This document shows positions 1 through 64,000 of a stretch of 64,000 bases of DNA, one piece after another. The position numbers and the translations under genes are program-made. Each line of letters starts with the position of its first letter. The first letter of the stretch is position 1. Origin of the DNA: a virus. The stretch lies in IMG/VR virus record IMGVR_UViG_3300025949_000019, positions 33,539 through 97,538 of that record, one strand, 5' to 3'. The notes below the pieces were generated by a model. The model worked only from the letters and a program-made list of their open reading frames with translations. It ran no database searches and was not told the origin of the DNA.

Positions 1-1
1 A

Positions 2-994
2 GACAGGGTCAATAAGTCATACAAGACAACAAAGCCTGAAGTTGCAATCAAGGACATATTCAAGAACAATTTCTTTTATGATGATGAAGATTCGTTCTTG
101 CAATCGTTCGCAACATGGCCTATGAAATCATCAAATTATGCGTTTTCATTTCAAATACCAAACTTGAAGCCATTTGAAGCAATTCAGTTTCTATCTTCAA
201 TGGCTAGGAATAAGAACAACATAAATGACTATATCTTCTTTGAAAACAATAGAGGTTATGTATTCGATAGTCTCTCAGAGATGTTTGTTGCAGACCCAAT
301 TCTAACCATCGAATATAGGGTAAAGAACATCGTGACAGATACGGTTGATTCTACTGACCCATATGTTAACTCTCTGTCACCATTGGGTATTCAAAATGAT
401 GTTCTGTTTGATTACTTAAAGAGTCTAGACCATGGAGAATTGGGTGTGCAAGCAGACTCTTTCCAGTTGCATAATCAAACATTCATGTCAAATTCTATTT
501 CATATGATACTTTCTTTAGCAAGTACAAGAAAGATTTTAAGCTAAACAAATTCAGCAAGATACCAGACAATGATTGGCGTGAATTGATCACAAGTCAAGA
601 TGCAAGCCGTATTCCATACTATAGGGTATTTTCTGTTATTCCGAAGAAGAATGCAGGTCTATTTACTGATTTCTCTGAGGAAGCAATCGCAACTAGGGTT
701 ATGCAATTCTCGTCAATAACAAATCAGAAGATCAGGCTTCATATGCCAGGAACTCCACTAATGAAGGCTGGTGCAACGATTCAACTTCAATATCCTGCAA
801 TCGAATCTAAATCTACTTCAGACAATGCAGAGGAATTGTTAGATGATTACCTAGCAGCAAAATACTTGATCCTATCTGTGCGTCATGTAATAACACAGAA
901 GGAATGGCATTCCTATGCAGAAATTTCCAAGGACACACTTCCTAAGAAACTACCTATGGAATTCGCCTCAAACTTTACACTAGAAGGTCTATAA
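2..994 (+). CDS. 27: Baseplate hub protein, gp27-like (5' end outside window)
   Basis: The reading frame is open from the first bases of the window, so the N-terminus is missing; the TTG at 98 is an internal codon, not a start. The visible part includes YAFSFQIPNLKPFEAIQFL followed by MARNKNNINDYIFFEN and GYVFDSLSEMF, which matches the part of T4-type gp27 hub proteins where one extracted feature after another is described as loaded and scored against a full record. By family knowledge gp27 forms a trimer that joins the tail tube to the gp5 spike. It is followed after 1 nt by the gp5-like gene, the same order as hub and spike partners in T4-like phages. The identification rests on the motif pattern and the neighbour, not on an alignment. 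Confidence 0.7.
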   Translation, partial: DRVNKSYKTTKPEVAIKDIFKNNFFYDDEDSFLQSFATWPMKSSNYAFSFQIPNLKPFEAIQFLSSMARNKNNINDYIFFENNRGYVFDSLSEMFVADPILTIEYRVKNIVTDTVDSTDPYVNSLSPLGIQNDVLFDYLKSLDHGELGVQADSFQLHNQTFMSNSISYDTFFSKYKKDFKLNKFSKIPDNDWRELITSQDASRIPYYRVFSVIPKKNAGLFTDFSEEAIATRVMQFSSITNQKIRLHMPGTPLMKAGATIQLQYPAIESKSTSDNAEELLDDYLAAKYLILSVRHVITQKEWHSYAEISKDTLPKKLPMEFASNFTLEGL

Positions 995-995
995 G

Positions 996-2738
996 ATGGA
1001 AAATTTCTTCTTTGGAAAAGCTGGATTGATTCCTTGGATTGGGATCGTAGAAAGACGAAATAGCGATGATCTAAGGATTGGTCGCTGTAAGGTCAGGGCT
1101 TTCTTTCACCACAGCGGTGACACATCAGAAATGTCAACGGATTCGCTTCCCGATGCATATCCACTAGAACCATTGACAGGAACATTCTGGGCAACAGCGA
1201 AGGAAGGTGATACTGTTTTTGGTTATTTCTTGGACGAAAAGAAACAATCAATGCTAATTGTTGGAAAATTGCCTGTTGCTCTCCAAAATGAAGTCAATCA
1301 TCCAGAAGGTTCTGGTTTCAAGGATGCAAGAACAAGTGCAGAGCTAGCCTCGTTTCCAAGACAGATTTTCAAGACATACAGATATTCACCTAATGGTGTC
1401 GATGCACAGGAACTAGACAAGGCTGCAAAATATCCTCCATATGGCTCAGACAAAGCCTCAATACCATTTTTGTCAAGAGCAGACGAGGCTGCAATTCCAT
1501 CCCAGATTTCTCCAGATTCTAGAAAAGCCCAAGCCTCCGGAACTAGATACAACACAGCCGATGGTAAGACATGGTTTGAATTGCCAACTGTCTGGTCTGC
1601 GAAGTATCCTTTCAATCATGCATACGAATCAGAATCACTTCATGTCATGGAGTTCGATGATTCGCCTGGCTCCGAGAGAGTTTCCCTGCACCACAGAATA
1701 GGCTCTGGTTTTGAGTTTTTCCCTGATGGTTCTGTTGTCTATAAAAATATGAAGGACGGTTATGAGGTGACATTGGGGAACAAGAAAATCGGTATCTCTG
1801 GTGATTGTGATGTTCACATCAAAGGTAACAGGACATTGCTGATAGATGGTAACCTGACACAACACGTTTCTGGTGACTATTTTCTATCGGTTGACGGTCA
1901 GATGAAGACACTTATTAGAGGAAATGAGACAAGAAACATAGGTGCAGACAGCAAGACTTCTATTCAGGGAGATTTTGTCAACAAGGTGGCTGGTCAGCTA
2001 TGGTTGCAGGGAAGCAAGATACAGGAAAATTCTTCATCTACACCAGACGTAGATGAAATCCATGACTTTGATCTACCGTCGTTACCAGCAAACACAATTG
2101 AAAACACATCGAAATTGATTTCTATTACAGGCACAGAAGTTGCAGCACACGATGATACATTCAAGGTTGCAGGAGGCGGTTCAGGTGAAGTTGTGACCAC
2201 AAACAAGCTAACACCAGCGCCAACGACATGTCCTGTCGTGAAGGATTCAACGACTGCATTTACTGATGGCGATTCACGTTACAGAATGCAGCTTTCGAAA
2301 TATTACCAATTGGCTGATTTGACAATTCGCCCACCATATCCTCATGCAATTGCAGATCAAAATGGCTTGAGTCAGGCTGATATAATTTGCAACCTAGCAG
2401 CACTTTCATTGCAGATCATAGATCCAATCTCCGCTCAATTTCCCGGTTCTCAGATCAATTCAGGATTCAGGGCTTTAACTGATGGTAAGTCACAACACGA
2501 ATCGGGTGAGGCTGTTGATTTGCAATGGCCATCAATAACTGCTGGTTCATTGTCTAAATACCTAGAGATTGCAAACTGGATAAAAGACAATCTACCATTT
2601 GATCAATTGATTCTAGAGCATGGAACAACATGCTGGATTCACGTCTCAATGTCTAGAACAAAGACAAATAGAAAAGTAACCTTGACTCAGATAAATGGAA
2701 CATACTATCCAGGTCTTTCAATGTTTGGGAGGATATAA
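996..2738 (+). CDS. 5: Baseplate central spike, gp5-like, with C-terminal M15 peptidase domain
   Basis: Three parts are visible. Residues about 12-95 look like the gp5 OB-fold (GIVERRNSDDLRIGRCKVR, then EPLTGTFWATAKEGDTVFGY). Residues about 235-345 are a regular beta-strand repeat rich in G-D/N-x steps (IDGNLTQHVSGDYFLSVDG), as in the gp5/VgrG needle. Residues about 440-560 carry an M15 (D-Ala-D-Ala carboxypeptidase-type) pattern: QHESGEAVD gives His-x6-Asp and CWIHVS gives the second zinc His, with a Glu in LILEHG. In T4 the enzymatic domain is a lysozyme placed in the middle of gp5; here it would be a C-terminal peptidase that cleaves peptide crosslinks of peptidoglycan during injection. 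It lies between the gp27-like hub and the PAAR tip. Confidence 0.82.
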   Translation: MENFFFGKAGLIPWIGIVERRNSDDLRIGRCKVRAFFHHSGDTSEMSTDSLPDAYPLEPLTGTFWATAKEGDTVFGYFLDEKKQSMLIVGKLPVALQNEVNHPEGSGFKDARTSAELASFPRQIFKTYRYSPNGVDAQELDKAAKYPPYGSDKASIPFLSRADEAAIPSQISPDSRKAQASGTRYNTADGKTWFELPTVWSAKYPFNHAYESESLHVMEFDDSPGSERVSLHHRIGSGFEFFPDGSVVYKNMKDGYEVTLGNKKIGISGDCDVHIKGNRTLLIDGNLTQHVSGDYFLSVDGQMKTLIRGNETRNIGADSKTSIQGDFVNKVAGQLWLQGSKIQENSSSTPDVDEIHDFDLPSLPANTIENTSKLISITGTEVAAHDDTFKVAGGGSGEVVTTNKLTPAPTTCPVVKDSTTAFTDGDSRYRMQLSKYYQLADLTIRPPYPHAIADQNGLSQADIICNLAALSLQIIDPISAQFPGSQINSGFRALTDGKSQHESGEAVDLQWPSITAGSLSKYLEIANWIKDNLPFDQLILEHGTTCWIHVSMSRTKTNRKVTLTQINGTYYPGLSMFGRI

Positions 2739-2743
2739 GATAT

Positions 2744-3382
2744 ATGCCAGGAGCAGCACGAACGTACAAAAATTACATGATCAAATTTCCCAATGAAAAA
2801 GTTTATGTGGGCTATACTTCAACCAGTATGGAAGATAGGCGTAAAGCTCACAAGAGGGATATGAAGTTAAATAGACCCGTATCAAATGCTCTCAAGAAGT
2901 ATGGATTTGAAAATGTAAATTGGCAAATCATTGCGGAGTTTGATAATGAGCATGATGCTCTAGAAAATGAAAAGAAGTTAATTGAAGAATACAATTCTAG
3001 AGACATAAATTTTGGATATAATGTGTCTGTTGGAGGTGAAACTTTTCCAACCGGTTTTAATGGATCATATTGGATGGAAGGAAAAACTGAAGCTGAAATT
3101 AAATCGATTAATAAGAAGAAGGGAAAACCAGGCGAAACAAATCCATTTTACGGTAAGAAACATTCAAAAGAGTCTATGGATAAGATGGTAGCTAAAAGAC
3201 GAGCTAGTGGTTCTTATGATATCCCATCTTGCTCCATCCCTATAATTTATGACGGAATAGAATATAAAACTAAGAGTCATATGAGGCGTGCTACCGGTAT
3301 AAGTAGAAATAAACAAAACAAATTAATATCAGAAGGAATTGCTACATTGAAAGCTCAGATCAATGGTAAGGAGGTTAACTAA
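2744..3382 (+). CDS. GIY-YIG homing endonuclease with NUMOD3 motif
   Basis: The N-terminal domain has the GIY-YIG pattern in variant form: NYMIKF, then EKVYVGYTS about ten residues on, followed by a Arg in MEDRRKAH and a Glu-rich stretch ending ENEKKLIEEY. Residues about 125-148 (GETNPFYGKKHSKESMDKM) match the NUMOD3 DNA-binding motif common in homing endonucleases, and the last 45 residues look like a further small DNA-binding module. The first six residues, MPGAAR, copy the start of the PAAR protein that follows (MPGASR), so the gene appears to have been inserted at the PAAR start and to use its old initiation site. Its stop codon TAA overlaps the PAAR ATG by one base. Confidence 0.88.
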   Translation: MPGAARTYKNYMIKFPNEKVYVGYTSTSMEDRRKAHKRDMKLNRPVSNALKKYGFENVNWQIIAEFDNEHDALENEKKLIEEYNSRDINFGYNVSVGGETFPTGFNGSYWMEGKTEAEIKSINKKKGKPGETNPFYGKKHSKESMDKMVAKRRASGSYDIPSCSIPIIYDGIEYKTKSHMRRATGISRNKQNKLISEGIATLKAQINGKEVN

Positions 3383-3428
3383 TGCCCGGGGCATCTCGTT
3401 TTGGCGATCTTTGCTCTGGGCATTAGTT
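3377..3428 (+). repeat. Inverted repeat covering the PAAR start codon and the in-gene UAG
   Basis: Bases 3377-3387 (AACTAATGCCC) are the exact reverse complement of 3418-3428 (GGGCATTAGTT). Pairing continues inward through 3388-3393 with 3412-3417 if two G-U pairs are allowed, giving a 17-bp RNA stem with an 18-nt loop. The PAAR AUG pairs with the CAU before the UAG stop. The Shine-Dalgarno sequence lies just outside the stem. Five of the outer pairs exist only because of the 10-nt insertion. Confidence 0.75.
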
Positions 3429-3676
3429 GCCATGGTTGTTATCCGTCACGTCCAAACATCTCCGCATCAGATGATGTGTTTGTAAATGATATTGGTTCTC
3501 ACAGGGTTTCTGACCAGTGGGACGTTCATTGTTGCAAGCTTTGTCACGGCGGGTCCACGATAGAGGGTTCGCCAGATGTGTTTGTGAATGACCTGCCAAA
3601 GGCACGCATTGGTGATGCAGTTGATTGTGGTTCAATGATTCTAGAAGGTTCCGATGACGTATTGGTGAATGAATGA
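3382..3676 (+). CDS. PAAR spike-tip protein, reading frame interrupted by a 10-nt insert
   Basis: Translation from ATG 3382 gives MPGASRFGDLCSGH and then UAG at 3424. The rest of a typical PAAR protein (GCYPSRPNISASDDVF, HCCKLCHGG, two more VFVN/VLVN repeats) continues in another frame from 3434 to the stop at 3676. Joining CAT 3421-3423 directly to GGT 3434 restores the usual PAAR core GDLCSGHGCYPSRPN, so exactly 10 nt (3424-3433) are extra. A perfect Shine-Dalgarno AAGGAGGT ends 6 nt before ATG 3382. The second part shows no further damage and overlaps the next gene by 4 nt. The product would sharpen the gp5 spike. It is either a recent pseudogene, a sequencing or assembly error, or a gene read through by ribosome bypassing (see findings). 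Confidence 0.8.
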
Positions 3677-5355
3677 TTCCTAATTTCCTAACAGATACAT
3701 TTTCTTCAGTAGCCGGTGAGTTTGCAAACTCCTCGGGTCCATTTATTGAAGGGCTTGACTTTGATGCAAGCCAGTTTCCATCAGATTTGGTTAATCTACC
3801 ATCTGAATTGAATATTCAGAAGTTAAATCCATTCCAGTCTGACATGGTTAAGACCATCCTAACAGAGAATGGCCGTGCTGAATTGTTCACAAATCCTCAC
3901 ACGCAAGATATTCTTGCAGTCAGGACACGATTAAACAATCTTCTAAATTCGCCTGGTGCGAATGCAACTGGTGTCGATCTATCAATTTCACTAGGACCGT
4001 CCGTGACTGATCTTCTAGAGACAATAGATCACTTCGAATCTCACACCGATAGACTGTCTGGAGTCATTGAGCCAGACACAAAAACAGCAGCATTACCAAC
4101 ACTAGAGCGAGCCTTGGCTGTTGGCAGCAGCATCAATCACATTCACAAGGTTCTAGATATAGACCTAAAGCCAACAAATTCACCAGTCCTGTCATTGTTT
4201 GGATCGCTGTTTGCAGGGAAAACTCATTTTGATAATCTGAAGACAATCCTCGCAAAGCCCGACTCCGATATCCTACCAGAAGATTTGAATGGCATTTCCC
4301 AATCGTTGACTACCTTGGCTGAAAACGATGTTAAAAACTACACCGTTGCTGTCAAGAAACTAAAGAGAATTGGTGTTGCAAACATGGTCTTCGGCATGAA
4401 GGACAAGCCAGTAGAGGCTAATATCATTTCATTGGTCACGACTTCGTTTTCGAAAGGTTTGTTCCAGAATGATACGACAAAAAGGGATGCGGATCAGGTT
4501 GCAACAACACAGAAACGTCTTGAGATTCAGGCTGCATCCAGAGCAAATACTGTCTCGTACAACCAGGAATTCAAGGAAATTCCAGACTTATTCAGGGCTC
4601 ATGGCTTATTTGAGGGAATTCCTATTACGTGGGATATCTATAAGAAAATCACAGACCAATACCCATCAGACCAGCCAGGCTTGTTCAATTCATATCTGTC
4701 AACAGAAAGACTAACATCACCAGATCAACTCAGCATTTATTTCAATGCCCCATTTAAGTTTAAAAAAGGCAAGTTCTTATTGGCTATCTTCCAAGACTAT
4801 GTAAGCCGCCAGGCTAAAAGTAACATCATTGGTCATGCGGACTGGTACTTTGGTGGCGTTCTGAAGTTTGGTTCGATATCTAAGATTCTACTAGACGAAG
4901 GTTGGTTTAATGGCTCAATAACAAATTCCCTAGGCGGTACAGTCGATGACAAGATAGAACCACAGACATATGATAATGGCAATTGGAGGAGGGCGACCAC
5001 AGATGAGGAAGCAAAACTGAAGGATTTCGTCGTGAACTACCCAAATGGTAATGTAAATGGCGTGAATGATGATTTGCTTCGCAGGATGAGATTCTATGTC
5101 TACGGGGCTCCATTTGACCTATATAACTGGATTGGTTCTAGATACTTGATTCCAGCAGACCCAACACTAACACCGCCAGGTCAGATTTACCAAGGTGGTA
5201 TTTGGATTCCACCGCAGCCACCGAAGCCATGGCCACCGGGTGTTATCAATTACGTCCTATTCACTGGCGGACCAAACGGAGCCCATTGGGACCCACAGTA
5301 TGCTGCCTCTTGGACTGGTCACAGAGACCCATCAGACGCAATCCAACCATCATAA
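3673..5355 (+). CDS. Unknown baseplate-region protein, 560 aa
   Basis: I do not recognise this protein. It starts with ATG overlapping the PAAR stop codon (ATGA), which implies translational coupling with the spike tip. The first half is mostly helical in composition with acidic and hydrophobic residues. The second half is aromatic-rich, and the last 70 residues are rich in Pro, Gly and Trp (GGIWIPPQPPKPWPPG and GGPNGAHWDPQY), like a surface or fibre-binding tail. No catalytic motif or membrane segment is evident. Its place between the spike tip and gp25 argues for a virion protein of the baseplate hub or wedge, possibly the functional counterpart of a T4 hub or wedge protein not found in this window. 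Confidence 0.55.
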   Translation: MIPNFLTDTFSSVAGEFANSSGPFIEGLDFDASQFPSDLVNLPSELNIQKLNPFQSDMVKTILTENGRAELFTNPHTQDILAVRTRLNNLLNSPGANATGVDLSISLGPSVTDLLETIDHFESHTDRLSGVIEPDTKTAALPTLERALAVGSSINHIHKVLDIDLKPTNSPVLSLFGSLFAGKTHFDNLKTILAKPDSDILPEDLNGISQSLTTLAENDVKNYTVAVKKLKRIGVANMVFGMKDKPVEANIISLVTTSFSKGLFQNDTTKRDADQVATTQKRLEIQAASRANTVSYNQEFKEIPDLFRAHGLFEGIPITWDIYKKITDQYPSDQPGLFNSYLSTERLTSPDQLSIYFNAPFKFKKGKFLLAIFQDYVSRQAKSNIIGHADWYFGGVLKFGSISKILLDEGWFNGSITNSLGGTVDDKIEPQTYDNGNWRRATTDEEAKLKDFVVNYPNGNVNGVNDDLLRRMRFYVYGAPFDLYNWIGSRYLIPADPTLTPPGQIYQGGIWIPPQPPKPWPPGVINYVLFTGGPNGAHWDPQYAASWTGHRDPSDAIQPS

Positions 5356-5358
5356 ATA
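5351..5358 (+). promoter_or_regulatory. Possible late promoter CATAAATA
   Basis: CATAAATA differs in one base from the T4 late promoter TATAAATA and contains the stop codon of the upstream gene. It ends 14 nt before the gp25 start codon, which leaves only a very short leader. Confidence 0.35.
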
Positions 5359-5372
5359 CAAGATAAACCATC

Positions 5373-5762
5373 ATGGCACAACCAACTTATAAAGATATCG
5401 ATCTAAACTTCCTAGTTCATCCGGTCAAGAAAGATATCAACACGTTAACTGATGCAGATGCCATCGTCGCTTCTGTAAGAAATCTGGTCCTAACCAACAG
5501 GTTTGAGACGCCATTCAATCCAGACGAAGGCTCCGACCTCAGAAGAATGCTTTTTGAGAACTGGTCGCCAGCCTTGGATGCTGTCATTGCACAGTTGATT
5601 GGCCAGGTTGTTCAGATTTATGAGCCGAGGGTGACACTTACTGAAATTGATGTAACCTTTGATGAAGATGCAGGTGGCTACTTCATTGACATTAGATTCC
5701 TAATCAACACAATACCAAACAAAGTATTTCAAGGCTCGTTCTTTCTAGATAAAGCAAGGTAA
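5373..5762 (+). CDS. 25: Baseplate wedge protein gp25
   Basis: The 129-residue length and sequence fit the gp25/lysozyme-like wedge family: YKDIDLNFLVHPVKKDI at the start, then SVRNLVLTNRFETPFNPDEGSDLRRMLFE, where the conserved EXR-type region (EPRVTLTEIDV) follows near residue 85. In this family the protein bridges the tail sheath start and the gp6 wedge and is essential for sheath assembly. It is followed after 2 nt by gp6, the same pairing as in T4-like and other contractile systems. Confidence 0.92.
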   Translation: MAQPTYKDIDLNFLVHPVKKDINTLTDADAIVASVRNLVLTNRFETPFNPDEGSDLRRMLFENWSPALDAVIAQLIGQVVQIYEPRVTLTEIDVTFDEDAGGYFIDIRFLINTIPNKVFQGSFFLDKAR

Positions 5763-5764
5763 AA

Positions 5765-7822
5765 ATGACAACAAACGTCCTAAGAATAACAGAAATAGAC
5801 TTCGATACCATCCTTGGTAATCTGAGAACATGGTTCCAATCCCAAGATCAGTTCAAGGACTATGACTTTGAAGGCTCTGGTCTTTCAATTTTATTGAAGA
5901 ACCTAGCGTACAATACACACTATAATGCCTTCTATCTAAACATGGCAGTCAATGAGGCGTTTATTGGTGGCGCTATTGTTGCAAGGAACGTTTATTCTCA
6001 TGCAAAGACATTGAATTATCTACCAGGTTCTAGGATAGCAGCAAAAGCTACTGTAGATGTTACAATCACACCACCACCAAACTATTCATCTTCTGCTTTC
6101 ACGATTCCAAAATACCAACAATTCGTTTCTTCTGCAATCGATGGAGTCTCATATTCATTTGTGACAACAGAATCCCTATTTGGTTCTAGGGTTACCTCGT
6201 TTGGCCAAGAGCCATTCCTATTTTCTGGTGTAATTTTGTCTCAGGGCGAACCAATCACAATAACATATACTGTTGACCAAACAACAAATCCGAAGCTTCG
6301 TTTTGAGATTCCATCTGCAAATGTAGACATAAACACACTATCGGTTCAGACGCAAGAATCAGCATCAAATACATTGATAACAACATGGTCTGTTTCTAGT
6401 GACATTACCGCAATCGATTCTTCTACAAATGCATTCTTCCTAGAACGTGGATCAAACGGAAACTATACTCTGTATTTCGGTGATGGTATCGTTGGTAAGA
6501 AGCCAAATACTGGCAATTTGTTGTTGGTCTCATATTTGGTAACAAATGGCCTAGAAGCAAATAAGGCTCAATTCTTCACGATGCTGCCATTAGATAACGT
6601 AGCCTCTGTCTCTGTCTCTACTGTAGCGGCTGCGGCTGGTGGTGATGATGAGGAATCAATCGATTCTATCAAAGCATCTGCGCCTATTTTCTATTCTACG
6701 CAAGGTCGAGCAGTCACGAAGGGAGACTTTGAAGTTACCATTAAGAAAGATTTCCCGGCTGTAGGTTCTGTTTCTGTCTGGGGTGGTGAGGAAAACAACC
6801 CACCTATTTACGGCAAAGTCTTTGTTGCACTTGCACCAAAGGAAGGATTCTTGATTTCTCAAGCCCAGAAGGACAGTATCGTTAAGAAATTAGTAGAGGA
6901 AAGAGTAACCGTCTCTATCAACCCAGAAATCAAGGACCCAGACTATACTTACGTCAGGTTGAAATCAACTGTGCAGTATGACAAACAAAAGACAAATCTA
7001 ACAAAAGGCGTCCTTACGGATGCAATTAGAAATGCAATCATAGATTACAACGAAACCAATCTAAGAACATTCGATTCTAATTTTATCACATCTAAACTGG
7101 CAACCGCAATTGACGATTCGAACCCAGCTATTCTTGGTAATGACACTAGGGTTTTCCTAGAGAAAAGGTTTCTTCCTGTCATTGGTAGAAGTGGTACATA
7201 CACCCTAAACTTCAATACAGAACTAAAGCGTGGAACTGTCATTGATAAACTAGGTTCAACAGTCTTCCAAATGTTAGACCCAAACGGTATTGAACAGAGC
7301 GTTTATTTCGAAGAAAAGCCATTGTCCTTTACTGGTATCGATGATATTGTTGTTACAAATCCGGGATCGCAATATCTTTCACCACCAGATGTTGTAATCA
7401 CAGGTGATGGACAGGGTGCAACCGCGAGCGCAAGCATTGTGAATGGTATGGTCAAATCCATCAAGGTCACAAACAAGGGCGACTCTTACACGACCGCACT
7501 CGTCACATTGAATTCTGACACAGGGCTCGGAGCAACTGCGAAACCAGTCATTGCAGCACGCTATGGGCAGCTAAGAATCTTCTATTACAATGATCTACAG
7601 CAAAAGGTGATTCTAGTTGAAAATGCAGGAACAATCGATTATCTTCTAGGCCAGATTGTGATCACTTCATTCAATCCATCTAATTTCAGTCGTTATATTG
7701 CACTGTGGTTACAGACAGAGGAACCCATCATTCAATCAGTTAGAGGAAGCATTTTGATCATAGACACCTCTGATATTTCATCAATCAACATTAACTTGCA
7801 AGAATCGTCAGCATCTTCATGA
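5765..7822 (+). CDS. 6: Baseplate wedge protein gp6 (baseplate J family)
   Basis: The N-terminus (FDTILGNLRTWFQSQDQFKD, then GSGLSILLKNLAYNTHYNAFY) is typical of T4-type gp6, and the 685-residue length is close to T4 gp6. The middle carries the J-like part (GDGIVGKKPNTGN, then QGRAVTKGDFEV and PPIYGKVFVAL). By family knowledge gp6 forms the inner iris of the baseplate together with gp25 and gp7. Residues about 525-596 hold an added domain built of G-x-G/S-Y and G-x-GA-x-A steps that recurs in the next three baseplate genes. The stop overlaps the next start by 4 nt (ATGA). Confidence 0.93.
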   Translation: MTTNVLRITEIDFDTILGNLRTWFQSQDQFKDYDFEGSGLSILLKNLAYNTHYNAFYLNMAVNEAFIGGAIVARNVYSHAKTLNYLPGSRIAAKATVDVTITPPPNYSSSAFTIPKYQQFVSSAIDGVSYSFVTTESLFGSRVTSFGQEPFLFSGVILSQGEPITITYTVDQTTNPKLRFEIPSANVDINTLSVQTQESASNTLITTWSVSSDITAIDSSTNAFFLERGSNGNYTLYFGDGIVGKKPNTGNLLLVSYLVTNGLEANKAQFFTMLPLDNVASVSVSTVAAAAGGDDEESIDSIKASAPIFYSTQGRAVTKGDFEVTIKKDFPAVGSVSVWGGEENNPPIYGKVFVALAPKEGFLISQAQKDSIVKKLVEERVTVSINPEIKDPDYTYVRLKSTVQYDKQKTNLTKGVLTDAIRNAIIDYNETNLRTFDSNFITSKLATAIDDSNPAILGNDTRVFLEKRFLPVIGRSGTYTLNFNTELKRGTVIDKLGSTVFQMLDPNGIEQSVYFEEKPLSFTGIDDIVVTNPGSQYLSPPDVVITGDGQGATASASIVNGMVKSIKVTNKGDSYTTALVTLNSDTGLGATAKPVIAARYGQLRIFYYNDLQQKVILVENAGTIDYLLGQIVITSFNPSNFSRYIALWLQTEEPIIQSVRGSILIIDTSDISSININLQESSASS

Positions 7823-10158
7823 TTTCATCGAATAATAAAGTCTCGCTGGTAGCACCGTCTCAGTTGCCAGCATTCGTTCAGGACGATTACCAGACATTCA
7901 TCGCTTTTCTAGAAGCTTATTATGAGTTTTTAGAGCAAGATGGTGGTGTGAACTGGGGTCTAGACAAACTGAATTCAGCTTTTGATGTTGATGCAGCAAT
8001 TGACCAATTCCTAGATCGCTTCAAGGATCAGTATCTAAATGGCTGGCCAGACGATATGCTAGCCGACAAAGCACTTGTCATAAAGAATATTAAGCAGTTT
8101 TATCTTTCTAAGGGAACTGAGAAGTCCATCAAATTTTTATTCAGGGCTCTTTTTGGTGAAGATATTACAATTTTCTACCCAAACAGATCAATCCTGAAGG
8201 TCTCTGATGGAAAGTGGGTTAAGGAACAAGCACTCAGGATTACTGGTAACATCTTGAATATCTATACTGGTGATGGTAATACAGCATCATACATCATATC
8301 AGACACGGTAAATTCAAAGGCTAATTTGCATGTCTTCATCAATGAAACTGAGATTACACAGAACAACTTCACATTGTCAGGTAGAACGGTAACATTGAGC
8401 CAAAATGTAGCAAACAATGACACACTAACAATCGACATTGAGGGTGCAGATTATAACAGGTTCGTCGGTCAACAAATCTTCGGCTCTCTATCGGAAGCAA
8501 CAGCAATCGTAGAAAAATACAAGCAAGTCTTTGACAAGGGACAATTCTATAATGAACTAACTGTTACTGACTTAGCAAAAGCTTTTGTTATTGGTGAGAA
8601 TGCGTATACATTCTTTATAGACGATGAAAATAACATCTCAATCAAAATAGCAGTTCCAATTACATCGTCTGTTATTGACGTTGAAATTGTTTCCGGTGGA
8701 ACCTTCTATAATGTTGGTGACCCTCTTGTCTTCACATCTAATGTTGGTTCTGGTGCGGAAGCCTTCGTGGCTAGCATCTTCCGATCAGGTATCCGATCAT
8801 TAGAAGTCCTTGCGAAAGGTGCTGGATTTGAACCTGGTGTTTTCTTTAACATAACAGGCGGTGGTGGAACTGGTGCTGTTATTCAATTAAATGGTGTCGA
8901 TTCTAGTGGCTTCACACATCCAAACACATACAATGTCACGACTGATATCATTCACACATATGCAAACACACCGATTAATTCAAACACATATGGATTCCCA
9001 GCCTTTGCAAACGCAAACCTAAACACTTTGCTTTCTCAGTCATTCCAATACCAACAATATGGTCTTTGTGGTCCAGTTGATCCTACGCAAGTCCTGATTA
9101 TAACTGAGGGACAAGATTATAGTGCACCACCTACGATTAAGCTACCAGTGCCAATCTTTGAAGTAAACGTAGCAGGAAATACAGCTAACGTTGCAATGAC
9201 AGACTTTGGCATTCTAGGATCATTAAAGATCATAAATGGTGGTTCTGGATATGCAGTAGGTGACGAAGTTATCTTCACAAACCAACCAGGATCATCTGGA
9301 CAGGATGCAGCGGCGGCTGTCACTTCAGTCTCCGCGACGGGTGGTATTGCAAAGATTGATTTTCAACCACCAAGAATAAGCGGAACAGCAAATATATCTG
9401 CTGGTTCTAACGTAGTCTTGGGAATTGGTACTGCATTTTCAAATGCAATAACAGCTAATGCTAAGATCATGATCAACAATGAAAGTCAGATAGTCAAGAC
9501 CGTTGTCAACGCAAATTCAATTATTATCTTCGGCACTTGGGCTAACTCTGCAAACAATAAGAAAATTGGCGTCTATGGGAGGAATTTCATTGGCGGCTCT
9601 GGTTATCACATGGGTGAATTGCCAACTATTTCTCTTTCATCTGTTGGCGGCGTAGATGCAAATGTGGTCTGTGATGCAGTCATTGGTGACGGTGATGATG
9701 TTCGTGTTTCATCCCTACAACCTGTTGGTAAGATAAGGACAATCAAAGTAAGTCAAGGTGGTAGAGGCTATCTTGAACCACCTCTGGTTGACCTAACAAT
9801 GAGCGGTGACGGAACGGCTAATGTCATTGCAGAAATTGCCGGAGGAATGTTCCAATATCCGGGAAGATACAAAAATGAAGACGGTTTGCTGTCTGGCACA
9901 AATAAGATTCATGATCGTGATTTTTACCAATTGTATTCCTATGTCATTCAATCCAAGAATACACTAGACAAGTATGAAAAAATTCTGAAACAACTAGCTC
10001 ACCCTCTTGGTATGAAGCAATTTGCAGAGGTTGAAGTCGGCTTCGCGGAAGTGTCGCCAACCGATTCCACCAACGTATTCTCATACGGTGCTGTAACCGA
10101 AAACAAGTTCTTGAAATTGTCAATTAGCGGCAAGGCTAACACTCATAAGACTCCATAA
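7819..10158 (+). CDS. Baseplate wedge protein in gp7 position
   Basis: The N-terminus has FIAFLEAYYEFLEQDGGVNW followed by KNIKQFYLSKGTEKSIKFLFRALFGEDI, a pattern I associate with baseplate wedge proteins of distant T4-like phages. Gene order gp6, this gene, gp8 points to the role of gp7, which ties gp6, gp8, gp10 and gp53 into a wedge; at 779 residues it is shorter than T4 gp7. Residues about 284-361, 424-518 and 592-688 hold copies of the beta-rich G-x-G-Y / G-x-GA module. The C-terminus (DKYEKILKQLAHPLGMKQFAEVEV) looks like an anchoring helix. The gp7 assignment is by position. Confidence 0.72.
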   Translation: MISSNNKVSLVAPSQLPAFVQDDYQTFIAFLEAYYEFLEQDGGVNWGLDKLNSAFDVDAAIDQFLDRFKDQYLNGWPDDMLADKALVIKNIKQFYLSKGTEKSIKFLFRALFGEDITIFYPNRSILKVSDGKWVKEQALRITGNILNIYTGDGNTASYIISDTVNSKANLHVFINETEITQNNFTLSGRTVTLSQNVANNDTLTIDIEGADYNRFVGQQIFGSLSEATAIVEKYKQVFDKGQFYNELTVTDLAKAFVIGENAYTFFIDDENNISIKIAVPITSSVIDVEIVSGGTFYNVGDPLVFTSNVGSGAEAFVASIFRSGIRSLEVLAKGAGFEPGVFFNITGGGGTGAVIQLNGVDSSGFTHPNTYNVTTDIIHTYANTPINSNTYGFPAFANANLNTLLSQSFQYQQYGLCGPVDPTQVLIITEGQDYSAPPTIKLPVPIFEVNVAGNTANVAMTDFGILGSLKIINGGSGYAVGDEVIFTNQPGSSGQDAAAAVTSVSATGGIAKIDFQPPRISGTANISAGSNVVLGIGTAFSNAITANAKIMINNESQIVKTVVNANSIIIFGTWANSANNKKIGVYGRNFIGGSGYHMGELPTISLSSVGGVDANVVCDAVIGDGDDVRVSSLQPVGKIRTIKVSQGGRGYLEPPLVDLTMSGDGTANVIAEIAGGMFQYPGRYKNEDGLLSGTNKIHDRDFYQLYSYVIQSKNTLDKYEKILKQLAHPLGMKQFAEVEVGFAEVSPTDSTNVFSYGAVTENKFLKLSISGKANTHKTP

Positions 10159-10161
10159 ATA
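10154..10161 (+). other. CATAAATA motif at gene junction, short leader
   Basis: The motif includes the stop codon of the previous gene and ends 7 nt before the gp8 ATG. As a promoter it would give an almost leaderless transcript; no Shine-Dalgarno sequence is present. Confidence 0.3.
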
Positions 10162-10168
10162 AACTGAT

Positions 10169-11500
10169 ATGTCAAACTCAATCTTAACACCAAATTATCG
10201 CTTCACGATTGCATCCGAGTTCTTGGATTCGTTTGCCAGGGAAGACGTTTCTTACTATCTTTTCATCGGAAAAATCCTTCCTTGGGCAAATGAAGCCTCA
10301 CCAAACGTTGGTGATACATCAATTGTAACTCAGAAGGACGCATGGAATTCCATGATTTCAGCAAAGCGCCTTCGCGGTGATTCTGTCAGGCTTGTCATTC
10401 CAAGAACAGCTTGGACGGCCAATGTCATCTATACACCATATGATGATAATAACCCAACATACTACACAAATACTTCAAACAAAATCTATGTTGTTACTGC
10501 TAATAATGAGGTCTATAAGTGTATTGACAATGCAAACACAGCAAATTCTACAATAGAGCCTATTGGTAACAACAATAACAGCGGCTTTGTTAAGATGCAA
10601 GACGGTTACCTCTGGAAATATATGTTCACCGTTGCTTCTGAAGTAAATGATTCTGCATTTGTGACTTCAGATTATATTCCTGTACCATTGACTCAAGTCG
10701 GAACAACAGCCGTCGTTCCGGGGACAATCGACAGAATTATTGTCACCGATCCGGGGTTTGGTTATAATGGCGCAAATGCCGGTATTGATCTAGCAATCGT
10801 GACAATTACCGGAGATGGTTCTGGTGCTACCGCAGTTGCAAACGTGGGCTTAACTGGCAATATTTCATCTGTTACTGTCACTTCCCAAGGAACGGGCTAC
10901 ACATATGCAAATGTGACATTTGCTGGTGGTGTTGGAGCAACAGCAAGAGCAATCATCTCGCCGGTTAATGGACACGGTTTCGCACCAGCAGAGGAATTGA
11001 ACGCAAAGCAAGTCTTGTTGGCTGGGCGTATTGGAAGACCAGATTCGACCGAAGGTGGTACATTTACTATTCAAAATGACTTCAGACAGTTCGGTATAAT
11101 AAAAAATCCATATAAATATAACACTACCGAGATTGCAAACTCAAATTCTGTCAGCCAGACAGTAGATATCACAATCGTAGAAGATAATTCTCCTGATTTT
11201 GCTATCGATGATTTTGTGTTTCAGATTGATGCAAATGGAAGCATCGTTTTCTCTGGGAATGTTGTTGATATTGGCAATCAATCAAACACAGCAATTGTTA
11301 AGGTTACCCAAGCAACTGGTGTGGTTCAAGTAGGAAACCTGATGTTTAACACAAATTCAGTAAAATCTAAGAGGGTTCAATCATTCAGCAATCCTCCACT
11401 AGAACGATATTCTGGACAAGTCTTGTATTTTGAAAATATACTAGCAGTCCAAAGAAACAACAATCAAGCGGAAGTGTTCAAAGTTCTATTTGATTTTTAG
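10169..11500 (+). CDS. 8: Baseplate wedge protein gp8
   Basis: The first 180 residues match T4-type gp8 closely in pattern: ILTPNYRFTIASEFLDSF, YYLFIGKILPWANEASP, then CIDNANTANSTIEP and GYLWKYMFTV. In this family gp8 is a dimer within each wedge and contacts gp10, gp7 and gp6. Residues about 188-264 hold two copies of the G-x-G-Y module shared with its neighbours. The protein is somewhat longer than T4 gp8, and the extra length corresponds to this inserted module. No Shine-Dalgarno sequence is seen; the start is preceded by CATAAATAAACTGAT. Confidence 0.9.
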   Translation: MSNSILTPNYRFTIASEFLDSFAREDVSYYLFIGKILPWANEASPNVGDTSIVTQKDAWNSMISAKRLRGDSVRLVIPRTAWTANVIYTPYDDNNPTYYTNTSNKIYVVTANNEVYKCIDNANTANSTIEPIGNNNNSGFVKMQDGYLWKYMFTVASEVNDSAFVTSDYIPVPLTQVGTTAVVPGTIDRIIVTDPGFGYNGANAGIDLAIVTITGDGSGATAVANVGLTGNISSVTVTSQGTGYTYANVTFAGGVGATARAIISPVNGHGFAPAEELNAKQVLLAGRIGRPDSTEGGTFTIQNDFRQFGIIKNPYKYNTTEIANSNSVSQTVDITIVEDNSPDFAIDDFVFQIDANGSIVFSGNVVDIGNQSNTAIVKVTQATGVVQVGNLMFNTNSVKSKRVQSFSNPPLERYSGQVLYFENILAVQRNNNQAEVFKVLFDF

Positions 11501-11508
11501 GGAAATAA

Positions 11509-14500
11509 ATGGAAAAAACCAATCTTAATGTTGCACCATATTTTGACGATTTTGATGAATCTAAGAATTTTCATAGAATTCTATTTCGTCCGGGATATGC
11601 AGTTCAAGGTCGTGAGCTAACCCAACTTCAGACAATCCTACAGAATCAGATTGAACGCCTTGGAAATAACATCCTTAAGGATGGTTCGCCCGTTACTGGT
11701 GGACAGACAAACCTCTACACCGATGTTACCTATGTTAAGCTAGAATCAACATTCGGTGGCTTGGTATTAAACGTAGACCAATATGACGGTGCAGAAATTG
11801 TTGACACCGCTGGTCGCGGCGCTAGAGCCAGAATTATTGCAGTTGCACCAGAATCAGCAGACCCACCAACATTCATGATTCGTTATGTCTCCGGCCAGGA
11901 ATTTCTTCCATCGGACACAATCGCGCTTTCGGTTTCTCCATCAGTTGGTATTGCAAAAATTCGTTCTGATTCAGACTCTATTGGTCTCGGCTCTGTTGCT
12001 GCTATTCTCGAAGGTGTATTTTTCGTTCGAGGTTTCTTTGTTCACACTCCACAACAAGTTGTAATTCTAGACAAATATGGTGTCACACCAACATATTCAG
12101 TTGGTCTTGAAATAACAGAATCCATCGTAACAGAACATGATGATGATACTCTGTTAGACCCGGCCTTGGATTCTTCTAACTTCCAAGCACCTGGCGCAGA
12201 TCGTTTCTCTATTACACTAAATTTCAACAAACGAGCACCTAGCTCAATTGATGTTACGGAATTTATTCAATTGATGACAATTGAAAATGGTGTAATAACA
12301 GAATGGGTTAAATATCCAATCTACAATGAAATCGAAAAGACACTAGCAAGAAGAACATACGACCAAGCTGGCAACTATACCGTCCGCGCATTCAGAGCTA
12401 CCGTCTCCGAAGATGATTCAAATAACGCAAACTATATCGTAACCCTAGATGCAGGTAAAGCATATGTCTTTGGTTTTGAATTTGAAACAATCGCACCAAC
12501 AAAGATATCGGTTCCAAAACCAAGAACAAGAACATCGATCAATAACTATGCATTGTCGATGAACTATGGTGATTTTGTTTTTGTTCAAAATGCAAATGGT
12601 TTCTTTGATACATCTCAATTCTCTAGCATTGATCTTCACTGTGTTCCGAGTGGAAACATTGATTTTTCTGTCTCTGCAAACTATGCCAATACAAAGATTG
12701 GTACTGCAAGAATTCGTGATTGGGTTCTAGAATCAACAGGAACAATTTCACTAGCAAACACATACCAATACAGAGCGCATCTATTTGACGTAAACACAAT
12801 TTCTCTAGCTGCAAACTCAGCAGGAACAAACAACACAATCGGCTCTGTTAACCTAGCCTCTGGTTTTTCTTCTGTCTCAAACGCCTATGTTGGCGCAATT
12901 CTGACGGTGACAGCCGGAACATCAGTTGGTGATAGAAGAACAATAACATCATACAACGGTGTGACAAAAATTGCTACTGTAGATGCAAACTTCAGCGTTA
13001 TTCCAGACACAACTTCTGTTATTTCATTAGACTTCCAATTCAAGGACGTTGAATCTCTTGCAATCAGAAATGTGACTGGTGTCAATGCATTTGCTGATAT
13101 TGCGTCATCTTCCAAGGATAGCACAACAACATTTAATGATGCATTTTTGACAGATACCGCATTTGATTCATTGATCTTTGAATTGCCATACCGTTTCGTC
13201 GTAGCGACAGATGCCGCAAATAGCATCACTGGTATTGCAGATGTTTCGTATCAATACCGCAAAGTCTTTACACCAACTCTAACTGCAAACACTGTCATCT
13301 TGAACTTGTCTGGAGCAGAACAATTTATTGGTTCTGCTGGCGTGCAAGGATCATTACAGAAAACTCTAGATTGGTTCATTGAAGTCACAAATCCAGTCAA
13401 TTCAACGTTTGGTAAGGGCGCAGTCGTACCGGTTGGCGATACACCTACTACTATCACATTGACTGGCACCCAGACTGCAAATATCACAATTGCAGGTGGT
13501 GGAAACTCAACAATTGCGGTTGTCGCAATCGTAAACGTAACAAATGGTGGTAGAAAAACAAAAACAAAAGTTCTTGCAAACACAACAACGCTACCAACAT
13601 CATCGGGACAACTTGCATATGACCAGTCTGGTGTTGTCGTGCCAGGTGTCAATGTGTACTCATCAGTTGGTCAAGTTGATTTTGCAAACAACAGCGTTCT
13701 ACCAAAGACACCTGATACTGATCTATCATTGTACATCCCAGACGTTATTTCTTTGGTAAAAGTTGTTCAATCTGCAAATTCATCTACGCCGGTTGCCCTC
13801 GCGGACGTTTCTGATCCAACGAAGGATATAACAACATACTATACTCTAGACACTGGTCAAAAAGATGGCTACTATGGTATGGCGAAGATTCGCCTAAAGT
13901 CTGGATCACCACCACCAACTGGACAAATTCGTGTCTTTGTGAACTACTATGATCACGACCAGAACCAAGGATACTTCTCTGTCGATAGTTATCCAAATGC
14001 AAACAACCAGACTGGTTATGCAGATATTCCACAATACACATCACCATCAGGCAGAGTCTTTTCGCTTCGTGATTGCATCGATTTCAGACCAAGGAAAACA
14101 ATTGGTTTTGCAAATACGTTTACATCACCAACATACATCGCAGCCTCAGAGACTAACTTTACTCTAGACTTTGCATACTATCTTGCAAGAATCGATAACG
14201 TTGTTTTAACCAGAGACAAGCAATTTGACATTGTTCAGGGCATTGATGCGTTAATTCCATCAGCACCAAAACAACGTGACGATGCAATGTTGTTGAATGT
14301 TCTTTCATTGCCACCTTACATCTCTGATGCTGCAAACAGCATTTCGATCAAGAATATCGAAAACAAGCGTTACACAATGAGAGATATCGGTTCTCTAGAG
14401 CAAAGAATTCAAGACTTAGAATACTATACGTCTCTATCGTTGCTAGAACAAGCAACACTAACAAAGACAGACGACACCATCCTAGATGACGCCGGACTAG

Positions 14501-17500
14501 AAAGAACAAAGAACGGTTTTATCGTAGATTCATTTGCAGACTTCTCAGCCGCAGATCACGATTCTATTGATTTTAGAGCATCTATTGATACATTCAATAG
14601 AAGAATGAAGCCAAGCTTCATTTCAGACAACTATGATGTGTTCTTCTATGCAAACGGATCAATTGCTGGTACATACAGCACACGCGGTTCTTTTGTCATG
14701 CTACCATATGATGATAACACATCATTAGTTTACCAAAACCTAGCAAGCAAGATTGAAAATCTAAATCCGTTCAATGTAACAAAATGGGCTGGTTCGGTTG
14801 GTCTTGCACCGCCAAATGATACTTGGATTGACCAACACGTAACTCAGATTGTTACAAATCCAAACGCACAGCTTCCATTGTCAACAACACAAACACTATG
14901 GGAAAACTGGACCTCATTGTACCATGGATATACATGGAGTGCATATTTCCCAGATGCAAAAAGAGCCGCAGTTGCATATGGAGCCTCGTCGATTGGTGTA
15001 AATCCAGACGTTGCAGATAGAATTGGCTTCCCTGTTAATGGTTTCGGTGGTTTGGGTAACGATCCGAACGTTTTTGAATTCTCTATTGGTTACACAACAA
15101 CAGCAATCAGAACAATTCAATACGAAGAAGTAAGGACTGCTCTTGGCACTAGAATCCTGAATACAACTATTATTCCATTTATTCGTTCTAGAGCAGTTAA
15201 TTTCTCGTCTAAGAATGTTCGACCAAGCACAGCATATTATCCATTCTTTGATGGTGTGCCAGTTCTTGACTATGTAAAGAGAGCAAACGTAATCAGATTG
15301 GTTAAGACACCAGTTTCTTCTGGTCAGTTTACAGAGGAAGTTCAGGATACATATGGCTCTCCCGACATGTTGTTTCACTTTGATAACTTCCCACCAGCGA
15401 GCGCAACACAGAAAGGACTTAGTTGCCTATTGACATATGCAGCAAATATTGGTCTAACTGTACCTGTGATAACAACTCAAGGTGTTTCCGATGGTGCAAA
15501 GGCTTCAGCAGTTGTTTATGGTGATGCTGAGATTGCAAACACGACAACAAATGCGATCTACGGTGTTTCGCACCTAGGAAATGGTTTGATTTCTGGTGTA
15601 TGGTTCCAGATTAGCCAGTATGAACATTATTCTGGCAACGTAGTCAGTGCTACATCTTCGACTGTCAGAATTTCAACAAACGCTCATGCTAATGCATATT
15701 TCTTTTCACCATCTATTGGCACAAAGAAATGGTCTGACCTAGCTGCATTCTCATCAGCACAGTGGGCGGCTCTTGGAGATGATGGAGTTGTCAGGATCGT
15801 TGGTGGAACAGGAGCGGGCCAGTCTAGACAAATTCTAAGTTATGCCCTAGCTACAAACACACTTTCTGTCAATACTGCATGGACAACTACTCCAGATTCG
15901 ACTTCGGTCTACTCTATTGGTCTTCCACGTTCCGTAGAAACAGGACATATTGGTGGTGTCTTTAATATTCCAAACACATCTATCATGCAATTTAGAACTG
16001 GTGATAGAGTGTTTAGACTGACAGATTCACCAACAAACAATGATAACCTAGCAACATCTATTGCAATAGGAAAATACTCTGCATCTGGCTCACTGCAGGA
16101 AGTTCAACAAGATGTTCTAGTGACCAGAAGGGTTAAATCTATAACAGATACTACAACACAAGGCGGTATTGTTGCCATTGCAAACGAAGACTTGGTTGCA
16201 TTGACAGACCCATTGGCGCAGAGTTTCATCGTTGATGCAAGAACATATCCAAATGGTGTGTTCTTGAGCAAGCTTCGTTTCTGTTTTGCATCAAAAGATT
16301 TCTTCTTGCCAGTCACACTACAAGTAAGAACAATGGTCAATGGATTCCCAAATTCTAAGGAAGTCATCGACCAAGTTTCATTGAATCCTCAATACGTAAA
16401 AACAACATCGCTGCCGAATTTGAATGATGCAAACAAATACACTGAATTCAAATTCGTGAATCCGATCTTCCTAGCAGCAGGGCAGGAATATGCGTTTGTT
16501 TTGTTGTCTGACAGCAATCAATACAACATCTATGTTTCTGAAGTTGGTGGCATTGATATTGCATCTGGCGCACAGATCACAAAACAGCCAACATTAGGTT
16601 CATTGTTCAAATCTCAAAATTCATCTACTTGGACACCTGTTCAGGAAGAAGACTTGATGTTTGCAATCAATATTTGCAAATTCGACACAACAAAAACAGC
16701 AAACGTCAACTTCAGAATTTCACCATTGGCTGCAAATGCAAACGTAGACGTATTCTATTTCTCGTCTGTTTCTCTATCACCGCCAACTACTGATATTGAT
16801 TTCAAGTTCACATCAGAGTTGATTTCCGGTGGATTGACTGGAAACAAAGCATTCATTCCAAATATAACAACATATTTCGACGATGCTCTAGGTCGTAGAG
16901 TCTTCAAGGCTAACAGCAATACATCATTTACTGTTACAGCAGACATGACAAGCACAAACCAATGGGTTAGCCCTGCAATAGATATTTCTTCTGGTTTGTC
17001 TGTCTTCGGGATTCAGTACCAGATAAACAATGGCGAGTTGTCGAACAACAACATTGTTATCACAAATCAAGGGACTGGATATCTGATTACAGATAACTCA
17101 AACGTTCAGATCACAATCTCTGGCGGTGGTGGTTCTGGTGCGACAGCAAAGGTTAATGCAATCTCTAATGGCGCAATCACAAGTATTGTCTTGACAAATC
17201 CTGGTTCTGGATATTATACAACACCATCTTTGGCTATTAACTTCATTGGTAACACAACAATGAGAGCCGCAAACACAAACGTAGCTGCAACTATCTTGGG
17301 AGAAACATCAACAAGAGGCGGCAATGCACAAGCAAGATATGTCATGAAAAAAGTAAAACTTGCTGATGGATTTGATTCGTCTGACCTGCGTGTCTACCTA
17401 ACTGCATACAAGCCACAAGGTTCGCAAATCTATGTCTATTACAAAGTCCTATCTGCGGAGGACCCAGATGTGTTTGATAACAAGCCATGGACACAAATGA

Positions 17501-17727
17501 CACAACTAGGAAATACTCTAGTTACATCTCCTGCAAAGGATAACATCATTGAGTTCACGTATGCACCTGGAACAAATGGCGATCCATCAAAGGAAATTAT
17601 CTACAATGGTTACAACACATTCAGATATTTCGCAATCAAGGTCGTTTCATTTGCCACGAACTTGACAGATGTTCCTGAGTTTAGAAATATTCGAGTAATC
17701 GCACTTCCATCTGGTAAGGTAATCTAA
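11509..17727 (+). CDS. Giant DUF4815-type baseplate/tail protein, 2072 aa
   Basis: The N-terminus (ESKNFHRILFRPGYAVQGRELTQLQTILQNQIER) is characteristic of the DUF4815 family, found in distant T4-like phages at the end of the wedge cluster where T4 has gp10 and other outer wedge and short-fibre genes. Long stretches are rich in Asn, Thr, Ser and Ala with alternating beta pattern. Residues about 1844-1914 carry the G-x-G-Y / GSGATAK module also present in gp6, the gp7-position protein and gp8. The last 120 residues (YFAIKVVSFATNLTDVPEF) form a compact end domain. It probably forms the outer rim or fibre base of the baseplate. The start follows GGGAAATAA closely. It is the largest gene in the window. 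Confidence 0.8.
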   Translation: MEKTNLNVAPYFDDFDESKNFHRILFRPGYAVQGRELTQLQTILQNQIERLGNNILKDGSPVTGGQTNLYTDVTYVKLESTFGGLVLNVDQYDGAEIVDTAGRGARARIIAVAPESADPPTFMIRYVSGQEFLPSDTIALSVSPSVGIAKIRSDSDSIGLGSVAAILEGVFFVRGFFVHTPQQVVILDKYGVTPTYSVGLEITESIVTEHDDDTLLDPALDSSNFQAPGADRFSITLNFNKRAPSSIDVTEFIQLMTIENGVITEWVKYPIYNEIEKTLARRTYDQAGNYTVRAFRATVSEDDSNNANYIVTLDAGKAYVFGFEFETIAPTKISVPKPRTRTSINNYALSMNYGDFVFVQNANGFFDTSQFSSIDLHCVPSGNIDFSVSANYANTKIGTARIRDWVLESTGTISLANTYQYRAHLFDVNTISLAANSAGTNNTIGSVNLASGFSSVSNAYVGAILTVTAGTSVGDRRTITSYNGVTKIATVDANFSVIPDTTSVISLDFQFKDVESLAIRNVTGVNAFADIASSSKDSTTTFNDAFLTDTAFDSLIFELPYRFVVATDAANSITGIADVSYQYRKVFTPTLTANTVILNLSGAEQFIGSAGVQGSLQKTLDWFIEVTNPVNSTFGKGAVVPVGDTPTTITLTGTQTANITIAGGGNSTIAVVAIVNVTNGGRKTKTKVLANTTTLPTSSGQLAYDQSGVVVPGVNVYSSVGQVDFANNSVLPKTPDTDLSLYIPDVISLVKVVQSANSSTPVALADVSDPTKDITTYYTLDTGQKDGYYGMAKIRLKSGSPPPTGQIRVFVNYYDHDQNQGYFSVDSYPNANNQTGYADIPQYTSPSGRVFSLRDCIDFRPRKTIGFANTFTSPTYIAASETNFTLDFAYYLARIDNVVLTRDKQFDIVQGIDALIPSAPKQRDDAMLLNVLSLPPYISDAANSISIKNIENKRYTMRDIGSLEQRIQDLEYYTSLSLLEQATLTKTDDTILDDAGLERTKNGFIVDSFADFSAADHDSIDFRASIDTFNRRMKPSFISDNYDVFFYANGSIAGTYSTRGSFVMLPYDDNTSLVYQNLASKIENLNPFNVTKWAGSVGLAPPNDTWIDQHVTQIVTNPNAQLPLSTTQTLWENWTSLYHGYTWSAYFPDAKRAAVAYGASSIGVNPDVADRIGFPVNGFGGLGNDPNVFEFSIGYTTTAIRTIQYEEVRTALGTRILNTTIIPFIRSRAVNFSSKNVRPSTAYYPFFDGVPVLDYVKRANVIRLVKTPVSSGQFTEEVQDTYGSPDMLFHFDNFPPASATQKGLSCLLTYAANIGLTVPVITTQGVSDGAKASAVVYGDAEIANTTTNAIYGVSHLGNGLISGVWFQISQYEHYSGNVVSATSSTVRISTNAHANAYFFSPSIGTKKWSDLAAFSSAQWAALGDDGVVRIVGGTGAGQSRQILSYALATNTLSVNTAWTTTPDSTSVYSIGLPRSVETGHIGGVFNIPNTSIMQFRTGDRVFRLTDSPTNNDNLATSIAIGKYSASGSLQEVQQDVLVTRRVKSITDTTTQGGIVAIANEDLVALTDPLAQSFIVDARTYPNGVFLSKLRFCFASKDFFLPVTLQVRTMVNGFPNSKEVIDQVSLNPQYVKTTSLPNLNDANKYTEFKFVNPIFLAAGQEYAFVLLSDSNQYNIYVSEVGGIDIASGAQITKQPTLGSLFKSQNSSTWTPVQEEDLMFAINICKFDTTKTANVNFRISPLAANANVDVFYFSSVSLSPPTTDIDFKFTSELISGGLTGNKAFIPNITTYFDDALGRRVFKANSNTSFTVTADMTSTNQWVSPAIDISSGLSVFGIQYQINNGELSNNNIVITNQGTGYLITDNSNVQITISGGGGSGATAKVNAISNGAITSIVLTNPGSGYYTTPSLAINFIGNTTMRAANTNVAATILGETSTRGGNAQARYVMKKVKLADGFDSSDLRVYLTAYKPQGSQIYVYYKVLSAEDPDVFDNKPWTQMTQLGNTLVTSPAKDNIIEFTYAPGTNGDPSKEIIYNGYNTFRYFAIKVVSFATNLTDVPEFRNIRVIALPSGKVI

Positions 17728-17730
17728 CAT

Positions 17731-17991
17731 ATGTCAAAAAATAATATCGCAAAGATAACGGACGCGCCTGACTACGGTCGTGACATGGAGAGTGGCGCTG
17801 TTATACTTACAAACAAGAAGCCGTTGGATAAATACATGCTAGAAAAACAAAGGCGTCTTGATGACAAAAGAAAAATCAGTTCACTAGAATCTGAGGTAGA
17901 ATCTCTACGAAAAGAAATTGAGGACATTTCTGTTCTAGTTTACGACCTGAAAAAATACTGCGAAGACCATAACAAAGATTTCATTAAATGA
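17731..17991 (+). CDS. Small coiled-coil protein of the fibre cluster
   Basis: This 86-residue protein is not recognised. Residues about 40-80 (KRKISSLESEVESLRKEIEDISVL) show heptads typical of a coiled coil. It begins 3 nt after the DUF4815 gene, and its stop codon overlaps the start of the following tail fibre gene by 4 nt (ATGA), so it is likely co-translated with the fibre. A chaperone, trimerisation factor or small connector for the fibre is possible, but nothing in the sequence decides among these. Confidence 0.65.
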   Translation: MSKNNIAKITDAPDYGRDMESGAVILTNKKPLDKYMLEKQRRLDDKRKISSLESEVESLRKEIEDISVLVYDLKKYCEDHNKDFIK

Positions 17992-19832
17992 TTCCACAGC
18001 TAACCACAGCTAATACCTTCGGGGAATGGCAAAACGACACCCAACAATTGATTGTTTTGATGAATCAATTGACAGATGGTGCTCAATTCAATGCAAATAC
18101 ATTGCTTGTTCTAACCAAACTTCAGGTCGCAAACCTGATTGTTTCTGGTGCAATCATCAATGGTCTGAACACATCTTCCGTCGCTGAAGGAAGCAATCTC
18201 TATTTCACAGCCGCTAGGGTTCGTGCGAATGTATCCAATACGGGTCCAGTAACTTACGATGCCACAAACGGTATTTTTGGTTTTGCAAACAGTGGTGCAA
18301 CTGCTGGATCATATGGCGATGTAACACACCTTCCAGCCATAACAGTAGATAGATATGGTAGAATCACCTCTGTAGCAAACACAACAGTAAAACAACCAGT
18401 CCTAAAAAACAACACATTAATTTCAACTCGCGCCGGACTGAACTTCCAACCCGGTGCAAACATCGTAGTTACAATTTTCGATGATGCTGCAAACGACCAA
18501 GCTAATATTGTCCTAGACGGTGTTTGGGGTGGTGGACCTAACCCTCTTGGATTTACTAACTTCCTGATCAATTCTGTCTCTGTCGCAGCAAACACAAACG
18601 TAGTCAATTTCCTAGCTGGTCCGGGAGTTAACATTACCGGTGCATACAAAGCTGCCGGTGCTGGTGAGACTGATTTGTTCTTCTATTCGAACAATGCATA
18701 CGATACCGCAAATGCAGCCTTCCTAGAAGCAAACAGCGCAGCACTAGCGGCTAACACGGTTGCAACTGCGGCTAAGATCAGGGCTAATGTTTCGAATTCA
18801 GCACCGATCACATACGATGCAACAAACGGTATCTTTGGACTTGCTTCGTCTGGTGTTACTGCAACATCATATGGCAACACCTCGTATGTTGCATCGTTCA
18901 CGGTAGACGCAACTGGTAGAATAACATCTGCATCTAACGTAGCAGTAAACTACACTGGCGCAAGAGCCGTTCTATCTGCGACTGCACCGGTTGTTTACGA
19001 TACATCAAATGGAATCTTCTCGCTTGCTGCTTCAGGTGTCTCAGCTACAACATACGGCGATTCTACCCACGTTGCTTCATTTACTGTAGATGCAACTGGT
19101 AGAATAACAGCAGCGTCAAACGTTTCAGTCAACTACAACGGCGCAAGGTCTGTTTTATCAAATACAGCACCGGTTAATTATGACACGACAAATGGAATAT
19201 TCAGTCATGCAGCCAGCGGCGTCACCGCAAAAGGATATGGAGATTCTGTCGATATTCCAGTTATCGTTGTCGATGCATTCGGTCATTTGACGGCAGTAAC
19301 AAACACCGCAATTCGTTCTGCAAGCACATCACAAACTGGTATTGTACAGCTAAATGACAGCGTAACAAGCAATTCGGTTACATTGGCTGCAACTGCAAAT
19401 GCGGTGCTTACCGTAAACAATAGCATCACCGCGGTGAAAGCTGGATTAGGTACTATGGCTAGCCAGAGTTCCGCATCAGTTTCAATTACTGGCGGTTCAA
19501 TAACATCAACTTCTGTTTCTGCAACAAGAGTTTCTGAAACACTGAATCCAACATACAGTCCGGGAGCAAGTGCTGGTGTGTCAGTTGATTGGGGAAATGG
19601 TGGTTCGACAATAGTAACTAATGGAACAAACGCAATTACATTCATTAATATTCCAGCCGGAGTTGCTGGTCACATTGTCAAGATAGATAACTTCAATAAT
19701 GTAACGTGGCCTGCTGCTGTTGACTTTGGTGTTGGTGGAAAGCCGTCAATTGCTGGTGCTGCATATGTCACATTAACAACAATCAACAGCGGTACTGCAA
19801 TCGCAGCCTCAATTCTATGGCGTGCTGTCTAA
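17988..19832 (+). CDS. Tail fibre protein with tandem repeats
   Basis: After an N-terminal region with FGEWQNDTQQLIVLMNQL, a common fibre attachment pattern, comes GLNTSSVAEGSNLYFTAARV and then four copies of a unit of about 60 residues: variants of VSNSAPITYDATNGIFGLA, followed by a Y-G-D/N-x-x-H/Y-V element and VDATGRITSASNV. The repeats start near residues 78, 263, 325 and 387. Ala/Asn-rich linkers such as ANAAFLEANSAALAANT resemble cyanophage-type fibres. The last 100 residues form a distinct beta-rich tip (TFINIPAGVAGHIVKI). The stop lies inside the start region of the next, glycine-rich adhesin gene, which fits a fibre and adhesin pair. Confidence 0.85.
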   Translation: MIPQLTTANTFGEWQNDTQQLIVLMNQLTDGAQFNANTLLVLTKLQVANLIVSGAIINGLNTSSVAEGSNLYFTAARVRANVSNTGPVTYDATNGIFGFANSGATAGSYGDVTHLPAITVDRYGRITSVANTTVKQPVLKNNTLISTRAGLNFQPGANIVVTIFDDAANDQANIVLDGVWGGGPNPLGFTNFLINSVSVAANTNVVNFLAGPGVNITGAYKAAGAGETDLFFYSNNAYDTANAAFLEANSAALAANTVATAAKIRANVSNSAPITYDATNGIFGLASSGVTATSYGNTSYVASFTVDATGRITSASNVAVNYTGARAVLSATAPVVYDTSNGIFSLAASGVSATTYGDSTHVASFTVDATGRITAASNVSVNYNGARSVLSNTAPVNYDTTNGIFSHAASGVTAKGYGDSVDIPVIVVDAFGHLTAVTNTAIRSASTSQTGIVQLNDSVTSNSVTLAATANAVLTVNNSITAVKAGLGTMASQSSASVSITGGSITSTSVSATRVSETLNPTYSPGASAGVSVDWGNGGSTIVTNGTNAITFINIPAGVAGHIVKIDNFNNVTWPAAVDFGVGGKPSIAGAAYVTLTTINSGTAIAASILWRAV

Positions 19833-19840
19833 TAAATCTA

Positions 19841-20707
19841 ATGAAAAAACTTAGAAATTGTGTCTTCAAATTTAAGTCAAAAATGGGTGGTTGGTTAGCT
19901 CATAGAGGTGGTGGTGGTCGCCGTTCGATTTCCCTTGTAATTTCAGCCGATCAAACGTCACAATATAACATCTCTACTGCGGCAGGCTCACCAACAAGTG
20001 TTTGTGATATATTACTAACAATAAACAGCGCCGTTGTATTAAAGGCTGGTTTGGTAACTGGAATAATTCCGGCTGGCTCCACATTGAAAATAATAAACAA
20101 TGGAAGTATTATTGGTATAGGTGGTGCCGGAGGTAGTGGTGGTTCTGTTACGTCTTTAGCTGCTCTTGATGGATCGCCCGGCGGCGCGGGTGGAGATGCG
20201 ATTTCTCTAGCAATAAATGTGACAATCGATAATACTAATGGTAGTATATTTGGCGGTGGAGGCGGTGGAGGCGGTGGAGGTGCAGCAGCTTCAACAAACC
20301 CACCCCTAGACAATGCTTCGGCCGGAGGGTGCGGCGCCGGCGGTGGTGCTGGTTGGAATAATGCTTCGGGTGGTAATGGTGGTTCGGGTAGGTTTTCTGA
20401 TGGTGGTGGCACTTTTACTTCCGCACCAGGAACATCTGGAAGTTCTGGTGGAGCGGGTACTGGTGGTTCGGGCGGAAATTTCGATACTTATTTTGATACT
20501 GGCGGTAATGGTGGTAATGGTGGCGATTTTGGCGTTGCTGGTGGTACAGGCGGAGATGGTGTTCCAAATACGTCTGCACACCCAAATACTGTTGCTGGTC
20601 TTGGTGGTATTGGTGGTCCCGCTGGGTTTGCTGTCCGACTAGCTGGTCACACCTGTACATTCTTGGGTGGTAATAATGGCACACAGGTAAAAGGGCTGGT
20701 AGCCTAA
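19841..20707 (+). CDS. Glycine-rich tail fibre tip adhesin, gp38-like
   Basis: The product is dominated by Gly-rich tracts (residues about 90-270 from this start), with runs such as GGAGGSGGS, a run of ten glycines and repeated GGxGG spacing, the composition of gp38-type adhesins that sit at the tip of long tail fibres in some T4-like phages and fold into polyglycine helices. ATG 19841 is the first start after the fibre stop; an in-frame ATG at 19817 overlaps the fibre gene and one at 19883 precedes GGWLAHRGGGG. None has a clear Shine-Dalgarno sequence. It directly follows the tail fibre, as gp38 follows gp37. Host-range determination is inferred from this composition and position. Confidence 0.75.
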   Translation: MKKLRNCVFKFKSKMGGWLAHRGGGGRRSISLVISADQTSQYNISTAAGSPTSVCDILLTINSAVVLKAGLVTGIIPAGSTLKIINNGSIIGIGGAGGSGGSVTSLAALDGSPGGAGGDAISLAINVTIDNTNGSIFGGGGGGGGGGAAASTNPPLDNASAGGCGAGGGAGWNNASGGNGGSGRFSDGGGTFTSAPGTSGSSGGAGTGGSGGNFDTYFDTGGNGGNGGDFGVAGGTGGDGVPNTSAHPNTVAGLGGIGGPAGFAVRLAGHTCTFLGGNNGTQVKGLVA

Positions 20708-20710
20708 ATA
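20704..20710 (+). other. CTAAATA motif at gene junction
   Basis: The motif contains the stop codon of the glycine-rich gene and ends 10 nt before the next ATG, which has no Shine-Dalgarno sequence. Confidence 0.3.
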
Positions 20711-20720
20711 GAGTGTATAT

Positions 20721-21062
20721 ATGTCAACATTTATTGAATACACAGTAGAACAAAATGCCACCTTCAAGACGCAATTGCAACTGAAGGATGATACTGGTGT
20801 TGGTTTGAATTTGGTTTCATACGTAGTTTCATCTCAGGTTAGAAGGTCTTATTCTTCTATGAATGTAGCTACAAATATTGTCTGTACTATGATTGATGCC
20901 CCAAATGGTGTAGTTCAACTGTCAATATCATATGCAAATACAGCAAACATAAAAGCTGGGCGATATGTCTATGATGTTGTAGCACTAAACAATTCAACAA
21001 GCGAAGAACTAAGATTAATAGAAGGTATTATGACAATCACGCCAGCCGTCACACGACCATAA
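20721..21062 (+). CDS. Small phage structural protein, beta-sandwich type
   Basis: The 113-residue sequence follows a pattern I know from many phage tail and baseplate accessory proteins: an opening YTVEQNATFKTQLQLKDDTG, then LNLVSYVVSSQVRRSY, a GVVQLSIS strand, AGRYVYDVVAL and a closing EGIMTITPAVTR. Such proteins are predicted to be small beta-sandwiches attached to fibres or baseplate. It lies in the fibre cluster between the glycine-rich adhesin and a coiled-coil membrane protein. The exact role is unknown. Confidence 0.7.
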   Translation: MSTFIEYTVEQNATFKTQLQLKDDTGVGLNLVSYVVSSQVRRSYSSMNVATNIVCTMIDAPNGVVQLSISYANTANIKAGRYVYDVVALNNSTSEELRLIEGIMTITPAVTRP

Positions 21063-21093
21063 AAGAAAGAAAAAGAAGGGTATATGGCACAAA

Positions 21094-21555
21094 ATGCAAA
21101 CCACAGTACAAAGTATTTGGGATATCACATCGAGAGCAGACAGCATCTCTACGTTGATAACAGGAATCTTGGTTGTTTTATTCGTAGCTGGTAAGCTAGG
21201 CCTTGACTGGTGGAATAAAAAGCAAGCACAGAAAAAACAACAACAAGAACAAATCGCACCAACATATCACTCAGACGAAGAACTAGATTCGATAGAATTA
21301 ATCACTGGTACATACATAGAAATCATAAAGAAACTAAGAACAGAGGTTGATAAATTAAAGGAAGATGTTGCAATCCTAGAGACATTAAGGAAAGACAACG
21401 AGAAATTAGAACAAGAAGTACAGCACTTGAGAGACCAAAACAAGATATTGATAGAAGCTAAGACAAGATTGGAAACAAAGATCAAGAATCTATCAGTAAA
21501 AGTAAAGAAGTTAGAAGCAACAAAAAAACAAAAAACGAAGAACAGGAGTAAATAA
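21094..21555 (+). CDS. Membrane-anchored coiled-coil protein
   Basis: Residues about 18-38 (ISTLITGILVVLFVAGKLGL) form one hydrophobic membrane segment, followed at once by a strongly basic patch (NKKQAQKKQQQEQ), which by the positive-inside rule suggests the C-terminus is cytoplasmic. Residues about 75-145 are a long coiled coil (EVDKLKEDVAILETLRKDNE and onward) ending in a Lys-rich tail. A spanin was considered, but an inner-membrane spanin would be expected to have the opposite orientation. An ATG at 21084 in another frame is nearer the GAAGGG ribosome site, which makes the start uncertain. Confidence 0.6.
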   Translation: MQTTVQSIWDITSRADSISTLITGILVVLFVAGKLGLDWWNKKQAQKKQQQEQIAPTYHSDEELDSIELITGTYIEIIKKLRTEVDKLKEDVAILETLRKDNEKLEQEVQHLRDQNKILIEAKTRLETKIKNLSVKVKKLEATKKQKTKNRSK

Positions 21556-21557
21556 GA

Positions 21558-21965
21558 ATGGCTCTAAATGCCCCAAACGAAGGCGAAGCAAGGATGCTCA
21601 AGTACATTGTGAACAATGCAACACCTGAGGACCTCTACTTAGTCCTTTTTGGCAACAACATGACACCAGCCGAGAATGATAACGTTACGTTCTATACTGA
21701 AGTCTCTGGTGGTGGATATGCAAACATCTCACTTGCTGGTGCAAACTGGACTGTGACTGCTGGTAACAACTCGTTTGCTACATATGCAGCCCAGACATTT
21801 AACTTCACAGGTGCGACAACTCCAAACACTGTCTATGGATACATGCTCAAGGGAAAAACCTCTAACACAGTAATGTGGTCAGAGAGATTTACCGATGGTC
21901 CATATCCAATCAACAATAACGGAGATGCAATCACAGTCACACCACGTCTTGAACTAGAAGGCTAA
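21558..21965 (+). CDS. Phage structural protein, adhesin-associated type
   Basis: The sequence has the layout of a family often seen beside tail fibre genes: an N-terminal helix NEGEARMLKYIVNN, then LYLVLFGNNMTP, FYTEVSGGGYANISLAGANW and FNFTGATTPNTVYGYML ahead of a short C-terminal strand region. Length (135 residues) fits that family. The start follows AGGAGTAAATAAGA, giving a fair Shine-Dalgarno sequence. It is probably a virion surface component; the molecular role is not known. Confidence 0.7.
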   Translation: MALNAPNEGEARMLKYIVNNATPEDLYLVLFGNNMTPAENDNVTFYTEVSGGGYANISLAGANWTVTAGNNSFATYAAQTFNFTGATTPNTVYGYMLKGKTSNTVMWSERFTDGPYPINNNGDAITVTPRLELEG

Positions 21966-21971
21966 TCTATT

Positions 21972-22685
21972 ATGAGGCAGTACATTGATAAACTTTGCGC
22001 TTTGCATGGGTATCTAACACAAGCAAGCGCAGAGGTTGGTGTAACACCGGGCGCCGGCGTCAACGTTGCAACAATGCAGGTTGTTTCTGGCGCAAATACA
22101 GTGCAATATCAAGTTGTCATGGTTGCAGACGAATCTGGACACGTTCAAGATTCCCTTCCGACATACTACTATGTCACGCCATCAATTGGAACTGGTGCAA
22201 ATAAGGTGTGGTTAGATATGTTCAATGCGACTGGTTCAGGTAAGACTATGGATATTCGTGGCTTGTGGATATCACCTAACGCAACCGTCGCTGTCACAGG
22301 AACACTTGGTATTCGCCTTGACTTGTTTAGAAGTAATACTGTCGGAACTGGCGGAACGGCTGCAACCTTCGATGCTGCTGCGGCAGAACAAGCCGGCGGC
22401 AACATTTGGAGAGCGGACGTTAACGATGCAGCAATACCAGCCCAAGTCACAGCTAGAGTTGCACCAACAGGAGGAGCTACGGCAAATTGTTGGTTGTTTT
22501 CTATGCAGTATTTTCCAGAAGAAACAAACGCCGCAATTACCTTAACTCCGGGCATTAACTGGATTCCAACATTAAACTTTGGTAAGAGGATTGTTCTTAG
22601 GGAAGGTTTTGGTCTCAAGATCGTTCAAGGTGCAGTTGCTTCAGTTGGTAATGCTTCTATATTGATAGCTTTTTCACTTCAATAA
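21972..22685 (+). CDS. Unknown probable structural protein, 237 aa
   Basis: Not recognised at family level. The sequence is rich in Ala, Gly, Thr and Val with alternating beta pattern (VATMQVVSGANTVQYQVVMV, then IRGLWISPNATVAVTGTLGI) and has no signal peptide, membrane segment or catalytic motif. It starts 6 nt after the previous gene without a Shine-Dalgarno sequence. Position inside the fibre and adhesin block suggests a virion protein. Confidence 0.6.
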   Translation: MRQYIDKLCALHGYLTQASAEVGVTPGAGVNVATMQVVSGANTVQYQVVMVADESGHVQDSLPTYYYVTPSIGTGANKVWLDMFNATGSGKTMDIRGLWISPNATVAVTGTLGIRLDLFRSNTVGTGGTAATFDAAAAEQAGGNIWRADVNDAAIPAQVTARVAPTGGATANCWLFSMQYFPEETNAAITLTPGINWIPTLNFGKRIVLREGFGLKIVQGAVASVGNASILIAFSLQ

Positions 22686-22708
22686 TTTTCATTTAGGAGG
22701 TATCTGCT

Positions 22709-24301
22709 ATGCTACTTCTTTTGCTAAGAAATAGCAATAGTGCTACCTCCCACGCCTATGTTCCAACCGGTCAGTTAATTACGGTCTCTGGAACCGCTGT
22801 TGCTTCAACAAAATTTGTCTATTCTCCATCAGGCACTATTAAAGTGTCTGGAACCGATGTTGTCTCAAAGAAACTAAAATACGTTCCAACTGGTCAGAGA
22901 TTAAATCTAGCTGGCACTGGCAACTTCAACAAGAAGTTTGTATGGTCTCCATCTGGTCAAATCCTAAAGATTTCTGGTGTTGCAGCAGACAAGAAGACAT
23001 TCAAGTGGACTTCTGCGGGATCAACAATACTAATATCCGGCTCTGCAACAACTTCATTACATCTAGGATCAATTCATTACACATACACACCAACCGGCCA
23101 AATAATCAAGGTCTTTGGTGTCGATACAGTCTCCAAGAAACTAAGATACGTTCCAAGCGGTCAACTGGTTAGAGTAGCTGGAACCGATCTAGCGACCAAG
23201 AAACTATCATACAGTCCAACTGGTGTCATAAGGATTGCCGGCACTGTTTCTGGTGTTATCAAGTTGAAGTATGTCCCAAGTGGCCAACTAATCAAGGTTT
23301 CTGGAACTGATTTAGTAACCAAGAAACTGTCATATGCTGCAACTGGTCTAATCAAAGTTTCTGGCACTGTTATTGCAGGAAACAAATTTGCATACAGTCC
23401 GACAGGTTTGATCAAGGTTGCAGGTGTAGCAACAACCGCAAAGACAACACAATTCCTATATCACCCAGCCGGAGTTATTTCTGTAGCTGGCACCTCTAGA
23501 ATCACGAAGAAACTTGTTTATGCATTCCAAAGTGGTTTGTTGAGAATCGCAGCCTCATCAGTTTCATATTCATTCAAGAAATCAGTCAAACCTACTGGTC
23601 AGCTACTAAAAGTAGCCGGTACTGCGACAACGCGCAAAGCCGCTGCACGAACCTATAGTCCAGTAGGAACTATCAGAATCTCCGGAAATGTCAACACAGC
23701 CACTATCAAGCTGAAATACCAAGCAAGTGGTACAATTTCGGTAGCCGGTGCTGCGGCTCATCATCTAAAAATAATTAGCACCGTTAAAAGCGGCTTACTC
23801 AGACTTTCTGGAACTGGCTCATACAGGAAAACCTTTGCATATCAACCACTTGGACACGCTTTTAGTTTAAGCGGCGGATTGCTGAATAAGAAGATATCTT
23901 TAGTTTGGCAGGCTTCTGGCGCCGTGATTCTGTCTGGGCAAAGTACCATTTCGAAGAAAATCACGTTCAAATCAGACGGTTTGTTGATCAATCTTTCGAA
24001 CTCAATAAAAAACTATGGCTCATTCATCGGCAGTAAGCATAGTTACGTAGCCTCAGGTGGTTTGTTTGTCTATGACGATGCTAAGAATGATGAAGGTTGG
24101 CATGGTTCGCCATTGATGTATTCCGTGTTCTATAAGCGTGGATCATATGGTTATACGACAAAAACTAGCTCTCGTTCTGATAAATTTACAGGTAACAATG
24201 AAGTTCATTTGGTTGGTTCATCCAATGAAAACAGGGTTCATAACACGGGTACTGTGTCTAGCAGTATTCGACGTGATACCGTTATCATAAGAAAACGATA
24301 A
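22709..24301 (+). CDS. Fibrous protein with about 20 short tandem repeats
   Basis: After a short hydrophobic start (MLLLLLRNSNSATSHA) the protein consists of about 20 units of 19-24 residues with the pattern Y-x-P-S/T-G-x-I/L-x-V-S/A-G-T, a variable stretch, then KKL-x. Clear units include YVPTGQLITVSGTAV, YSPSGTIKVSGTDVVSKKLK and YVPSGQLIKVSGTDLVTKKL. The repeats run from about residue 16 to 430 and are followed by a unique C-terminal domain of about 100 residues (GGLFVYDDAKNDEGWHGS). The regular spacing suggests a beta-helix or stacked beta-hairpin fibre with a binding tip. AGGAGG precedes the start at good distance. I do not know the family. Confidence 0.75.
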   Translation: MLLLLLRNSNSATSHAYVPTGQLITVSGTAVASTKFVYSPSGTIKVSGTDVVSKKLKYVPTGQRLNLAGTGNFNKKFVWSPSGQILKISGVAADKKTFKWTSAGSTILISGSATTSLHLGSIHYTYTPTGQIIKVFGVDTVSKKLRYVPSGQLVRVAGTDLATKKLSYSPTGVIRIAGTVSGVIKLKYVPSGQLIKVSGTDLVTKKLSYAATGLIKVSGTVIAGNKFAYSPTGLIKVAGVATTAKTTQFLYHPAGVISVAGTSRITKKLVYAFQSGLLRIAASSVSYSFKKSVKPTGQLLKVAGTATTRKAAARTYSPVGTIRISGNVNTATIKLKYQASGTISVAGAAAHHLKIISTVKSGLLRLSGTGSYRKTFAYQPLGHAFSLSGGLLNKKISLVWQASGAVILSGQSTISKKITFKSDGLLINLSNSIKNYGSFIGSKHSYVASGGLFVYDDAKNDEGWHGSPLMYSVFYKRGSYGYTTKTSSRSDKFTGNNEVHLVGSSNENRVHNTGTVSSSIRRDTVIIRKR

Positions 24302-24304
24302 ATA
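24297..24304 (+). promoter_or_regulatory. Possible late promoter GATAAATA before neck genes
   Basis: One base different from TATAAATA, overlapping the upstream stop codon and 26 nt before gp13. The leader would include the Shine-Dalgarno sequence CAGGAGAG, so this site fits a real late promoter. Confidence 0.45.
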
Positions 24305-24330
24305 GGTAAAATACACAGGAGAGAAAATAG

Positions 24331-25083
24331 ATGGCGTTTCCAACAACCAGAGACCAATTTACCGATCGTTGCTTAAGAGCCCTTGGTGCGCCTGTCATTG
24401 AGATTAACGTAGATGAAGATCAGGTAGCAGACAGAATTGACGATGCATTGAACAAATATTGGGACTATCACCATGACGGTATCGAGCATATGTACCTAAA
24501 ATACCAAATAACGGCTGGTGACGTTGCCAACACATATATTCCAATTCCAGATAACGTCCGTGGTGTAACGCGCATTCTTCCATTAGTCGGTGGTGGTCTG
24601 ACTTCCGGTGCTATCAATATGTTTGATGTTAGATATCAGTACATGCTGAATAATCTACCAAACTTTACTTCACTATCGTATGTTGATTTTGAAATCACGA
24701 TGATGCACATCGAAATGTTGAACATGTTTTTCAACGGACTTCCCGGAATTCGCTTTAACGTAAAGACAAATAGACTATGGCTTGATATTGATTGGAAAGT
24801 GGATACACTTCCGGGACAGTGGGTTATCATTGAGGCTTCCACAATTGTTGATCCAGATGCATATCCAAAGACATGGAGTGATGATTGGTTGTTTAGATAT
24901 TCTACATGTCTGATCAAACGCCAGTGGGGTGCGAATTTAAAAAAATTCAATGCAGTTCAATTACCCGGTGGAATCATGCTAGATGGTCAGACGATCTACA
25001 ATGAAGCTGAGGCTGATAGAGTTGCACTAGAATTAGAACTTCGTGATGTTCATGAGGAACCACCAGCCTTCATAATGGGCTAA
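24331..25083 (+). CDS. 13: Neck protein gp13
   Basis: The start (FPTTRDQFTDRCLRALGAPV, then INVDEDQVADRIDDALNKYW) is the usual N-terminus of T4-type gp13, and YWDYHHDGIEHMYLKY and VRGVTRILPL are further family hallmarks. The 250-residue length fits. By family knowledge gp13 and gp14 form the neck that closes the filled head and takes the tail. The gp14 gene follows after 6 nt. Confidence 0.93.
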   Translation: MAFPTTRDQFTDRCLRALGAPVIEINVDEDQVADRIDDALNKYWDYHHDGIEHMYLKYQITAGDVANTYIPIPDNVRGVTRILPLVGGGLTSGAINMFDVRYQYMLNNLPNFTSLSYVDFEITMMHIEMLNMFFNGLPGIRFNVKTNRLWLDIDWKVDTLPGQWVIIEASTIVDPDAYPKTWSDDWLFRYSTCLIKRQWGANLKKFNAVQLPGGIMLDGQTIYNEAEADRVALELELRDVHEEPPAFIMG

Positions 25084-25089
25084 AGAAAA

Positions 25090-25992
25090 ATGTCATCGAC
25101 ATATATCAATTCTCAAGCATTACTAGGTGTCTCAGGTGAACAATATATAATTGAAGACCTGATGAATGAGGTCATTCATAATTTTGGCATCGATGCATAT
25201 TTGATCCCAAGAGATGAAAATACTCCATTTGATATGGTCTATGGTGAGGACCCACTAAAGACATTCAAGAAAAATTTCGGCATTGAAGTCTACATCAACA
25301 ACCCGACTCAATGGGATGGTGTTGGTGATTTCTTTTCTAAGTTTGGTCTTGAATTTAGGGATGATAGTAATATCATTGTAACTCGAAGAATGTTCATGAG
25401 AAGGGTGCCCACGATTTACAACCAACAAGGTGGCGGACCAAGAGAAGGCGATCTAATTTGGATTCCACTGACAAATGCACTTGTTGAAATCAAGAACACA
25501 AACGAAGAAAAAAGCTTCTACATGCTAGGTAGAAAAGTCCCATATTTCTATGAAATGAGATGTGAACGCTTCCGTTACTCGAACGAGAAATTTACTACTG
25601 GATTGGATGACGTGGACAGCCAACTTATCGATCATGGATATTTGATTCAATTCAATCTGTCCACAACGGGGAATGGATTCTATACAAAGTACGAGACTGT
25701 CTATCAGTCACCAACACCATTGCCACTAGACCAGATCGCACTTGTAAACGCAACTGCTGTCGTAGAAGAATATGATTCATCTAGAGCAATCTTGAACGTT
25801 GCTCACACGAAAGGCGTCTTTACTGCAAACATCCCAATTTGGGGTGCAAACAGCAATGCTTCTTATGTCTTGATTAGCTACGATGATATGATGGATGTTC
25901 GTGAGGATACAATCATTGATAACAGACGTTTGGAAATCGAAGGTAATAACATCATCGACTTCACAGTTCAAAACCCATTCGGAACACCATAA
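25090..25992 (+). CDS. 14: Neck protein gp14
   Basis: Family features of T4-type gp14 are evident: QYIIEDLMNEVIHNFGIDAY, IPRDENTPFDMVYGEDPL, FKKNFGIEVYINNP and FLSKFG-like FFSKFGLEFRDDSN followed by TRRMFMRRVP. Length is 300 residues, similar to the family. It lies between gp13 and a ParB-like gene and forms the neck with gp13. Confidence 0.93.
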   Translation: MSSTYINSQALLGVSGEQYIIEDLMNEVIHNFGIDAYLIPRDENTPFDMVYGEDPLKTFKKNFGIEVYINNPTQWDGVGDFFSKFGLEFRDDSNIIVTRRMFMRRVPTIYNQQGGGPREGDLIWIPLTNALVEIKNTNEEKSFYMLGRKVPYFYEMRCERFRYSNEKFTTGLDDVDSQLIDHGYLIQFNLSTTGNGFYTKYETVYQSPTPLPLDQIALVNATAVVEEYDSSRAILNVAHTKGVFTANIPIWGANSNASYVLISYDDMMDVREDTIIDNRRLEIEGNNIIDFTVQNPFGTP

Positions 25993-25995
25993 AAT

Positions 25996-26322
25996 ATGAG
26001 TAAGGTGAAGACATTTAAAGAATTGATGGTAGATTTGAGAAGGGGATACGATCCAGCCAGAGGTTGGGCCGAGGTTCACTTAAAAGGCGTCTATCGAATT
26101 CCATTAAAACATATCAGGTCGACAGCAAATCCTCAATTTTATGGAAATGTCAAGAAATATGCAAGATGGCTCAAAAAAGGAAGAGCCAAAACAGTACCAC
26201 CTATCGTAGTTTATCGTGGAGAGAGCAACAAGCATTTTTACGTCTATGATGGACTCCATAGATTAAAAGCACATAGATTAGTAAAAAGAAAATCAATTAA
26301 GGCAAAGGTAGACGCATTCTAA
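25996..26322 (+). CDS. ParB/sulfiredoxin-like domain protein with possible capsid-targeting leader
   Basis: The core YRIPLKHIRST, then PPIVVYRGESNKHFYVYDGLHRLKAHRL matches the ParB/Srx-fold pattern, including the conserved D-G-x-H-R motif. Such domains bind nucleotides and in some members cut DNA or phosphorylate serines; which applies here cannot be told. From the in-frame GTG at 26005 the protein begins MKTFKELMVDL, like the capsid-targeting leaders of internal head proteins seen elsewhere in this window, so it may be packaged in the head. The ATG at 25996 adds MSK before it. Neither start has a clear Shine-Dalgarno sequence. It sits between gp14 and gp15, where T4 has no such gene. Confidence 0.7.
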   Translation: MSKVKTFKELMVDLRRGYDPARGWAEVHLKGVYRIPLKHIRSTANPQFYGNVKKYARWLKKGRAKTVPPIVVYRGESNKHFYVYDGLHRLKAHRLVKRKSIKAKVDAF

Positions 26323-26323
26323 A

Positions 26324-27349
26324 ATGCTTCAGGGACATTTTTATCACAAGACACTTAGGAAGATCGTTGCTGCATTCGGCACGATGTTCAATTCCATCAT
26401 ATTGGTAAAGTATGATGCGAACATGGTTGAGCAAGAACGCCTAAAAGTCCCATTGACATATGCACAGAAAGAAAAGTTCATCTATGCATTGATTACAGAG
26501 AATGTTCCAAAGAAGATAACACAGATCGAACTCCCAAGAATGTCCTTTGAAATGACAGGTCTTGCATATGACGCACAGAGAAAACTGCCGTCATTGAACA
26601 GAAACTTCAATAGAAACACATCCAACAATTCATTGCTAGTCCAGAATTACACGCCAGTTCCATATGATTTCTCATTTGAATTGAACATTTATACTCGAAA
26701 CATTGAAGACATGAGCCAGATCATCGAGCAGATTGTTCCGTATTTCACACCAGATTATACTGTAACAATTTCATTAGTGAATGAAAATGGGGTTGCAATC
26801 AACAGGGACATTCCAATAACGCTCCAAGGAATCATTCCACAGGTTGAATTTGACTCGGATGGTATAACTCCTAGAGTCGTGATATATACAATGTCATTCA
26901 CGATGAAAGCCTATCTATTTGGACCATTAACGAACTCTGCAATCATCAGAAAAGCCTTTGCTTCGATCTATGACACACTAGCTGAAGATACAGAGGAAAC
27001 AATCGTTATGCAAGCTGGCGGAATTGGAAACTATAGATTTGAAGAAGAAGTCTATGCAGGTAACAACTGGATCAATGCAGATTGGACCGGTCGTGTTATC
27101 AATTGGGATTTGTCTAGAAGAACACTGTATATCTATCAAGTTCAAGGAAAGAACCTGCCCACAAACGGAGACATTGTGACTGGATTTGAATCTGGTGCTC
27201 GTTGGAATATAGCAACTGCATCTCGTTCGTTCTTGAAACACGCACAGATCGTCGCAGAACCATTCCCAACGACAGCAAACGTTGGAGATGCAAATGTCAT
27301 CTTTACTGCTAATACAACAGAATTCCCTAACACCGCACCTGGACCTTAA
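26324..27349 (+). CDS. 15: Tail completion and sheath stabiliser protein gp15
   Basis: The N-terminus FYHKTLRKIVAAFGTMFNSI is characteristic of gp15, as are LPRMSFEMTGLAYDAQRKLPS and the middle PYDFSFELNIYTRNIEDMSQI. In T4-like phages gp15 caps the tail tube and sheath and joins the tail to the neck. It starts 1 nt after the ParB-like gene and its stop overlaps the next ATG by one base. Length and order (13, 14, 15) agree with the family. Confidence 0.92.
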   Translation: MLQGHFYHKTLRKIVAAFGTMFNSIILVKYDANMVEQERLKVPLTYAQKEKFIYALITENVPKKITQIELPRMSFEMTGLAYDAQRKLPSLNRNFNRNTSNNSLLVQNYTPVPYDFSFELNIYTRNIEDMSQIIEQIVPYFTPDYTVTISLVNENGVAINRDIPITLQGIIPQVEFDSDGITPRVVIYTMSFTMKAYLFGPLTNSAIIRKAFASIYDTLAEDTEETIVMQAGGIGNYRFEEEVYAGNNWINADWTGRVINWDLSRRTLYIYQVQGKNLPTNGDIVTGFESGARWNIATASRSFLKHAQIVAEPFPTTANVGDANVIFTANTTEFPNTAPGP

Positions 27350-27939
27350 TGCATATGCCTAAGATTCCATTCAAACAACTGAAGGTGCTGTTAACAAAGG
27401 GGAAAACCGCAGCAAAGAAAGCCGTGAAAGTTAAGAAAAAATTTGTAGGCATTGATGCTGAATCTAGAAAATATCTAAATGCAGTTTCTCCATATTGGCA
27501 ACGATTGGGTCAAACATACGGCGTAGCTATAGAGCATAAGCTACCGGAGAAGAATGTAAATATAAAAGCTGAGATAGAAAAAATGATTGATCATTTCAAC
27601 AAAGATTATAATTGCCGCTTGGAGTTAATAAACACAGGCCATTGTGCTGAATTTGCAGATGAATTAATAGAAAAAACTGGAGGCCTTGTTGTCGGAAATG
27701 ATCATCCACACTTGCTGAAGCGAAGAAAATTACCTGGCGGTGGTATGGCGTGGAGCCAACCAGATATGCCAGGTCATGTATGGATTTTCTGGAAGGGGAA
27801 ACATTATGATGCCATGACGCGCGATGGTGTTAAAGACTGGCGCGATTTGGATATTTTTAAATCACAAGGTGTATTTGAGCCAGAAAAGAAAAAAATTAAT
27901 CCTTATACAGGACTAGAGGAAGATTATGAAACAATCTGA
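27349..27939 (+). CDS. Papain-like or transglutaminase-like cysteine enzyme (putative)
   Basis: The C-terminal half has a spaced Cys-His-Asp arrangement: NTGHCAEFADEL supplies a Cys at the start of a helix, PGHVWIFWKGKHYDAM supplies the His and a following Asp, and RDGVKDWRDLDIF continues as in small phage and bacterial cysteine hydrolases I have seen with this layout. The first 25 residues are very basic (LTKGKTAAKKAVKVKKK). Two starts are possible, ATG 27349 and ATG 27355. It is inserted between gp15 and gp16, and the gene overlaps gp16 by 14 nt. The substrate is unknown; an ejected or assembly protease or amidase is possible. Confidence 0.55.
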   Translation: MHMPKIPFKQLKVLLTKGKTAAKKAVKVKKKFVGIDAESRKYLNAVSPYWQRLGQTYGVAIEHKLPEKNVNIKAEIEKMIDHFNKDYNCRLELINTGHCAEFADELIEKTGGLVVGNDHPHLLKRRKLPGGGMAWSQPDMPGHVWIFWKGKHYDAMTRDGVKDWRDLDIFKSQGVFEPEKKKINPYTGLEEDYETI

Positions 27940-28489
27940 GATTATCAACATCAAAATTGCAGAAACGCTTGGTATCGAACCAACAAAGACGACAACTGAT
28001 CTACCAGCAAAGGTTGATGTAGAACCATTGCCAGTTCCAGCAGAGAAAACAAAATTAGAAATCCTTCGAGACAAACCATTAGAAGAAGTCATCATAGATG
28101 AAGACTTTAATGATGCGCGAGATAATCTGAAGGATATCATCGAAAAGACAAACGATGCAATAACAAAACTCTCAATGATTGCAGAGGAATCGGAATCACC
28201 AAGAGCCTTCGAGGTCTTGGAAAAACTTCTTCGCCAAGCCACGGACGCAAACGATAAACTATTGAATCTATCAAAGCAAAGAAAAGAATTAACAAAAGGT
28301 TTGCCGATTCAACAGAAACCGCGTGGACATGAAGACTCAAACCAGCCTCCTGTCGTTCACCAAAACATTGAGAATGCAGTCTTCGTCGGTAACAGCACCG
28401 ACCTAGACAAGATGTTATCAGAGAGAAGAAATAAACAAAAGGAACAGAATGTTCAATTACCAACCGGTACCGTACAGGATCAAGAGTAG
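27926..28489 (+). CDS. 16: Small terminase subunit gp16
   Basis: Identified by position directly before the large terminase and by content: IDEDFNDARDNLKDIIEKTN, DAITKLSMIAEESESPRAFEVLEKLL and a C-terminal Gln/Asn-rich part are typical of T4-type gp16, with 187 residues close to the family length. It would form a ring that recognises concatemeric DNA and controls gp17. The start lies inside the previous gene, and the end overlaps gp17 by 41 nt, which suggests coupled translation. Confidence 0.9.
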   Translation: MKQSEIINIKIAETLGIEPTKTTTDLPAKVDVEPLPVPAEKTKLEILRDKPLEEVIIDEDFNDARDNLKDIIEKTNDAITKLSMIAEESESPRAFEVLEKLLRQATDANDKLLNLSKQRKELTKGLPIQQKPRGHEDSNQPPVVHQNIENAVFVGNSTDLDKMLSERRNKQKEQNVQLPTGTVQDQE

Positions 28490-30251
28490 TCATAAAGGCA
28501 AGCTACCAGTCGGGTTCAAAAACAATCCAAAGCTGTTACCAGCAAACGTAACAATCGAGTGGGACATAGAACAATTAGATGAATATGAAAAGTGTTCACA
28601 AGACCCACTTTACTTCATTGATACCTACTGCCAGATCAGAACCCTAGACAAAGGTCTTCAGCCTTTTAGATTGTATCCAAGACAAAAGGAAATGATAACG
28701 CTTTTCCATGAGGAAAGGTTTATCATAGTAAGAGCCGCACGTCAGGTCGGAAAATCAGAATCAGCCGCAGCTTACATGCTCTGGTATGCACTATTCAATC
28801 CACAGAAGTTCGTCGCAATCCTAGCAAACAAAGAAAAAACCGCGAAGGAAATCCTGCTAAAAGCAAAGAGAGCATTCATGGAATTGCCATTTTGGCTTCA
28901 GAAGGGCGTAACCTCTTGGAACCAAAACGACATTGAATTTGAAAATGGTTCTCGTCTTATGGCAGCCTCTACTGCATCGGACGCAATTCGTGGATACACG
29001 ATTAACCTTCTGTTTCTTGACGAATTCGCGCACGTTGAGACAAACCAAGCAGAAGAATTCTTCCAAGCTGTTTTCCCGACAATTTCATCTGGAGAAACCT
29101 CCAAGATCATAATCGTATCGACACCAAAAGGTTACAACCTGTTTTGGAAGCTTTGGGACGAATCCTGCAAGATCATCAAAGAAACAGGCAAATCAAAGAA
29201 CGGTTTCAAGAACTTCTTCTTCCACTATGCAGAAGTTCCTGGTAGGGATGAAGCGTGGGTTCAGGCTCAGCTTCATGCACTAGGTCCAGTTGGTTTCAGA
29301 AGTGAGGTCCTTTGTGACTTCATGGGTTCTAGCATGACGTTGATTTCGCCGGATGCAATGAACAGAATGACACCGGACGATCCAATCAACACAGAAGGTC
29401 GCTCTGACGATGTTGGGGCTGTTCACCATGGTTTGGATATCTACAAACTGCCAGAACCAGATCATTCCTATGTCATTGTCGTTGATACATCTAGAGGGCA
29501 CCATTTGGACTATTCTGCATTTGTTGTCTTTGATATCACACAGATGCCATATAGAATAGTGGCTAAATATAGAAGAAACGACATATCGACATTGGTTTAT
29601 CCAACAATCATTTCTGACGTTGGTAAGAGATACAACGATGCATATGCACTGGTCGAAATCAACGATGCAGGACAACAGGTTGCAGACTTAATGGTTACAG
29701 AGTGTGAGTACGAAAATATGTTCTATACATCAAAGAGCCGTTCACCTGCAAATCAGCCAGAATTCATCGGCAATCCAAAGACAATTTCATTCCCGGGTAT
29801 CAGAACAACGAAACCCGTAAAGAGAATCGGATGTAATGCATTTAAGACATTGGTAGAATTAGATCACCTGATCATAAATGACTATCACCTGATCTTTGAA
29901 ATTTCAACTTTTGTTATGACAAAAGATTCATTCGAAGCGGAAGAAGGCAAGAACGATGACTTGGTTATGTGTTGTGTTTTGTTCTCTTGGTTGACAACCC
30001 AGAACTTCTTCAAGGACCTGACTAACATTGATGTTAGGAAGAAAGTCTTGGAGAATTTTAGGCAAGAACGCGATGAAATGATGTTGCCAATCGTCGTCAT
30101 AAACATGGACGATACTGAAACCGGCACTGATCCGAGGGAGAAAAACACTCCATTGGTCGTGAAGGAAGACGGTGATTTGTGGTTTAGAGGGAATGCAACG
30201 ATGGATAATGTCTATGACTATCTTGGCATACCAAAATCCCCAAAGTTCTAA
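28449..30251 (+). CDS. 17: Large terminase subunit gp17 (packaging ATPase/nuclease)
   Basis: The ATPase domain has Walker A in AARQVGKSESAA (about residue 95) and Walker B in NLLFLDEFAH (about 185), with the coupling motif VSTPKGYNLFWKLW after it. The nuclease domain shows the expected acidic residues in VIVVDTSRGHHLDYSAF (about 340), LVEINDAGQ (about 400) and KNDDLVM (about 502). The 600-residue length matches T4 gp17. It powers DNA translocation into the prohead at the portal and cuts the concatemer. The start codon is inside gp16. Confidence 0.96.
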   Translation: MFNYQPVPYRIKSSHKGKLPVGFKNNPKLLPANVTIEWDIEQLDEYEKCSQDPLYFIDTYCQIRTLDKGLQPFRLYPRQKEMITLFHEERFIIVRAARQVGKSESAAAYMLWYALFNPQKFVAILANKEKTAKEILLKAKRAFMELPFWLQKGVTSWNQNDIEFENGSRLMAASTASDAIRGYTINLLFLDEFAHVETNQAEEFFQAVFPTISSGETSKIIIVSTPKGYNLFWKLWDESCKIIKETGKSKNGFKNFFFHYAEVPGRDEAWVQAQLHALGPVGFRSEVLCDFMGSSMTLISPDAMNRMTPDDPINTEGRSDDVGAVHHGLDIYKLPEPDHSYVIVVDTSRGHHLDYSAFVVFDITQMPYRIVAKYRRNDISTLVYPTIISDVGKRYNDAYALVEINDAGQQVADLMVTECEYENMFYTSKSRSPANQPEFIGNPKTISFPGIRTTKPVKRIGCNAFKTLVELDHLIINDYHLIFEISTFVMTKDSFEAEEGKNDDLVMCCVLFSWLTTQNFFKDLTNIDVRKKVLENFRQERDEMMLPIVVINMDDTETGTDPREKNTPLVVKEDGDLWFRGNATMDNVYDYLGIPKSPKF

Positions 30252-30254
30252 ATA
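30247..30254 (+). promoter_or_regulatory. Possible late promoter TCTAAATA before tail sheath
   Basis: Overlaps the gp17 stop and lies 57 nt before the gp18 start, which has a good Shine-Dalgarno AAGGAGAT. A strong promoter is expected before a major structural gene, but the match to TATAAATA is incomplete. Confidence 0.35.
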
Positions 30255-30311
30255 GTTGAAGATGAAAATAGCAGCAAAATAATATAGAAAAAAGAACAAG
30301 GAGATACACTA

Positions 30312-32198
30312 ATGAGCTTCCAGTTAAGTCCCGGCGTAGCGGTCTCAGAAATTGACCTAACAACTATCGTACCAAGCGTTGCCTCAACGGGTGGTGCATA
30401 TGCAGGATTTTTTGCATGGGGTCCTATTGGATTGCCAGTATTGATCCCAAATCAAGATCAACTAGTAACCATTTTCGGAAAACCCGACAACAACACATTT
30501 ACACACTTCTTCACCTGCTCAAACTTCCTAGATTACGGTTCAAACCTAAAGGTTGTTCGTGCTAGTGCAGCAAACAGCAAAAACTCTACTGCAAACGGCA
30601 ATGGTCTTCTGATCAAAAACCGTGACGATTACGATGCAAACTATTCTTCTGGCGGAAATGCAGAAGGACCTTGGGCTGCTCGTTATGCTGGTGCACTTGG
30701 AAACAGCCTTAAAGTGTCTGTTTGCCCATCTGCAAACGCATTCTCGTCAAACCTAACTTCCCAATTTGCAGTTACCGCAAACGTTTCAAATAACAGCACA
30801 ATCGTAACCTTCTCTGGTCCAATCGCAAACAGCGTTGTCGTTGGCGATTATGTCAAGATCGGTTCAAACCCATACATCAAAGTTGCAACAGTCGGTGCAA
30901 ACCTAGTTTCACTTGTTTCTGCACCAACAGTAAATGCAAACGTAGCAGTCGCACTTCGTAAATGGGAGTTCGCAGACAAGTTCATCGGTGCACCTGGCAC
31001 ATCAAGTCAAATTGGTGCAGAAAATGGTGTCAATGATGAATTGCACGCCGTTGTCGTGGACGAAGATGGAAAATTCACTGGTGTTCCTGGCACATTGCTA
31101 GAGAAATACCAATTCCTATCCAAGGCTACCGACGCAAAGACAGACGATGGCAGCAGCAACTACTATGTAAATTGGGTCAACAATAACTCTGCATTCGTCT
31201 GGTGGCTTGCATTCCCAGCCCTTGCAGTCAATTGGGGAACTGCTGGTCTCAATACAACATACACAGATATCTACAAGCCACAGACATTCTCCCTTAACGG
31301 TGGTGTCGATGCAGCACCAACAGATGCAGATATCATCAATGGTTATGACTTGTTTGCAGACCCAGACAGCATCGATGTTTCATTGATCCTTGGTGGTCCA
31401 TGCAGCAGCACTGTCGCGGCTCACATTATTCAAGACGTTGCAGAACTAAGAAAAGATGCGGTCGCATTCATTTCACCACTTCGCCAGAACGTTGTTCAAA
31501 ACTCTGGAAACGAACTAAGTGACGTTACTGCGCTTCGCGATGTTTTGCCATCTTCTAGCTATGCATTCATGGATAACAACTGGAAATACCAGTTCGACAA
31601 GTACAATGACGTATACCGTTGGGTTCCATTGAACGGAGACATTGCTGGACTGTGCGTAAGAACAGATAACGACAGAGACCCATGGTGGTCACCTGGCGGA
31701 TTCAACCGTGGTCAGATCAAGAACGTTGTCAAGCTTGCTTGGAACGCATCTAGAGCCGACAGGGATGAGCTATACAAAGCATCCGTCAACCCAGTTGTAT
31801 CGTTCCCAGGCGAAGGAACTGTTCTATTTGGAGACAAGACACTTCTTGCAAAACCATCTGCATTCGATAGAATTAACGTTCGTCGTTTGTTCATCATCCT
31901 AGAGAAGTCAATCTCGATTGCAGCTAAGTTTAGCTTGTTCGAGTTTAACGACAGCTTCACAAGAGCCCAATTCGTAGCATTGGTTGAACCATTCCTACGT
32001 TTGGTCCAAGGACGCCGTGGTATTATTGACTTCAAAGTAGTTTGTGACGAAACAAACAACCCAGGCGAAATCATCGATAGAAACGAATTCGTTGGAGATA
32101 TCTACATCAAGGCTGCTAGAAGCATCAACTTCATCCAGCTTAACTTCGTTGCTACAAGAAGCGATGTTGCATTCTCTGAAATCGTCGGTAAGTTCTAA
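30312..32198 (+). CDS. 18: Tail sheath protein gp18
   Basis: The N-terminus (QLSPGVAVSEIDLTTIVPSV, then GGAYAGFFAWGPIGLPVLI) is typical of contractile sheath proteins, and the C-terminus (GRRGIIDFKVVCDETNNP and IYIKAARSINFIQLNFVATR) is the conserved sheath end domain. The middle has a variable insertion rich in Asn and Ala. Length is 628 residues, close to T4 gp18. The AAGGAGAT sequence before ATG and the codon-regular sequence fit high expression. It forms the contractile outer tube around gp19. Confidence 0.96.
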   Translation: MSFQLSPGVAVSEIDLTTIVPSVASTGGAYAGFFAWGPIGLPVLIPNQDQLVTIFGKPDNNTFTHFFTCSNFLDYGSNLKVVRASAANSKNSTANGNGLLIKNRDDYDANYSSGGNAEGPWAARYAGALGNSLKVSVCPSANAFSSNLTSQFAVTANVSNNSTIVTFSGPIANSVVVGDYVKIGSNPYIKVATVGANLVSLVSAPTVNANVAVALRKWEFADKFIGAPGTSSQIGAENGVNDELHAVVVDEDGKFTGVPGTLLEKYQFLSKATDAKTDDGSSNYYVNWVNNNSAFVWWLAFPALAVNWGTAGLNTTYTDIYKPQTFSLNGGVDAAPTDADIINGYDLFADPDSIDVSLILGGPCSSTVAAHIIQDVAELRKDAVAFISPLRQNVVQNSGNELSDVTALRDVLPSSSYAFMDNNWKYQFDKYNDVYRWVPLNGDIAGLCVRTDNDRDPWWSPGGFNRGQIKNVVKLAWNASRADRDELYKASVNPVVSFPGEGTVLFGDKTLLAKPSAFDRINVRRLFIILEKSISIAAKFSLFEFNDSFTRAQFVALVEPFLRLVQGRRGIIDFKVVCDETNNPGEIIDRNEFVGDIYIKAARSINFIQLNFVATRSDVAFSEIVGKF

Positions 32199-32212
32199 AA
32201 GAAGCTAGAAAT

Positions 32213-32413
32213 ATGTCACATCTATTTCTAACATTGCTTGGAGTCGGCGGATTCATCGTTGCATTTCTTGGTCTTGGATATGCAGTCGTAGCAGGAGCCG
32301 ATCCAGAAGGGCGTGGCGGAAGCGACGCCCTTCTAGGTCTTCTTGTTGCACTACTTGGCACAACAACATTTTTCACATCGATCGGTTTGTCAATTTGGCA
32401 ATATTTCCACTAA
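32213..32413 (+). CDS. Small two-segment membrane protein, 66 aa
   Basis: Residues about 4-28 and 38-62 are hydrophobic (LFLTLLGVGGFIVAFLGLGY and ALLGLLVALLGTTTFFTSIG), joined by a polar loop DPEGRGGSD, so the protein should form a membrane hairpin with Gly-rich helices. Size and layout are compatible with a holin, but small membrane proteins of other function look the same, and a holin inside the tail cassette would be odd. It is located between sheath and a capsid-leader protein; an alternative is an ejected pore-forming virion protein. No Shine-Dalgarno sequence stands out. Confidence 0.55.
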   Translation: MSHLFLTLLGVGGFIVAFLGLGYAVVAGADPEGRGGSDALLGLLVALLGTTTFFTSIGLSIWQYFH

Positions 32414-32416
32414 ATA
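32409..32416 (+). other. ACTAAATA motif at gene junction
   Basis: Contains the stop codon of the membrane protein and ends 6 nt before the ATG of the next gene, which has no Shine-Dalgarno sequence (TATCATATG). Confidence 0.3.
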
Positions 32417-32422
32417 TATCAT

Positions 32423-32656
32423 ATGAAAACATACAAACAGTTGATTTCGGAGTTGAGCCTAACAACACTGACAAGATATCGCCATGCAGCAAGAAAATCA
32501 ATCCCTGCTCTTAGGGATGCATCTAAAAAAACTAGCTATATTGATGCAAATATCTTGGATAAGGCTTTTAATAGAGAAGATGGCGTAAGGCTCGCAACCA
32601 AGAAAATCAACCGTAAGATGGCTGTACAGAAATTAGCAAAACCATTAGAAAAATAA
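32423..32656 (+). CDS. Putative internal head protein with capsid-targeting leader, 77 aa
   Basis: The first residues MKTYKQLISELSL resemble the T4 capsid-targeting leader MKTYQEFIAE of internal proteins, with Ile-Ser-Glu fitting the gp21 cleavage rule (hydrophobic, any, Glu). The rest is very basic (RYRHAARKS, LATKKINRKMAVQKLAKP), a composition suited to lie with packaged DNA. No catalytic motif is seen. It is placed between the sheath-linked membrane protein and the tail tube gene. Packaging into the head is inferred from the leader. Confidence 0.65.
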   Translation: MKTYKQLISELSLTTLTRYRHAARKSIPALRDASKKTSYIDANILDKAFNREDGVRLATKKINRKMAVQKLAKPLEK

Positions 32657-32673
32657 TAGGAGTATAGACAAAA

Positions 32674-33216
32674 ATGCCATTCAATATTTCAGAATTCCGT
32701 TCTCAGATGACCCGTGATGGTGCTCGTCCTAACCTCTTTGAGGTTCAGATGAATTTCCCAAATTTCTCTGATCCAACTGCCTCACAGAAGTTGACGTTTA
32801 TGTGCAAGACCTCACAACTTCCGGGAACCACAGTCAACCCAATTCCAGTCTATTACTTTGGACGTGAAATCAAACTAGCTGGCAATCGTCAGTTTCCTGA
32901 ATGGACAATTTCAGTTCTGAACGATGAGGATTTCCAAGTCAGAACAGCATTCGAGAAATGGCTGAATGGTATCAACAGCCACCGTGGAAACCTACGTGAT
33001 GCATCAGCAGGATTTCCAGAAGGATATACACAGGATGCATCAGTTATCCATTATGGAAAAACAGGCGATGTTATCAAGACATACAAGTTTATTGGAATGT
33101 TCCCAAATGACGTAAGCCCAATCGATCTAGACTGGTCGCAGAACGATACAATTGAAGAATTTGCAGTCACACTTTCGTACCAGTGGTGGGAAATCGTCGA
33201 AGACGGCATTCTTTAA
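32674..33216 (+). CDS. 19: Tail tube protein gp19
   Basis: Family features: RDGARPNLFEVQMNFPNF, FMCKTSQLPGTTVNPIPVYY, GREIKLAGNRQFPEWTISVLNDEDF and the C-terminal IEEFAVTLSYQWWEI. Length 180 residues is slightly more than T4 gp19. Hexamers stack to form the inner DNA tube. An AGGAG sequence precedes the start, and a terminator-like hairpin follows the gene. Confidence 0.95.
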   Translation: MPFNISEFRSQMTRDGARPNLFEVQMNFPNFSDPTASQKLTFMCKTSQLPGTTVNPIPVYYFGREIKLAGNRQFPEWTISVLNDEDFQVRTAFEKWLNGINSHRGNLRDASAGFPEGYTQDASVIHYGKTGDVIKTYKFIGMFPNDVSPIDLDWSQNDTIEEFAVTLSYQWWEIVEDGIL

Positions 33217-33252
33217 TCTTTTGCGTCTGCTACATATAATTGAACGACTGAT

Positions 33253-33283
33253 AATGAGGGTTGTGAAAGACCCTCATTTCATT
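33253..33283 (+). terminator. Terminator-like hairpin between tail tube and portal genes
   Basis: AATGAGGGT (33253-33261) and ACCCTCATT (33270-33278) form a perfect 9-bp stem with an 8-nt loop TGTGAAAG. The tail after it is TCATTCAT rather than a pure T run, so termination may be partial. It separates the gp18-gp19 unit from the portal gene. Confidence 0.6.
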
Positions 33284-33312
33284 CATAATAACGTGAGGAA
33301 ATAGAAAGTTTC

Positions 33313-35310
33313 ATGTCAGAATTCTTAAGGTTGTTAGGTTTTAATTTTGGTCCTAACACGTCTATCACAAAGGAAGTTCCAAAAGAGGAACGTTCTCCAA
33401 TCACCCCAGTCAATGAAGATGGGGCAGTCACCATTCAGTCTACGCCATACTATGGCACCTACATCGACCTAGAAGGTTCGGTCAGAAACGAAGTAGAGTT
33501 AATCACGAAATATCGCTCAATGTCAATTCAACCCGAGTTGGAAAGAGCAATCGATGAAGTCGTAAACGAAGCAATTCAAAAGGACGAAGAAGGTGATATC
33601 GTTGAACTTGACCTAGATGACTTGAAGGTCTCTGAGGGAACAAAGGAACGAGTCATTGAAGAATTCGAAGAAGTCCTGAAATTATTGAACTTCAACACAA
33701 CACCAGATGAAATCTTCAGAAGATGGTACATAGATGGTAGAATTTACTATCACATCATCGTAAACGAAATTGATCCATCAACCGGCATACGAGAACTACG
33801 CTATGTCGATCCTCGTAGAATCAGAAAAATCCGTGAGATTCAGAAGAAAAAGGACCCATTGACTGGTGCAGATGTTATTGTCAAGATCAATGAGTATTTT
33901 CTATATTCTGAGAAAGTCACGCTCTCACAGACAGTCTCTACAAACCTAGGTCTAAAGATCGCGCCAGATTCAATCATCTATGTCAATTCGTCTTTGATGG
34001 ATGAGAAGGGTTTGATGGTTCTTTCCTATCTACACAAAGCAATCAAACCCCTAAACAATCTAAGAATGGTAGAAGATGCATTGGTCATCTACCGACTTTC
34101 TAGGGCTCCAGAACGTAGAGTGTTTTACATTGACGTTGGTAATATGCCGAAGCAAAAAGCAGACCAATATCTGTATGACATTATGATGAAGTACAGAAAC
34201 AAATTGGTTTATGATGCCTCGACAGGTGAGGTTCGTGACGATAGAAAACACTTGAATATGATGGAGGACTTCTGGATTCCACGTCGCGGAGAAGGAAAGT
34301 CAACAGAAATCTCTACACTTCAATCTGGACAAAACCTGTCTAGAATCGAAGATGCTGAATTCTTCAAGAAGAAGCTATACGAATCGCTTGGAATCCCGGT
34401 TGGTCGTCTAAACCTTGATGGAAATGCTCCCTCAATCGTCGGTGTTGGTCGTTCTACTGAGGTCACAAGGGAAGAACTTAAGTTTGCCAAATTCATTGAT
34501 CGTCTTCGTAACAAATTTTCAAATGTCTTCTTGAATGCACTTGGCACCCAACTTCGCCTAAAGAATGTCTGTAATGAAGAAGAATGGAATGTTCTAAAGC
34601 AAGACATTAAATTCAAGTGGTTAAAATCAAACAACTTCGATGAACTCCTAGAAGGCGAACTTCTACGCGAGAGACTGATCACCCTTCAAGCAATCGATCC
34701 ATATGTTGGTCGTTATTTCTCGACAGAGTGGGTCAAAAAGAACGTCCTTCATATGAATGATGAAGAAATCTTGGAGATGGATGCACAGATCGAATCTGAG
34801 AATGAAGTCGGAACGCCTGCAATGGAAGGATCACCACTTCAAGTCCAACAGCAACAGCTTGACCAACAAGACCAGATGCAAACAATGGCACTTCAACAAC
34901 ACGATGCAGCCCTAGATCAACAAGATGCAGTCACGGGCGCAATCAAGGATGGCGGTGCTCAGATTGCAATTCAAGGCGCAATGATGCCTCCGGGACAAGG
35001 TGGTGGAGCAATCAACACATTCGGTAAGGCTGGCAAGAAACCGGGGCAACCTGGTCAAGGCAGCCCATTCGGAGGAACACCATCGGGTGCAGTTCCGGGT
35101 GATGGAGTCGGTGGCGGCGCTGGTTCTGGCGTAACGATGGGCGCAGGAACAGGTGGAGACATGAACATGGCTGGTGGCCAACAACAAAACGGACCAGTCG
35201 CACAACCCAAGATCGGAAATGCTCCCGGATCAGGGAAGAAGATTGCATCGAAGATGAAGAAGAAGGGTGCAGCAAACAGCAAAAAGAGGTTGAGTGGCGG
35301 TCTTCAATAG
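33313..35310 (+). CDS. 20: Portal protein gp20
   Basis: Strong family signals include YRSMSIQPELERAIDEVVNE, DGRIYYHIIV, YVDPRRIRKIREI and the core YRLSRAPERRVFYIDVGNMP, MMKYRNKLVYDASTGEV and LMPR-like FWIPRRGEGKSTEI followed by YESLGIPVGRL. The dodecamer forms the DNA entry vertex. Residues about 510-665 form an unusual low-complexity tail rich in Gln, Gly and Pro ending in a Lys-rich stretch (SGKKIASKMKKKGAANSKKR), longer than in T4 gp20. Confidence 0.96.
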   Translation: MSEFLRLLGFNFGPNTSITKEVPKEERSPITPVNEDGAVTIQSTPYYGTYIDLEGSVRNEVELITKYRSMSIQPELERAIDEVVNEAIQKDEEGDIVELDLDDLKVSEGTKERVIEEFEEVLKLLNFNTTPDEIFRRWYIDGRIYYHIIVNEIDPSTGIRELRYVDPRRIRKIREIQKKKDPLTGADVIVKINEYFLYSEKVTLSQTVSTNLGLKIAPDSIIYVNSSLMDEKGLMVLSYLHKAIKPLNNLRMVEDALVIYRLSRAPERRVFYIDVGNMPKQKADQYLYDIMMKYRNKLVYDASTGEVRDDRKHLNMMEDFWIPRRGEGKSTEISTLQSGQNLSRIEDAEFFKKKLYESLGIPVGRLNLDGNAPSIVGVGRSTEVTREELKFAKFIDRLRNKFSNVFLNALGTQLRLKNVCNEEEWNVLKQDIKFKWLKSNNFDELLEGELLRERLITLQAIDPYVGRYFSTEWVKKNVLHMNDEEILEMDAQIESENEVGTPAMEGSPLQVQQQQLDQQDQMQTMALQQHDAALDQQDAVTGAIKDGGAQIAIQGAMMPPGQGGGAINTFGKAGKKPGQPGQGSPFGGTPSGAVPGDGVGGGAGSGVTMGAGTGGDMNMAGGQQQNGPVAQPKIGNAPGSGKKIASKMKKKGAANSKKRLSGGLQ

Positions 35311-35318
35311 CCTAAATA
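35311..35318 (+). other. CCTAAATA motif at gene junction
   Basis: Lies between the portal stop codon and the next ATG, ending 4 nt before that ATG; no Shine-Dalgarno sequence is present. Confidence 0.3.
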
Positions 35319-35322
35319 ATAT

Positions 35323-35793
35323 ATGGTAAAGAAGACAAAAACAACATACTATCACAAGAAACTCGGACCTGTTTCTAAGCTAGAACGTCGCTTGGAAAAA
35401 ACAAAAGCAGCCGATGTTCTTGGTAAGTTTGGTGACCACACAAAGGACAGAGTAAAGACGGTTGCGACTGTCTCTACTGGAGCCGCTGCAATCGGAACAC
35501 TAGGAGCAGCCGCAGCATTGGCGGCTCATTTTGCCGGCGGACCGTCTAATGCAGTTGCACCGACATTTCATGATTCTTATTTCTTTCATCCAGACCCAAT
35601 TCCACTAACGAGTGAGGAAGTTGATATGAACACGAAGAACAAAATAGAAGAACTTGTTGATCTTGTTTCCGTTGGTGTGGCTGAAAATTTACTGGACGAA
35701 GTTGCAAACCAAGTCCTCGGAGATAAGATAAGTGACCTATTGTATCAAAGAAGATTGCAGATAGCAGAGACATTATTTAAGGATAAAGACTAA
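35323..35793 (+). CDS. Unknown head-cluster protein with hydrophobic Ala/Gly segment, 156 aa
   Basis: The N-terminus is strongly basic (KKTKTTYYHKKLGPVSK). Residues about 47-73 (VSTGAAAIGTLGAAAALAAH) are hydrophobic, Ala/Gly-rich and long enough to span a membrane. The C-terminus (QVLGDKISDLLYQRRLQIAETLF) resembles that of the next protein (QALGNKILTNLEYRKAELAQAIF), so the two may have arisen by duplication. It sits between portal and prohead protease, where T4 has core proteins gp67 and gp68. An internal virion role is inferred. Confidence 0.6.
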   Translation: MVKKTKTTYYHKKLGPVSKLERRLEKTKAADVLGKFGDHTKDRVKTVATVSTGAAAIGTLGAAAALAAHFAGGPSNAVAPTFHDSYFFHPDPIPLTSEEVDMNTKNKIEELVDLVSVGVAENLLDEVANQVLGDKISDLLYQRRLQIAETLFKDKD

Positions 35794-35794
35794 C

Positions 35795-36406
35795 ATGGCT
35801 AAACATCATAAAAAAACCCACAAGCACTCTCACTATCATATCGGTCTTCCACCAAGGGAAGACAAGAGATACAAGAAAAACTTCATCTCAAAGCACCTGA
35901 AAGGTGTGACACAAGAAGAAACAGAGAACCTACAGGAATTGGGTTTGGCTGATGTTGCTAATCCAGTAGGTGCAATTGGTCGTGCTGGTGCAACAGTCGC
36001 AGGTAGATTGCAAGCTCGTCAGAGAAATGACAGAAGTAGAGCAGAAAAAAGTTCTGAGAGAACATCATCGGCTGTTAAGACAGGTTTGGCTGGTGCAGCA
36101 TTAGGGTCTGCTGCTGGATTGCCTGGTGCTGCAATTGGTGGAGCCGCTGGTGCAGTAGGTGGTTATTTGGGAGCAAGATCAGATCAAGCGAAGGATAAAA
36201 TGAAAGCAAAAGAACCATTACTAAGCACAGAAGAAATCGAATTAGTTGGCGCTGCAATTGACAGAATCTCAGCAGACGCAAATCAAGATGAAGCAAGGGA
36301 ATTCATTGCACAGGCTCTTGGCAACAAGATTCTTACAAACCTAGAATACAGAAAAGCAGAACTAGCACAGGCTATTTTCGGAACACATCAAGGAAATGAC
36401 GAATAA
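35795..36406 (+). CDS. Glycine-zipper protein of the head cluster, 203 aa
   Basis: The start is His/Lys-rich (KHHKKTHKHSHYHIGLP). Residues about 100-130 form a glycine zipper with GAALGSAAGLPGAAIGGAAG followed by AVGGYLGARSD, a pattern found in membrane-inserting and pore-forming proteins. The C-terminal 40 residues resemble the preceding protein. A possible gp21-type cleavage site is LQE in the region near residue 48. The end overlaps the next gene by 11 nt. Function unknown; an ejected internal protein is plausible. Confidence 0.6.
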   Translation: MAKHHKKTHKHSHYHIGLPPREDKRYKKNFISKHLKGVTQEETENLQELGLADVANPVGAIGRAGATVAGRLQARQRNDRSRAEKSSERTSSAVKTGLAGAALGSAAGLPGAAIGGAAGAVGGYLGARSDQAKDKMKAKEPLLSTEEIELVGAAIDRISADANQDEAREFIAQALGNKILTNLEYRKAELAQAIFGTHQGNDE

Positions 36407-38897
36407 CACTAGCAGCAATACAGAGATGTTTGTCGTAGAAGGTTTGGCTGACTCAATCAGGAGTTCGGCTGCGAAACTTTCTGGGCGTGCGTTTGTCAGA
36501 AATGCTTCACGCCATATGGGACAAGCAGTTGGCTCTGTTAGCAGCTATGTTGTTCATGGAACCGAGACGGCTGGTGAGGGAACTGCACACTATGTTATTC
36601 ATAAGAGTATACATGGTGAACATGAACACAAAAAGAACAAAAAACACAAAGTTGTTCATGAGGCTACTGGTTCGCAAATCAGAACAGCCGTCGTTGCTGG
36701 TGCATTGACTGGTGGTGTCGCAGCACACTATCTAAGAAAACACTATGACAAGAAGAAACATGTAAGAAGAAAGCACGTCAGAGAAAGTATTGGTGAATTA
36801 ATAGCTGGTGCGGCTGATGATATCGGAGTTGTTGCATACAAACATTTAACCAGAAAAGATAAGCCTAATAACAATATTGTTGCAGCTAATACTGTAAAGC
36901 CAAAGATGATGGTCAAAAAAGTAATCAAGAAACTCCCAGAGGGGTTTGCATCTTCGGCTGCAAGAATAGGTAAAAAAGCAATCGGAAACAAATGGGTTCG
37001 TGGCGGCGGAGCATTTCTAGCGGCTGCTGGCATTTCATCTGCGGTTTCTGACGTTGCTCAATCGGCAACTGAGAAATACTTAAAGAATAAAGATAAAGTT
37101 GCAGCTAGAAAATCACCCAAATCTTCGGAGGAAGTTCCTCAAGCATCTCAGGGAATGCAATATGAAGGTGTGATCGGTGCGGCGGCTGGTATCGCATCGA
37201 AGGCTGGGAAGTTTATTGCACAGCGCAAGAATCAAATCAAATCAACTGGCAAATTTGTTGCTGGCCAGAGCATTGGTGGTGCCGCAATTGGTGCGACAAT
37301 TCCGATTGTAGATCGTTATCTTGCAAAGAAAGAAAAAGAAACTGCTGCAAAGCAAGCTGGTCAACCAGTCTCAGAAGCACTTCATAAGGAACCACCAGTT
37401 GTTCTGATCTTGAAAAGAAAATCAATCAGACTGTTTCCACAGGGAGACAAAGTTGCTCTCTATAAGAACGACAAGACCGGCATTTCATTTGCGGTTCCAT
37501 ACGATGATCCAGAAGATGCAGTGAAATCAAACAACGAAATTATTGGCGCTGTCTCTGAAGGTGTCTTCAGGGATGTTGGTTCTGCTGCATGGAGAGAATT
37601 TAGAAGAACAATGGCAGCTAGAAAGAAAAGCGGACCGTTCACATATGATGCAAAGGAAGCGGAAGAAGCTGCAAAGCGCCATGCAGAGGCAGAAAAAGCA
37701 TACGAGAAATTGCATAAATCAATTCCAGGTCTTGACAAATTACCAAAAGGATCAGGACGTGCGGCTGCATGGGGTGTTTCTGCTGCTGTTGGCACGGGAT
37801 ATGTTGTTGACAAAGGAACAAGACACATAGAAAAGATCATTGACAACCCAGATAGGTCTAGGAGAGTTAATGGTCGCCCTGTCTATACTAACGAAGCTGC
37901 AAAATCACCGGGTGCACACCTTGGCAGACCATCCGTAAGCGGAGCCTTAAAGAATGGTGCTGCAATTGGTGGTGGATTAATTCTTGCAAAAGCAGCATAT
38001 GATACCGGAAAAAAGTATCTGGAAACAAAATCTAGTCGTGAAAAACAAGATAATTTCGAAAAACTTCAGAGACAAAATATGAAATACGTCAAGAAGATAA
38101 GGATGAGGAAGGAAGAAGTAGAACAACTAGATGAATTTTTACCAGCATTGATGGCGGCTGCAAGAGCCGCACCTGCTGTCATAAGAGCCGCCGCAGCAAG
38201 TCCACTAGGACGTTATGCTGGAAAAGCAATTGGTGTTGGTTCTACTGTTGGTGGTCTAGTCGGTCTTGGTAGTGCTACGATCAAGAAAAAGAAGAAACAA
38301 ACTTCAGTTGATCCAGATGATAGAAGCGATTCTTCACCAGATGCAGAACCAAATCCATCTGTGTCGGAGGCAACATCACACCACCAGATGACGCCCATCA
38401 AAGCAAAGGTCAATAAGTTTATTTCTAAGGATGTTAGAAAACATATTGCGATTGCCGCTGCTGGTGCACTTGGAGCAAAGCTTGTTGATATAGGGTATGA
38501 TGCATACAGGGATCATGCAGACATAAAGAAAGCTGAAAAAGAAGAAAAAGCAAAAGCAAGAGCCCAAAAGGAAGTCGCACCGAAAAAGATCATCATTCAG
38601 AAAAAGACGAACCCAAAGACAGGCACGACCACAGTCAAGAAAGAAATCAAAGAAGCAAAAGAAGAAGTGCGTGGTTATGGTGCTATCGTAGAATCAACAA
38701 GAAGTGGCTCTGACGGATATGTTCATCACAATGACGGAACTAGAAGCAAAGTAGATGTATATACTGCTCACATGATTCAGAATATCCATGAATCACTTAG
38801 CATCGAGAACCAACAGAAGCTAAGAGAAATGGTTGCAAGGGATAGAAGTAACTTCAACAAGATCGTTGATTTCGCACACAAACAACACAACAAATAG
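36396..38897 (+). CDS. Large glycine-zipper internal head protein with repeated protease-like sites, 833 aa
   Basis: Not a T4 homologue that I recognise. It alternates basic stretches (EHKKNKKHKVVHE, RKHVRESIGE) with at least five Ala/Gly-rich hydrophobic segments, for example IRTAVVAGALTGGVAAHYL, GGGAFLAAAGISSAVSDVA, GGAAIGATIPIV, GAAIGGGLILAKAAYD and IAIAAAGALGAKLVDI. Several sites fit the gp21 rule of hydrophobic-x-Glu before a small residue: FVVE-G, VVHE-A, PVSE-A, AVSE-G, SVSE-A. It may be cut into several peptides during head maturation. An inner ATG at 36426 (MFVVEGLADS) is a possible alternative start. The location between portal and protease supports an internal head role. Confidence 0.6.
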   Translation: MTNNTSSNTEMFVVEGLADSIRSSAAKLSGRAFVRNASRHMGQAVGSVSSYVVHGTETAGEGTAHYVIHKSIHGEHEHKKNKKHKVVHEATGSQIRTAVVAGALTGGVAAHYLRKHYDKKKHVRRKHVRESIGELIAGAADDIGVVAYKHLTRKDKPNNNIVAANTVKPKMMVKKVIKKLPEGFASSAARIGKKAIGNKWVRGGGAFLAAAGISSAVSDVAQSATEKYLKNKDKVAARKSPKSSEEVPQASQGMQYEGVIGAAAGIASKAGKFIAQRKNQIKSTGKFVAGQSIGGAAIGATIPIVDRYLAKKEKETAAKQAGQPVSEALHKEPPVVLILKRKSIRLFPQGDKVALYKNDKTGISFAVPYDDPEDAVKSNNEIIGAVSEGVFRDVGSAAWREFRRTMAARKKSGPFTYDAKEAEEAAKRHAEAEKAYEKLHKSIPGLDKLPKGSGRAAAWGVSAAVGTGYVVDKGTRHIEKIIDNPDRSRRVNGRPVYTNEAAKSPGAHLGRPSVSGALKNGAAIGGGLILAKAAYDTGKKYLETKSSREKQDNFEKLQRQNMKYVKKIRMRKEEVEQLDEFLPALMAAARAAPAVIRAAAASPLGRYAGKAIGVGSTVGGLVGLGSATIKKKKKQTSVDPDDRSDSSPDAEPNPSVSEATSHHQMTPIKAKVNKFISKDVRKHIAIAAAGALGAKLVDIGYDAYRDHADIKKAEKEEKAKARAQKEVAPKKIIIQKKTNPKTGTTTVKKEIKEAKEEVRGYGAIVESTRSGSDGYVHHNDGTRSKVDVYTAHMIQNIHESLSIENQQKLREMVARDRSNFNKIVDFAHKQHNK

Positions 38898-38910
38898 GAA
38901 GATATAGAAA

Positions 38911-39450
38911 ATGGCTTCATTTACAAAACAAGTCCTGAAGGACACAACAACCGAAACAGTCGTTAAATTCATCGGCTTCATTGATGCGGCTGCTAACTTG
39001 CCACAAACACTAGACCAAGCGAACAGCACACTTGCAATGGCATCGCTTCGCGGTGCTTATGACACAAACAATGCACTTCGCTCCGTGACTGGTAATGCTG
39101 CTCTATCTTTCTATGGAACAAACATTAGAAAAGTTAACTGGACAATTGCCGCAACACCAGCAAACGCTGCAATTCAACTTTCTTGGAGAGGTGGTGGATC
39201 GAATGCAAACGTTGTTGCATTCAACTTCTGCGGTGGTGCAGGAGAACTAGACTTCACCGACGGAACGACAGCCGCGGTTGCAATCACAGACCCGGGAGTT
39301 GGTTTGGGCGCAAACTCTGGCGATTTGATCGTTACTGCAACACCTGGTTTAACAGCAGCAACATATACAATCATTGTCGCATTGAAGAAAGACCCGAAAT
39401 ACTTTGACCGTGGTGCATTGGTCGACAAGGCTTACTTCCAGAACCCATAA
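38911..39450 (+). CDS. Virion structural protein, beta-rich, 179 aa
   Basis: The layout (FTKQVLKDTTTETVVKFIGF, then NIRKVNWTIAATPANAAIQL, SWRGGGSNANVVAFNFCGGA and AATYTIIVALKKDPKYFDRG) is familiar from structural proteins of distant T4-like phages, where a short beta-sandwich of this kind is found in virions. No signal or membrane segment is present. A Shine-Dalgarno-like AGGAAGAT precedes the start. Its place in the head cassette suggests a head decoration or core protein, but this is not established here. Confidence 0.6.
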   Translation: MASFTKQVLKDTTTETVVKFIGFIDAAANLPQTLDQANSTLAMASLRGAYDTNNALRSVTGNAALSFYGTNIRKVNWTIAATPANAAIQLSWRGGGSNANVVAFNFCGGAGELDFTDGTTAAVAITDPGVGLGANSGDLIVTATPGLTAATYTIIVALKKDPKYFDRGALVDKAYFQNP

Positions 39451-39454
39451 TAAC

Positions 39455-39898
39455 ATGAAGGGTCTTGATCTTGTCCATTACATTGCAAAGGGAGATTTAG
39501 AGGAAGCCTATGATGTTTTCCTTAGAAATCTTTCAGAGATTGTTTTGGTCAAGGTAAACGAAAGAAAACAGGACATTGCAGGGGAATTACTGGTAATTGG
39601 CGAAGTTCATAAATATCCAAAAGTTGTTAGAAGAATCGGGCGTTTGAATTTTGTCAGGATCAGGGTCAGACACGGAAAGATTCAACGAAATAGACGAGTC
39701 TCTGCGGTAAAGGGTTATACATTTAGGCATGGTCATCTGATTAGAATGAGACCGTCCGAGAGACTTCACAGAAGGCTTGCAGCAAGACGAGCAAAGATTA
39801 AGAGGCGTGCAAAGAGGTCCCAAACAAGAAGACACTTGATCATTGCAATGAGAAGAAGAAAATCACTAGGATTGTCATACAGGCCATTTGGAAGATGA
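39455..39898 (+). CDS. Prohead core protein, gp67-like N-terminus with basic C-terminus
   Basis: I choose ATG 39455 rather than the upstream in-frame start at 39404, which would overlap the previous gene by 47 nt. The N-terminus MKGLDLVHYIAKGDLEEAYD, continuing into FLRNLSEIVLVKVNE, resembles gp67 (Pip) core peptides, which begin with a short helical repeat of this kind. Residues about 65-148 are extremely basic with HGKIQRNRRVSAVKGYTF and RLAARRAKIKRRAKRS, a tail pattern I associate with core proteins of distant T4-like phages. It lies just upstream of gp21, as gp67 does in T4. Its end overlaps the next gene by a few bases. Confidence 0.6.
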   Translation: MKGLDLVHYIAKGDLEEAYDVFLRNLSEIVLVKVNERKQDIAGELLVIGEVHKYPKVVRRIGRLNFVRIRVRHGKIQRNRRVSAVKGYTFRHGHLIRMRPSERLHRRLAARRAKIKRRAKRSQTRRHLIIAMRRRKSLGLSYRPFGR

Positions 39899-39903
39899 TG
39901 ATG

Positions 39904-40236
39904 ATGAAAACATTCTTAGAATTCTTAGAAGAAAGCAGCAAGGTCATCGATATTGCAAATGTGCTGGTTCATAGATTGATAAAGCATCACCACAACATGC
40001 TAAGTCCAAAGGGATATGTTCATTCTGTAGTTCAAAAGGGTATCAGAACAACATATGCATGGAGAAAAGGTGACCACCACTTTGAGATTATGCATAAGAG
40101 TACAGACCCAAACTGGTATCAGTGGGGTCATGCGAAAGTAGGGAAAAACGGAAAACTAGATTTTTACAACTCAGGACAAGAACCACTTCGCGGTGATCCA
40201 GCAACGGGCGCACCAGACTTTAGGAGAATTAAATGA
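39904..40236 (+). CDS. Putative internal head protein with capsid-targeting leader, about 110 aa
   Basis: Four ATG codons in a row (39895, 39898, 39901, 39904) can start this gene; the last gives MKTFLEFLEESSK, aligned with the MKTFKQFITE leader of neighbouring genes. The Leu-Glu-Glu triplet fits the gp21 cleavage rule. The remainder is rich in His, Lys and Trp (RLIKHHHNML, HHFEIMHKSTDPNWYQWGH) and resembles no enzyme I know. It overlaps the following gene by 4 nt (ATGA). A packaged role is inferred. Confidence 0.6.
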   Translation: MKTFLEFLEESSKVIDIANVLVHRLIKHHHNMLSPKGYVHSVVQKGIRTTYAWRKGDHHFEIMHKSTDPNWYQWGHAKVGKNGKLDFYNSGQEPLRGDPATGAPDFRRIK

Positions 40237-40820
40237 AGACATTTAAACAATTCATAACAGAAAGAATGATGGGTCATGGTAGGAGCGGCGAACACTCAAA
40301 ACACTATGCTCATCCAATGCATCTTCATCTAAAGAAGGGCGCATTTCATCGCTGGCTTGGGAAGTCGGAAGGTGAGCCTATCACAGCCGCAGACATTCAA
40401 AAAGGTCTAGCTGCTGGTGGACATGCTGCTAAGATGGCAAACTTTGCAAGGAACGCAAAACATTTCCATCATGAGGAATACAGTCTACAAAACGAAAACG
40501 TTGCGAGAGACCATCCATATACAACTGCTGCCGCAGTCGGTGCTCCGATTGGAGCCGTTGGTGGTGCACTACATGGAGCAGGTTCTGGTTATAGTGTAGC
40601 AACCCAATTAGGTTTTAAGCGATCAGCAGCAAAAAGTATAATAAAAGCAGGACTTAAGGCTGGTGGTGTAGTTGGTGCTGCAACTGGAGCGGGTGCTGCT
40701 GCACTGGCAACATATGGATATAAAATCAGAAATAAACACCCAACTGTCGGAGGATACCTATCTGGTGGTGTTAAGGGTGCAATAGGAAGTAAAATCGACT
40801 CATATAAGGCGAAAAAATGA
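40233..40820 (+). CDS. Putative internal head protein with capsid-targeting leader and glycine zippers
   Basis: The leader MKTFKQFITERMM is a very close match to the T4 internal protein leader, with Ile-Thr-Glu as predicted gp21 site. After a His-rich stretch (SGEHSKHYAHPMHLHL), two glycine-zipper segments occur: AAAVGAPIGAVGGALHGAGS near residue 93 and GGVVGAATGAGAAALATYGY near 145. Such segments suggest membrane insertion. The gene overlaps both neighbours by 4 nt (ATGA), placing it in one translation unit with gp21, as expected of a core protein. It may be packaged and act in the host envelope after injection; this is inference. Confidence 0.65.
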   Translation: MKTFKQFITERMMGHGRSGEHSKHYAHPMHLHLKKGAFHRWLGKSEGEPITAADIQKGLAAGGHAAKMANFARNAKHFHHEEYSLQNENVARDHPYTTAAAVGAPIGAVGGALHGAGSGYSVATQLGFKRSAAKSIIKAGLKAGGVVGAATGAGAAALATYGYKIRNKHPTVGGYLSGGVKGAIGSKIDSYKAKK

Positions 40821-41485
40821 AATTACTCAAAGAGATAGTCGAAGACATTCAAGTTACAATACTAGAAGAAAAAGAAGGTGGCAAGAAAGCCTACTTCATT
40901 GAAGGTATCTGGCTTCAATCTGAATTGAAGAACAGAAACGGAAGAATGTATCCAATGCCAGTCTTGGAACGTGAAGTAAAGAGATATTCTGAGCAATACA
41001 TCGACAAGAAAAGAGCATTCGGTGAGCTAGGGCACCCAGATAGTCCCACTATTAACCTGGATCGTGTAAGCCACTCTATTGTTGAGCTACATAGAGATGG
41101 GAACAACTTTATGGGCAAAGCTAAGATTCTAGAGACCCCAAACGGCAAGATCGTAAAGACATTTCTAGACGAAGGCTTAACAATCGGTGTCTCCTCAAGA
41201 GGTCTTGGATCATTGAAGACAACCTCGGAAGGTGTGAACATCGTTCAGGATGACTTCTACCTTGCAACCGCTGGAGATATCGTTGCAGACCCGTCAGCAC
41301 CCGATGCATTTGTTCAAGGGATCATGGAAGACAAGGAATGGTTGTTTATTGATGGACAAGGATGGATTCCGCAGTTTTTGGATGAAACCAAGAGAGATAT
41401 TAAGAAAATGACTGCAAAGGAAATCAATGAAAAGAAGATGGCGATTTTCGAAGCATTCATGAAGAACTTAGGTGGACAGAAATAA
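40817..41485 (+). CDS. 21: Prohead protease gp21
   Basis: The sequence AYFIEGIWLQSELKNRNGRM, YPMPVLEREVKRY, then FGELGHPDSPTINLDRVSHS with the catalytic His in GHPD, and TIGVSSRGLGSL with the catalytic Ser identify the T4-type serine prohead protease (S77 family, herpesvirus assemblin fold). DFYLATAGDIVADPSAPDAF follows, as in the family. It cleaves head proteins after hydrophobic-x-Glu. The N-terminus MKLLKEIVEDIQV itself resembles the capsid-targeting leaders of this phage. Confidence 0.95.
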   Translation: MKLLKEIVEDIQVTILEEKEGGKKAYFIEGIWLQSELKNRNGRMYPMPVLEREVKRYSEQYIDKKRAFGELGHPDSPTINLDRVSHSIVELHRDGNNFMGKAKILETPNGKIVKTFLDEGLTIGVSSRGLGSLKTTSEGVNIVQDDFYLATAGDIVADPSAPDAFVQGIMEDKEWLFIDGQGWIPQFLDETKRDIKKMTAKEINEKKMAIFEAFMKNLGGQK

Positions 41486-41512
41486 GTAACATTTACCACA
41501 AATTTTCCGATT

Positions 41513-41520
41513 TATAAATA
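41513..41520 (+). promoter_or_regulatory. T4-type late promoter TATAAATA before the scaffold gene
   Basis: An exact TATAAATA, the T4 late promoter core recognised by gp55, lies 32 nt before the gp22 start, with a good Shine-Dalgarno sequence AAGGAGAAG in the leader. It lies in the 67-nt gap after gp21. It is the only exact match I found. Confidence 0.7.
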
Positions 41521-41552
41521 TCAATTAGATGAAACCAAGGAGAAGTTAAAAC

Positions 41553-42965
41553 ATGGCTAAAAAGACATTAACCGAAGCAGCAGCAGAAATTTTGAATCAA
41601 AGCCGCTCGTCTGCACCCGGTCAACCACAGCAAAAACTGGAATCTGATCCAGGTTTTGATTCTGCTGTTCAAGGCGGAAAGAGCGAAGAAGACCTTGGTG
41701 GAGACACACCTAAAGTCGTCGCAGCAAACAATCCAGACCCAACTCGTCCAATCGGCAAAGCAAAAGAGCCAGGCGCAACTCCTCCAATTGGTAAGGAAAA
41801 TGACGCAAGGACAAAGAGCCTAAAAGGCAACAACTCTACTGAAGATGACCTTCAATCCAGAGGACCAAATAAAGTGAAATATCAAACATCCGGTGATGGT
41901 AACCCCGCTGCACGTGGTGGTACTGAAGATGCAGAACTAGAACACCAAGAAGACGAATTCTGTGAAGAACAAGTCCTCTATGTTGATGAAGAAGGTAATG
42001 TCCTAGATGAAGAAGGCAATATCCTTTCAGACGAAGAACTAGCAAATTACGAACTAGTCGAAGAAATCGAAGAAGACGACGACACCAACAACGATGAAAA
42101 TGAAGTCATCGAAGAAGGCGAAGAAGAAAGCGTTCTTCTATTCGACAGAGAAGCAATCTATGAATCGTTTAGACAAGACCTCGAAGCTGACCTTGGTAAT
42201 CTTCTTGATGATGATACAACTCTCTCAGAAGAATTCAAAGGGAAAGCAAAGACAATCTTTGAAGCAGCAGTCATGGCTCGCGTAGACCAAATGGCTGATG
42301 CACTAGAAGCCGCATTCGTAGAAACACTAGAAGAAGCCATTGATGAAATCAAGGGTGACCTGACAGAAAAGACAAACGACTACCTATCCTATGTTGCAGA
42401 ACAATGGATGCAAGAGAATGAACTTGCAGTCGAAAAAGCACTGAAGTCAGAACTAACAGAAGATTTCATTAACGGACTAAAAGAACTATTTGTTGAGCAC
42501 TATATCAATATCCCTGAAGATAAGGTTGATGTTGTTGAAGAACTCGCAGAAGAAGTCGCACAAGTCGAAGAAAGACTGAACGAAGAAATTCAGAAAAACA
42601 TCGACCTGAGCAAGGAAGTAAAGTCTTATCAAGCCGCAGAAGCTTTTGCCACAGTGTGCGAAGGTCTAACAGACGTGCAAGTTGATAAGATGCAAACTCT
42701 AGCAGAAGGACTTGAATTCGGCACTGTTGCAGAATTCACAGAAAAACTTGAAATGTTGCGCGACAACTATTTCTCGACTGCTGGAGATGGCAGCAAATCA
42801 GCACCTAAGACAAAGGAAGTAGGACAAACCAGTGATGGTGGATTGAACGAAACCATCGAGATTGAAGAAACCGGCACTAAGAAGTTCATTACTGCTGATG
42901 GATCGGTCTCTGCATTTACAAAAGCACTAGATAAAGCTTCTGCAAATCAACTGCCAAAATCCTAA
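41553..42965 (+). CDS. 22: Prohead core scaffold protein gp22
   Basis: Identified by position between gp21 and gp23 and by composition: a very acidic protein with VEEIEEDDDTNNDENEVIE and long helical Glu-rich stretches (VDVVEELAEEVAQVEERLNE), plus DREAIYESFRQDLEADLGNL and FEAAVMARVDQMADALEAAF, which match scaffold core proteins. The N-terminal 130 residues are low complexity. The 470-residue length is greater than T4 gp22. The core is degraded by gp21 during head maturation. A TATAAATA promoter precedes it. Confidence 0.9.
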   Translation: MAKKTLTEAAAEILNQSRSSAPGQPQQKLESDPGFDSAVQGGKSEEDLGGDTPKVVAANNPDPTRPIGKAKEPGATPPIGKENDARTKSLKGNNSTEDDLQSRGPNKVKYQTSGDGNPAARGGTEDAELEHQEDEFCEEQVLYVDEEGNVLDEEGNILSDEELANYELVEEIEEDDDTNNDENEVIEEGEEESVLLFDREAIYESFRQDLEADLGNLLDDDTTLSEEFKGKAKTIFEAAVMARVDQMADALEAAFVETLEEAIDEIKGDLTEKTNDYLSYVAEQWMQENELAVEKALKSELTEDFINGLKELFVEHYINIPEDKVDVVEELAEEVAQVEERLNEEIQKNIDLSKEVKSYQAAEAFATVCEGLTDVQVDKMQTLAEGLEFGTVAEFTEKLEMLRDNYFSTAGDGSKSAPKTKEVGQTSDGGLNETIEIEETGTKKFITADGSVSAFTKALDKASANQLPKS

Positions 42966-42968
42966 TTT

Positions 42969-42976
42969 CATAAATA
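42969..42976 (+). promoter_or_regulatory. Possible late promoter CATAAATA before the major capsid gene
   Basis: One base from TATAAATA, 38 nt before the gp23 start with AAGGAAAGAAG in between as ribosome site. Placement before the most abundant protein fits a late promoter. Confidence 0.55.
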
Positions 42977-43014
42977 GACTTACACACATTTAGAACAAAA
43001 AGGAAAGAAGAAAA

Positions 43015-44337
43015 ATGGATAATGTAATTCCTATCAACACTCTCGTAGAAAAATGGAAGCCCGTCCTAGACCACGAAGGCTACAATCCTATTAAGGATGA
43101 CGCCCGCAGGAAGGCTACCGCTGTTGTTCTTGAGAACACATCGAAAGCCCTACAAACAGAAGGCGCAGTTCATAACCTTCTAACAGAAAACGCACCTACA
43201 AACCACATTGGTGGTTCTGGTGTCGCAACATTTGACCCTGTTCTTATTTCCTTGATTCGCCGTGCAATGCCTAAGTTGATTGCATATGACGTTGTTGGCG
43301 TTCAACCAATGACAGGACCAACTGGACTGATCTTTGCAATGAGAAGCCGTTATGCTTCACAAGTTGGAACAGAAGCTTTGTTCAACGAAGCAAACACAGC
43401 ATGGACAGGACTTGGTAACCAAGTTAACACAGACCCAACATTTGCACTTTCAACAAACACATCGTATACAGTAGGTACACCAATGTCTACAGCAACCGCT
43501 GAAGGACTTGGAACTTCTGGAAACGCTGCATTCGCTGAAATGGCATTCAGCATCGAGAAAATCACTGTCACAGCCCAAAGCCGTGCATTGAAAGCAGAAT
43601 ACTCGATGGAACTTGCACAAGACCTTAAAGCAATTCATGGTCTAGATGCAGAAGGAGAATTGAGCAACATTCTTTCAGCAGAACTATTGACTGAAATTAA
43701 CCGTGAAGTCATCCGTAGAATCTACATGTCAGCAACAATCGGTGCTCAGTGGGCAGTTACCACAACGGGAACATTCGACTTGGATACTGACGCAAACGGA
43801 CGTTGGTCAGTTGAAAAATTCAAGGGACTTGTTTTCCAAATTGAAAAAGAAGCAAACGCAATTGCACGTACAACTCGTAGAGGCAAGGGTAACATTATGA
43901 TTGTCTCCGCTGACGTTGCATCTGCACTAGCAATGGCAGGAGTCCTATCATACACACCAGCCCTACAAGCAAGTGTAAACCTAGAAGTAGATGAAACAGG
44001 AAACACATTTGCAGGAACAATGAGCGGTGGACGTGTTAAAGTCTTTATCGATCCATACTTCGGAGGCGCATCAGCCGGAAACGAGCTAGTTGTCGTTGGA
44101 TACAAGGGAGCAAACATCTATGACGCAGGTATCTTCTACTGCCCATACGTTCCTCTACAAATGGTCCGTGCTGTTGATCCTAACAGCTTCCAACCAAAAA
44201 TTGGATTCAAGACACGTTATGGAATGGTAGCAAACCCATTTGCAACATCAAACGCAGATGGAGTCGTAGGAGACCGTGGAGTAGCAGGACAAGCGAATAT
44301 TTACTACAGAATCTTCCGCGTCGTCAACTTGATGTAA
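43015..44337 (+). CDS. 23: Major capsid protein gp23
   Basis: Family features: an N-terminal delta region ending at LLTE-N (residue 58), which fits the gp21 cleavage rule; then VATFDPVLISLIRRAMPKLI, DVVGVQPMTGPTGLIFAMRS and the C-terminal GVVGDRGVAGQANIYYRIF. The 440 residues are somewhat fewer than T4 gp23. It forms the hexamers of the head shell. It is followed by a strong terminator, and its own late promoter motif lies upstream. No gp24-type paralogue is seen nearby. Confidence 0.97.
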   Translation: MDNVIPINTLVEKWKPVLDHEGYNPIKDDARRKATAVVLENTSKALQTEGAVHNLLTENAPTNHIGGSGVATFDPVLISLIRRAMPKLIAYDVVGVQPMTGPTGLIFAMRSRYASQVGTEALFNEANTAWTGLGNQVNTDPTFALSTNTSYTVGTPMSTATAEGLGTSGNAAFAEMAFSIEKITVTAQSRALKAEYSMELAQDLKAIHGLDAEGELSNILSAELLTEINREVIRRIYMSATIGAQWAVTTTGTFDLDTDANGRWSVEKFKGLVFQIEKEANAIARTTRRGKGNIMIVSADVASALAMAGVLSYTPALQASVNLEVDETGNTFAGTMSGGRVKVFIDPYFGGASAGNELVVVGYKGANIYDAGIFYCPYVPLQMVRAVDPNSFQPKIGFKTRYGMVANPFATSNADGVVGDRGVAGQANIYYRIFRVVNLM

Positions 44338-44384
44338 GTTTTATATTTGCTACGCAAAACAGGAATAATAAAGTAGCGAAGCCT

Positions 44385-44416
44385 AGAGGGAGCCTTAAAA
44401 AAGCTCCCTCTTTTTT
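44385..44416 (+). terminator. Strong intrinsic terminator after the major capsid gene
   Basis: AGAGGGAGC (44385-44393) pairs perfectly with GCTCCCTCT (44403-44411), a 9-bp GC-rich stem with a 9-nt loop, followed by TTTTT. An outer AAGCC/GGCTT pairing (44379-44383 with 44417-44421) extends the structure. It closes the head gene unit. Confidence 0.92.
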
Positions 44417-44423
44417 GGCTTTG

Positions 44424-44431
44424 CATAAATA
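44424..44431 (+). other. CATAAATA motif directly after the terminator
   Basis: Lies 3 nt after the end of the terminator structure and ends 8 nt before the next ATG (ACACATATG). A new transcript would have to start here if the terminator is efficient, so this is one of the better candidates for a promoter with almost no leader. Confidence 0.45.
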
Positions 44432-44439
44432 TAACACAT

Positions 44440-45186
44440 ATGAAAACATACCATCAATTCATAACGGAAATCAGGCTATTACCAAAACTATTCAAGAGGC
44501 ACACTCTTGGATTAAGAACACAAACATATGGATTAGGTAGTTACTTCAAACAAATTGTTAAACAACAACACACGCAAGAATTGCTACATGTAGATAAATT
44601 GAAATCGGGGCATAAAATTTACCATCATGTTAAAACTCATCTACCCAGCGAAAAAATCTATCGTGTAGTAAACAAGCATAGCGGTAAAATATCAACAGTC
44701 TTAGTCACAACACCAAATAGTGGTGGTGTTGAGACAATTGATAGAGTTGCAACAACAAGATCAATGAGAAAGAACAAAAATCGTCTAAAGTTGGTTGACC
44801 TCTACCATCATCTAATAACAAAACATAATGTAATCCTAGCTACGGACGACCAATCTGTTGGTGGTATGAAAACATGGCAAGAACTTTCTAGGAAGAAGGG
44901 CATCAATATTCACGGATGGGACAAAGAAACAGGCAAACCAATCAATACACCTAGCATATTGACACCCGATAATGCACATGAAACGCATTACAAGGATATC
45001 GGAATGAATGATTTTGTTACACCCGAAACCAAAAGAACAAGATTAAAGGTGAAACACAAAAATCCAGAATATGTAGACCAAATAAGAGACATTAGACATA
45101 GAGACCATCTAGATGCATATGATGATGTTACAGATAATCGTTTTCATATTGGCAGAATGAGACTTGTAGCTCATAAGAAAGATTAA
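44440..45186 (+). CDS. Putative internal head protein with capsid-targeting leader, 248 aa
   Basis: The leader MKTYHQFITEIRLLPKLFKR matches the T4 internal protein leader, with Ile-Thr-Glu as predicted cleavage site. The body is basic. Residues about 125-165 (LVDLYHHLITKHNVILATDD, then QSVGGMKTWQELSRKKGINI) recall a pattern seen in some acetyltransferase-fold proteins, but no full GNAT motif set is visible, so I do not assign activity. It begins just after the terminator and the CATAAATA motif, and is followed by two further unknowns in a tight unit. Confidence 0.6.
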   Translation: MKTYHQFITEIRLLPKLFKRHTLGLRTQTYGLGSYFKQIVKQQHTQELLHVDKLKSGHKIYHHVKTHLPSEKIYRVVNKHSGKISTVLVTTPNSGGVETIDRVATTRSMRKNKNRLKLVDLYHHLITKHNVILATDDQSVGGMKTWQELSRKKGINIHGWDKETGKPINTPSILTPDNAHETHYKDIGMNDFVTPETKRTRLKVKHKNPEYVDQIRDIRHRDHLDAYDDVTDNRFHIGRMRLVAHKKD

Positions 45187-45188
45187 TT

Positions 45189-45776
45189 GTGTCAGACAAA
45201 ATCAAATATCACACCGACTTTCAGCCTAGATCGGAGTTAGGTAAACTAGCTGCAAAGTTGACCTTTGGTGACATATATCACCAGAAGGGTAAATGGTTTC
45301 GTGTGAATGGTCATAGAATTTCAGAACTAGGAACAAACTTCTTTTCATTGGTTGACGATGTTTATCGCCCTCTATATGGTGGACATTCTGCGCTTGCATC
45401 ACCACAGGATGTAACTGCATCTAATTTCTGGACAGCAATAAACCTACATCCCAAATCTGGACATGCAAATGCGGTTATATTTGCTAGAAAGACAAATGGT
45501 GGATACAAGATTCGTGGTATTGGTCACGATGGAAGCAAGGAAGCAAAGTCTGCTGTCATTGCACATCTTCTATATCTTTTAAACAAAGATGGCTATTGGA
45601 TTGAGGCTTCGGATAGACTTGGAGAGATTCTATTAGCAAAAAGAACTCCAATCGTGACTGATGTAAAGACAATAGAAAAACTGTTTCCGGGACAGAAGAT
45701 CGAGATTCAAAAGGACGGAAGCTATATCAGGCAGAATAAATACAGGGAAACTCTATTCGGAAAGCCAAAGCTGTGA
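45189..45776 (+). CDS. Unknown protein, 195 aa, in capsid-leader operon
   Basis: Starts with GTG 2 nt after the previous stop and overlaps the next gene by 4 nt (GTGA). The most distinctive stretch is IRGIGHDGSKEAKSAVIAHL, followed by LLNKDGYWIEASDRLGEI and KTIEKLFPGQKIE, which I have the impression of having seen in unknown proteins of T4-like phages but cannot name. No leader of the MKTFKQF type is present. Because it is wedged between two leader-bearing genes it may be a partner or inhibitor of one of them; this is a guess from position. Confidence 0.55.
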   Translation: MSDKIKYHTDFQPRSELGKLAAKLTFGDIYHQKGKWFRVNGHRISELGTNFFSLVDDVYRPLYGGHSALASPQDVTASNFWTAINLHPKSGHANAVIFARKTNGGYKIRGIGHDGSKEAKSAVIAHLLYLLNKDGYWIEASDRLGEILLAKRTPIVTDVKTIEKLFPGQKIEIQKDGSYIRQNKYRETLFGKPKL

Positions 45777-47386
45777 AAACATATCAACAAATGATGGTCG
45801 AAATATCAACAAAGGTCCTAGCTCCATATATCGAAAAGGCTGGGCAATCGATCAAGAATATGGTTTCATCTTCAGATAAACAAAAACTTCTGCCTAAGAT
45901 TATCAAACGTTCTGGTGGTATCAAGGCTGCAAAGGCTAGACCATTACCATTCTATAAGGATTCTTCTTCTTCTTCTGATGTTGTTGGTGGATTTGTATTG
46001 TCCCATAAGCAAAAATTCGTCTTGAATCAATATAGAGATAAATTGATTCAGGCTATAAGCAAGGATAACAGTAGGTTTAGAAATCCATCGTATGTTTCTC
46101 CAGAAGGCTTAATTGCTGGTTTTGCTAGGCATGATCCATCAGGTAAACATGAAGATTACTTGAATTTCATGGCTAGAATGTACTCAGCAGAAAAATTCAA
46201 AATTGAAGATATACCAAGAATAGAGAATGAGCTAGATAAGTTTACCAAGATTAAACACCAACTACCAAACAAGGATATTGATTCGTATAAGGATTTGGAA
46301 CAATTGTATGATGCAGTAGATTCTGTTGAACCAAAATTATCTAAGAACATGTCAATGGAATTGGCTAAGAAAGCTGGTACAGTTGTTCTTGTTAATGAAC
46401 CAGACTTCAAACTACTTCAATTGAAAAACATGGGAGCCGTTAAACAATATTGCTCAGGCACGCGCTGGTGTTTTTCGTCTGACTATGATACATTCAAGGA
46501 ATATTCCGGTGGTCTTTATTTGATTCTTGCGCGCATCAACGGAGAGGTCAGAAAACTGGCTTTTCATAGAAGTTCTGGTCAATTTATGAATGAAAAGGAT
46601 ATCCATATCATTGAAAGAGCAGAAGAAGGTTCTAAACCATTCAAGCAACTAGTAAATGAATTAGCAAAATTTCCGGGATTCCAGAAAGCGTTACAGTTAT
46701 ATTTTGGCAAGGGCATTGATGCACAACTCAGAATAAAGAACCTGCTTCGCATTTCTGGTGATATACACACTAGGGATAAAGAATTAGAAGACCTATTCGC
46801 AAAACAATTAAATTTGGTAAACACCGGTAAGAGTGATGAAGACGATATTTTGGATGATATTCTATTCAGTTACGTACAAGATACAAAACAACCAGTTTCG
46901 TCGGCATTAGAAAACGAAATGTACAAATGGGCTACAAAAAATCAACATGCTGGTTATCTTCTACAATATGCAGTATTTGCCAAAAAGAAATTACCCCTAG
47001 ACATGGAAAAGATGTTACTTAATGATGGCGGCTGGGATTTTATGAAATACGTTGACGGAGTTGTGAAGGGCCCGGTACCAGAACTTGAACATATAATATT
47101 TGATAAAGACTCTAACTATTGGCCAAACAGGCGTGTAAATGGACATGAATACGCCTTTGCTATTGATTTGAGAGAAACTTTGAAATATTTACTAAAGTGG
47201 GCAAAGAAAAGAGCGCCGACAGATTTTGAGCCATTTCTCTTTACCAAAATTCCACCATCATCTATGACACCAGAAACAAGAACAGAACTTAGAAACTACA
47301 GGATAGCTTATGCAAAGAAGTACCTTAGGCAAGACACAAGAACTTGGGCTAGAAATTGGATAGCTAACCACAAGAGATATTTCTAA
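45773..47386 (+). CDS. Putative large internal head protein with capsid-targeting leader, 537 aa
   Basis: From GTG 45773 the protein starts MKTYQQMMVEISTKVLAPY, with Met-Val-Glu as possible gp21 site. Around residues 220-285 is GAVKQYCSGTRWCFSSDYDT followed by GGLYLILARINGEVRKLAFH and SSGQFMNEKDIH, a Trp-Cys containing pattern I associate with a widespread family of unknown function in phages. The C-terminal half is helical and mixed in charge. T4 packages the large ADP-ribosyltransferase Alt in a similar way, so a large injected effector is conceivable, but no ADP-ribosyltransferase motif was seen. Confidence 0.6.
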   Translation: MKTYQQMMVEISTKVLAPYIEKAGQSIKNMVSSSDKQKLLPKIIKRSGGIKAAKARPLPFYKDSSSSSDVVGGFVLSHKQKFVLNQYRDKLIQAISKDNSRFRNPSYVSPEGLIAGFARHDPSGKHEDYLNFMARMYSAEKFKIEDIPRIENELDKFTKIKHQLPNKDIDSYKDLEQLYDAVDSVEPKLSKNMSMELAKKAGTVVLVNEPDFKLLQLKNMGAVKQYCSGTRWCFSSDYDTFKEYSGGLYLILARINGEVRKLAFHRSSGQFMNEKDIHIIERAEEGSKPFKQLVNELAKFPGFQKALQLYFGKGIDAQLRIKNLLRISGDIHTRDKELEDLFAKQLNLVNTGKSDEDDILDDILFSYVQDTKQPVSSALENEMYKWATKNQHAGYLLQYAVFAKKKLPLDMEKMLLNDGGWDFMKYVDGVVKGPVPELEHIIFDKDSNYWPNRRVNGHEYAFAIDLRETLKYLLKWAKKRAPTDFEPFLFTKIPPSSMTPETRTELRNYRIAYAKKYLRQDTRTWARNWIANHKRYF

Positions 47387-47391
47387 AAGAA

Positions 47392-49086
47392 ATGCCAGTT
47401 CAAACACCTCTAATTGATGCAAACACACTCTACCAGTTGCTATATGTTGATCTAGCAACAAAGGAAGATGTGGCCAATCTGTATCAGACTTCTACGTTCA
47501 CGATTGATCAATATCTAACAAAGTATCAGTTCGATCCTCCATTCGACAATGTAACACCCATGTTTGCATATGTTCATGCAAACGCTGCATATGCAAAGGC
47601 TAATGCAGTCGCGTCCGATCCAAACGTCGCATCATCGATCTATGCAAATACAATCATTTTTGGTACTGCAAATGCCGCCTTCAATGCTGCTAATTCTGCG
47701 GCTGCAAATTCTGGTGTAATTAGTATTTTTAGTAGAAAAGGTGTCGTGACAATGACTGCAAATGATGTTGCAAACTCATTGTCATATGTACCATTTTCGA
47801 CAACACCTGTGGGTGGTGTTGATATGTTGGTTTGGTCTGCAAACGTAACTGGTTTCGGACCTCCTACACTAACAACAAGATCAGTAGGAACAAGACAAGT
47901 CTATTGGCCATCAATCAGCGGCACAAACACTGATTATGCAGTAGGTATTGATTCCGAGACGTTATGGTGGTCCGTTCCCGATACTGGTGCAGGTTATAAG
48001 TGGTATAAAATAAACAGTGTTGTCATGAGTCTTTCATCTGGCGGTTTGTTGACAGTTTCACAAGGCGTTAGTTCGACTCAGTTTCAATCCACTGTTGGCG
48101 CCGGCTTTGCACCATTAATTGTGGCAAGCAACACCGCAGTTGCAAACCTTAATGCAGATATGGTTGATGGACAACATGCAATAGAATTTGCGAACACAGG
48201 ATTTGCTCAATCTGCATTCAATCAAGCCAATACTGCAAACACAGAAGCATTGGCCGCATTTAGTCAAGCTAATACCGCAAACGTAACGGCGCAGGCTGCA
48301 TTTAATAAAGCCAATACTGGTGTTAACTTAACAGGACCAATTACATCGGTTGGTGTTGCAACGGCTGTTGGTTCACAAACAGGAACCGGTAACACATTCG
48401 TTATGAATGCAAGTCCTACACTAACAGGTACGACTACTGCTAATTCAACGAGCGCGGGCGCTGAAACAACACCACTTCAAATTCAGAACGCGGACTCCGG
48501 CTCCCAAAACACAGCGGTATCACTTGGATTCTTTGCTCACGCAACAGCGAAAACGGGAACGATTAAAAACCAACGTGTTAATCAAGCTAGCTCTCTGTAT
48601 GACATGATCTTTTCAACATTTAACGGTAGTGCCGTTACAGAGATGATGCGTATTACTGGAACTGGAATATTAAGCTTACCAAAAGGACAAATATCTTTTC
48701 CGGCAACTCAGAACCCTAGCAGCGATGTAAATACACTAGACGATTATGAAGAAGGAACATGGACACCAACTGATGCATCTGGTGCCGGCTTGACGTTCAC
48801 TGTGAATTCAGCTACATATGTAAAGATAGGGCGTGCTGTTTTCTTTCAGTGTTATATTATTTTTCCTGCTACTGGTAGCGGTTTGGGAATTGCTATTGGC
48901 GGGATACCATTTACATCAAGTTCAATTCAAACAGCGCCGGTTTATTCTTCTGGAACAAACGCATATACATTCGTAGCCCAGATGACGGGTAGTAGTTTTA
49001 ACATATTCAGCCAAGCTGGCGCCCAACAAACAAACGCCCAAATGTCCGGAGCCTTTATGATTATTACTGGAATGTACAACACATGA
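47392..49086 (+). CDS. Second tail fibre protein, 564 aa
   Basis: Repeats of Ala-Asn-rich units (TANAAFNAANSAAANSGV, SAFNQANTANTEALAAFSQ, TAQAAFNKANTG) resemble the linkers of the fibre at 17988 and of cyanophage fibres. The part around residues 440-564 begins NTLDDYEEGTWTPTDASGAG, a frequent motif at the start of phage fibre C-terminal domains, and ends in a compact beta region. VADLNADMVDGQ-like NLNADMVDGQHAIEFA near residue 250 is another common fibre element. It sits far from the first fibre cluster, after the head genes, and is coupled by a 4-nt overlap to the next gene. Confidence 0.85.
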   Translation: MPVQTPLIDANTLYQLLYVDLATKEDVANLYQTSTFTIDQYLTKYQFDPPFDNVTPMFAYVHANAAYAKANAVASDPNVASSIYANTIIFGTANAAFNAANSAAANSGVISIFSRKGVVTMTANDVANSLSYVPFSTTPVGGVDMLVWSANVTGFGPPTLTTRSVGTRQVYWPSISGTNTDYAVGIDSETLWWSVPDTGAGYKWYKINSVVMSLSSGGLLTVSQGVSSTQFQSTVGAGFAPLIVASNTAVANLNADMVDGQHAIEFANTGFAQSAFNQANTANTEALAAFSQANTANVTAQAAFNKANTGVNLTGPITSVGVATAVGSQTGTGNTFVMNASPTLTGTTTANSTSAGAETTPLQIQNADSGSQNTAVSLGFFAHATAKTGTIKNQRVNQASSLYDMIFSTFNGSAVTEMMRITGTGILSLPKGQISFPATQNPSSDVNTLDDYEEGTWTPTDASGAGLTFTVNSATYVKIGRAVFFQCYIIFPATGSGLGIAIGGIPFTSSSIQTAPVYSSGTNAYTFVAQMTGSSFNIFSQAGAQQTNAQMSGAFMIITGMYNT

Positions 49087-49562
49087 GCACATTTAATTCA
49101 TTTATTGATATTATCAATCCAACCACTAATGGCATCATTGAAGTTCGCCGTGTCGACCAGACATTGGATGATAGCAACAATGTTATTTCACAAGCTTTCG
49201 TTCGCTGGACACTGTTTCCGGGACAAGATGTGACAAACCAATGGCCTGCGGTTCAGGCCGTTTGTGCAAACACATGGACACCTGCTGTCATTGCAGCCTA
49301 TCAGGCTTCATTTCCACCAACACCTCCGAGACCAACACAAATTTCAAAGAGAGATTTTCTAAATCGTTTCTCTGTTGGTGAGAGAATTGCGATACGCCAA
49401 GCCGCAAAGACAACTGATGTAATTGCAGAGGATTTCATTCATCTATTAGATATTTCAGATACAGTCACGTTGACTGACAAACAAACTGTTGATGGTTTGA
49501 ACTATTGCGTACAGATGGGATATGTGTCTGCTGCTAATGCAAATACAATCTTAACTCCATAA
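49083..49562 (+). CDS. Tail fibre-associated protein, 159 aa
   Basis: The second half, ISKRDFLNRFSVGERIAIRQ, then TTDVIAEDFIHLLDISDTVT and a terminal GLNYCVQMGYVSAANANTIL, follows a pattern found in short proteins next to phage tail fibre genes. The ATGA overlap with the fibre gene supports a joint function, either fibre assembly or a small tip subunit. Not otherwise assigned. Confidence 0.65.
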   Translation: MSTFNSFIDIINPTTNGIIEVRRVDQTLDDSNNVISQAFVRWTLFPGQDVTNQWPAVQAVCANTWTPAVIAAYQASFPPTPPRPTQISKRDFLNRFSVGERIAIRQAAKTTDVIAEDFIHLLDISDTVTLTDKQTVDGLNYCVQMGYVSAANANTILTP

Positions 49563-49565
49563 ATA
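49558..49565 (+). other. CATAAATA motif at gene junction
   Basis: Contains the stop codon of the preceding gene and ends 5 nt before the next start (GACATATG), with no Shine-Dalgarno sequence. Confidence 0.3.
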
Positions 49566-49570
49566 GACAT

Positions 49571-50128
49571 ATGACAACTCCTGCATTCAAATCACAACCG
49601 GACAATCAAAACAACTCGCAACCAACGCGATTTAAGATGATTTTTCCTCGCGGTCCGAACTTCACGTTCTGGTGCCAGTCTGTGATTTTGCCGTCCTTAA
49701 CAATGTCCTACTATACGTCACCTACGCCATTTGTAGACCAAAAGGTTCCGGGTGATAAACTTGTCTATGACGATTTGCTTGCGACTATTCTGGTTGACGA
49801 AGATTTGCAGACATGGAGAGAAATCCACAATTGGATACGTGGTATGACATTTCCAACCGATTTTGCGGAATATAGAAACTTAAACAAACTCTCAGAAGTG
49901 CTGAAACATAGTTCTACTGCACGTCCGCAGTATGCAGATATGCACATCATAATCTACAATAACAACTGGCAACCAATTCTGCTTTGGAAATTCATTGATG
50001 CATTTCCGATCATGCTAGGCCAATTGTCATACTCTGCATCGGACGGTCCAGATAGCACAATGATTACTGATGTGACGTTTGCGTATCAGTATTTTGATGT
50101 TGAGATAATGGATCAGAGCGTTGCATAA
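49571..50128 (+). CDS. Tail-tube-fold protein, possibly tube initiator or cap
   Basis: FTFWCQSVILPSLTMSYYTS, TPFVDQKVPGDKLVYDDLLA and TILVDEDLQTWREIHNWIRG follow the gp19 superfamily pattern, with LPSL-like loop and a D-E-D-L-x-x-W helix as in the tail tube protein. The C-terminus DVTFAYQYFDVEIM is also tube-like. A second, diverged tube-fold gene in a T4-like phage is most simply the tube initiator (gp54) or a cap protein, but the exact role is not decided by sequence. It is the last + strand gene before the convergent - strand block, and its final 65 nt overlap the macro-domain gene. Confidence 0.72.
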   Translation: MTTPAFKSQPDNQNNSQPTRFKMIFPRGPNFTFWCQSVILPSLTMSYYTSPTPFVDQKVPGDKLVYDDLLATILVDEDLQTWREIHNWIRGMTFPTDFAEYRNLNKLSEVLKHSSTARPQYADMHIIIYNNNWQPILLWKFIDAFPIMLGQLSYSASDGPDSTMITDVTFAYQYFDVEIMDQSVA

Positions 50129-50582
50129 TGCAGCAGTAGCCGGTTTCTTTTCCTAGTCTGTGGTTTATGATTGTTTTTATTACATCCCAATTTCCACCTC
50201 CCAAGCCAGACCCTATTGCTGGAAAATAGATATTAAGATATTCCAAACCCTTTCCAATTCGCCATTGCATGAATCTTTCAAAGCACTTATCAATGGCGTC
50301 ATATGACACATACTTCCGACCGTCGCGCCCATAGTTTTCTTGAACATAAGCATGAACAACATATAATTCCGGCGCAACTTCAACAACTATACAACGTCCC
50401 AATAGTTCTGCTGGCTTTCCTAGATGATTTAGTGTTTCGTTTCTGTATGGATCGAAGATCATTGGAAATTTATCTCTCAATGCTTGAGCAACACCAGCGC
50501 CCATTACACCTTGGCAATTGACACCGTGAACTATGATGCCTCTACTAATACTTGTTATATCACATTCTTTGTACTCAATCAT
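50064..50582 (-). CDS. Macro-domain protein (ADP-ribose binding or hydrolase)
   Basis: CDITSISRGIIVHGVNCQGV, MGAGVAQALRDKFP and YFPAIGSGLGGGNWDVI are the classical macro-domain ligand loops. Such proteins bind or hydrolyse ADP-ribose derivatives, for example ADP-ribose-1''-phosphate or ADP-ribosylated targets. The last 20 or so residues (QRSDPLSQHQNTDTQTSH) are read antisense through the 3' end of the tail protein gene and look like an extension rather than part of the fold. The start overlaps the stop of the 50-residue membrane protein (ATGA). In a phage it could reverse host ADP-ribosylation defence or recycle ADP-ribose. Confidence 0.88.
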   Translation of the reverse strand: MIEYKECDITSISRGIIVHGVNCQGVMGAGVAQALRDKFPMIFDPYRNETLNHLGKPAELLGRCIVVEVAPELYVVHAYVQENYGRDGRKYVSYDAIDKCFERFMQWRIGKGLEYLNIYFPAIGSGLGGGNWDVIKTIINHRLGKETGYCCIMQRSDPLSQHQNTDTQTSHQ

Positions 50583-50731
50583 TGTCCAAATCCCAATAAA
50601 ATAAATGCAGCTAGTGAAAAAATAAGTGATAACATGAACAGAATGAACGATTGGTCGCTGTCACTTTTTTGACTGAAGAAGCTAATCACAAAAATGATTG
50701 CAAAGACAGCGGACATTGTAGACGATTTCAT
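50579..50731 (-). CDS. Tiny two-segment membrane protein, 50 aa
   Basis: This 50-codon reading frame fills the gap between the ligase and macro-domain genes. It starts MKSSTMSAVFAIIFVISFFS, then a polar turn QKSDSDQS, then FILFMLSLIFSLAAFILLGF and a final Gly-Gln: a clear membrane hairpin. Its ATG overlaps the ligase stop (TAATG) and its TGA overlaps the macro-domain ATG (ATGA), which strongly supports translation. GTGGGACAAG before it is not a good ribosome site, so coupling is likely. A holin-like role or another membrane function is possible. Confidence 0.75.
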   Translation of the reverse strand: MKSSTMSAVFAIIFVISFFSQKSDSDQSFILFMLSLIFSLAAFILLGFGQ

Positions 50732-51375
50732 TATGACTTGTCCCACCTGATATGCTTGAATGATGCATGTCTGAAGACACCACTCTCTGTCAACCTATTG
50801 CATTCTACTTCAATAATCACTCCATGGGGTTTGTTCTGCCAGAACCAATCGCGTTCTTCATTACTGAATCCTGTTCCAACGAGACCCAGTGGAGTTTCAA
50901 TTTTTCCAAGTGTGTTGGAAAATTTCCCCGTACCAATATGAAATTCAATACAAGGTACATCGAAGGTTTCATGTGCTTTTACTTTCCACCATCTGTCGCC
51001 TTGTTTTAGAACAATCCCTTCCATTCCTTTTAGGATCGCACTTTGATAGAGGCAAACAATTTCAGCTTCGCTAGGATCATCATAGAATCCAATAAACAGT
51101 CTAGGATCAACTGGATCAAATGAATAGATGTTTTCTTGTTTGACTTCCTTCACTTCTTTTCTGGTTCTAACAGCTTCAATAGTTGTTTTAAAATCACCCA
51201 GAAAAACTTCAGCATCAGTGAAAGTATGAGCTAGGTGATCTAGATTGTACAAAGGCTTGCCATTTCTAGAGATAACTGTCTTACCATCTGAAGATGCACG
51301 AACACCATCTATCTTATATGTTGCTTCCCATCGTCCTTTTAATCCTTCGTTCTTCCAGAGTTTGCACTTAATCAT
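50731..51375 (-). CDS. Very small ATP-dependent DNA ligase
   Basis: Motif I is YKIDGVRA with Lys21 as predicted adenylation site; SRNGK is motif Ia-like; GMEGIVLK near residue 117 is motif IV; WWKVKAH near 129 is motif V. The C-terminal part (residues about 140-214: LGLVGTGFSNEERDWFW, then FRHASFKHIRWDK) looks like the OB-fold with its G-x-G-F and closing R-W-D-K pattern. At 214 residues it is shorter than the Chlorella virus ligase (about 298), and the nucleotidyltransferase region between motif Ia and IV seems shortened, with no typical motif III acid pattern. It probably seals nicks, but activity should not be taken for granted. Confidence 0.82.
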   Translation of the reverse strand: MIKCKLWKNEGLKGRWEATYKIDGVRASSDGKTVISRNGKPLYNLDHLAHTFTDAEVFLGDFKTTIEAVRTRKEVKEVKQENIYSFDPVDPRLFIGFYDDPSEAEIVCLYQSAILKGMEGIVLKQGDRWWKVKAHETFDVPCIEFHIGTGKFSNTLGKIETPLGLVGTGFSNEERDWFWQNKPHGVIIEVECNRLTESGVFRHASFKHIRWDKS

Positions 51376-51384
51376 AATAAATTC

Positions 51385-53049
51385 CTATGGTTTGTAGAAC
51401 ACGAAGATGGGTTCGTATTTGACCATCTTACCGTTTAGCTTGCATGAATTCTTCGTGTATGTCGTGAAGATTTTCTCTTTCTTCGTGACAACACCATCTA
51501 GTGTATTTTCTTCTATTTCCTCATAGTCTCCAGTATCAATTAGACGATTTGCTCCCGGCATCTGTGCAAGAGCCATCTTTACTACACCTTTGTATTGCAT
51601 TCCAAGCCCTTCAAGAATGTCTCTGCTGTCTTTCTCAAGAGGGAGTCTAACTCCATCGAATTCAACATCAGCAATGTTCCATAACAGGTAGCGATCATTA
51701 GCCAACCATTGTACTGCTGTTTCAAGAGTGGGTCTGAGAAAACCTTCTCTCCAAGCATCATAAGATGTTCCGAATTTGTGGCAGGATTGTTCTGGGTCAT
51801 CAGAGTAAACCTCTTTCGCAAAATATGGTGGAGATGTAAAGACTAGATCGATCTTTCCTTTGTGTTTTTGGAAATTTAGATCGTTGCCAATTTCTTCAGA
51901 GCCATGTTGATGGATTTCGTAACTGTTCTGGTGAGTGAAAAACTTGTTCGCCCTGCTCGTTTTTGTATTAAAAAAGTCAGCGACCTCGTGATATTTGGTT
52001 CTACCAGGTGTTGTATTGTGATCTGTATTGGGATCAGTTCCAATGTAGTGAATTTTTCTATCGTCACGGACCGACATTGCTCCCAAAATTCTTCCAGCCC
52101 AACCCGCAGATGGGTCGTAGATATTGATCGTTTGTGTCTTATCCAAATGATCTGTGTATTTTTCATACAAAGCCTTTGCAATAAGCGGTGGAAAATTGAC
52201 AGCAATTTGCTTACCATATGCGATCCTAAAGACTTTCATTCCGAGCGGGAACATGCGCTGTTGCTTTTTGAAGAACCTTATTTCAAATAGATCGGACACA
52301 TTCCAATCGTTTGTATCTGCAAAGTGAGCATTGATATCAAACTGAAAAGAAGAACTCAATGAGAATCCCATCAGTTGTTCTTTTGTCAGCCATAGATATT
52401 CTGCATCAAACAGTTCTTTCTTGAATCCAGAATATGCTTTATTCTTGATTGGATTCAACCAAAAATCGTATTCTCCTATCTTTCTGTAGCTCCTGTAGAA
52501 TTCCTTGACCCATTCAACCGGATCGTCAGTAAGCGGTTGCTCTGCGGAGTTTCTTGTCTTGTCTCTCTTTTGAATGGACTGAGAATAATGGTAGAAAGAG
52601 TCGTGTTTGAAGTTTCTGATTGCGGATTTATAGAACGACTCGAATTTGGTTTTGTCTGCGAGTGCGTCATAGATTGATTCTCCGGGCTTCTTCATCGATG
52701 TTCTGATTGGTGCTTTGTACATCGTCGGGAACCATTGATTCACCGCAGAACCAAGAAAATATTTGTTCCTGATTACATTTCTCTCACCGGTCAATTCATC
52801 TACATCCCAAAGTAGATCAGAATTGAATCCAGACATTTTATCGAATTGCTCGATTATATCGTCTTCGTTAACGCCCACGACTGGTGGTGTATCATATTTG
52901 TCCCAACACTCCAACAGAAGATCAATAGTCTTCCTGAGCCAGACTCTAAATTCAGAGTCCGACATTGCAAGAACTTCCTCGAAGAAAACATTAGTCTCGA
53001 AGTTGTTTAGGAAGCGATCATTTCGCGCGTAAAACCATTTTTTAGTCAT
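51385..53049 (-). CDS. DNA methyltransferase (N4-cytosine or N6-adenine type)
   Basis: The C-terminal half has the AdoMet site IYDPSAGWAGRILGAM near residue 315 and the catalytic motif VFTSPPYFAKEVYS near 404, with Ser-Pro-Pro-Tyr as in N4-cytosine and some N6-adenine methyltransferases. A late KYEPIFVFYKP element closes the fold. The first 300 residues are a long domain of unknown function with many aromatic residues, possibly for target recognition. No restriction endonuclease is nearby, so it probably works alone, for example to protect phage DNA. It lies 24 nt downstream of the deformylase gene. Confidence 0.88.
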   Translation of the reverse strand: MTKKWFYARNDRFLNNFETNVFFEEVLAMSDSEFRVWLRKTIDLLLECWDKYDTPPVVGVNEDDIIEQFDKMSGFNSDLLWDVDELTGERNVIRNKYFLGSAVNQWFPTMYKAPIRTSMKKPGESIYDALADKTKFESFYKSAIRNFKHDSFYHYSQSIQKRDKTRNSAEQPLTDDPVEWVKEFYRSYRKIGEYDFWLNPIKNKAYSGFKKELFDAEYLWLTKEQLMGFSLSSSFQFDINAHFADTNDWNVSDLFEIRFFKKQQRMFPLGMKVFRIAYGKQIAVNFPPLIAKALYEKYTDHLDKTQTINIYDPSAGWAGRILGAMSVRDDRKIHYIGTDPNTDHNTTPGRTKYHEVADFFNTKTSRANKFFTHQNSYEIHQHGSEEIGNDLNFQKHKGKIDLVFTSPPYFAKEVYSDDPEQSCHKFGTSYDAWREGFLRPTLETAVQWLANDRYLLWNIADVEFDGVRLPLEKDSRDILEGLGMQYKGVVKMALAQMPGANRLIDTGDYEEIEENTLDGVVTKKEKIFTTYTKNSCKLNGKMVKYEPIFVFYKP

Positions 53050-53073
53050 AACGAATTATATCACCTTTACCAG

Positions 53074-53727
53074 TTATTTTCCGGCAAAGACGTTGTAGAA
53101 TTTCTTGTATTTTTTCAACAACTTCCTTTGTTTGCCACGTTCCCAATCCAAGACTTCGCGTTTGACTTTCGTTGTGAATAGAATTCCATTCAAGTGATCT
53201 AGTTCGTGCTGGAAAACCTTGGCATCCATGTCTGTCAATTCTAGGACGATTTCGTTTTCTTCTTCATCATAGAATTGAACCTTGACTGATTTTGGTCGTT
53301 TGATCTGAAGTGCAAGACCCGGGAAGGATAAACATCCCTCACGTTTTGCAGTTACTTCATCGGAAGCTTCAATGATCTTCGGGTTGTAGCAAACCAACGT
53401 TTCTGTTCTCTTTGCTGCTGCAACATCGATTCTATCCATGACAAACATTCTTGTCTTATAACCAACTTGACATGCAGATAGACCAACACCACCTGTTCCG
53501 CGCATTGTATCTGTCATTGCATCTGCAAAGGCTTTTCTATCTTCGTATGACTCACAACCGAAATCATATTCTGGCAAGACTTCTTTCAAGACAGGATGAA
53601 AATCTGCTACCAATGAAAGTTTTGGTTTTGGTTTGACCTCGGTTACAGCCGAAGGTGTAAAGACTAATTCATCTTCTTCTACTTCGGGTGTTAGAACTGC
53701 TGATTGTTGATTTGCTGGTGTTTGCAT
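53074..53727 (-). CDS. def: Peptide deformylase
   Basis: The three deformylase motifs are complete: GVGLSACQVG (motif 1), EGCLSFPG (motif 2, metal Cys) and QHELDHLNG (motif 3, HExxH-type with catalytic Glu). Residues 1-45 form a low-complexity N-terminal extension before the catalytic domain (FHPVLKEVLPEYDFGCE), which is unusual for bacterial enzymes of about 170 residues. It removes formyl groups from new proteins; phage versions are known in cyanophages and some other T4-like phages. It follows gp46 directly (stop of gp46 and deformylase start are adjacent). Confidence 0.95.
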   Translation of the reverse strand: MQTPANQQSAVLTPEVEEDELVFTPSAVTEVKPKPKLSLVADFHPVLKEVLPEYDFGCESYEDRKAFADAMTDTMRGTGGVGLSACQVGYKTRMFVMDRIDVAAAKRTETLVCYNPKIIEASDEVTAKREGCLSFPGLALQIKRPKSVKVQFYDEEENEIVLELTDMDAKVFQHELDHLNGILFTTKVKREVLDWERGKQRKLLKKYKKFYNVFAGK

Positions 53728-55440
53728 TTATATAATCCTCGAATAGTTACCAACGCGCTCAAATTTTACTACTGACTTGAATTTGTCCTGCAAGATATCA
53801 CCTCTATGCGATATCACAAACAAATTGCATTTCTCCAATGAGTGTAGAAGTTTCGTTAGATATTCTACGCCCTGTGCATCCAAAGAGGAATCGAAGATTT
53901 CATCGAGTATCAGTATGTTGGTCGCTACGCTATTTTTCAATTTAGCGATTTCGCGCCATGTGAGCATTAAACTCATGTCGATTTTCTGCTTCTCTCCCTC
54001 AGAAAAATTCTCGTAGGAAAATTCATCCCTATAACGAGATTTAATAACTTCCTTGAATGTTTCATCTAGTTCAAAATTAACAAAGAAGTCTTGTTCTGCA
54101 AGATACTTATTCACCAATTTATTGATGATCGGTAGATATTGTTTAATGATTCTAGACTTGATTCCGTTGTCTTTTAGTAATTGACCAACGATATCATAGT
54201 GTGCTTTTGAGTTTAGCAATTCTTCCCTAGATTCTTCCAACAGGACTAATTTCTCCTGTAGATCAGCTAATTCGGTTGAGATAGCATCTAGATCACCTTT
54301 TGCCTTTGTTAGCTGATTCTTCTTTTTCTCATAATCAAGCAAGACTTTGGTCAGGACTCCGACCTCAGATAACATCAATGAATTTGATGAATTCAATGCC
54401 GCAATCTCTCGTTCTTTTTGTTCGATTGCTTTGATGCTAACTTGCAACATCTTCATCTTGTCTTCCAGCATTTTAAGACCATTTTTATATTGTTGCTGGC
54501 GACGTTCGAAATAATCTAGTTTCTTCTGTTTCTTTTCCTCAGTGATGCTAGCATCGCATGTAGGACATGTCTCGGTGGAAATCCAGAAATTGATATCTGT
54601 ATTAGCCTTATTTAGGTTTGATTCAATTCCAACTAAAAATCCCTCGGACTTTTTCAATTTGTCCGCGTAACCTTGCTTGGCTTGTAGGTCTTCTGACCCC
54701 AACATACTCTTTACCTTTAATTCTTGTATCTTGACCAGTTTTTGTAATTTTTTGATCCGTTCGTTGGTGTCTTCGATCTTTTCTTCAATGTCATCTATTT
54801 CCTTTTGTTTGTTTTTCTGAAGTTCTGCTAGATGCTTTTCTTTGATATCAGATTCCTTTTTCACCAATTGTTCTTCATGCTTGTTTTCAACGATCTTTTG
54901 ATCGACTCCATCAATTCTAGATTTCAGTAGCTTATTCATTGTGGAGAATATCTGAATGTCCAAAATATCCTCGATGATTGCTCTGCGATCAGCGGCCTTC
55001 AATTGCATGAATGGTGTAAAGTTTGCATTGCCCAAAACAACAACCTGCGTGAACGTCTTTCTATTCCAGCGAAGAATGAATGTCTCAAGATATTCCTGAT
55101 AGTCAATCTTGCCCGGCTGATCTATTAACTTGCCATCCTTGTAGATTTCAAACAAAGCAGGCTTCATTCCACGAATGACTTTGTATTTGTTTGTTCCGAT
55201 GACAAACTCCGATTCAGTTACTAAATCCGATCCATTGATCGAATTGACCAATGTCGGAAGATTGATGTTTCTGAATGGCTTGCCAAATAGGTTATAGCAC
55301 AATGCATCCAAGATTGTAGACTTGCCAGCACCGTTCTCACCTATGATTAGCGTGTTGTCTGTTTTGTCTAGTTTAATCTCAGTGAAGGCTGATCCTGTGC
55401 TCAGGAAATTCTTCCATCTGATTGTAGTAAATTTGATCAT
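53728..55440 (-). CDS. 46: Recombination nuclease subunit gp46 (SbcC/Rad50-like)
   Basis: I choose ATG 55440, which gives MIKFTTIRWKNFLSTGSAFT, the usual gp46 start, and overlaps the HNH gene by 4 nt; a TTG-type upstream start would only add residues read from the HNH gene. Walker A is IIGENGAGKSTILDAL, the zinc-hook-like Cys pair is CPTCDASI near residue 290 flanked by long coiled coils, the signature is NFSEGEKQKIDMSLML and Walker B is NILILDEIFDSSLD. With gp47 it forms the nuclease complex that resects DNA ends for recombination-dependent replication. Confidence 0.94.
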   Translation of the reverse strand: MIKFTTIRWKNFLSTGSAFTEIKLDKTDNTLIIGENGAGKSTILDALCYNLFGKPFRNINLPTLVNSINGSDLVTESEFVIGTNKYKVIRGMKPALFEIYKDGKLIDQPGKIDYQEYLETFILRWNRKTFTQVVVLGNANFTPFMQLKAADRRAIIEDILDIQIFSTMNKLLKSRIDGVDQKIVENKHEEQLVKKESDIKEKHLAELQKNKQKEIDDIEEKIEDTNERIKKLQKLVKIQELKVKSMLGSEDLQAKQGYADKLKKSEGFLVGIESNLNKANTDINFWISTETCPTCDASITEEKKQKKLDYFERRQQQYKNGLKMLEDKMKMLQVSIKAIEQKEREIAALNSSNSLMLSEVGVLTKVLLDYEKKKNQLTKAKGDLDAISTELADLQEKLVLLEESREELLNSKAHYDIVGQLLKDNGIKSRIIKQYLPIINKLVNKYLAEQDFFVNFELDETFKEVIKSRYRDEFSYENFSEGEKQKIDMSLMLTWREIAKLKNSVATNILILDEIFDSSLDAQGVEYLTKLLHSLEKCNLFVISHRGDILQDKFKSVVKFERVGNYSRII

Positions 55441-55883
55441 TGTTGTTGATGCTCTTTTAAATAATCTATACACTTATAAAACAAATTAATATCATCCTTT
55501 AAAAGTCCTAAGGCTGTATTGCAATTAGAACACAACAATTTTCTAATTTTGTTTGTTTTATGGTCGTGATCAATATGAGAATAGCCACCATCTTCTTTTT
55601 TACTGTAAAACTTATTTGCGATTGTTTTATGGCAAATATAACAACATCCATTCTGGCTTTCATACATAGAAAGATAGTCGTTTTCCGTTAAGCCTATAAA
55701 TTTTAAATCTTGTAATGCCTTACGTTTTTTAATTGTTCCCTTTGGTAGATTTTTAGCATAAGCTTTCATGCACGAAATACATTTCGTTTGATATTTCCAA
55801 TCCCCATTGGGATTTTGGCTATGGCGCCAAAATTTATCTAATTTCAACCTTTTCTTACAACCACAACATTTCTTCATCATCAT
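55437..55883 (-). CDS. HNH endonuclease of endonuclease VII type, inserted between gp47 and gp46
   Basis: The N-terminus has a Cys2-Cys2 element (KKCCGCKKRLKLDKFWRH, then TKCISCMKAYAK). The catalytic region is CCYICHKTIANK, then YSHIDHDHKTNKIRKLLCSN and CNTALGLLKDD, matching the endonuclease VII-type HNH fold. Both ends overlap the neighbours by ATGA (stop of gp47 with its ATG, its stop with the gp46 ATG). In T4, gp46 and gp47 are close neighbours with small genes between, so this is probably a homing-type endonuclease that landed exactly in the junction. A role as the phage Holliday-junction resolvase is an alternative. Confidence 0.85.
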   Translation of the reverse strand: MMMKKCCGCKKRLKLDKFWRHSQNPNGDWKYQTKCISCMKAYAKNLPKGTIKKRKALQDLKFIGLTENDYLSMYESQNGCCYICHKTIANKFYSKKEDGGYSHIDHDHKTNKIRKLLCSNCNTALGLLKDDINLFYKCIDYLKEHQQQ

Positions 55884-56938
55884 GTTAATTCAAGCCCCAA
55901 AGCTTCTGTGTATAATTCTCTGGAGATTTTCTTGATGTGTTCCGGTAGAATATGTTCTGGAAGCGTTAATCCATCAATATACTTAGATATAATCGTTTGG
56001 GTATCTTCAGCCTCATTGACTAATTCTTCGGAGGCTTCGTAAATATTGCCATAATCCTCAGAGATGATAATCTCTACAGGGTTCTCACGATGAATCATGT
56101 CAATCACTCTATCAAACAGGAACGGATTGTTCTTGTTCGTGACAATGACTTTCAAGTAAGAATCTTTGTATTGAGCTAGATTCTGACCTCTCCACCAATT
56201 CAAATCTTGTGTAGTGTCATCGTACCAAACCTTATGAAACATCTTCAATGGATTCGGAATGAATTCCAATTCAAGGCTGCCAGTGTCAAAGACGTGAAAG
56301 CCCTTTTGGTCATTATAATCCGCCCATGTGATTTCATACTGAGTTCCGAGATAAAAGATTGATCCGTCAGTGGATTTTGTATGGAAGTGGCCGGAGATTA
56401 CTTTGTCGAATCTCTCAAATAACTTGCGATCAAGACCTGTGTAGCAGACATTTCCACGATCCATCTCGAAACCAGAAATCTCGAAGTGACCGAATATAAC
56501 CTTTGCTTTCGTGTTTGTAAGGAAGTCAACGCATTCCTGATAATTTCCAGAGTTAATCCACGGAACAATGCCTATTAGCAAGCCATCATATTGTTTTTCA
56601 ATTGGGCTTGTATAGACCGGAAAATTGTATCTGCCTTCGATTAGTTCTGAGATTGCATTAGGTGTGTTTGTGTTTCTGTATGGAACATCATGATTGCCCA
56701 CTAAGAATTCGACGTTAATAAATCTGTCCAAAACTTTCTTGCGCCATGAATGTGCAATGACGTAGTTCATGAATTTACGACGGTCTACGAAATCTCCTAA
56801 TTGAAACACATGGTCAATGTTGTTCTTTTCGCAGTATGGAAAAAAAACTTCCTCAAAAAATCTGAGGAAGTATGAATTGAAGTGAAGGGATTCCTGTCTT
56901 GCGCCTTGGTGATTATCGTTTAGAAAGGCAATTTTCAT
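55880..56938 (-). CDS. 47: Recombination nuclease subunit gp47 (SbcD/Mre11-like)
   Basis: The phosphoesterase motifs are present in order: FLNDNHQGARQESLHF (motif 1, with Asn in place of one usual residue), FQLGDFVDRRKF, FLVGNHDVPYRN, IFGHFEISGFE and KVISGHFHTKST. Length 352 matches T4 gp47. It is the nuclease partner of gp46; the pair generates 3' single strands for UvsX/UvsY strand invasion. It lies 3 nt after the papain-like protein gene and overlaps the HNH start by 4 nt. Confidence 0.95.
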   Translation of the reverse strand: MKIAFLNDNHQGARQESLHFNSYFLRFFEEVFFPYCEKNNIDHVFQLGDFVDRRKFMNYVIAHSWRKKVLDRFINVEFLVGNHDVPYRNTNTPNAISELIEGRYNFPVYTSPIEKQYDGLLIGIVPWINSGNYQECVDFLTNTKAKVIFGHFEISGFEMDRGNVCYTGLDRKLFERFDKVISGHFHTKSTDGSIFYLGTQYEITWADYNDQKGFHVFDTGSLELEFIPNPLKMFHKVWYDDTTQDLNWWRGQNLAQYKDSYLKVIVTNKNNPFLFDRVIDMIHRENPVEIIISEDYGNIYEASEELVNEAEDTQTIISKYIDGLTLPEHILPEHIKKISRELYTEALGLELT

Positions 56939-56941
56939 AAT

Positions 56942-57676
56942 TTAATCTATTATCTTCGCTTGGTTATCTGGATCAGTATTCCAGCTATAATCTCTATGTA
57001 TTCTTTCTACTGCACGTCTGATTGCGTAGAAGCCGTTAACTCCATGGTAATGATGTAAATCACCAGTATCTATCCAATATGGACCTTTACCTGAACAAAC
57101 AACATGCGTTTCATGTTTTCCACTTGCACCTGTATAGGCACCATCTTCTTTTCTAGGATGTTCTTTCCAGAATTCTCGTTGACCATCTACGACTGCAAAA
57201 TGATCTGTTCCGAAATATTTATTTTTTCGTTCTGGTTGAAGATTTACTATCGACTCGTATGACATTTCTATCACTATTATCCATCCGGCTCTTAACCAGT
57301 TGTCAACTCTACGATGCCATTCCATTTCATTTACCTGCCAACCAAAAGAATATGACCACCTATCTTTATCTACTTCTGGGTGAATCACATCAATTTCCCA
57401 ATCCAACCGATAGTCAAGATCGTGAAGATTTTGTAATGCTCTATAAAAGCCTGACCAATGATTCGACAAAAATTTATTACCTTTACCTTTCCGACCGCAA
57501 TCGACTATCCCACAACCGCCAGTTTCATCTTCGAAACAAGAAAATGCATCATCGAAACTGAGTGGTTTTTCTGGGTAGAGGTAATCCACTACAACTTTTA
57601 AGGAACAGGCAAAACAATCACCACCCGGATTTTTGTGGGGATTTGGTTGCATGAACGGTTTTACATTCAATAGCAT
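56942..57676 (-). CDS. Papain-like cysteine hydrolase (C39-like, putative)
   Basis: QPNPHKNPGGDCFACSLKVV places a candidate nucleophile at Cys21 after a Gln, as in papain-like and C39-type peptidases (oxyanion Gln upstream of Cys). TDHFAVVDGQREFW near residue 155 supplies a His followed by an Asp and resembles the His region of C39 peptidases, and GPYWIDTGDLHHYH comes later. The combination supports a cysteine hydrolase, but whether it is a peptidase, deubiquitinase-like or amidase enzyme cannot be told. It lies between gp55 and gp47. No signal peptide is visible, so it should act in the host cytoplasm. Confidence 0.6.
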   Translation of the reverse strand: MLLNVKPFMQPNPHKNPGGDCFACSLKVVVDYLYPEKPLSFDDAFSCFEDETGGCGIVDCGRKGKGNKFLSNHWSGFYRALQNLHDLDYRLDWEIDVIHPEVDKDRWSYSFGWQVNEMEWHRRVDNWLRAGWIIVIEMSYESIVNLQPERKNKYFGTDHFAVVDGQREFWKEHPRKEDGAYTGASGKHETHVVCSGKGPYWIDTGDLHHYHGVNGFYAIRRAVERIHRDYSWNTDPDNQAKIID

Positions 57677-57688
57677 GATATTATCTTC

Positions 57689-58264
57689 CTATTCCATATC
57701 ATTGTCAGGCAATTCTTCTTGTGGTTCAGCTTTCTTTTTACGGCGCTTGTTTCGTTTTTCTTCCACTTTTTCTTCGAAATTATGAATGTATTCTGCCATA
57801 TTGTCATACAGACCATCTTGTGGCATCATTTTGCCTTCTTCGTTTCTGTCTTCCTGAATCTCATGTTCCATTATGCCATGTTGTTCTGTCAGCTTGTATT
57901 TGATATATGACTGTTTCTTTTCCTTTTCTATTCTTCGCACGAATGCATACCATACGATCTGAGTGAAGTAAGAAAATGGATTCTCTGATTTCTTTGGATC
58001 AAAGTTTCTGAAATACATCAATGCATTCTCTACCCCATCCATGATCATTTCGTCTTTGTAGCTATATTGGGCAAAGTTCGGCGCACGGCTTAAGTTTGTG
58101 GCAATCTTTAGAAAACAATCACCGATATATCTTGGAATCGGCGGGTCTGGTTTGTCATTCTTTTTAGCTTCGTCGCACTTTGCAAAGTAATCCAAAAGTT
58201 GCCTCAAGAATTCTTTGTTATCAATATAGTTCACCTTGGGTTTGCCTGTCTTGTTGCTACTCAT
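57689..58264 (-). CDS. 55: Late transcription sigma factor gp55
   Basis: I choose ATG 58264 (MSSNKTGKPKVNYIDNKEFL), which has AAGGGGC just upstream; a start at 58291 would add nine residues. The region RYIGDCFLKIATNLSRAPNF, then MIMDGVENALMYFRNFDPKK and NPFSYFTQIVWYAFVRRIEK is a sigma70 region 2-like segment of the gp55 family. The C-terminus is acidic and Lys-rich. gp55 replaces the host sigma for late promoters of TATAAATA type, one of which is in this window. Confidence 0.93.
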   Translation of the reverse strand: MSSNKTGKPKVNYIDNKEFLRQLLDYFAKCDEAKKNDKPDPPIPRYIGDCFLKIATNLSRAPNFAQYSYKDEMIMDGVENALMYFRNFDPKKSENPFSYFTQIVWYAFVRRIEKEKKQSYIKYKLTEQHGIMEHEIQEDRNEEGKMMPQDGLYDNMAEYIHNFEEKVEEKRNKRRKKKAEPQEELPDNDME

Positions 58265-58365
58265 TTTGCCCCTTTCACATTTGCCTGACATTTGTCTTGA
58301 CTTTCGATAAAATCTCTGTGTGCCTGGATAAAGGTTAATAAAACCTACCTTGAGTCTACTAAATA

Positions 58366-58860
58366 TTAGTTAAACTTCTTACGGAAGTTAGATAGTTTCC
58401 CCGCTAGTTGTTCTCCAAATTCTTCTGCATTCCTCTCGTCTTCTTCTTCCTCAGTTTCTCGCATATCATTGAAGGTTTTATCACCTTCAAACAACTCACC
58501 TTTTCTAATCAATTCTTCTATACCAACTTTCTTCAGAACAGAAGTTGTGTATGATCGCAGAAATCCTTCATTTACGTCTACCATTGTCAAAATGTCATCC
58601 TGAAGAATGACGCACATTTGTTCTTGAACAATAGAAGATGGCAACCATTCTTCAATCATAAATGGCACTTTAACACCTTTCATTGGTGATCCTTGAAGGT
58701 CTCCATAAACAATCTTGAACGGATTGTATAATGTAACCTCTGATTCAAAATCTCCCTTCCCTAATTCCACCATTGCAACAATAGATTCTCCATTAACCAA
58801 CTTGATCAACTTGATTTTTGGTAGTTCTGATACCTCTACTGGGTTTAATTGTTCATCCAT
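58366..58860 (-). CDS. Conserved phage protein with Sm-like pattern
   Basis: KIKLIKLVNGESIVAMVELG followed by YNPFKIVYGD and then MIEEWLPSSIVQEQMCVI looks like the beta-barrel of Sm/LSm-type proteins found in cyanophage relatives, where a related family sits near replication genes. The C-terminal third is acidic with ETEEEEDERNAEEF. I cannot assign a target; RNA binding is the family-level expectation. It is 2 nt downstream of uvsW and 101 nt upstream of the gp55 start. Confidence 0.55.
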   Translation of the reverse strand: MDEQLNPVEVSELPKIKLIKLVNGESIVAMVELGKGDFESEVTLYNPFKIVYGDLQGSPMKGVKVPFMIEEWLPSSIVQEQMCVILQDDILTMVDVNEGFLRSYTTSVLKKVGIEELIRKGELFEGDKTFNDMRETEEEEDERNAEEFGEQLAGKLSNFRKKFN

Positions 58861-58862
58861 GG

Positions 58863-60386
58863 TTAATATGACTCTCCCTTGATTTGAATGTTGTAGAATT
58901 TATAATCAAACTTCTCACCTATATAAAATGAAAATCGTTCTTGAAAATGATCTAACGTTGTATTTGTGGCAGACCCAACCGAAAAATCATCAATCAGATC
59001 AAATAATGTACAGTGGTTCTTAAATTCACCCAATCTCAAACCACGACCGATTGATTGCAAAACTCTGATTCTGGATTTAGTGGGTGATGTTAATATGATG
59101 TTGTGGATGTGTCTGATATTTATCCCCATTTGGAATGTTCCATATGATGCAACTATGATTGCATCCTTTTCCTTATCGACAATGGCTCTTATACTTTCTC
59201 GTTGTTCTACTTCGGTGCCACCGTAGACATAAAAACACTTTCTTTCAGGTGTTGCTTTTAGTGCTTCTTCTATTATTTCCTTTAGAATGTTGCCGTGTTT
59301 TTCTACGTATTCAAACAGCAACAATGTATTTCCCTTAAGAGATAGAGCTAAATTCTTAATGAATCTGTTTCTAGCCTTATGGGCAATGATAAACTCGAAT
59401 TCATCATCATATTTTGAATCCAGAACCATCCTTGATGTTTCCAACGGATATGTCAAAAACAGGCATTTGATTGTCAAATCAGCAATCAAACCACGATCCA
59501 TTAGTTTTTTCGTCGTAACTAGATTTCTTACTGTGCCAAATAATCCTTCTAGGATCAATTTATGCGTTGCAGTTCCATTTAATGTGCCCGTACATCCTAT
59601 TCTATAGGATGCATTCTTAGTTTTTGTCATGATGTGGGTGAGGCTCTTTGCTTGAAATATATGAGCTTCGTCACCCAATACAAAATCAAATTGTTCGAAG
59701 TATTCTTTCTCTGGAGGATTCTTGCCGGACGTTAGAGATTGCCATGTCGAAATAATCAGTTTCTTGCTCTGATCGTCCTTAGGTTTGCCCTGATAGACTC
59801 TATGGCATGTCTTCGATACATCATAGCCATTTCCGGTAGAATAATCCTGAAAATCTGTGTACATTTGTTCTACCAGTGATATTGTTGGGACCACTAGCAA
59901 ACCCTTTTTGAAACCCATTTCTTCAGTCAAATATCTAAATAGGCAATAAAGGATCAGAGATTTCCCCGACGCTGTTGGTGACAATAGCAACATTCGTTTA
60001 TCACGAATGCCAAACATGAATGATCCGTACTGATAATCACGAACCTCTAATTTTGTTCCGCCAGAATGAATATGCAGCGAATCAATATACTGTTTTGCTT
60101 CTAGAGCAGACAACTCAGCCTTTATTTCTATGTTCGGATCGTACTCACATTTATACTTGCGCTCGTCCGCGAATGCTTTTATGTATGGCAATAAACCCAC
60201 GTAGATTTGATGTGTTCGCAAATCAAAAAGACGAATCAATCCATCCCAATACTTTTTCCTGTATTGTGGAGAGAATTCTGCACCCGGAACTTTGAATGTA
60301 AAGAAAGAAGATAGTTCTTTTGCAACACTATCTTCGCATTCGATTATTAGGTGAACTTCGTCTTTTTTGTGTATTTTCAATATCAC
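58863..60386 (-). CDS. uvsW: DNA/RNA helicase UvsW
   Basis: The N-terminal domain (GAEFSPQYRKKYWDGLIRLF) is the UvsW type. Helicase motifs follow: LLSPTASGKSLILYCL (motif I), FVLGDEAHIFQAKSL (DEAH box), SYRIGCTGTLNGTATHKL, FMYGG-like CFYVYGGTEVEQRE and QSIGRGLRLGEFK (motif VI). Length 507 equals the family. UvsW unwinds branched recombination intermediates and R-loops and drives the switch to recombination-dependent replication. The uvsY stop overlaps its start by 4 nt. Confidence 0.95.
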   Translation of the reverse strand: MILKIHKKDEVHLIIECEDSVAKELSSFFTFKVPGAEFSPQYRKKYWDGLIRLFDLRTHQIYVGLLPYIKAFADERKYKCEYDPNIEIKAELSALEAKQYIDSLHIHSGGTKLEVRDYQYGSFMFGIRDKRMLLLSPTASGKSLILYCLFRYLTEEMGFKKGLLVVPTISLVEQMYTDFQDYSTGNGYDVSKTCHRVYQGKPKDDQSKKLIISTWQSLTSGKNPPEKEYFEQFDFVLGDEAHIFQAKSLTHIMTKTKNASYRIGCTGTLNGTATHKLILEGLFGTVRNLVTTKKLMDRGLIADLTIKCLFLTYPLETSRMVLDSKYDDEFEFIIAHKARNRFIKNLALSLKGNTLLLFEYVEKHGNILKEIIEEALKATPERKCFYVYGGTEVEQRESIRAIVDKEKDAIIVASYGTFQMGINIRHIHNIILTSPTKSRIRVLQSIGRGLRLGEFKNHCTLFDLIDDFSVGSATNTTLDHFQERFSFYIGEKFDYKFYNIQIKGESY

Positions 60387-60850
60387 GCTGATCTAATCCT
60401 GACTTCCCAATCGATGTAGGCTTTTACTGAGAAGTGTCGTGAATTAATTTCTTTCATGATATATTCACACACTTCTATTATCGTTTCGTAGATTTTCTTT
60501 CGTTTCTGGATTTCCATTAACAAAGGATCAGTTGCTAACATATCTTCCCGTTGTGCGCTGATTCTTGGTGCCTTACCCAAGTAAGGTGTCCAACCCAATT
60601 TGTCTAATTCGGCTTTTGTTAATGTTCCTTCATAATAAGCAATTCTTTTGCCACGCATATCCTTATATTCGTCTTCTGCACGAATCAAGTTTACCTTATT
60701 TCTTGCGAGAATTTTGAGATACTTAGTGTGGTTGTCCTGATTCTTTTTTATGTTGTCATTCGGCATTGTTGTGTCGAAAACAGAATCTTTCTCCCAATCA
60801 CTCAGAATGTTTTCTAGAAGTTGCTCGTCGCTTTCAAATGTTTTAGACAT
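60383..60850 (-). CDS. uvsY: Recombination mediator UvsY
   Basis: The protein has the UvsY layout: LENILSDWEKDSVFDTTMPN at the start, then the conserved NHTKYLKILARNKVNLIRAE, a YYEGTLTKAELDKLGW insert and the helical C-terminus IEVCEYIMKEINSRHFSVKA. Length 155 is slightly more than T4 UvsY. It loads UvsX recombinase on gp32-covered single strands. It is the first gene of the - strand operon, downstream of a TTGACA/TACTAT promoter. Confidence 0.88.
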   Translation of the reverse strand: MSKTFESDEQLLENILSDWEKDSVFDTTMPNDNIKKNQDNHTKYLKILARNKVNLIRAEDEYKDMRGKRIAYYEGTLTKAELDKLGWTPYLGKAPRISAQREDMLATDPLLMEIQKRKKIYETIIEVCEYIMKEINSRHFSVKAYIDWEVRIRSA

Positions 60851-60880
60851 AGTTCTTCCATAGTTTAGATGTGTCTGTCA

Positions 60881-60909
60881 ATAGTACATGAAAAACCCTT
60901 AGGTGTCAA
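60881..60909 (-). promoter_or_regulatory. Sigma70-type promoter for the uvsY operon
   Basis: On the - strand, TTGACA (at 60904-60909) and TACTAT (at 60881-60886) are separated by 17 nt, a perfect -35 and a moderate -10 at optimal spacing. It reads toward uvsY, whose start is 31 nt further on. Confidence 0.7.
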
Positions 60910-60936
60910 TAACTTGATTGCACATCTACCAGTTTA

Positions 60937-60965
60937 TTGACATTTGCGGTAAACTCCTATATAAT
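60937..60965 (+). promoter_or_regulatory. Perfect sigma70 promoter, early type
   Basis: TTGACA at 60937-60942 and TATAAT at 60960-60965 are separated by 17 nt. The -10 region reads ACTCCTATATAATGTCG, a block repeated almost exactly in the promoter at 61268. It drives the small acidic gene at 60995. It is divergent from the uvsY promoter, with 27 nt between the two -35 boxes. Confidence 0.85.
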
Positions 60966-60994
60966 GTCGGGATAATTGCAATGTGGAGGTATTT

Positions 60995-61246
60995 ATGTGG
61001 ACTGAAGCGGAACTGAATGAGGAACAAGAAATCCAGCGCATTCTCGATCAACAAGATATCGAAGATGCCGCGCTAGCGCATCAACAAGGTCTAGATGAAC
61101 AAGCCGAACGGTTAACAGAAGAAGAACAAAAGGAACTAACCCTCTGGCATCTCGAAATTACGATGAGGGATGCGATTGCTCAATGCGGCAGAGATGCGGT
61201 AAATCTTCTGTTTGTCAAAGTCATGAATGACAAAAATACGCAGTAA
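60995..61246 (+). CDS. Small acidic helical protein, early gene
   Basis: I choose ATG 60995 because GGAGG lies 5 nt before it; a GTG at 60983 would add four residues and lacks a ribosome site. The 83-residue product (MWTEAELNEEQEIQRILDQQ, then GLDEQAERLTEEEQKELTLW) is very acidic and helical, with a more hydrophobic end AVNLLFVKVMND. Proteins like this often bind and inhibit host enzymes, but there is no specific evidence here. A perfect sigma70 promoter precedes it. Confidence 0.75.
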   Translation: MWTEAELNEEQEIQRILDQQDIEDAALAHQQGLDEQAERLTEEEQKELTLWHLEITMRDAIAQCGRDAVNLLFVKVMNDKNTQ

Positions 61247-61267
61247 AATCAAACATTTACGTGGGGC

Positions 61268-61296
61268 TTGCGTTTCTGGTTAGACTCCTGTATAAT
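61268..61296 (+). promoter_or_regulatory. Second early-type promoter
   Basis: TTGCGT at 61268-61273 and TATAAT at 61291-61296 with 17-nt spacing. The block ACTCCTGTATAATGTCG matches that of the promoter at 60937, pointing to a phage early-promoter consensus. It reads into the VWA gene. Confidence 0.75.
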
Positions 61297-61333
61297 GTCG
61301 TTGTAAATCAATTATCAATCCAGCGTGAAATCA

Positions 61334-64000
61334 ATGGCTGATCAAAAACACACTCTTAACGAAATCCCCGTCGAAAAGACGATGCTCGCAAAACTCTTTG
61401 CGAGAGAAAACATTTCTGTCGTTCATAGCAACGTCAAAACTGCTATGTTCGATACGACCACGCGCACGATGTATCTTCCGTACTGGAAGAACGTTGACCT
61501 CAACATGTACGACATGCTTGTGGCTCACGAAACTGGTCATGCGCTCGAAACTCCGCTTGATGGATTCCACGAAAACAACAAAGTATATAAAGGTTTGATC
61601 CGTCAATATCTGAACATTGTTGAAGATGCTCGTATCGAGAAACTTCAACTTCGTCGTTATCCGGGTCTGAAGAATGCGTTCACTGAAGCGTACAAGTCGC
61701 TCATGGATCGCAACTTCTTCGTCTTGAAGGGCGAACTTCCGCTTGATAAACAAAATCTTGAGGATCGTTTCCTTGGCGACCGAATCAATCTGTATTTCAA
61801 GCTTGGTCGTTGGGGTCACCTGAATGTTCCGTTCAAGAACGACAAAGAACTTGATATTCTGAAACGTGTCTCTCTTGCTGAGACTTTTGATGAAGTTCGC
61901 GCGCTTGCGAAAGAAATCATGGAGTATGACAAGGCGCAATATCAAAAGCAAAAGAAACAACAAGAACAAGATGGTGAAGGCGAAGGCAAGGAAAAAGGCA
62001 AAAACAAACAACAGAAGGGCAAAGGACAAAAAGGAAAAGGACAGAAATCTCCGTCTTCCGATAGTTCGGATGGCGAAGGTGATTCTGACAGCGACTCTGA
62101 AGGCGATGATGGGGAAGAAGGTTCTTCCTCCGGCAAAAAAGGAAAGAATGGAAAGAAAGACGGAAAAGGGAAAGGTCAATCTTCGAAGAAAGAGGCTTCT
62201 GACGCTGACGAAGAATCTGATACTGGAGATGGTTCCGGTGATGATGGTAGCGGCGATGAAGAAGGCAAATCTGGATCGCAAGATGGAGAGGGTGATACCG
62301 AATCCGAAGATGAGAGCAATTCTTCGGGCTCTGGTGACGAAAGTGGTGATTCCGATTCTGAAAACGAGTCAGAAAATAGCAATCAAGATGGTGGTTCGCC
62401 TTCTAACGGCTTTGGTCGGAATCTGAAGGATAGCCCTGTTTCTGACGAAGAATTTCAGAAACATTGCCCCGGAGCTAACGCCTCTGATCGTGCATACCAC
62501 CAAGCCATGGAAGATTTGACTTCTGTCAATAACTTTCAAGACGTGATTATTTGCAATCTTCCGATTGTTGATGAAAAGAAGGTGGTCATTTCCTCGCAGG
62601 AAGTCTTCGAATTGTTTGAAAAATTCATGCTGCACCCTGGCTATGGCGGCATGCCTGCGGCTGCTGCAAAGGAAAAGGCACTGGAAATTTACACGCATTT
62701 CCGTCAGAAATATCTGCATTCTGTCAACTACCTGATTAAGGAATTTGATCTTCGTAAAGCTGCCGACGAACACAAGAGAACGACCACGACTCGCATGGGA
62801 GACTTGAATTTGTCTAAGATTCACTCTTACAAATTCAACGAAGATATCTTCCGCCGCGTTGATCAAGTGCAGGAAGGTAAGTGCCACGCCTTCGTTATGC
62901 TGCTTGATATGTCTGGCTCGATGAGTAGTGTCTTTCACAAGACTATGATTCAACTTTTGATTCTTGTGGAATTCTGCCATCGTTTGAATATCCCGTTCGA
63001 AGTTTACGGATTTGTTGACAATCAATCTGCTATTAGTTACGTGCATCACAAAAACAAGGCTCTTACCATCAAAGAAAACGTGAACGATATCGTTCTGCAT
63101 GGAATCAGCCGTTTTGCGATGATTCGCCTGATTGATAGTTCGATTAAGGATCGTAAGTATCGCCAACTTGTTGGTTATTTGCTTTCTTATTCTTGTGGTG
63201 TCACTGGTGGCACCAAGAAGAAAATGTATCTGAAAGATGATGCTGGCAGAAGCATGCCTCTTGAGGACATTCCCGAGTTTGGACTTTCGGGAACGCCTCT
63301 GATTGAGGCGATGTATGTCATGCCGAATCTGATCAAGAAGTTCAAGGAAAAGAGTGGCGCGCAAATCGTTCACTTCTTCAACCTTACTGATGGAATGGGC
63401 GGATACATCGGCGAATACTACGATATGGTCGCGCAACAATACGGCAACAGCAATCGCTCTGCTGTTTCGCGTCAACCTATTCTTTGCAAAGGATACAATA
63501 ACTTTAATAGCTACAGCGGTTATAACAAACAGAGTACGCGAACCAAAGTGATCTTTAACGATCTTCAGACGAAGAAGATTTACGAATACAAATTCGATGA
63601 AAACCAGAAAAATAACTTGTCTTCGCATACGCAACATATTTCTATGAACTTGCTTTCTCGTAGAATTGCTGCTCTGGGTTGTAACGTTATCAACATCAAT
63701 TTGCTCGGAAGCAATCGCGAAATGCAATCTGCTCTGGAACGTTGTTTCATTGCGAATGAATTCTTCTACACGAAGACGAAGGAAACGAAGGACGCAATCA
63801 AAAAGACGTACATGAAAGAAGGATTTGCCAAGTGTGAAAGTAGCATCTTCACGCACGAATTCTTCATGGCTACGAATACGACCACGTATGTTCCGGAGTA
63901 TTCTGCCGATGGACAAACACAAGGAACAGTGACGCAAATGAAGAACGAGATTATGAAGGAAATGAAGGAAAATCTTAATACTCGCCTTCTTGCTATTGAG
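61334..64000 (+). CDS. HExxH-motif and von Willebrand A domain protein (3' end outside window)
   Basis: The frame is open from ATG 61334 to the last base, at least 889 codons. The N-terminal domain has AHETGHALETP with a HExxH zinc-peptidase-like motif at residues 65-69. Residues about 200-356 are a low-complexity Lys/Gly then Ser/Asp/Glu/Gly-rich linker. A VWA domain follows with VMLLDMSGSMSS, the MIDAS pattern D525-x-S-x-S. The architecture resembles phage and bacterial VWA proteins that work with MoxR-type AAA ATPases (CobT/CoxE-like). Such a partner gene is expected next to it but lies outside the window. Codon use differs from the structural genes: I found no CTA Leu codon in the part I read, while CTA is common elsewhere. 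Two long antisense frames inside it are shadows. Confidence 0.85.
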   Translation, partial: MADQKHTLNEIPVEKTMLAKLFARENISVVHSNVKTAMFDTTTRTMYLPYWKNVDLNMYDMLVAHETGHALETPLDGFHENNKVYKGLIRQYLNIVEDARIEKLQLRRYPGLKNAFTEAYKSLMDRNFFVLKGELPLDKQNLEDRFLGDRINLYFKLGRWGHLNVPFKNDKELDILKRVSLAETFDEVRALAKEIMEYDKAQYQKQKKQQEQDGEGEGKEKGKNKQQKGKGQKGKGQKSPSSDSSDGEGDSDSDSEGDDGEEGSSSGKKGKNGKKDGKGKGQSSKKEASDADEESDTGDGSGDDGSGDEEGKSGSQDGEGDTESEDESNSSGSGDESGDSDSENESENSNQDGGSPSNGFGRNLKDSPVSDEEFQKHCPGANASDRAYHQAMEDLTSVNNFQDVIICNLPIVDEKKVVISSQEVFELFEKFMLHPGYGGMPAAAAKEKALEIYTHFRQKYLHSVNYLIKEFDLRKAADEHKRTTTTRMGDLNLSKIHSYKFNEDIFRRVDQVQEGKCHAFVMLLDMSGSMSSVFHKTMIQLLILVEFCHRLNIPFEVYGFVDNQSAISYVHHKNKALTIKENVNDIVLHGISRFAMIRLIDSSIKDRKYRQLVGYLLSYSCGVTGGTKKKMYLKDDAGRSMPLEDIPEFGLSGTPLIEAMYVMPNLIKKFKEKSGAQIVHFFNLTDGMGGYIGEYYDMVAQQYGNSNRSAVSRQPILCKGYNNFNSYSGYNKQSTRTKVIFNDLQTKKIYEYKFDENQKNNLSSHTQHISMNLLSRRIAALGCNVININLLGSNREMQSALERCFIANEFFYTKTKETKDAIKKTYMKEGFAKCESSIFTHEFFMATNTTTYVPEYSADGQTQGTVTQMKNEIMKEMKENLNTRLLAIE

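Follow-up and report, generated by a model that had tools for sequence, protein, structure and literature searches.

The window, a stretch of 64,000 nucleotides within an IMG/VR record of 97.5 kb, contains a T4-like tail cluster composed of hub, endonuclease, PAAR, gp25-like and gp6-like genes, in that order. The window terminase is nearest (ca. 45%) to those of T4-like phages of cyanobacteria, Methylophilales and Pelagibacter, and the PAAR gene is the needle tip gene of an uncultured T4-like phage. Elsewhere in the window, on the minus strand, an ORF similar to recombination endonuclease VII (55437-55883; PF02945, E 1.4e-19), possibly a homing gene, sits between two genes that look like gp46 and gp47 on inspection. 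Also recognized by eye on that strand are a macrodomain-like protein (50064-50582) and a peptide-deformylase-like protein (53074-53727). The long genes adjoining PAAR are intact. The features of the PAAR region are:

996-2738: tail lysozyme hub gene, part of the tail cluster
2744-3382, plus strand: GIY-YIG/NUMOD3 homing endonuclease ORF (PF01541, PF07460, phrog_314)
3377-3393, plus strand: 5′ arm of the hairpin, AACTAATGCCCGGGGCA, with the PAAR start codon (RNA fold -36 kcal/mol, z -5.6)
3382-3426, plus strand: 5′ piece of PAAR, MPGASRFGDLCSGH followed by TAG (from the letters and the ORF translation)
3412-3428, plus strand: 3′ arm of the hairpin, TGCTCTGGGCATTAGTT, covering the stop and the codon that precedes it (predicted fold)
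3421-3423, plus strand: CAT, the last codon before the stop and candidate take-off codon
3424-3433, plus strand: 10-nt insert TAGTTGCCAT as compared to intact PAARs, holding the stop TAG; also in contig L002
3434-3676, plus strand: 3′ piece of PAAR, GCYPSRPN..., without further stops or frameshifts
3′ of PAAR: gp25-like and gp6-like genes, named by eye

From its start at 3382 the PAAR reading frame runs for 14 codons to a TAG (3424-3426), and 10 nt further on it continues in another frame. Its N-terminus aligns by eye with the consensus MPxxxRxGDxC[TS]GH of intact PAARs, of which the closest are about 60-64% identical. The TAG is followed by TTGC, a second CAT (3431-3433, the candidate landing codon) and GGT TGT TAT; the insert can equally be placed as GCATTAGTTG at 3420-3429. 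The first-pass annotation had described this anatomy, with identical take-off and landing codons, a UAG directly after the former, an intact downstream coding sequence and a normal PAAR core on removal of 10 nt, and all of this was borne out. The letters and coordinates agree, joining CAT to CAT gives the exact junction of the family, and the 3′ piece is open to 3676. The latter matches PF05488 (E 2.4e-10, 40.9 bits against a curated cut-off of 27) and phrog_281 of the PHROGs collection (E 1e-20) and retains all 19 invariant columns of an alignment of 11 PAARs (A1). In its profile match, its conserved residues and its place among hub, gp25-like and gp6-like genes the protein resembles the PAAR tip gp5.4 of T4, from which it differs in that its frame is interrupted right after GDLCSGH. 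The same insert, for which a search in related phages had been proposed, was found in L002, a separately catalogued contig from IMG dataset 3300005563 with 4140 of 4142 bases identical (99.95%), so the insert is not a single-contig artefact. A second, intact PAAR, which had also been put forward as a check, was not found in the record of the window, which is possibly incomplete.

The start of PAAR lies in a strong predicted hairpin. Its fold energy was equalled by none of 200 shuffled sequences, and the PAAR start region is the most structured among those of 46 genes in the window (runner-up -24.3, median -8.4). Codons M1-P2 (ATGCCC) are complementary to G13-H14 (GGGCAT), giving a 12-bp hairpin. 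The 17-bp hairpin of the first-pass annotation (3377-3393 with 3412-3428) does join start and take-off codon, but two of its pairs are G.U and 15 are Watson-Crick. The placement of the stop in the loop of a small GGCA/TGCC hairpin did not hold: in the predicted fold this hairpin is a competing alternative to the long stem, in which the UAG pairs with the CUA preceding the start codon. The stem should hinder PAAR initiation, as judged from the modeled fold, and translation of the endonuclease down to the shared TAATG could open it.

The hairpin also offers a source for the insert. The sequence GGGCATTAGTT (3418-3428), which spans the insert, is the exact reverse complement, over 11 nt, of AACTAATGCCC (3377-3387), and the chance that a random 10-nt insert lengthens the stem by 5 bp is 0.0009. 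During replication, the nascent strand could have folded back after TCTGG and the polymerase could have switched to the other hairpin arm, copying AACTAATGC to GCATTAGTT there and then rejoining its template one base back, which would yield the entire 10-nt insert. On this account the start codon would have been copied into the first CAT, as its complement, and the preceding CTA likewise into TAG, and the second CAT would be the His codon that was there originally. Because of the exact complementarity, CAT, TAG and repeated CAT would stem from one event, and with a single template switch the features reminiscent of T4 gene 60 are, in the window, no independent coincidences. The quasi-palindrome alternative that had been listed among the other explanations accounts for the whole insert in one step. 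Quasi-palindrome template switching is established as a source of mutations in both E. coli and yeast (PMC7202029, PMC3820800), and the window insert resembles such mutations in that it lies at the stem foot and is exactly complementary to the arm opposite (PMC3820800, PMC7202029, PMC8604942).

A second broken PAAR was found by searches with the downstream part of PAAR alone, which do not presuppose an intact 5′ end and which yielded 45, 80 and 80 phage loci and 80 genome loci. It belongs to a distantly related phage lineage of three contigs from two datasets (L016-L018, the same as L048-L050) with 5 differences in 12,900 bases, here called L018. This PAAR, 54% identical to that of the window, reads MPSVHRLGDFCTGHG, then TAA CTA, then GGT TGT TTC. 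The junction (CAT-GGT, TAA-CTA, GGT-TGT) shows a cut at the same place as in the window, with 15 residues before the stop, an insert of 9 nt and the codon GGT both before the stop and before the resume codon. A single recoded stop codon for both phages was rejected, as the stops differ (TAG in the window, TAA in L018). None of the bootstrap trees united the two broken genes and intact relatives were nearer to L018, in a tree that is weakly resolved and in which both broken genes are long branches; by this tree, two origins of the break are needed. The strain pairs differ at 2 sites (window and L002) and 5 sites (L018 lineage), none of them within PAAR.

The PAAR start regions of the window and L018 fold nearly alike: a 12-nt segment that begins with ATGCCC pairs with one that ends in GGGCAT, and these 12-bp stems enclose a small inner stem in the predicted fold. 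Between these two sequences, all 12 pairs are kept, one of them altered on both sides. Scored on the 42-nt stretch that runs from the ATG through the His codon, L018 (-24.4) and the window (-23.2) rank first and second of 49 related 5′ ends, the third scoring -15.4; both known cuts are thus at the stem foot in the two genes with the most stable stems. In the larger survey of 5′ ends the sole lower score is that of an out-of-frame match in L218. Synonymous recoding with each phage's own codon usage reached the stability of the window stem in 10 of 20000 cases and that of L018 in none of 20000. The codon GGG serves 1 of 93 glycines in L018, the one within the PAAR stem, and such rare codons suggest selection on the stem itself or its past homogenisation. 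With a probability of at most 0.002 that the start codon is unpaired (predicted fold), it is buried in both phages, and little PAAR is therefore to be expected. In L018, a 19-codon ORF recognized by eye (2916-2975, MNNLEKLIGEYHAQCTPIR) overlaps the PAAR start and ends within the hairpin loop; it could open the PAAR stem. A search of L018 and L002 against Rfam gave no known RNA families.

Further cases were sought among 175 distinct 5′ ends, a few of which are spurious frame matches. Of 123 surveyed PAARs, 80 have GC immediately after GH, and an interruption that a hop would restore occurs only in the broken genes of the window and L018. Scans of IMG/VR for GH-TAG, GH-TAA, GHG-TAR and the hairpin followed by GC[YF]P returned only these two lineages or unrelated DNA, and scanning for the exact L018 junction recovered no contigs other than the three of that lineage. 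Apart from the window and L018 types, early stops in the PAAR frame were found in two of the 175 5′ ends: L269 (Bacillota MAG), where TGA (3004-3006), perhaps a nonsense mutation or a selenocysteine codon, replaces the conserved Cys codon of GHGC, the spot of both cuts, and L273 (Azotobacter chroococcum), with an in-frame stop 24 codons past the GH motif. In Listeria phage LIS04 (L312, 853-1563) the PAAR halves lie about 400 nt apart inside one annotated CDS of 711 nt, an internal insertion that is perhaps a domain. A literature search on PAAR bypass gave nothing relevant.

The gene upstream of PAAR encodes, as had been supposed, a homing endonuclease. Its ORF matches PF01541 (30.9 bits, cut-off 22.6), PF07460 (25.0 bits, cut-off 20.4) and phrog_314 (E 3e-28), so that both a GIY-YIG domain and a DNA-binding motif, NUMOD3, are predicted. 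Its stop codon TAA overlaps the PAAR start codon (TAATG), and its own start, MPGAAR, mimics that of PAAR: ATGCCAGGAGCAGCACG (2744-2760) is a near-copy of ATGCCCGGGGCATCTCG (3382-3398). It looks as if the endonuclease had inserted behind codon 6 of PAAR, retaining the original start and re-creating a second one. No homologues of this endonuclease were found beside the other PAARs fetched. In Campylobacter phage CP81 (L047), PAAR is likewise preceded directly by an endonuclease gene, hef-1, with an overlap of 17 nt at the PAAR start; the layout resembles that of the window, but the endonuclease is unrelated.

It is improbable, in our estimate, that the insert is a scar of homing that destroys a cleavage site in PAAR and persists for the immunity it gives, irrespective of PAAR production. 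The position of the endonuclease with its copy of the PAAR start, the overlap of hef-1 with PAAR in CP81 and the precedent of T4 gene 60, where the 50-nt gap is thought to destroy the MobA site (PMC5009743), are in line with it. So is a match between the two phages: the L018 insert GGTTAACTA (2992-3000) equals the nine bases preceding the window PAAR start (3373-3381), occurs once in the window and once in L018, and would by our own estimate, made after the fact, arise by chance with a probability of roughly 0.2%. However, L018 has no endonuclease beside PAAR and no GIY-YIG gene in its records, an insert that kills the frame is a costly immunity, and the template-switch fit requires no cleavage. 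Other forms of recoding appear highly improbable. A +1 frameshift before TAG or internal initiation at TTG 3401 in the window, or TAA readthrough in L018, would give a PAAR with three extra residues or an altered N-terminus. The +1 frame of the window is continuous from TTG 3401, as MAIFALGISCHGCYPSR, and the L018 insert is a multiple of three, but each phage would require a separate mechanism, the extra residues would fall in the conserved metal-binding tip GHGC, and a known frameshift motif is absent. An assembly or amplification artefact at the hairpin, raised in the first annotation, is hardly credible. Hairpins provoke template switching in vitro too, but the window insert recurs in a contig that differs elsewhere, the L018 type of lesion is present in three contigs from two datasets, and the neighboring long genes are intact.

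A translational stop-hop that is used by the phage is possible, if rather unlikely. The peptidyl-tRNA (His in the window, Gly in L018) would release, the mRNA would slip by 10 or 9 nt and an identical codon would be re-paired, with the 5′ stem slowing or repositioning the ribosome, giving family-consensus PAAR in small but sufficient amounts. On paper the window works like such a site: matched codons flank the gap in both phages (CAT/CAT and GGT/GGT), and a hop gives the exact family junction in each. The two origins, with a stop straight after a repeated codon in each and with strong stems at one and the same codon position, and the unusual codon choice in the stem also favor a hop. Stop-hops across matched codons function in synthetic E. 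coli constructs (PMC5009743), which likewise have identical codons flanking a stop within 9-12 nt, whereas the window and L018 are natural genes with a longer gap and a strong 5′ stem. Low efficiency may be enough, given that T4 has one gp5.4 for each gp5 trimer (PMC7600766), although a T6SS needs its PAAR (PMC10715212). We regard it as rather unlikely that natural stop-hops evolved in phage PAAR genes at least twice, built of a start-to-take-off hairpin, a stop that follows at once and a matched codon for landing 9-10 nt further on, and workable as about one PAAR per virion is needed. All window features follow from one mutation, and the IMG/VR scans hold no third case. The resemblance to T4 gene 60 with mobA is close: there, too, a repeated codon flanks the gap with UAG right after the first, a stem-loop involves the take-off codon, reading resumes out of frame and a homing endonuclease adjoins (PMC5009743, PMC3014915). 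A stop directly 3′ of the take-off codon is likewise present in both phages (TAG and TAA). The gap, however, is 50 nt in gene 60 and 10 (window) or 9 nt (L018) here, and the window insert is explicable by one template switch. The nascent-peptide signal of gene 60 comprises 25-30 residues before the P site (PMC5009743), and 14 residues in the window or 15 in L018 leave no room for it; with only 14 residues before the stop, a true gene-60-type bypass is unlikely in the window PAAR. Judged from the geometry, the 3′ arm of the stem ends at the take-off codon and would be inside the ribosome at take-off, so that the stem could not zip up behind it. The landing CAT (3431) is preceded by ATTAGTTGC, without GAG or GGAG, and lacks a Shine-Dalgarno-like word about 6 nt before it, an element of only modest effect in gene 60. 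Since defining features tested are lacking, we do not file the window as a gene-60-type bypass. The original bypass idea has gained a second, independently broken PAAR with stop, repeated codon and hairpin, and has lost ground in that a template switch suffices and parts of gene 60 are missing.

Both cuts are most simply read as mutations caused by the hairpin, despite their close resemblance to a ribosome hop. That the window carries a hairpin-driven lesion, with PAAR off or nearly so, at trace level, is a proposition for which we consider the case about evenly balanced. Start-codon hairpins would make this codon a breakage hot spot, which may be why L018 is cut at the same codon. PAAR would now probably be absent or present in trace amounts only, from ribosomes that hop over the stop or read through it; as each virion is tipped by one PAAR, such amounts could be enough. 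The template-switch fit covers the window only: no inverted template was found near the 9-nt insert of L018, and this insert, though untemplated, has an immediate stop and a matched codon, which speaks against a lesion. Against it, and for a hop that is used, are also two features that a dead phage gene would not usually show: both broken ORFs are otherwise intact and conserved, and each break is common to slightly different sister contigs.

Since natural ribosome hops are very rare, every good candidate counts. If L018 is a true stop-hop, it would be a natural example of the in-frame form, of which the review of the field knew no case (PMC5009743). If the cuts are mutations, they cleanly illustrate how a start-codon hairpin can break the gene that carries it in phages that are unrelated, and they would show that a phage can tolerate losing all or nearly all of a virion part.

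Follow-up and report, generated by a model that had tools for sequence, protein, structure and literature searches.

A probable enlarged prohead-core and internal-protein cassette with Ala/Gly-rich zipper segments between the portal and protease genes of a T4-like virus

Core and internal proteins of the T4 type are already known. Phage T4 packages and ejects its internal proteins (IPs) and the enzyme Alt (PMC9026906), so that ejection by itself is not new. The internal proteins are basic (PMC9026906) and reach DNA phosphates via lysines (PMC3012670). Ten residues of the capsid-targeting sequence (CTS) are enough for packaging and the prohead protease gp21 cleaves after L/I-x-E (PMC9026906), both the CTS and the gp21 motif being established in T4 (PMC9026906, PMC5694885). 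Head assembly in T4 is nucleated on the membrane, and gp67, gp68 and gp22 are cut into fragments, most of which leave the head (PMC5694885, PMC9026906). Cyanophages are reported to be missing gp67 and gp68, and cyanomyoviruses to be without alt (PMC2984593). Between gp20 and gp21, T4 has only small core proteins (gp67, 80 aa; gp68, 141 aa), as an earlier note on the DNA studied here correctly stated. We know of no zipper runs in IPI, IPII or IPIII.

We analysed bases 33539-97538 of the 97.5 kb record of an uncultured T4-like virus; this whole stretch of 64,000 nucleotides is called the window. The four proteins singled out by the earlier note, here gz1 to gz4, are encoded by real, closely spaced genes on the same strand within the late head operon, in the interval from gp20 to gp21 (Table 1). 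Genes gp22 and gp23 and then more CTS-bearing ORFs follow. Besides gz1-gz4, the block holds the genes at 38911 and 39895 and a gp67/gp68-like gene of its own (39455-39898, start taken from the sequence reading), whose product weakly matches PHROG 1064 prohead (E 0.007) and PHROG 3503 scaffold (E 0.047). We read the block as an enlarged T4-type prohead-core and internal-protein cassette that would be processed by gp21, with the zipper pieces mostly retained, and put the probability of this reading at about 0.6. The module homologies, CTS, linker enrichment and position described below are seen in the sequence itself.

Table 1. Genes in and around the portal-protease interval, in window positions; an arrow in a motif marks the presumed gp21 cut.
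Feature	Position	Strand	Content or evidence
Small predicted internal protein	32423..32656	+	T4-type CTS MKTYKQLISE↓L (CTS pattern)
gp20 portal	33313..35310	+	Pfam Portal_T4, E 3.9e-166; opens the interval
gz1, 156 aa	35323..35793	+	A/G-rich uncharged run, residues 46-83; C-terminal gp67-like module by gz2 paralogy
gz2, 203 aa	35795..36406	+	Basic N-terminus; zipper run 96-127; C-terminal gp67-like (famA) module ~153-200
gz3, 833 aa	36396..38897	+	Giant famB protein; B1 ~313-370, B2 ~763-830
o4 (famC), conserved structural-type interval protein	38911..39450	+	famC HMM, E 2e-28
gp67/gp68-like basic core protein (famD)	39455..39898	+	famD HMM, E 3e-28
o6, small	39895..40236	+	CTS-like start MKTFLEFLEE↓S (T4-derived CTS pattern)
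gz4, 195 aa	40233..40820	+	CTS MKTFKQFITE↓R; M1 module, residues 32-80 (40326-40472); zipper runs 94-128, 143-163
gp21 prohead protease (S77), presumed processing enzyme	40817..41485	+	Pfam Peptidase_S77, E 1.5e-38
gp22 scaffold	41553..42965	+	Pfam T4_CASP, E 3e-66
gp23 major capsid protein	43015..44337	+	62% identity to that of Methylophilales phage Melnitz-3, the nearest isolate capsid protein
Predicted internal protein	44440..45186	+	CTS MKTYHQFITE↓I (CTS pattern)
537 aa protein	45773..47386	+	CTS-like start MKTYQQMMVE↓I; GTG start codon (sequence reading)

T4 IPII and IPIII start with MKTYQEFIAE↓A and IPI with MKTFKEF. A CTS pattern derived from T4, MK(T/S)(F/Y/L)xx(F/L/M), picks out exactly ipI, ipII and ipIII in a 20 kb T4 stretch and has no match in the T4 head-gene stretch. 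In the window it finds four genes (32423, 39895, 40233 and 44440), each of them within the head cluster, and in related loci 57 plus-strand versus one minus-strand ORF starts, many of them famB members (see below). Alone among the four proteins, gz4 carries an N-terminal CTS that ends in a gp21 site. This start is of the type MKT(F/Y)xxFxxE shared by T4 IPI, IPII, IPIII and Alt, and an S77 prohead protease recognising L/I-x-E is a further likeness to T4. Unlike the T4 internal proteins, whose ip genes are located elsewhere in the T4 genome, gz1, gz2 and gz3 have no canonical CTS match (starts MVKKTKTT, MAKHHKKT and MTNNTSSN). Residues 1-43 of the 44440 protein weakly match the internal head protein family PHROG 2667 (E 0.039), and a possible shared second module in the ORF at 32423 is weak (best p 0.003). 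Near the block, the ordinary transmembrane segment with the highest score (KD19 2.27) is in a 66-aa ORF (32213-32413 in the window) immediately 5' of a CTS-bearing ORF.

About 170 related loci were compared, 80 fetched by gp21 and 80 by famB alignment (429 candidates). Their gp20-gp21 interval carries four recurring families, famA to famD. The first is a gp67-like module of ~50 residues that mostly lies directly after gp20, as T4 gp67 does, and whose members weakly match PHROG 1064 'prohead', the family including T4 gp67 (E 5e-4 to 9e-4). HMMs for famA, for the two famB domains, B1 and B2, and for famC and famD were built without the window sequence. The gz2 C-terminus matches the famA model at 17.9 bits (E 9e-5 in a set of 1842 ORFs), and gz2 thus has both the gp67-like module and the post-gp20 position. 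There is no match of gz1 to the famA HMM; its alignment with gz2 spans the zipper as well as the C-terminal module (score 87 versus a maximum of 62 in 2000 shuffles), which marks gz1 at the sequence level as a paralog of gz2 and links it to gp67 by that paralogy only. The pair shares its gp20-gp21 position with T4 gp67 (pip) and gp68. In contrast to the short T4 gp67 with its acidic tail, gz1 and gz2 have no acidic tail and carry an additional N-terminal zipper part, and the gp67 link is one of short modules and modest E-values. The AlphaFold model of gz2 alone has a pLDDT of 46, too low to interpret.

The third protein, gz3, belongs to famB, which is widespread (429 candidate loci), and matches the B1 HMM at E 4e-13 and the B2 HMM at E 1.5e-15. 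Two-domain members have a median length of 234 aa versus 833 aa for gz3, the longest of 93 distinct famB proteins and the one with the most A/G runs (five), its zipper repeats lying ahead of B1 and between B1 and B2. From this comparison of domain layout and length, we take gz3 to be a member of a common core family enlarged by ~300 residues N-terminally and ~390 between the domains. Typical members open with a CTS-like MK(S/T)(L/F)xxF; gz3, starting MTNNTSSNTEMFVVE, has neither such a start nor the compact famB size. Its internal repeats are modest (11 of 91 pairs at p<0.01, two of these trivial overlaps). B1 is three-stranded and B2, modelled with high confidence, is mainly helical with a short hairpin. 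A fold search with famB gave no PDB match at E <= 0.001, and the matches among viral proteins were uncharacterised phage proteins. Fusion of a core module to sequence of this kind is seen independently in a related locus (L016:107-826), whose B2 domain has another Ala/Gly/Lys-rich stretch (GDYLGAALDAAGALPIVGYA...) as its N-terminus. The Melnitz phage (L086) encodes two B2-domain proteins (96-1520 and 5688-6206) in a small-gene cluster far from the portal-protease interval.

Bare L/I-x-E motifs are not enriched in gz3 (7 versus 5.1 expected); only a longer acidic linker is informative. Around the sites in interval proteins, E is 2-3x enriched at P5-P9, D 2.9x at P2 and A 2.1x at P1', a residue pattern absent from the upstream proteins of related loci. 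A set of 176 non-redundant interval proteins contains the linker pattern E(E/D)x1-3(L/I/V/M)(D/E/V/Q/H/N)E 60 times, versus 7.4 in shuffles (maximum 17), a somewhat optimistic figure since the pattern was chosen after seeing the proteins of L093, L092 and L060. As a safeguard against this post hoc choice, 181 upstream control proteins were scored, with 14 occurrences versus 8.1 expected. Of 71 famB proteins, 44 also have a cleavage-like site where B2 begins, versus 20.2 (maximum 31) at random positions, though related sequences inflate the figure.

In the window, gz2 has the cleavage-like linker EETENLQE↓L (residues 41-48), and gz3 has cleavage-like sites at 580 (KEEVEQLDE↓F, the linker type of KEEVEQVEE↓G and KEEVEQIDE↓N in L150) and, just before B2, at 766 (AIVE↓S). 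With one or two convincing linkers each, gz2 and gz3 are not clear polyproteins, and the window proteins are weaker candidates than a 768 aa protein in the gp20-gp21 interval of a related locus (L093:9677-11983), which reads as a polyprotein with 8 linker sites versus 0.11 expected. Its ~10 small His-rich modules, very roughly 50-90 residues each, lie between EETLDE-type linkers; isolate phages, Pfam and PHROGs contain no match to it, and proteins of L092 and L060 resemble it. Searches of 50,697 isolate phages with gz3, gz4, the L017 famB protein and the L093 polyprotein gave no matches. Phage polyvalent proteins (Iyer 2017, PMC5512222) are likewise large, multi-module, probably packaged and freed by proteolysis, a likeness best seen in L093, but here there is no Pfam domain and no built-in peptidase, and the cutter would be gp21.

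The M1 module of gz4 shares 73-79% identity with modules of L092 and L093 and is present in 23 viral loci, lying between gp20 and gp21 in most where both are visible. It stands alone, behind a famA module (L188, L193 and L092) or inside multi-module proteins (L093, L189 and L184). It (KKGAFHRWLGK...) also occurs in phage contigs including L187:3050-5764, L203 and L204, where gp20/gp21 similarity was not detected in the stretch fetched.

Two relatives (L017 and L077) open the interval, next to gp20, with a gene for an Alt-like RNA polymerase ADP-ribosyltransferase with a CTS-like start (PHROG 802, E 4e-15 and 1e-9). This likeness to T4 Alt is the best independent hint of delivered cargo in the interval. 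Alt-like genes with CTS-like starts lie directly after gp20 at L017:5983-6822, L077:3610-4530 and L061:5242-6111, the last called by eye from similarity.

These observations bear on a pure assembly role, in which the zippers would pack the enlarged core proteins or tether the portal-core initiator at the inner membrane, gp21 would clear them and nothing would be ejected. Such a role suits the location straight after gp20, the gp67-like and famB core modules, and the precedent of T4 heads that begin on the membrane and mostly lose their gp67, gp68 and gp22 fragments (PMC5694885, PMC9026906). It sits less well with the internal-protein CTS of gz4, a signal whose bearers in T4 are kept in the head and ejected, with the few cleavage sites in the zipper parts of gz3 and gz4 as against the 19 L/I-x-E motifs of gp22, and with the Alt-like enzyme that relatives place in the interval. 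We regard it as possible, although on the doubtful side.

The earlier note had described G-x3-G segments in all four proteins. Compared with shuffles of the same protein, GxxxG is in excess in gz2 (7 versus 2.2, p 0.003), in gz4 (11 versus 4.4, p 0.002) and weakly in gz3 (11 versus 6.0, p 0.03), whereas gz1 has an A/G-rich run but no GxxxG (0 versus 0.5). The shuffles rule out chance as the source in gz2 and gz4, and gz1 is no longer counted among the zipper proteins. Against the Pfam glycine-zipper models, gz2 (17.9 bits) and gz4 (13.6 bits) stay below the curated cut-offs of 28.9 and 27 bits. Uncharged A/G/S-rich runs of at least 16 aa number 9 in the 1387 aa of gz1-gz4, versus 0.60 per 1000 aa in the 181 upstream proteins and 0.97 per 1000 aa in 166 portal-protease interval proteins, the near-identical twins of gz1-gz4 among them. 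This is roughly 6 to 10 times the density in other related-locus proteins, by a loose test on which tail-fibre-like glycine-rich proteins score as well. The zipper parts have no homologs beyond this phage and one near-identical contig, the sole relative also returned by IMG/VR single-protein searches with gz1, gz2 and gz3. Comparison with relatives, as proposed in the earlier note, gives the interval a probable identity, through the ~170 loci, but does not extend to its zippers.

The description 'very basic' holds for gz3 (net charge +60) and gz4 (+17) but not for gz1 (0) or gz2 (+5). Lys/Ala/Gly-rich gz3 and gz4 might then bind packaged DNA, the zippers being merely flexible or helical spacers, an idea in keeping with the basic character of the T4 internal proteins (PMC9026906) and their lysine contacts to DNA phosphates (PMC3012670). 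A spacer, however, needs no G-x3-G excess, yet gz2 and gz4 have one and gz3 a weak one; gz1 and gz2 are also close to neutral. We consider this account unlikely.

The central proposal of the earlier note, by analogy with T7 and P22, was that the proteins could form a DNA conduit across the envelope; in such a scheme the gz proteins would exit the head first and build a channel through their zipper helices. It is not evident why a phage with a contractile tail would need an extra tube. The analogy is fair as composition: P22 gp7, gp16 and gp20 and T7 gp16 have A/G-rich uncharged runs and KD values resembling those of the gz proteins, and P22 scaffold and coat have no such runs (T7 gp14 and full gp15 fall outside the T7 stretch compared). 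It is not one of homology, since gz1-gz4 match no known ejection-protein family in Pfam or PHROG; the podovirus ejection proteins (P22 gp7, gp16, gp20; T7 gp14-16) belong to another phage type, and ejection of the gz proteins would be by extrapolation. A T6SS effector, Tde1, requires its glycine zipper for membrane passage (PMC10240207). Its repeated GxxxG is matched here in proteins possibly delivered to bacterial cells, but Tde1 belongs to another system and is an analogy only for what a zipper could do. None of the gz segments passes the transmembrane thresholds (a 19-residue segment with KD >1.6 or a favourable Wimley-White sum): the maximum 19-residue KD values are 1.25-1.53, and the octanol sums are negative for all gz runs. 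Contractile tails, moreover, reportedly pierce the envelope and let DNA through directly (PMC8954989). Together with the partial homology of gz1-gz3 to core proteins, these results leave the conduit unsupported, and we judge it very unlikely. The earlier note had itself counted soluble scaffold parts degraded before maturation against its proposal, a case that is partly touched, the core proteins to which gz1-gz3 are partly homologous being of the type so degraded.

Taken together, the CTS of gz4, the gp67-like module of gz2, the core-family domains of gz3 and the gp21-type linkers, along with the Alt-like enzyme in the interval of relatives and the P22/T7-like A/G-rich runs, support at the sequence level placing the gz proteins in the prohead interior, as head-interior proteins that are probably packaged and partly ejected. 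The assembly or anchoring, DNA-binding and conduit alternatives are each compatible with a core-protein identity. In the cassette reading, gz4 would join the gp22 core through its CTS, and gz1, gz2 and gz3 through their gp67-like and famB core modules. The neighbouring gp21 would then cleave at the acidic L/I-x-E linkers, and the core pieces would exit the head. The zipper-bearing pieces, basic and self-associating, would mostly remain with the DNA as internal proteins. At least the mature part of gz4 would probably be ejected alongside the DNA, and the zipper stretches would associate with the membrane or with one another. We infer this order, from core entry through gp21 cutting and retention to ejection, from T4, and packaging, cleavage, retention, ejection and membrane association would each follow by analogy.

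The open-access literature searched yielded no description of a module-shuffled, linker-separated interval or of its zipper-bearing versions. In T4, a few stand-alone genes encode the internal proteins. The site beside the head protease seems, in many environmental T4-like phages, to serve as an exchangeable cargo slot for linker-joined modules. If so, the protein load delivered by such phages would be readable from sequence, and the cargo, zipper proteins included, directly testable with T4 CTS and gp21 tools. A bolder version, which we hold to be quite unlikely, is that in many uncultured T4-like phages the slot takes core-targeted polyproteins, which gp21 cuts into small modules within the head, and here supplies membrane-active zipper peptides that enter the cell along with the DNA and breach the inner membrane or remodel it.

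The portal-protease interval of relatives also contains genes with, by eye, the look of HNH or GIY-YIG homing endonucleases (L005:6091-6552, L005:9408-10010, L105:7611-8012 and L028:7490-8086), suggesting an insertion hot spot. In one further locus (L029:5691-8300), an 869-aa protein with collagen-like repeats, unlike the other interval proteins, lies between gp20 and famA.
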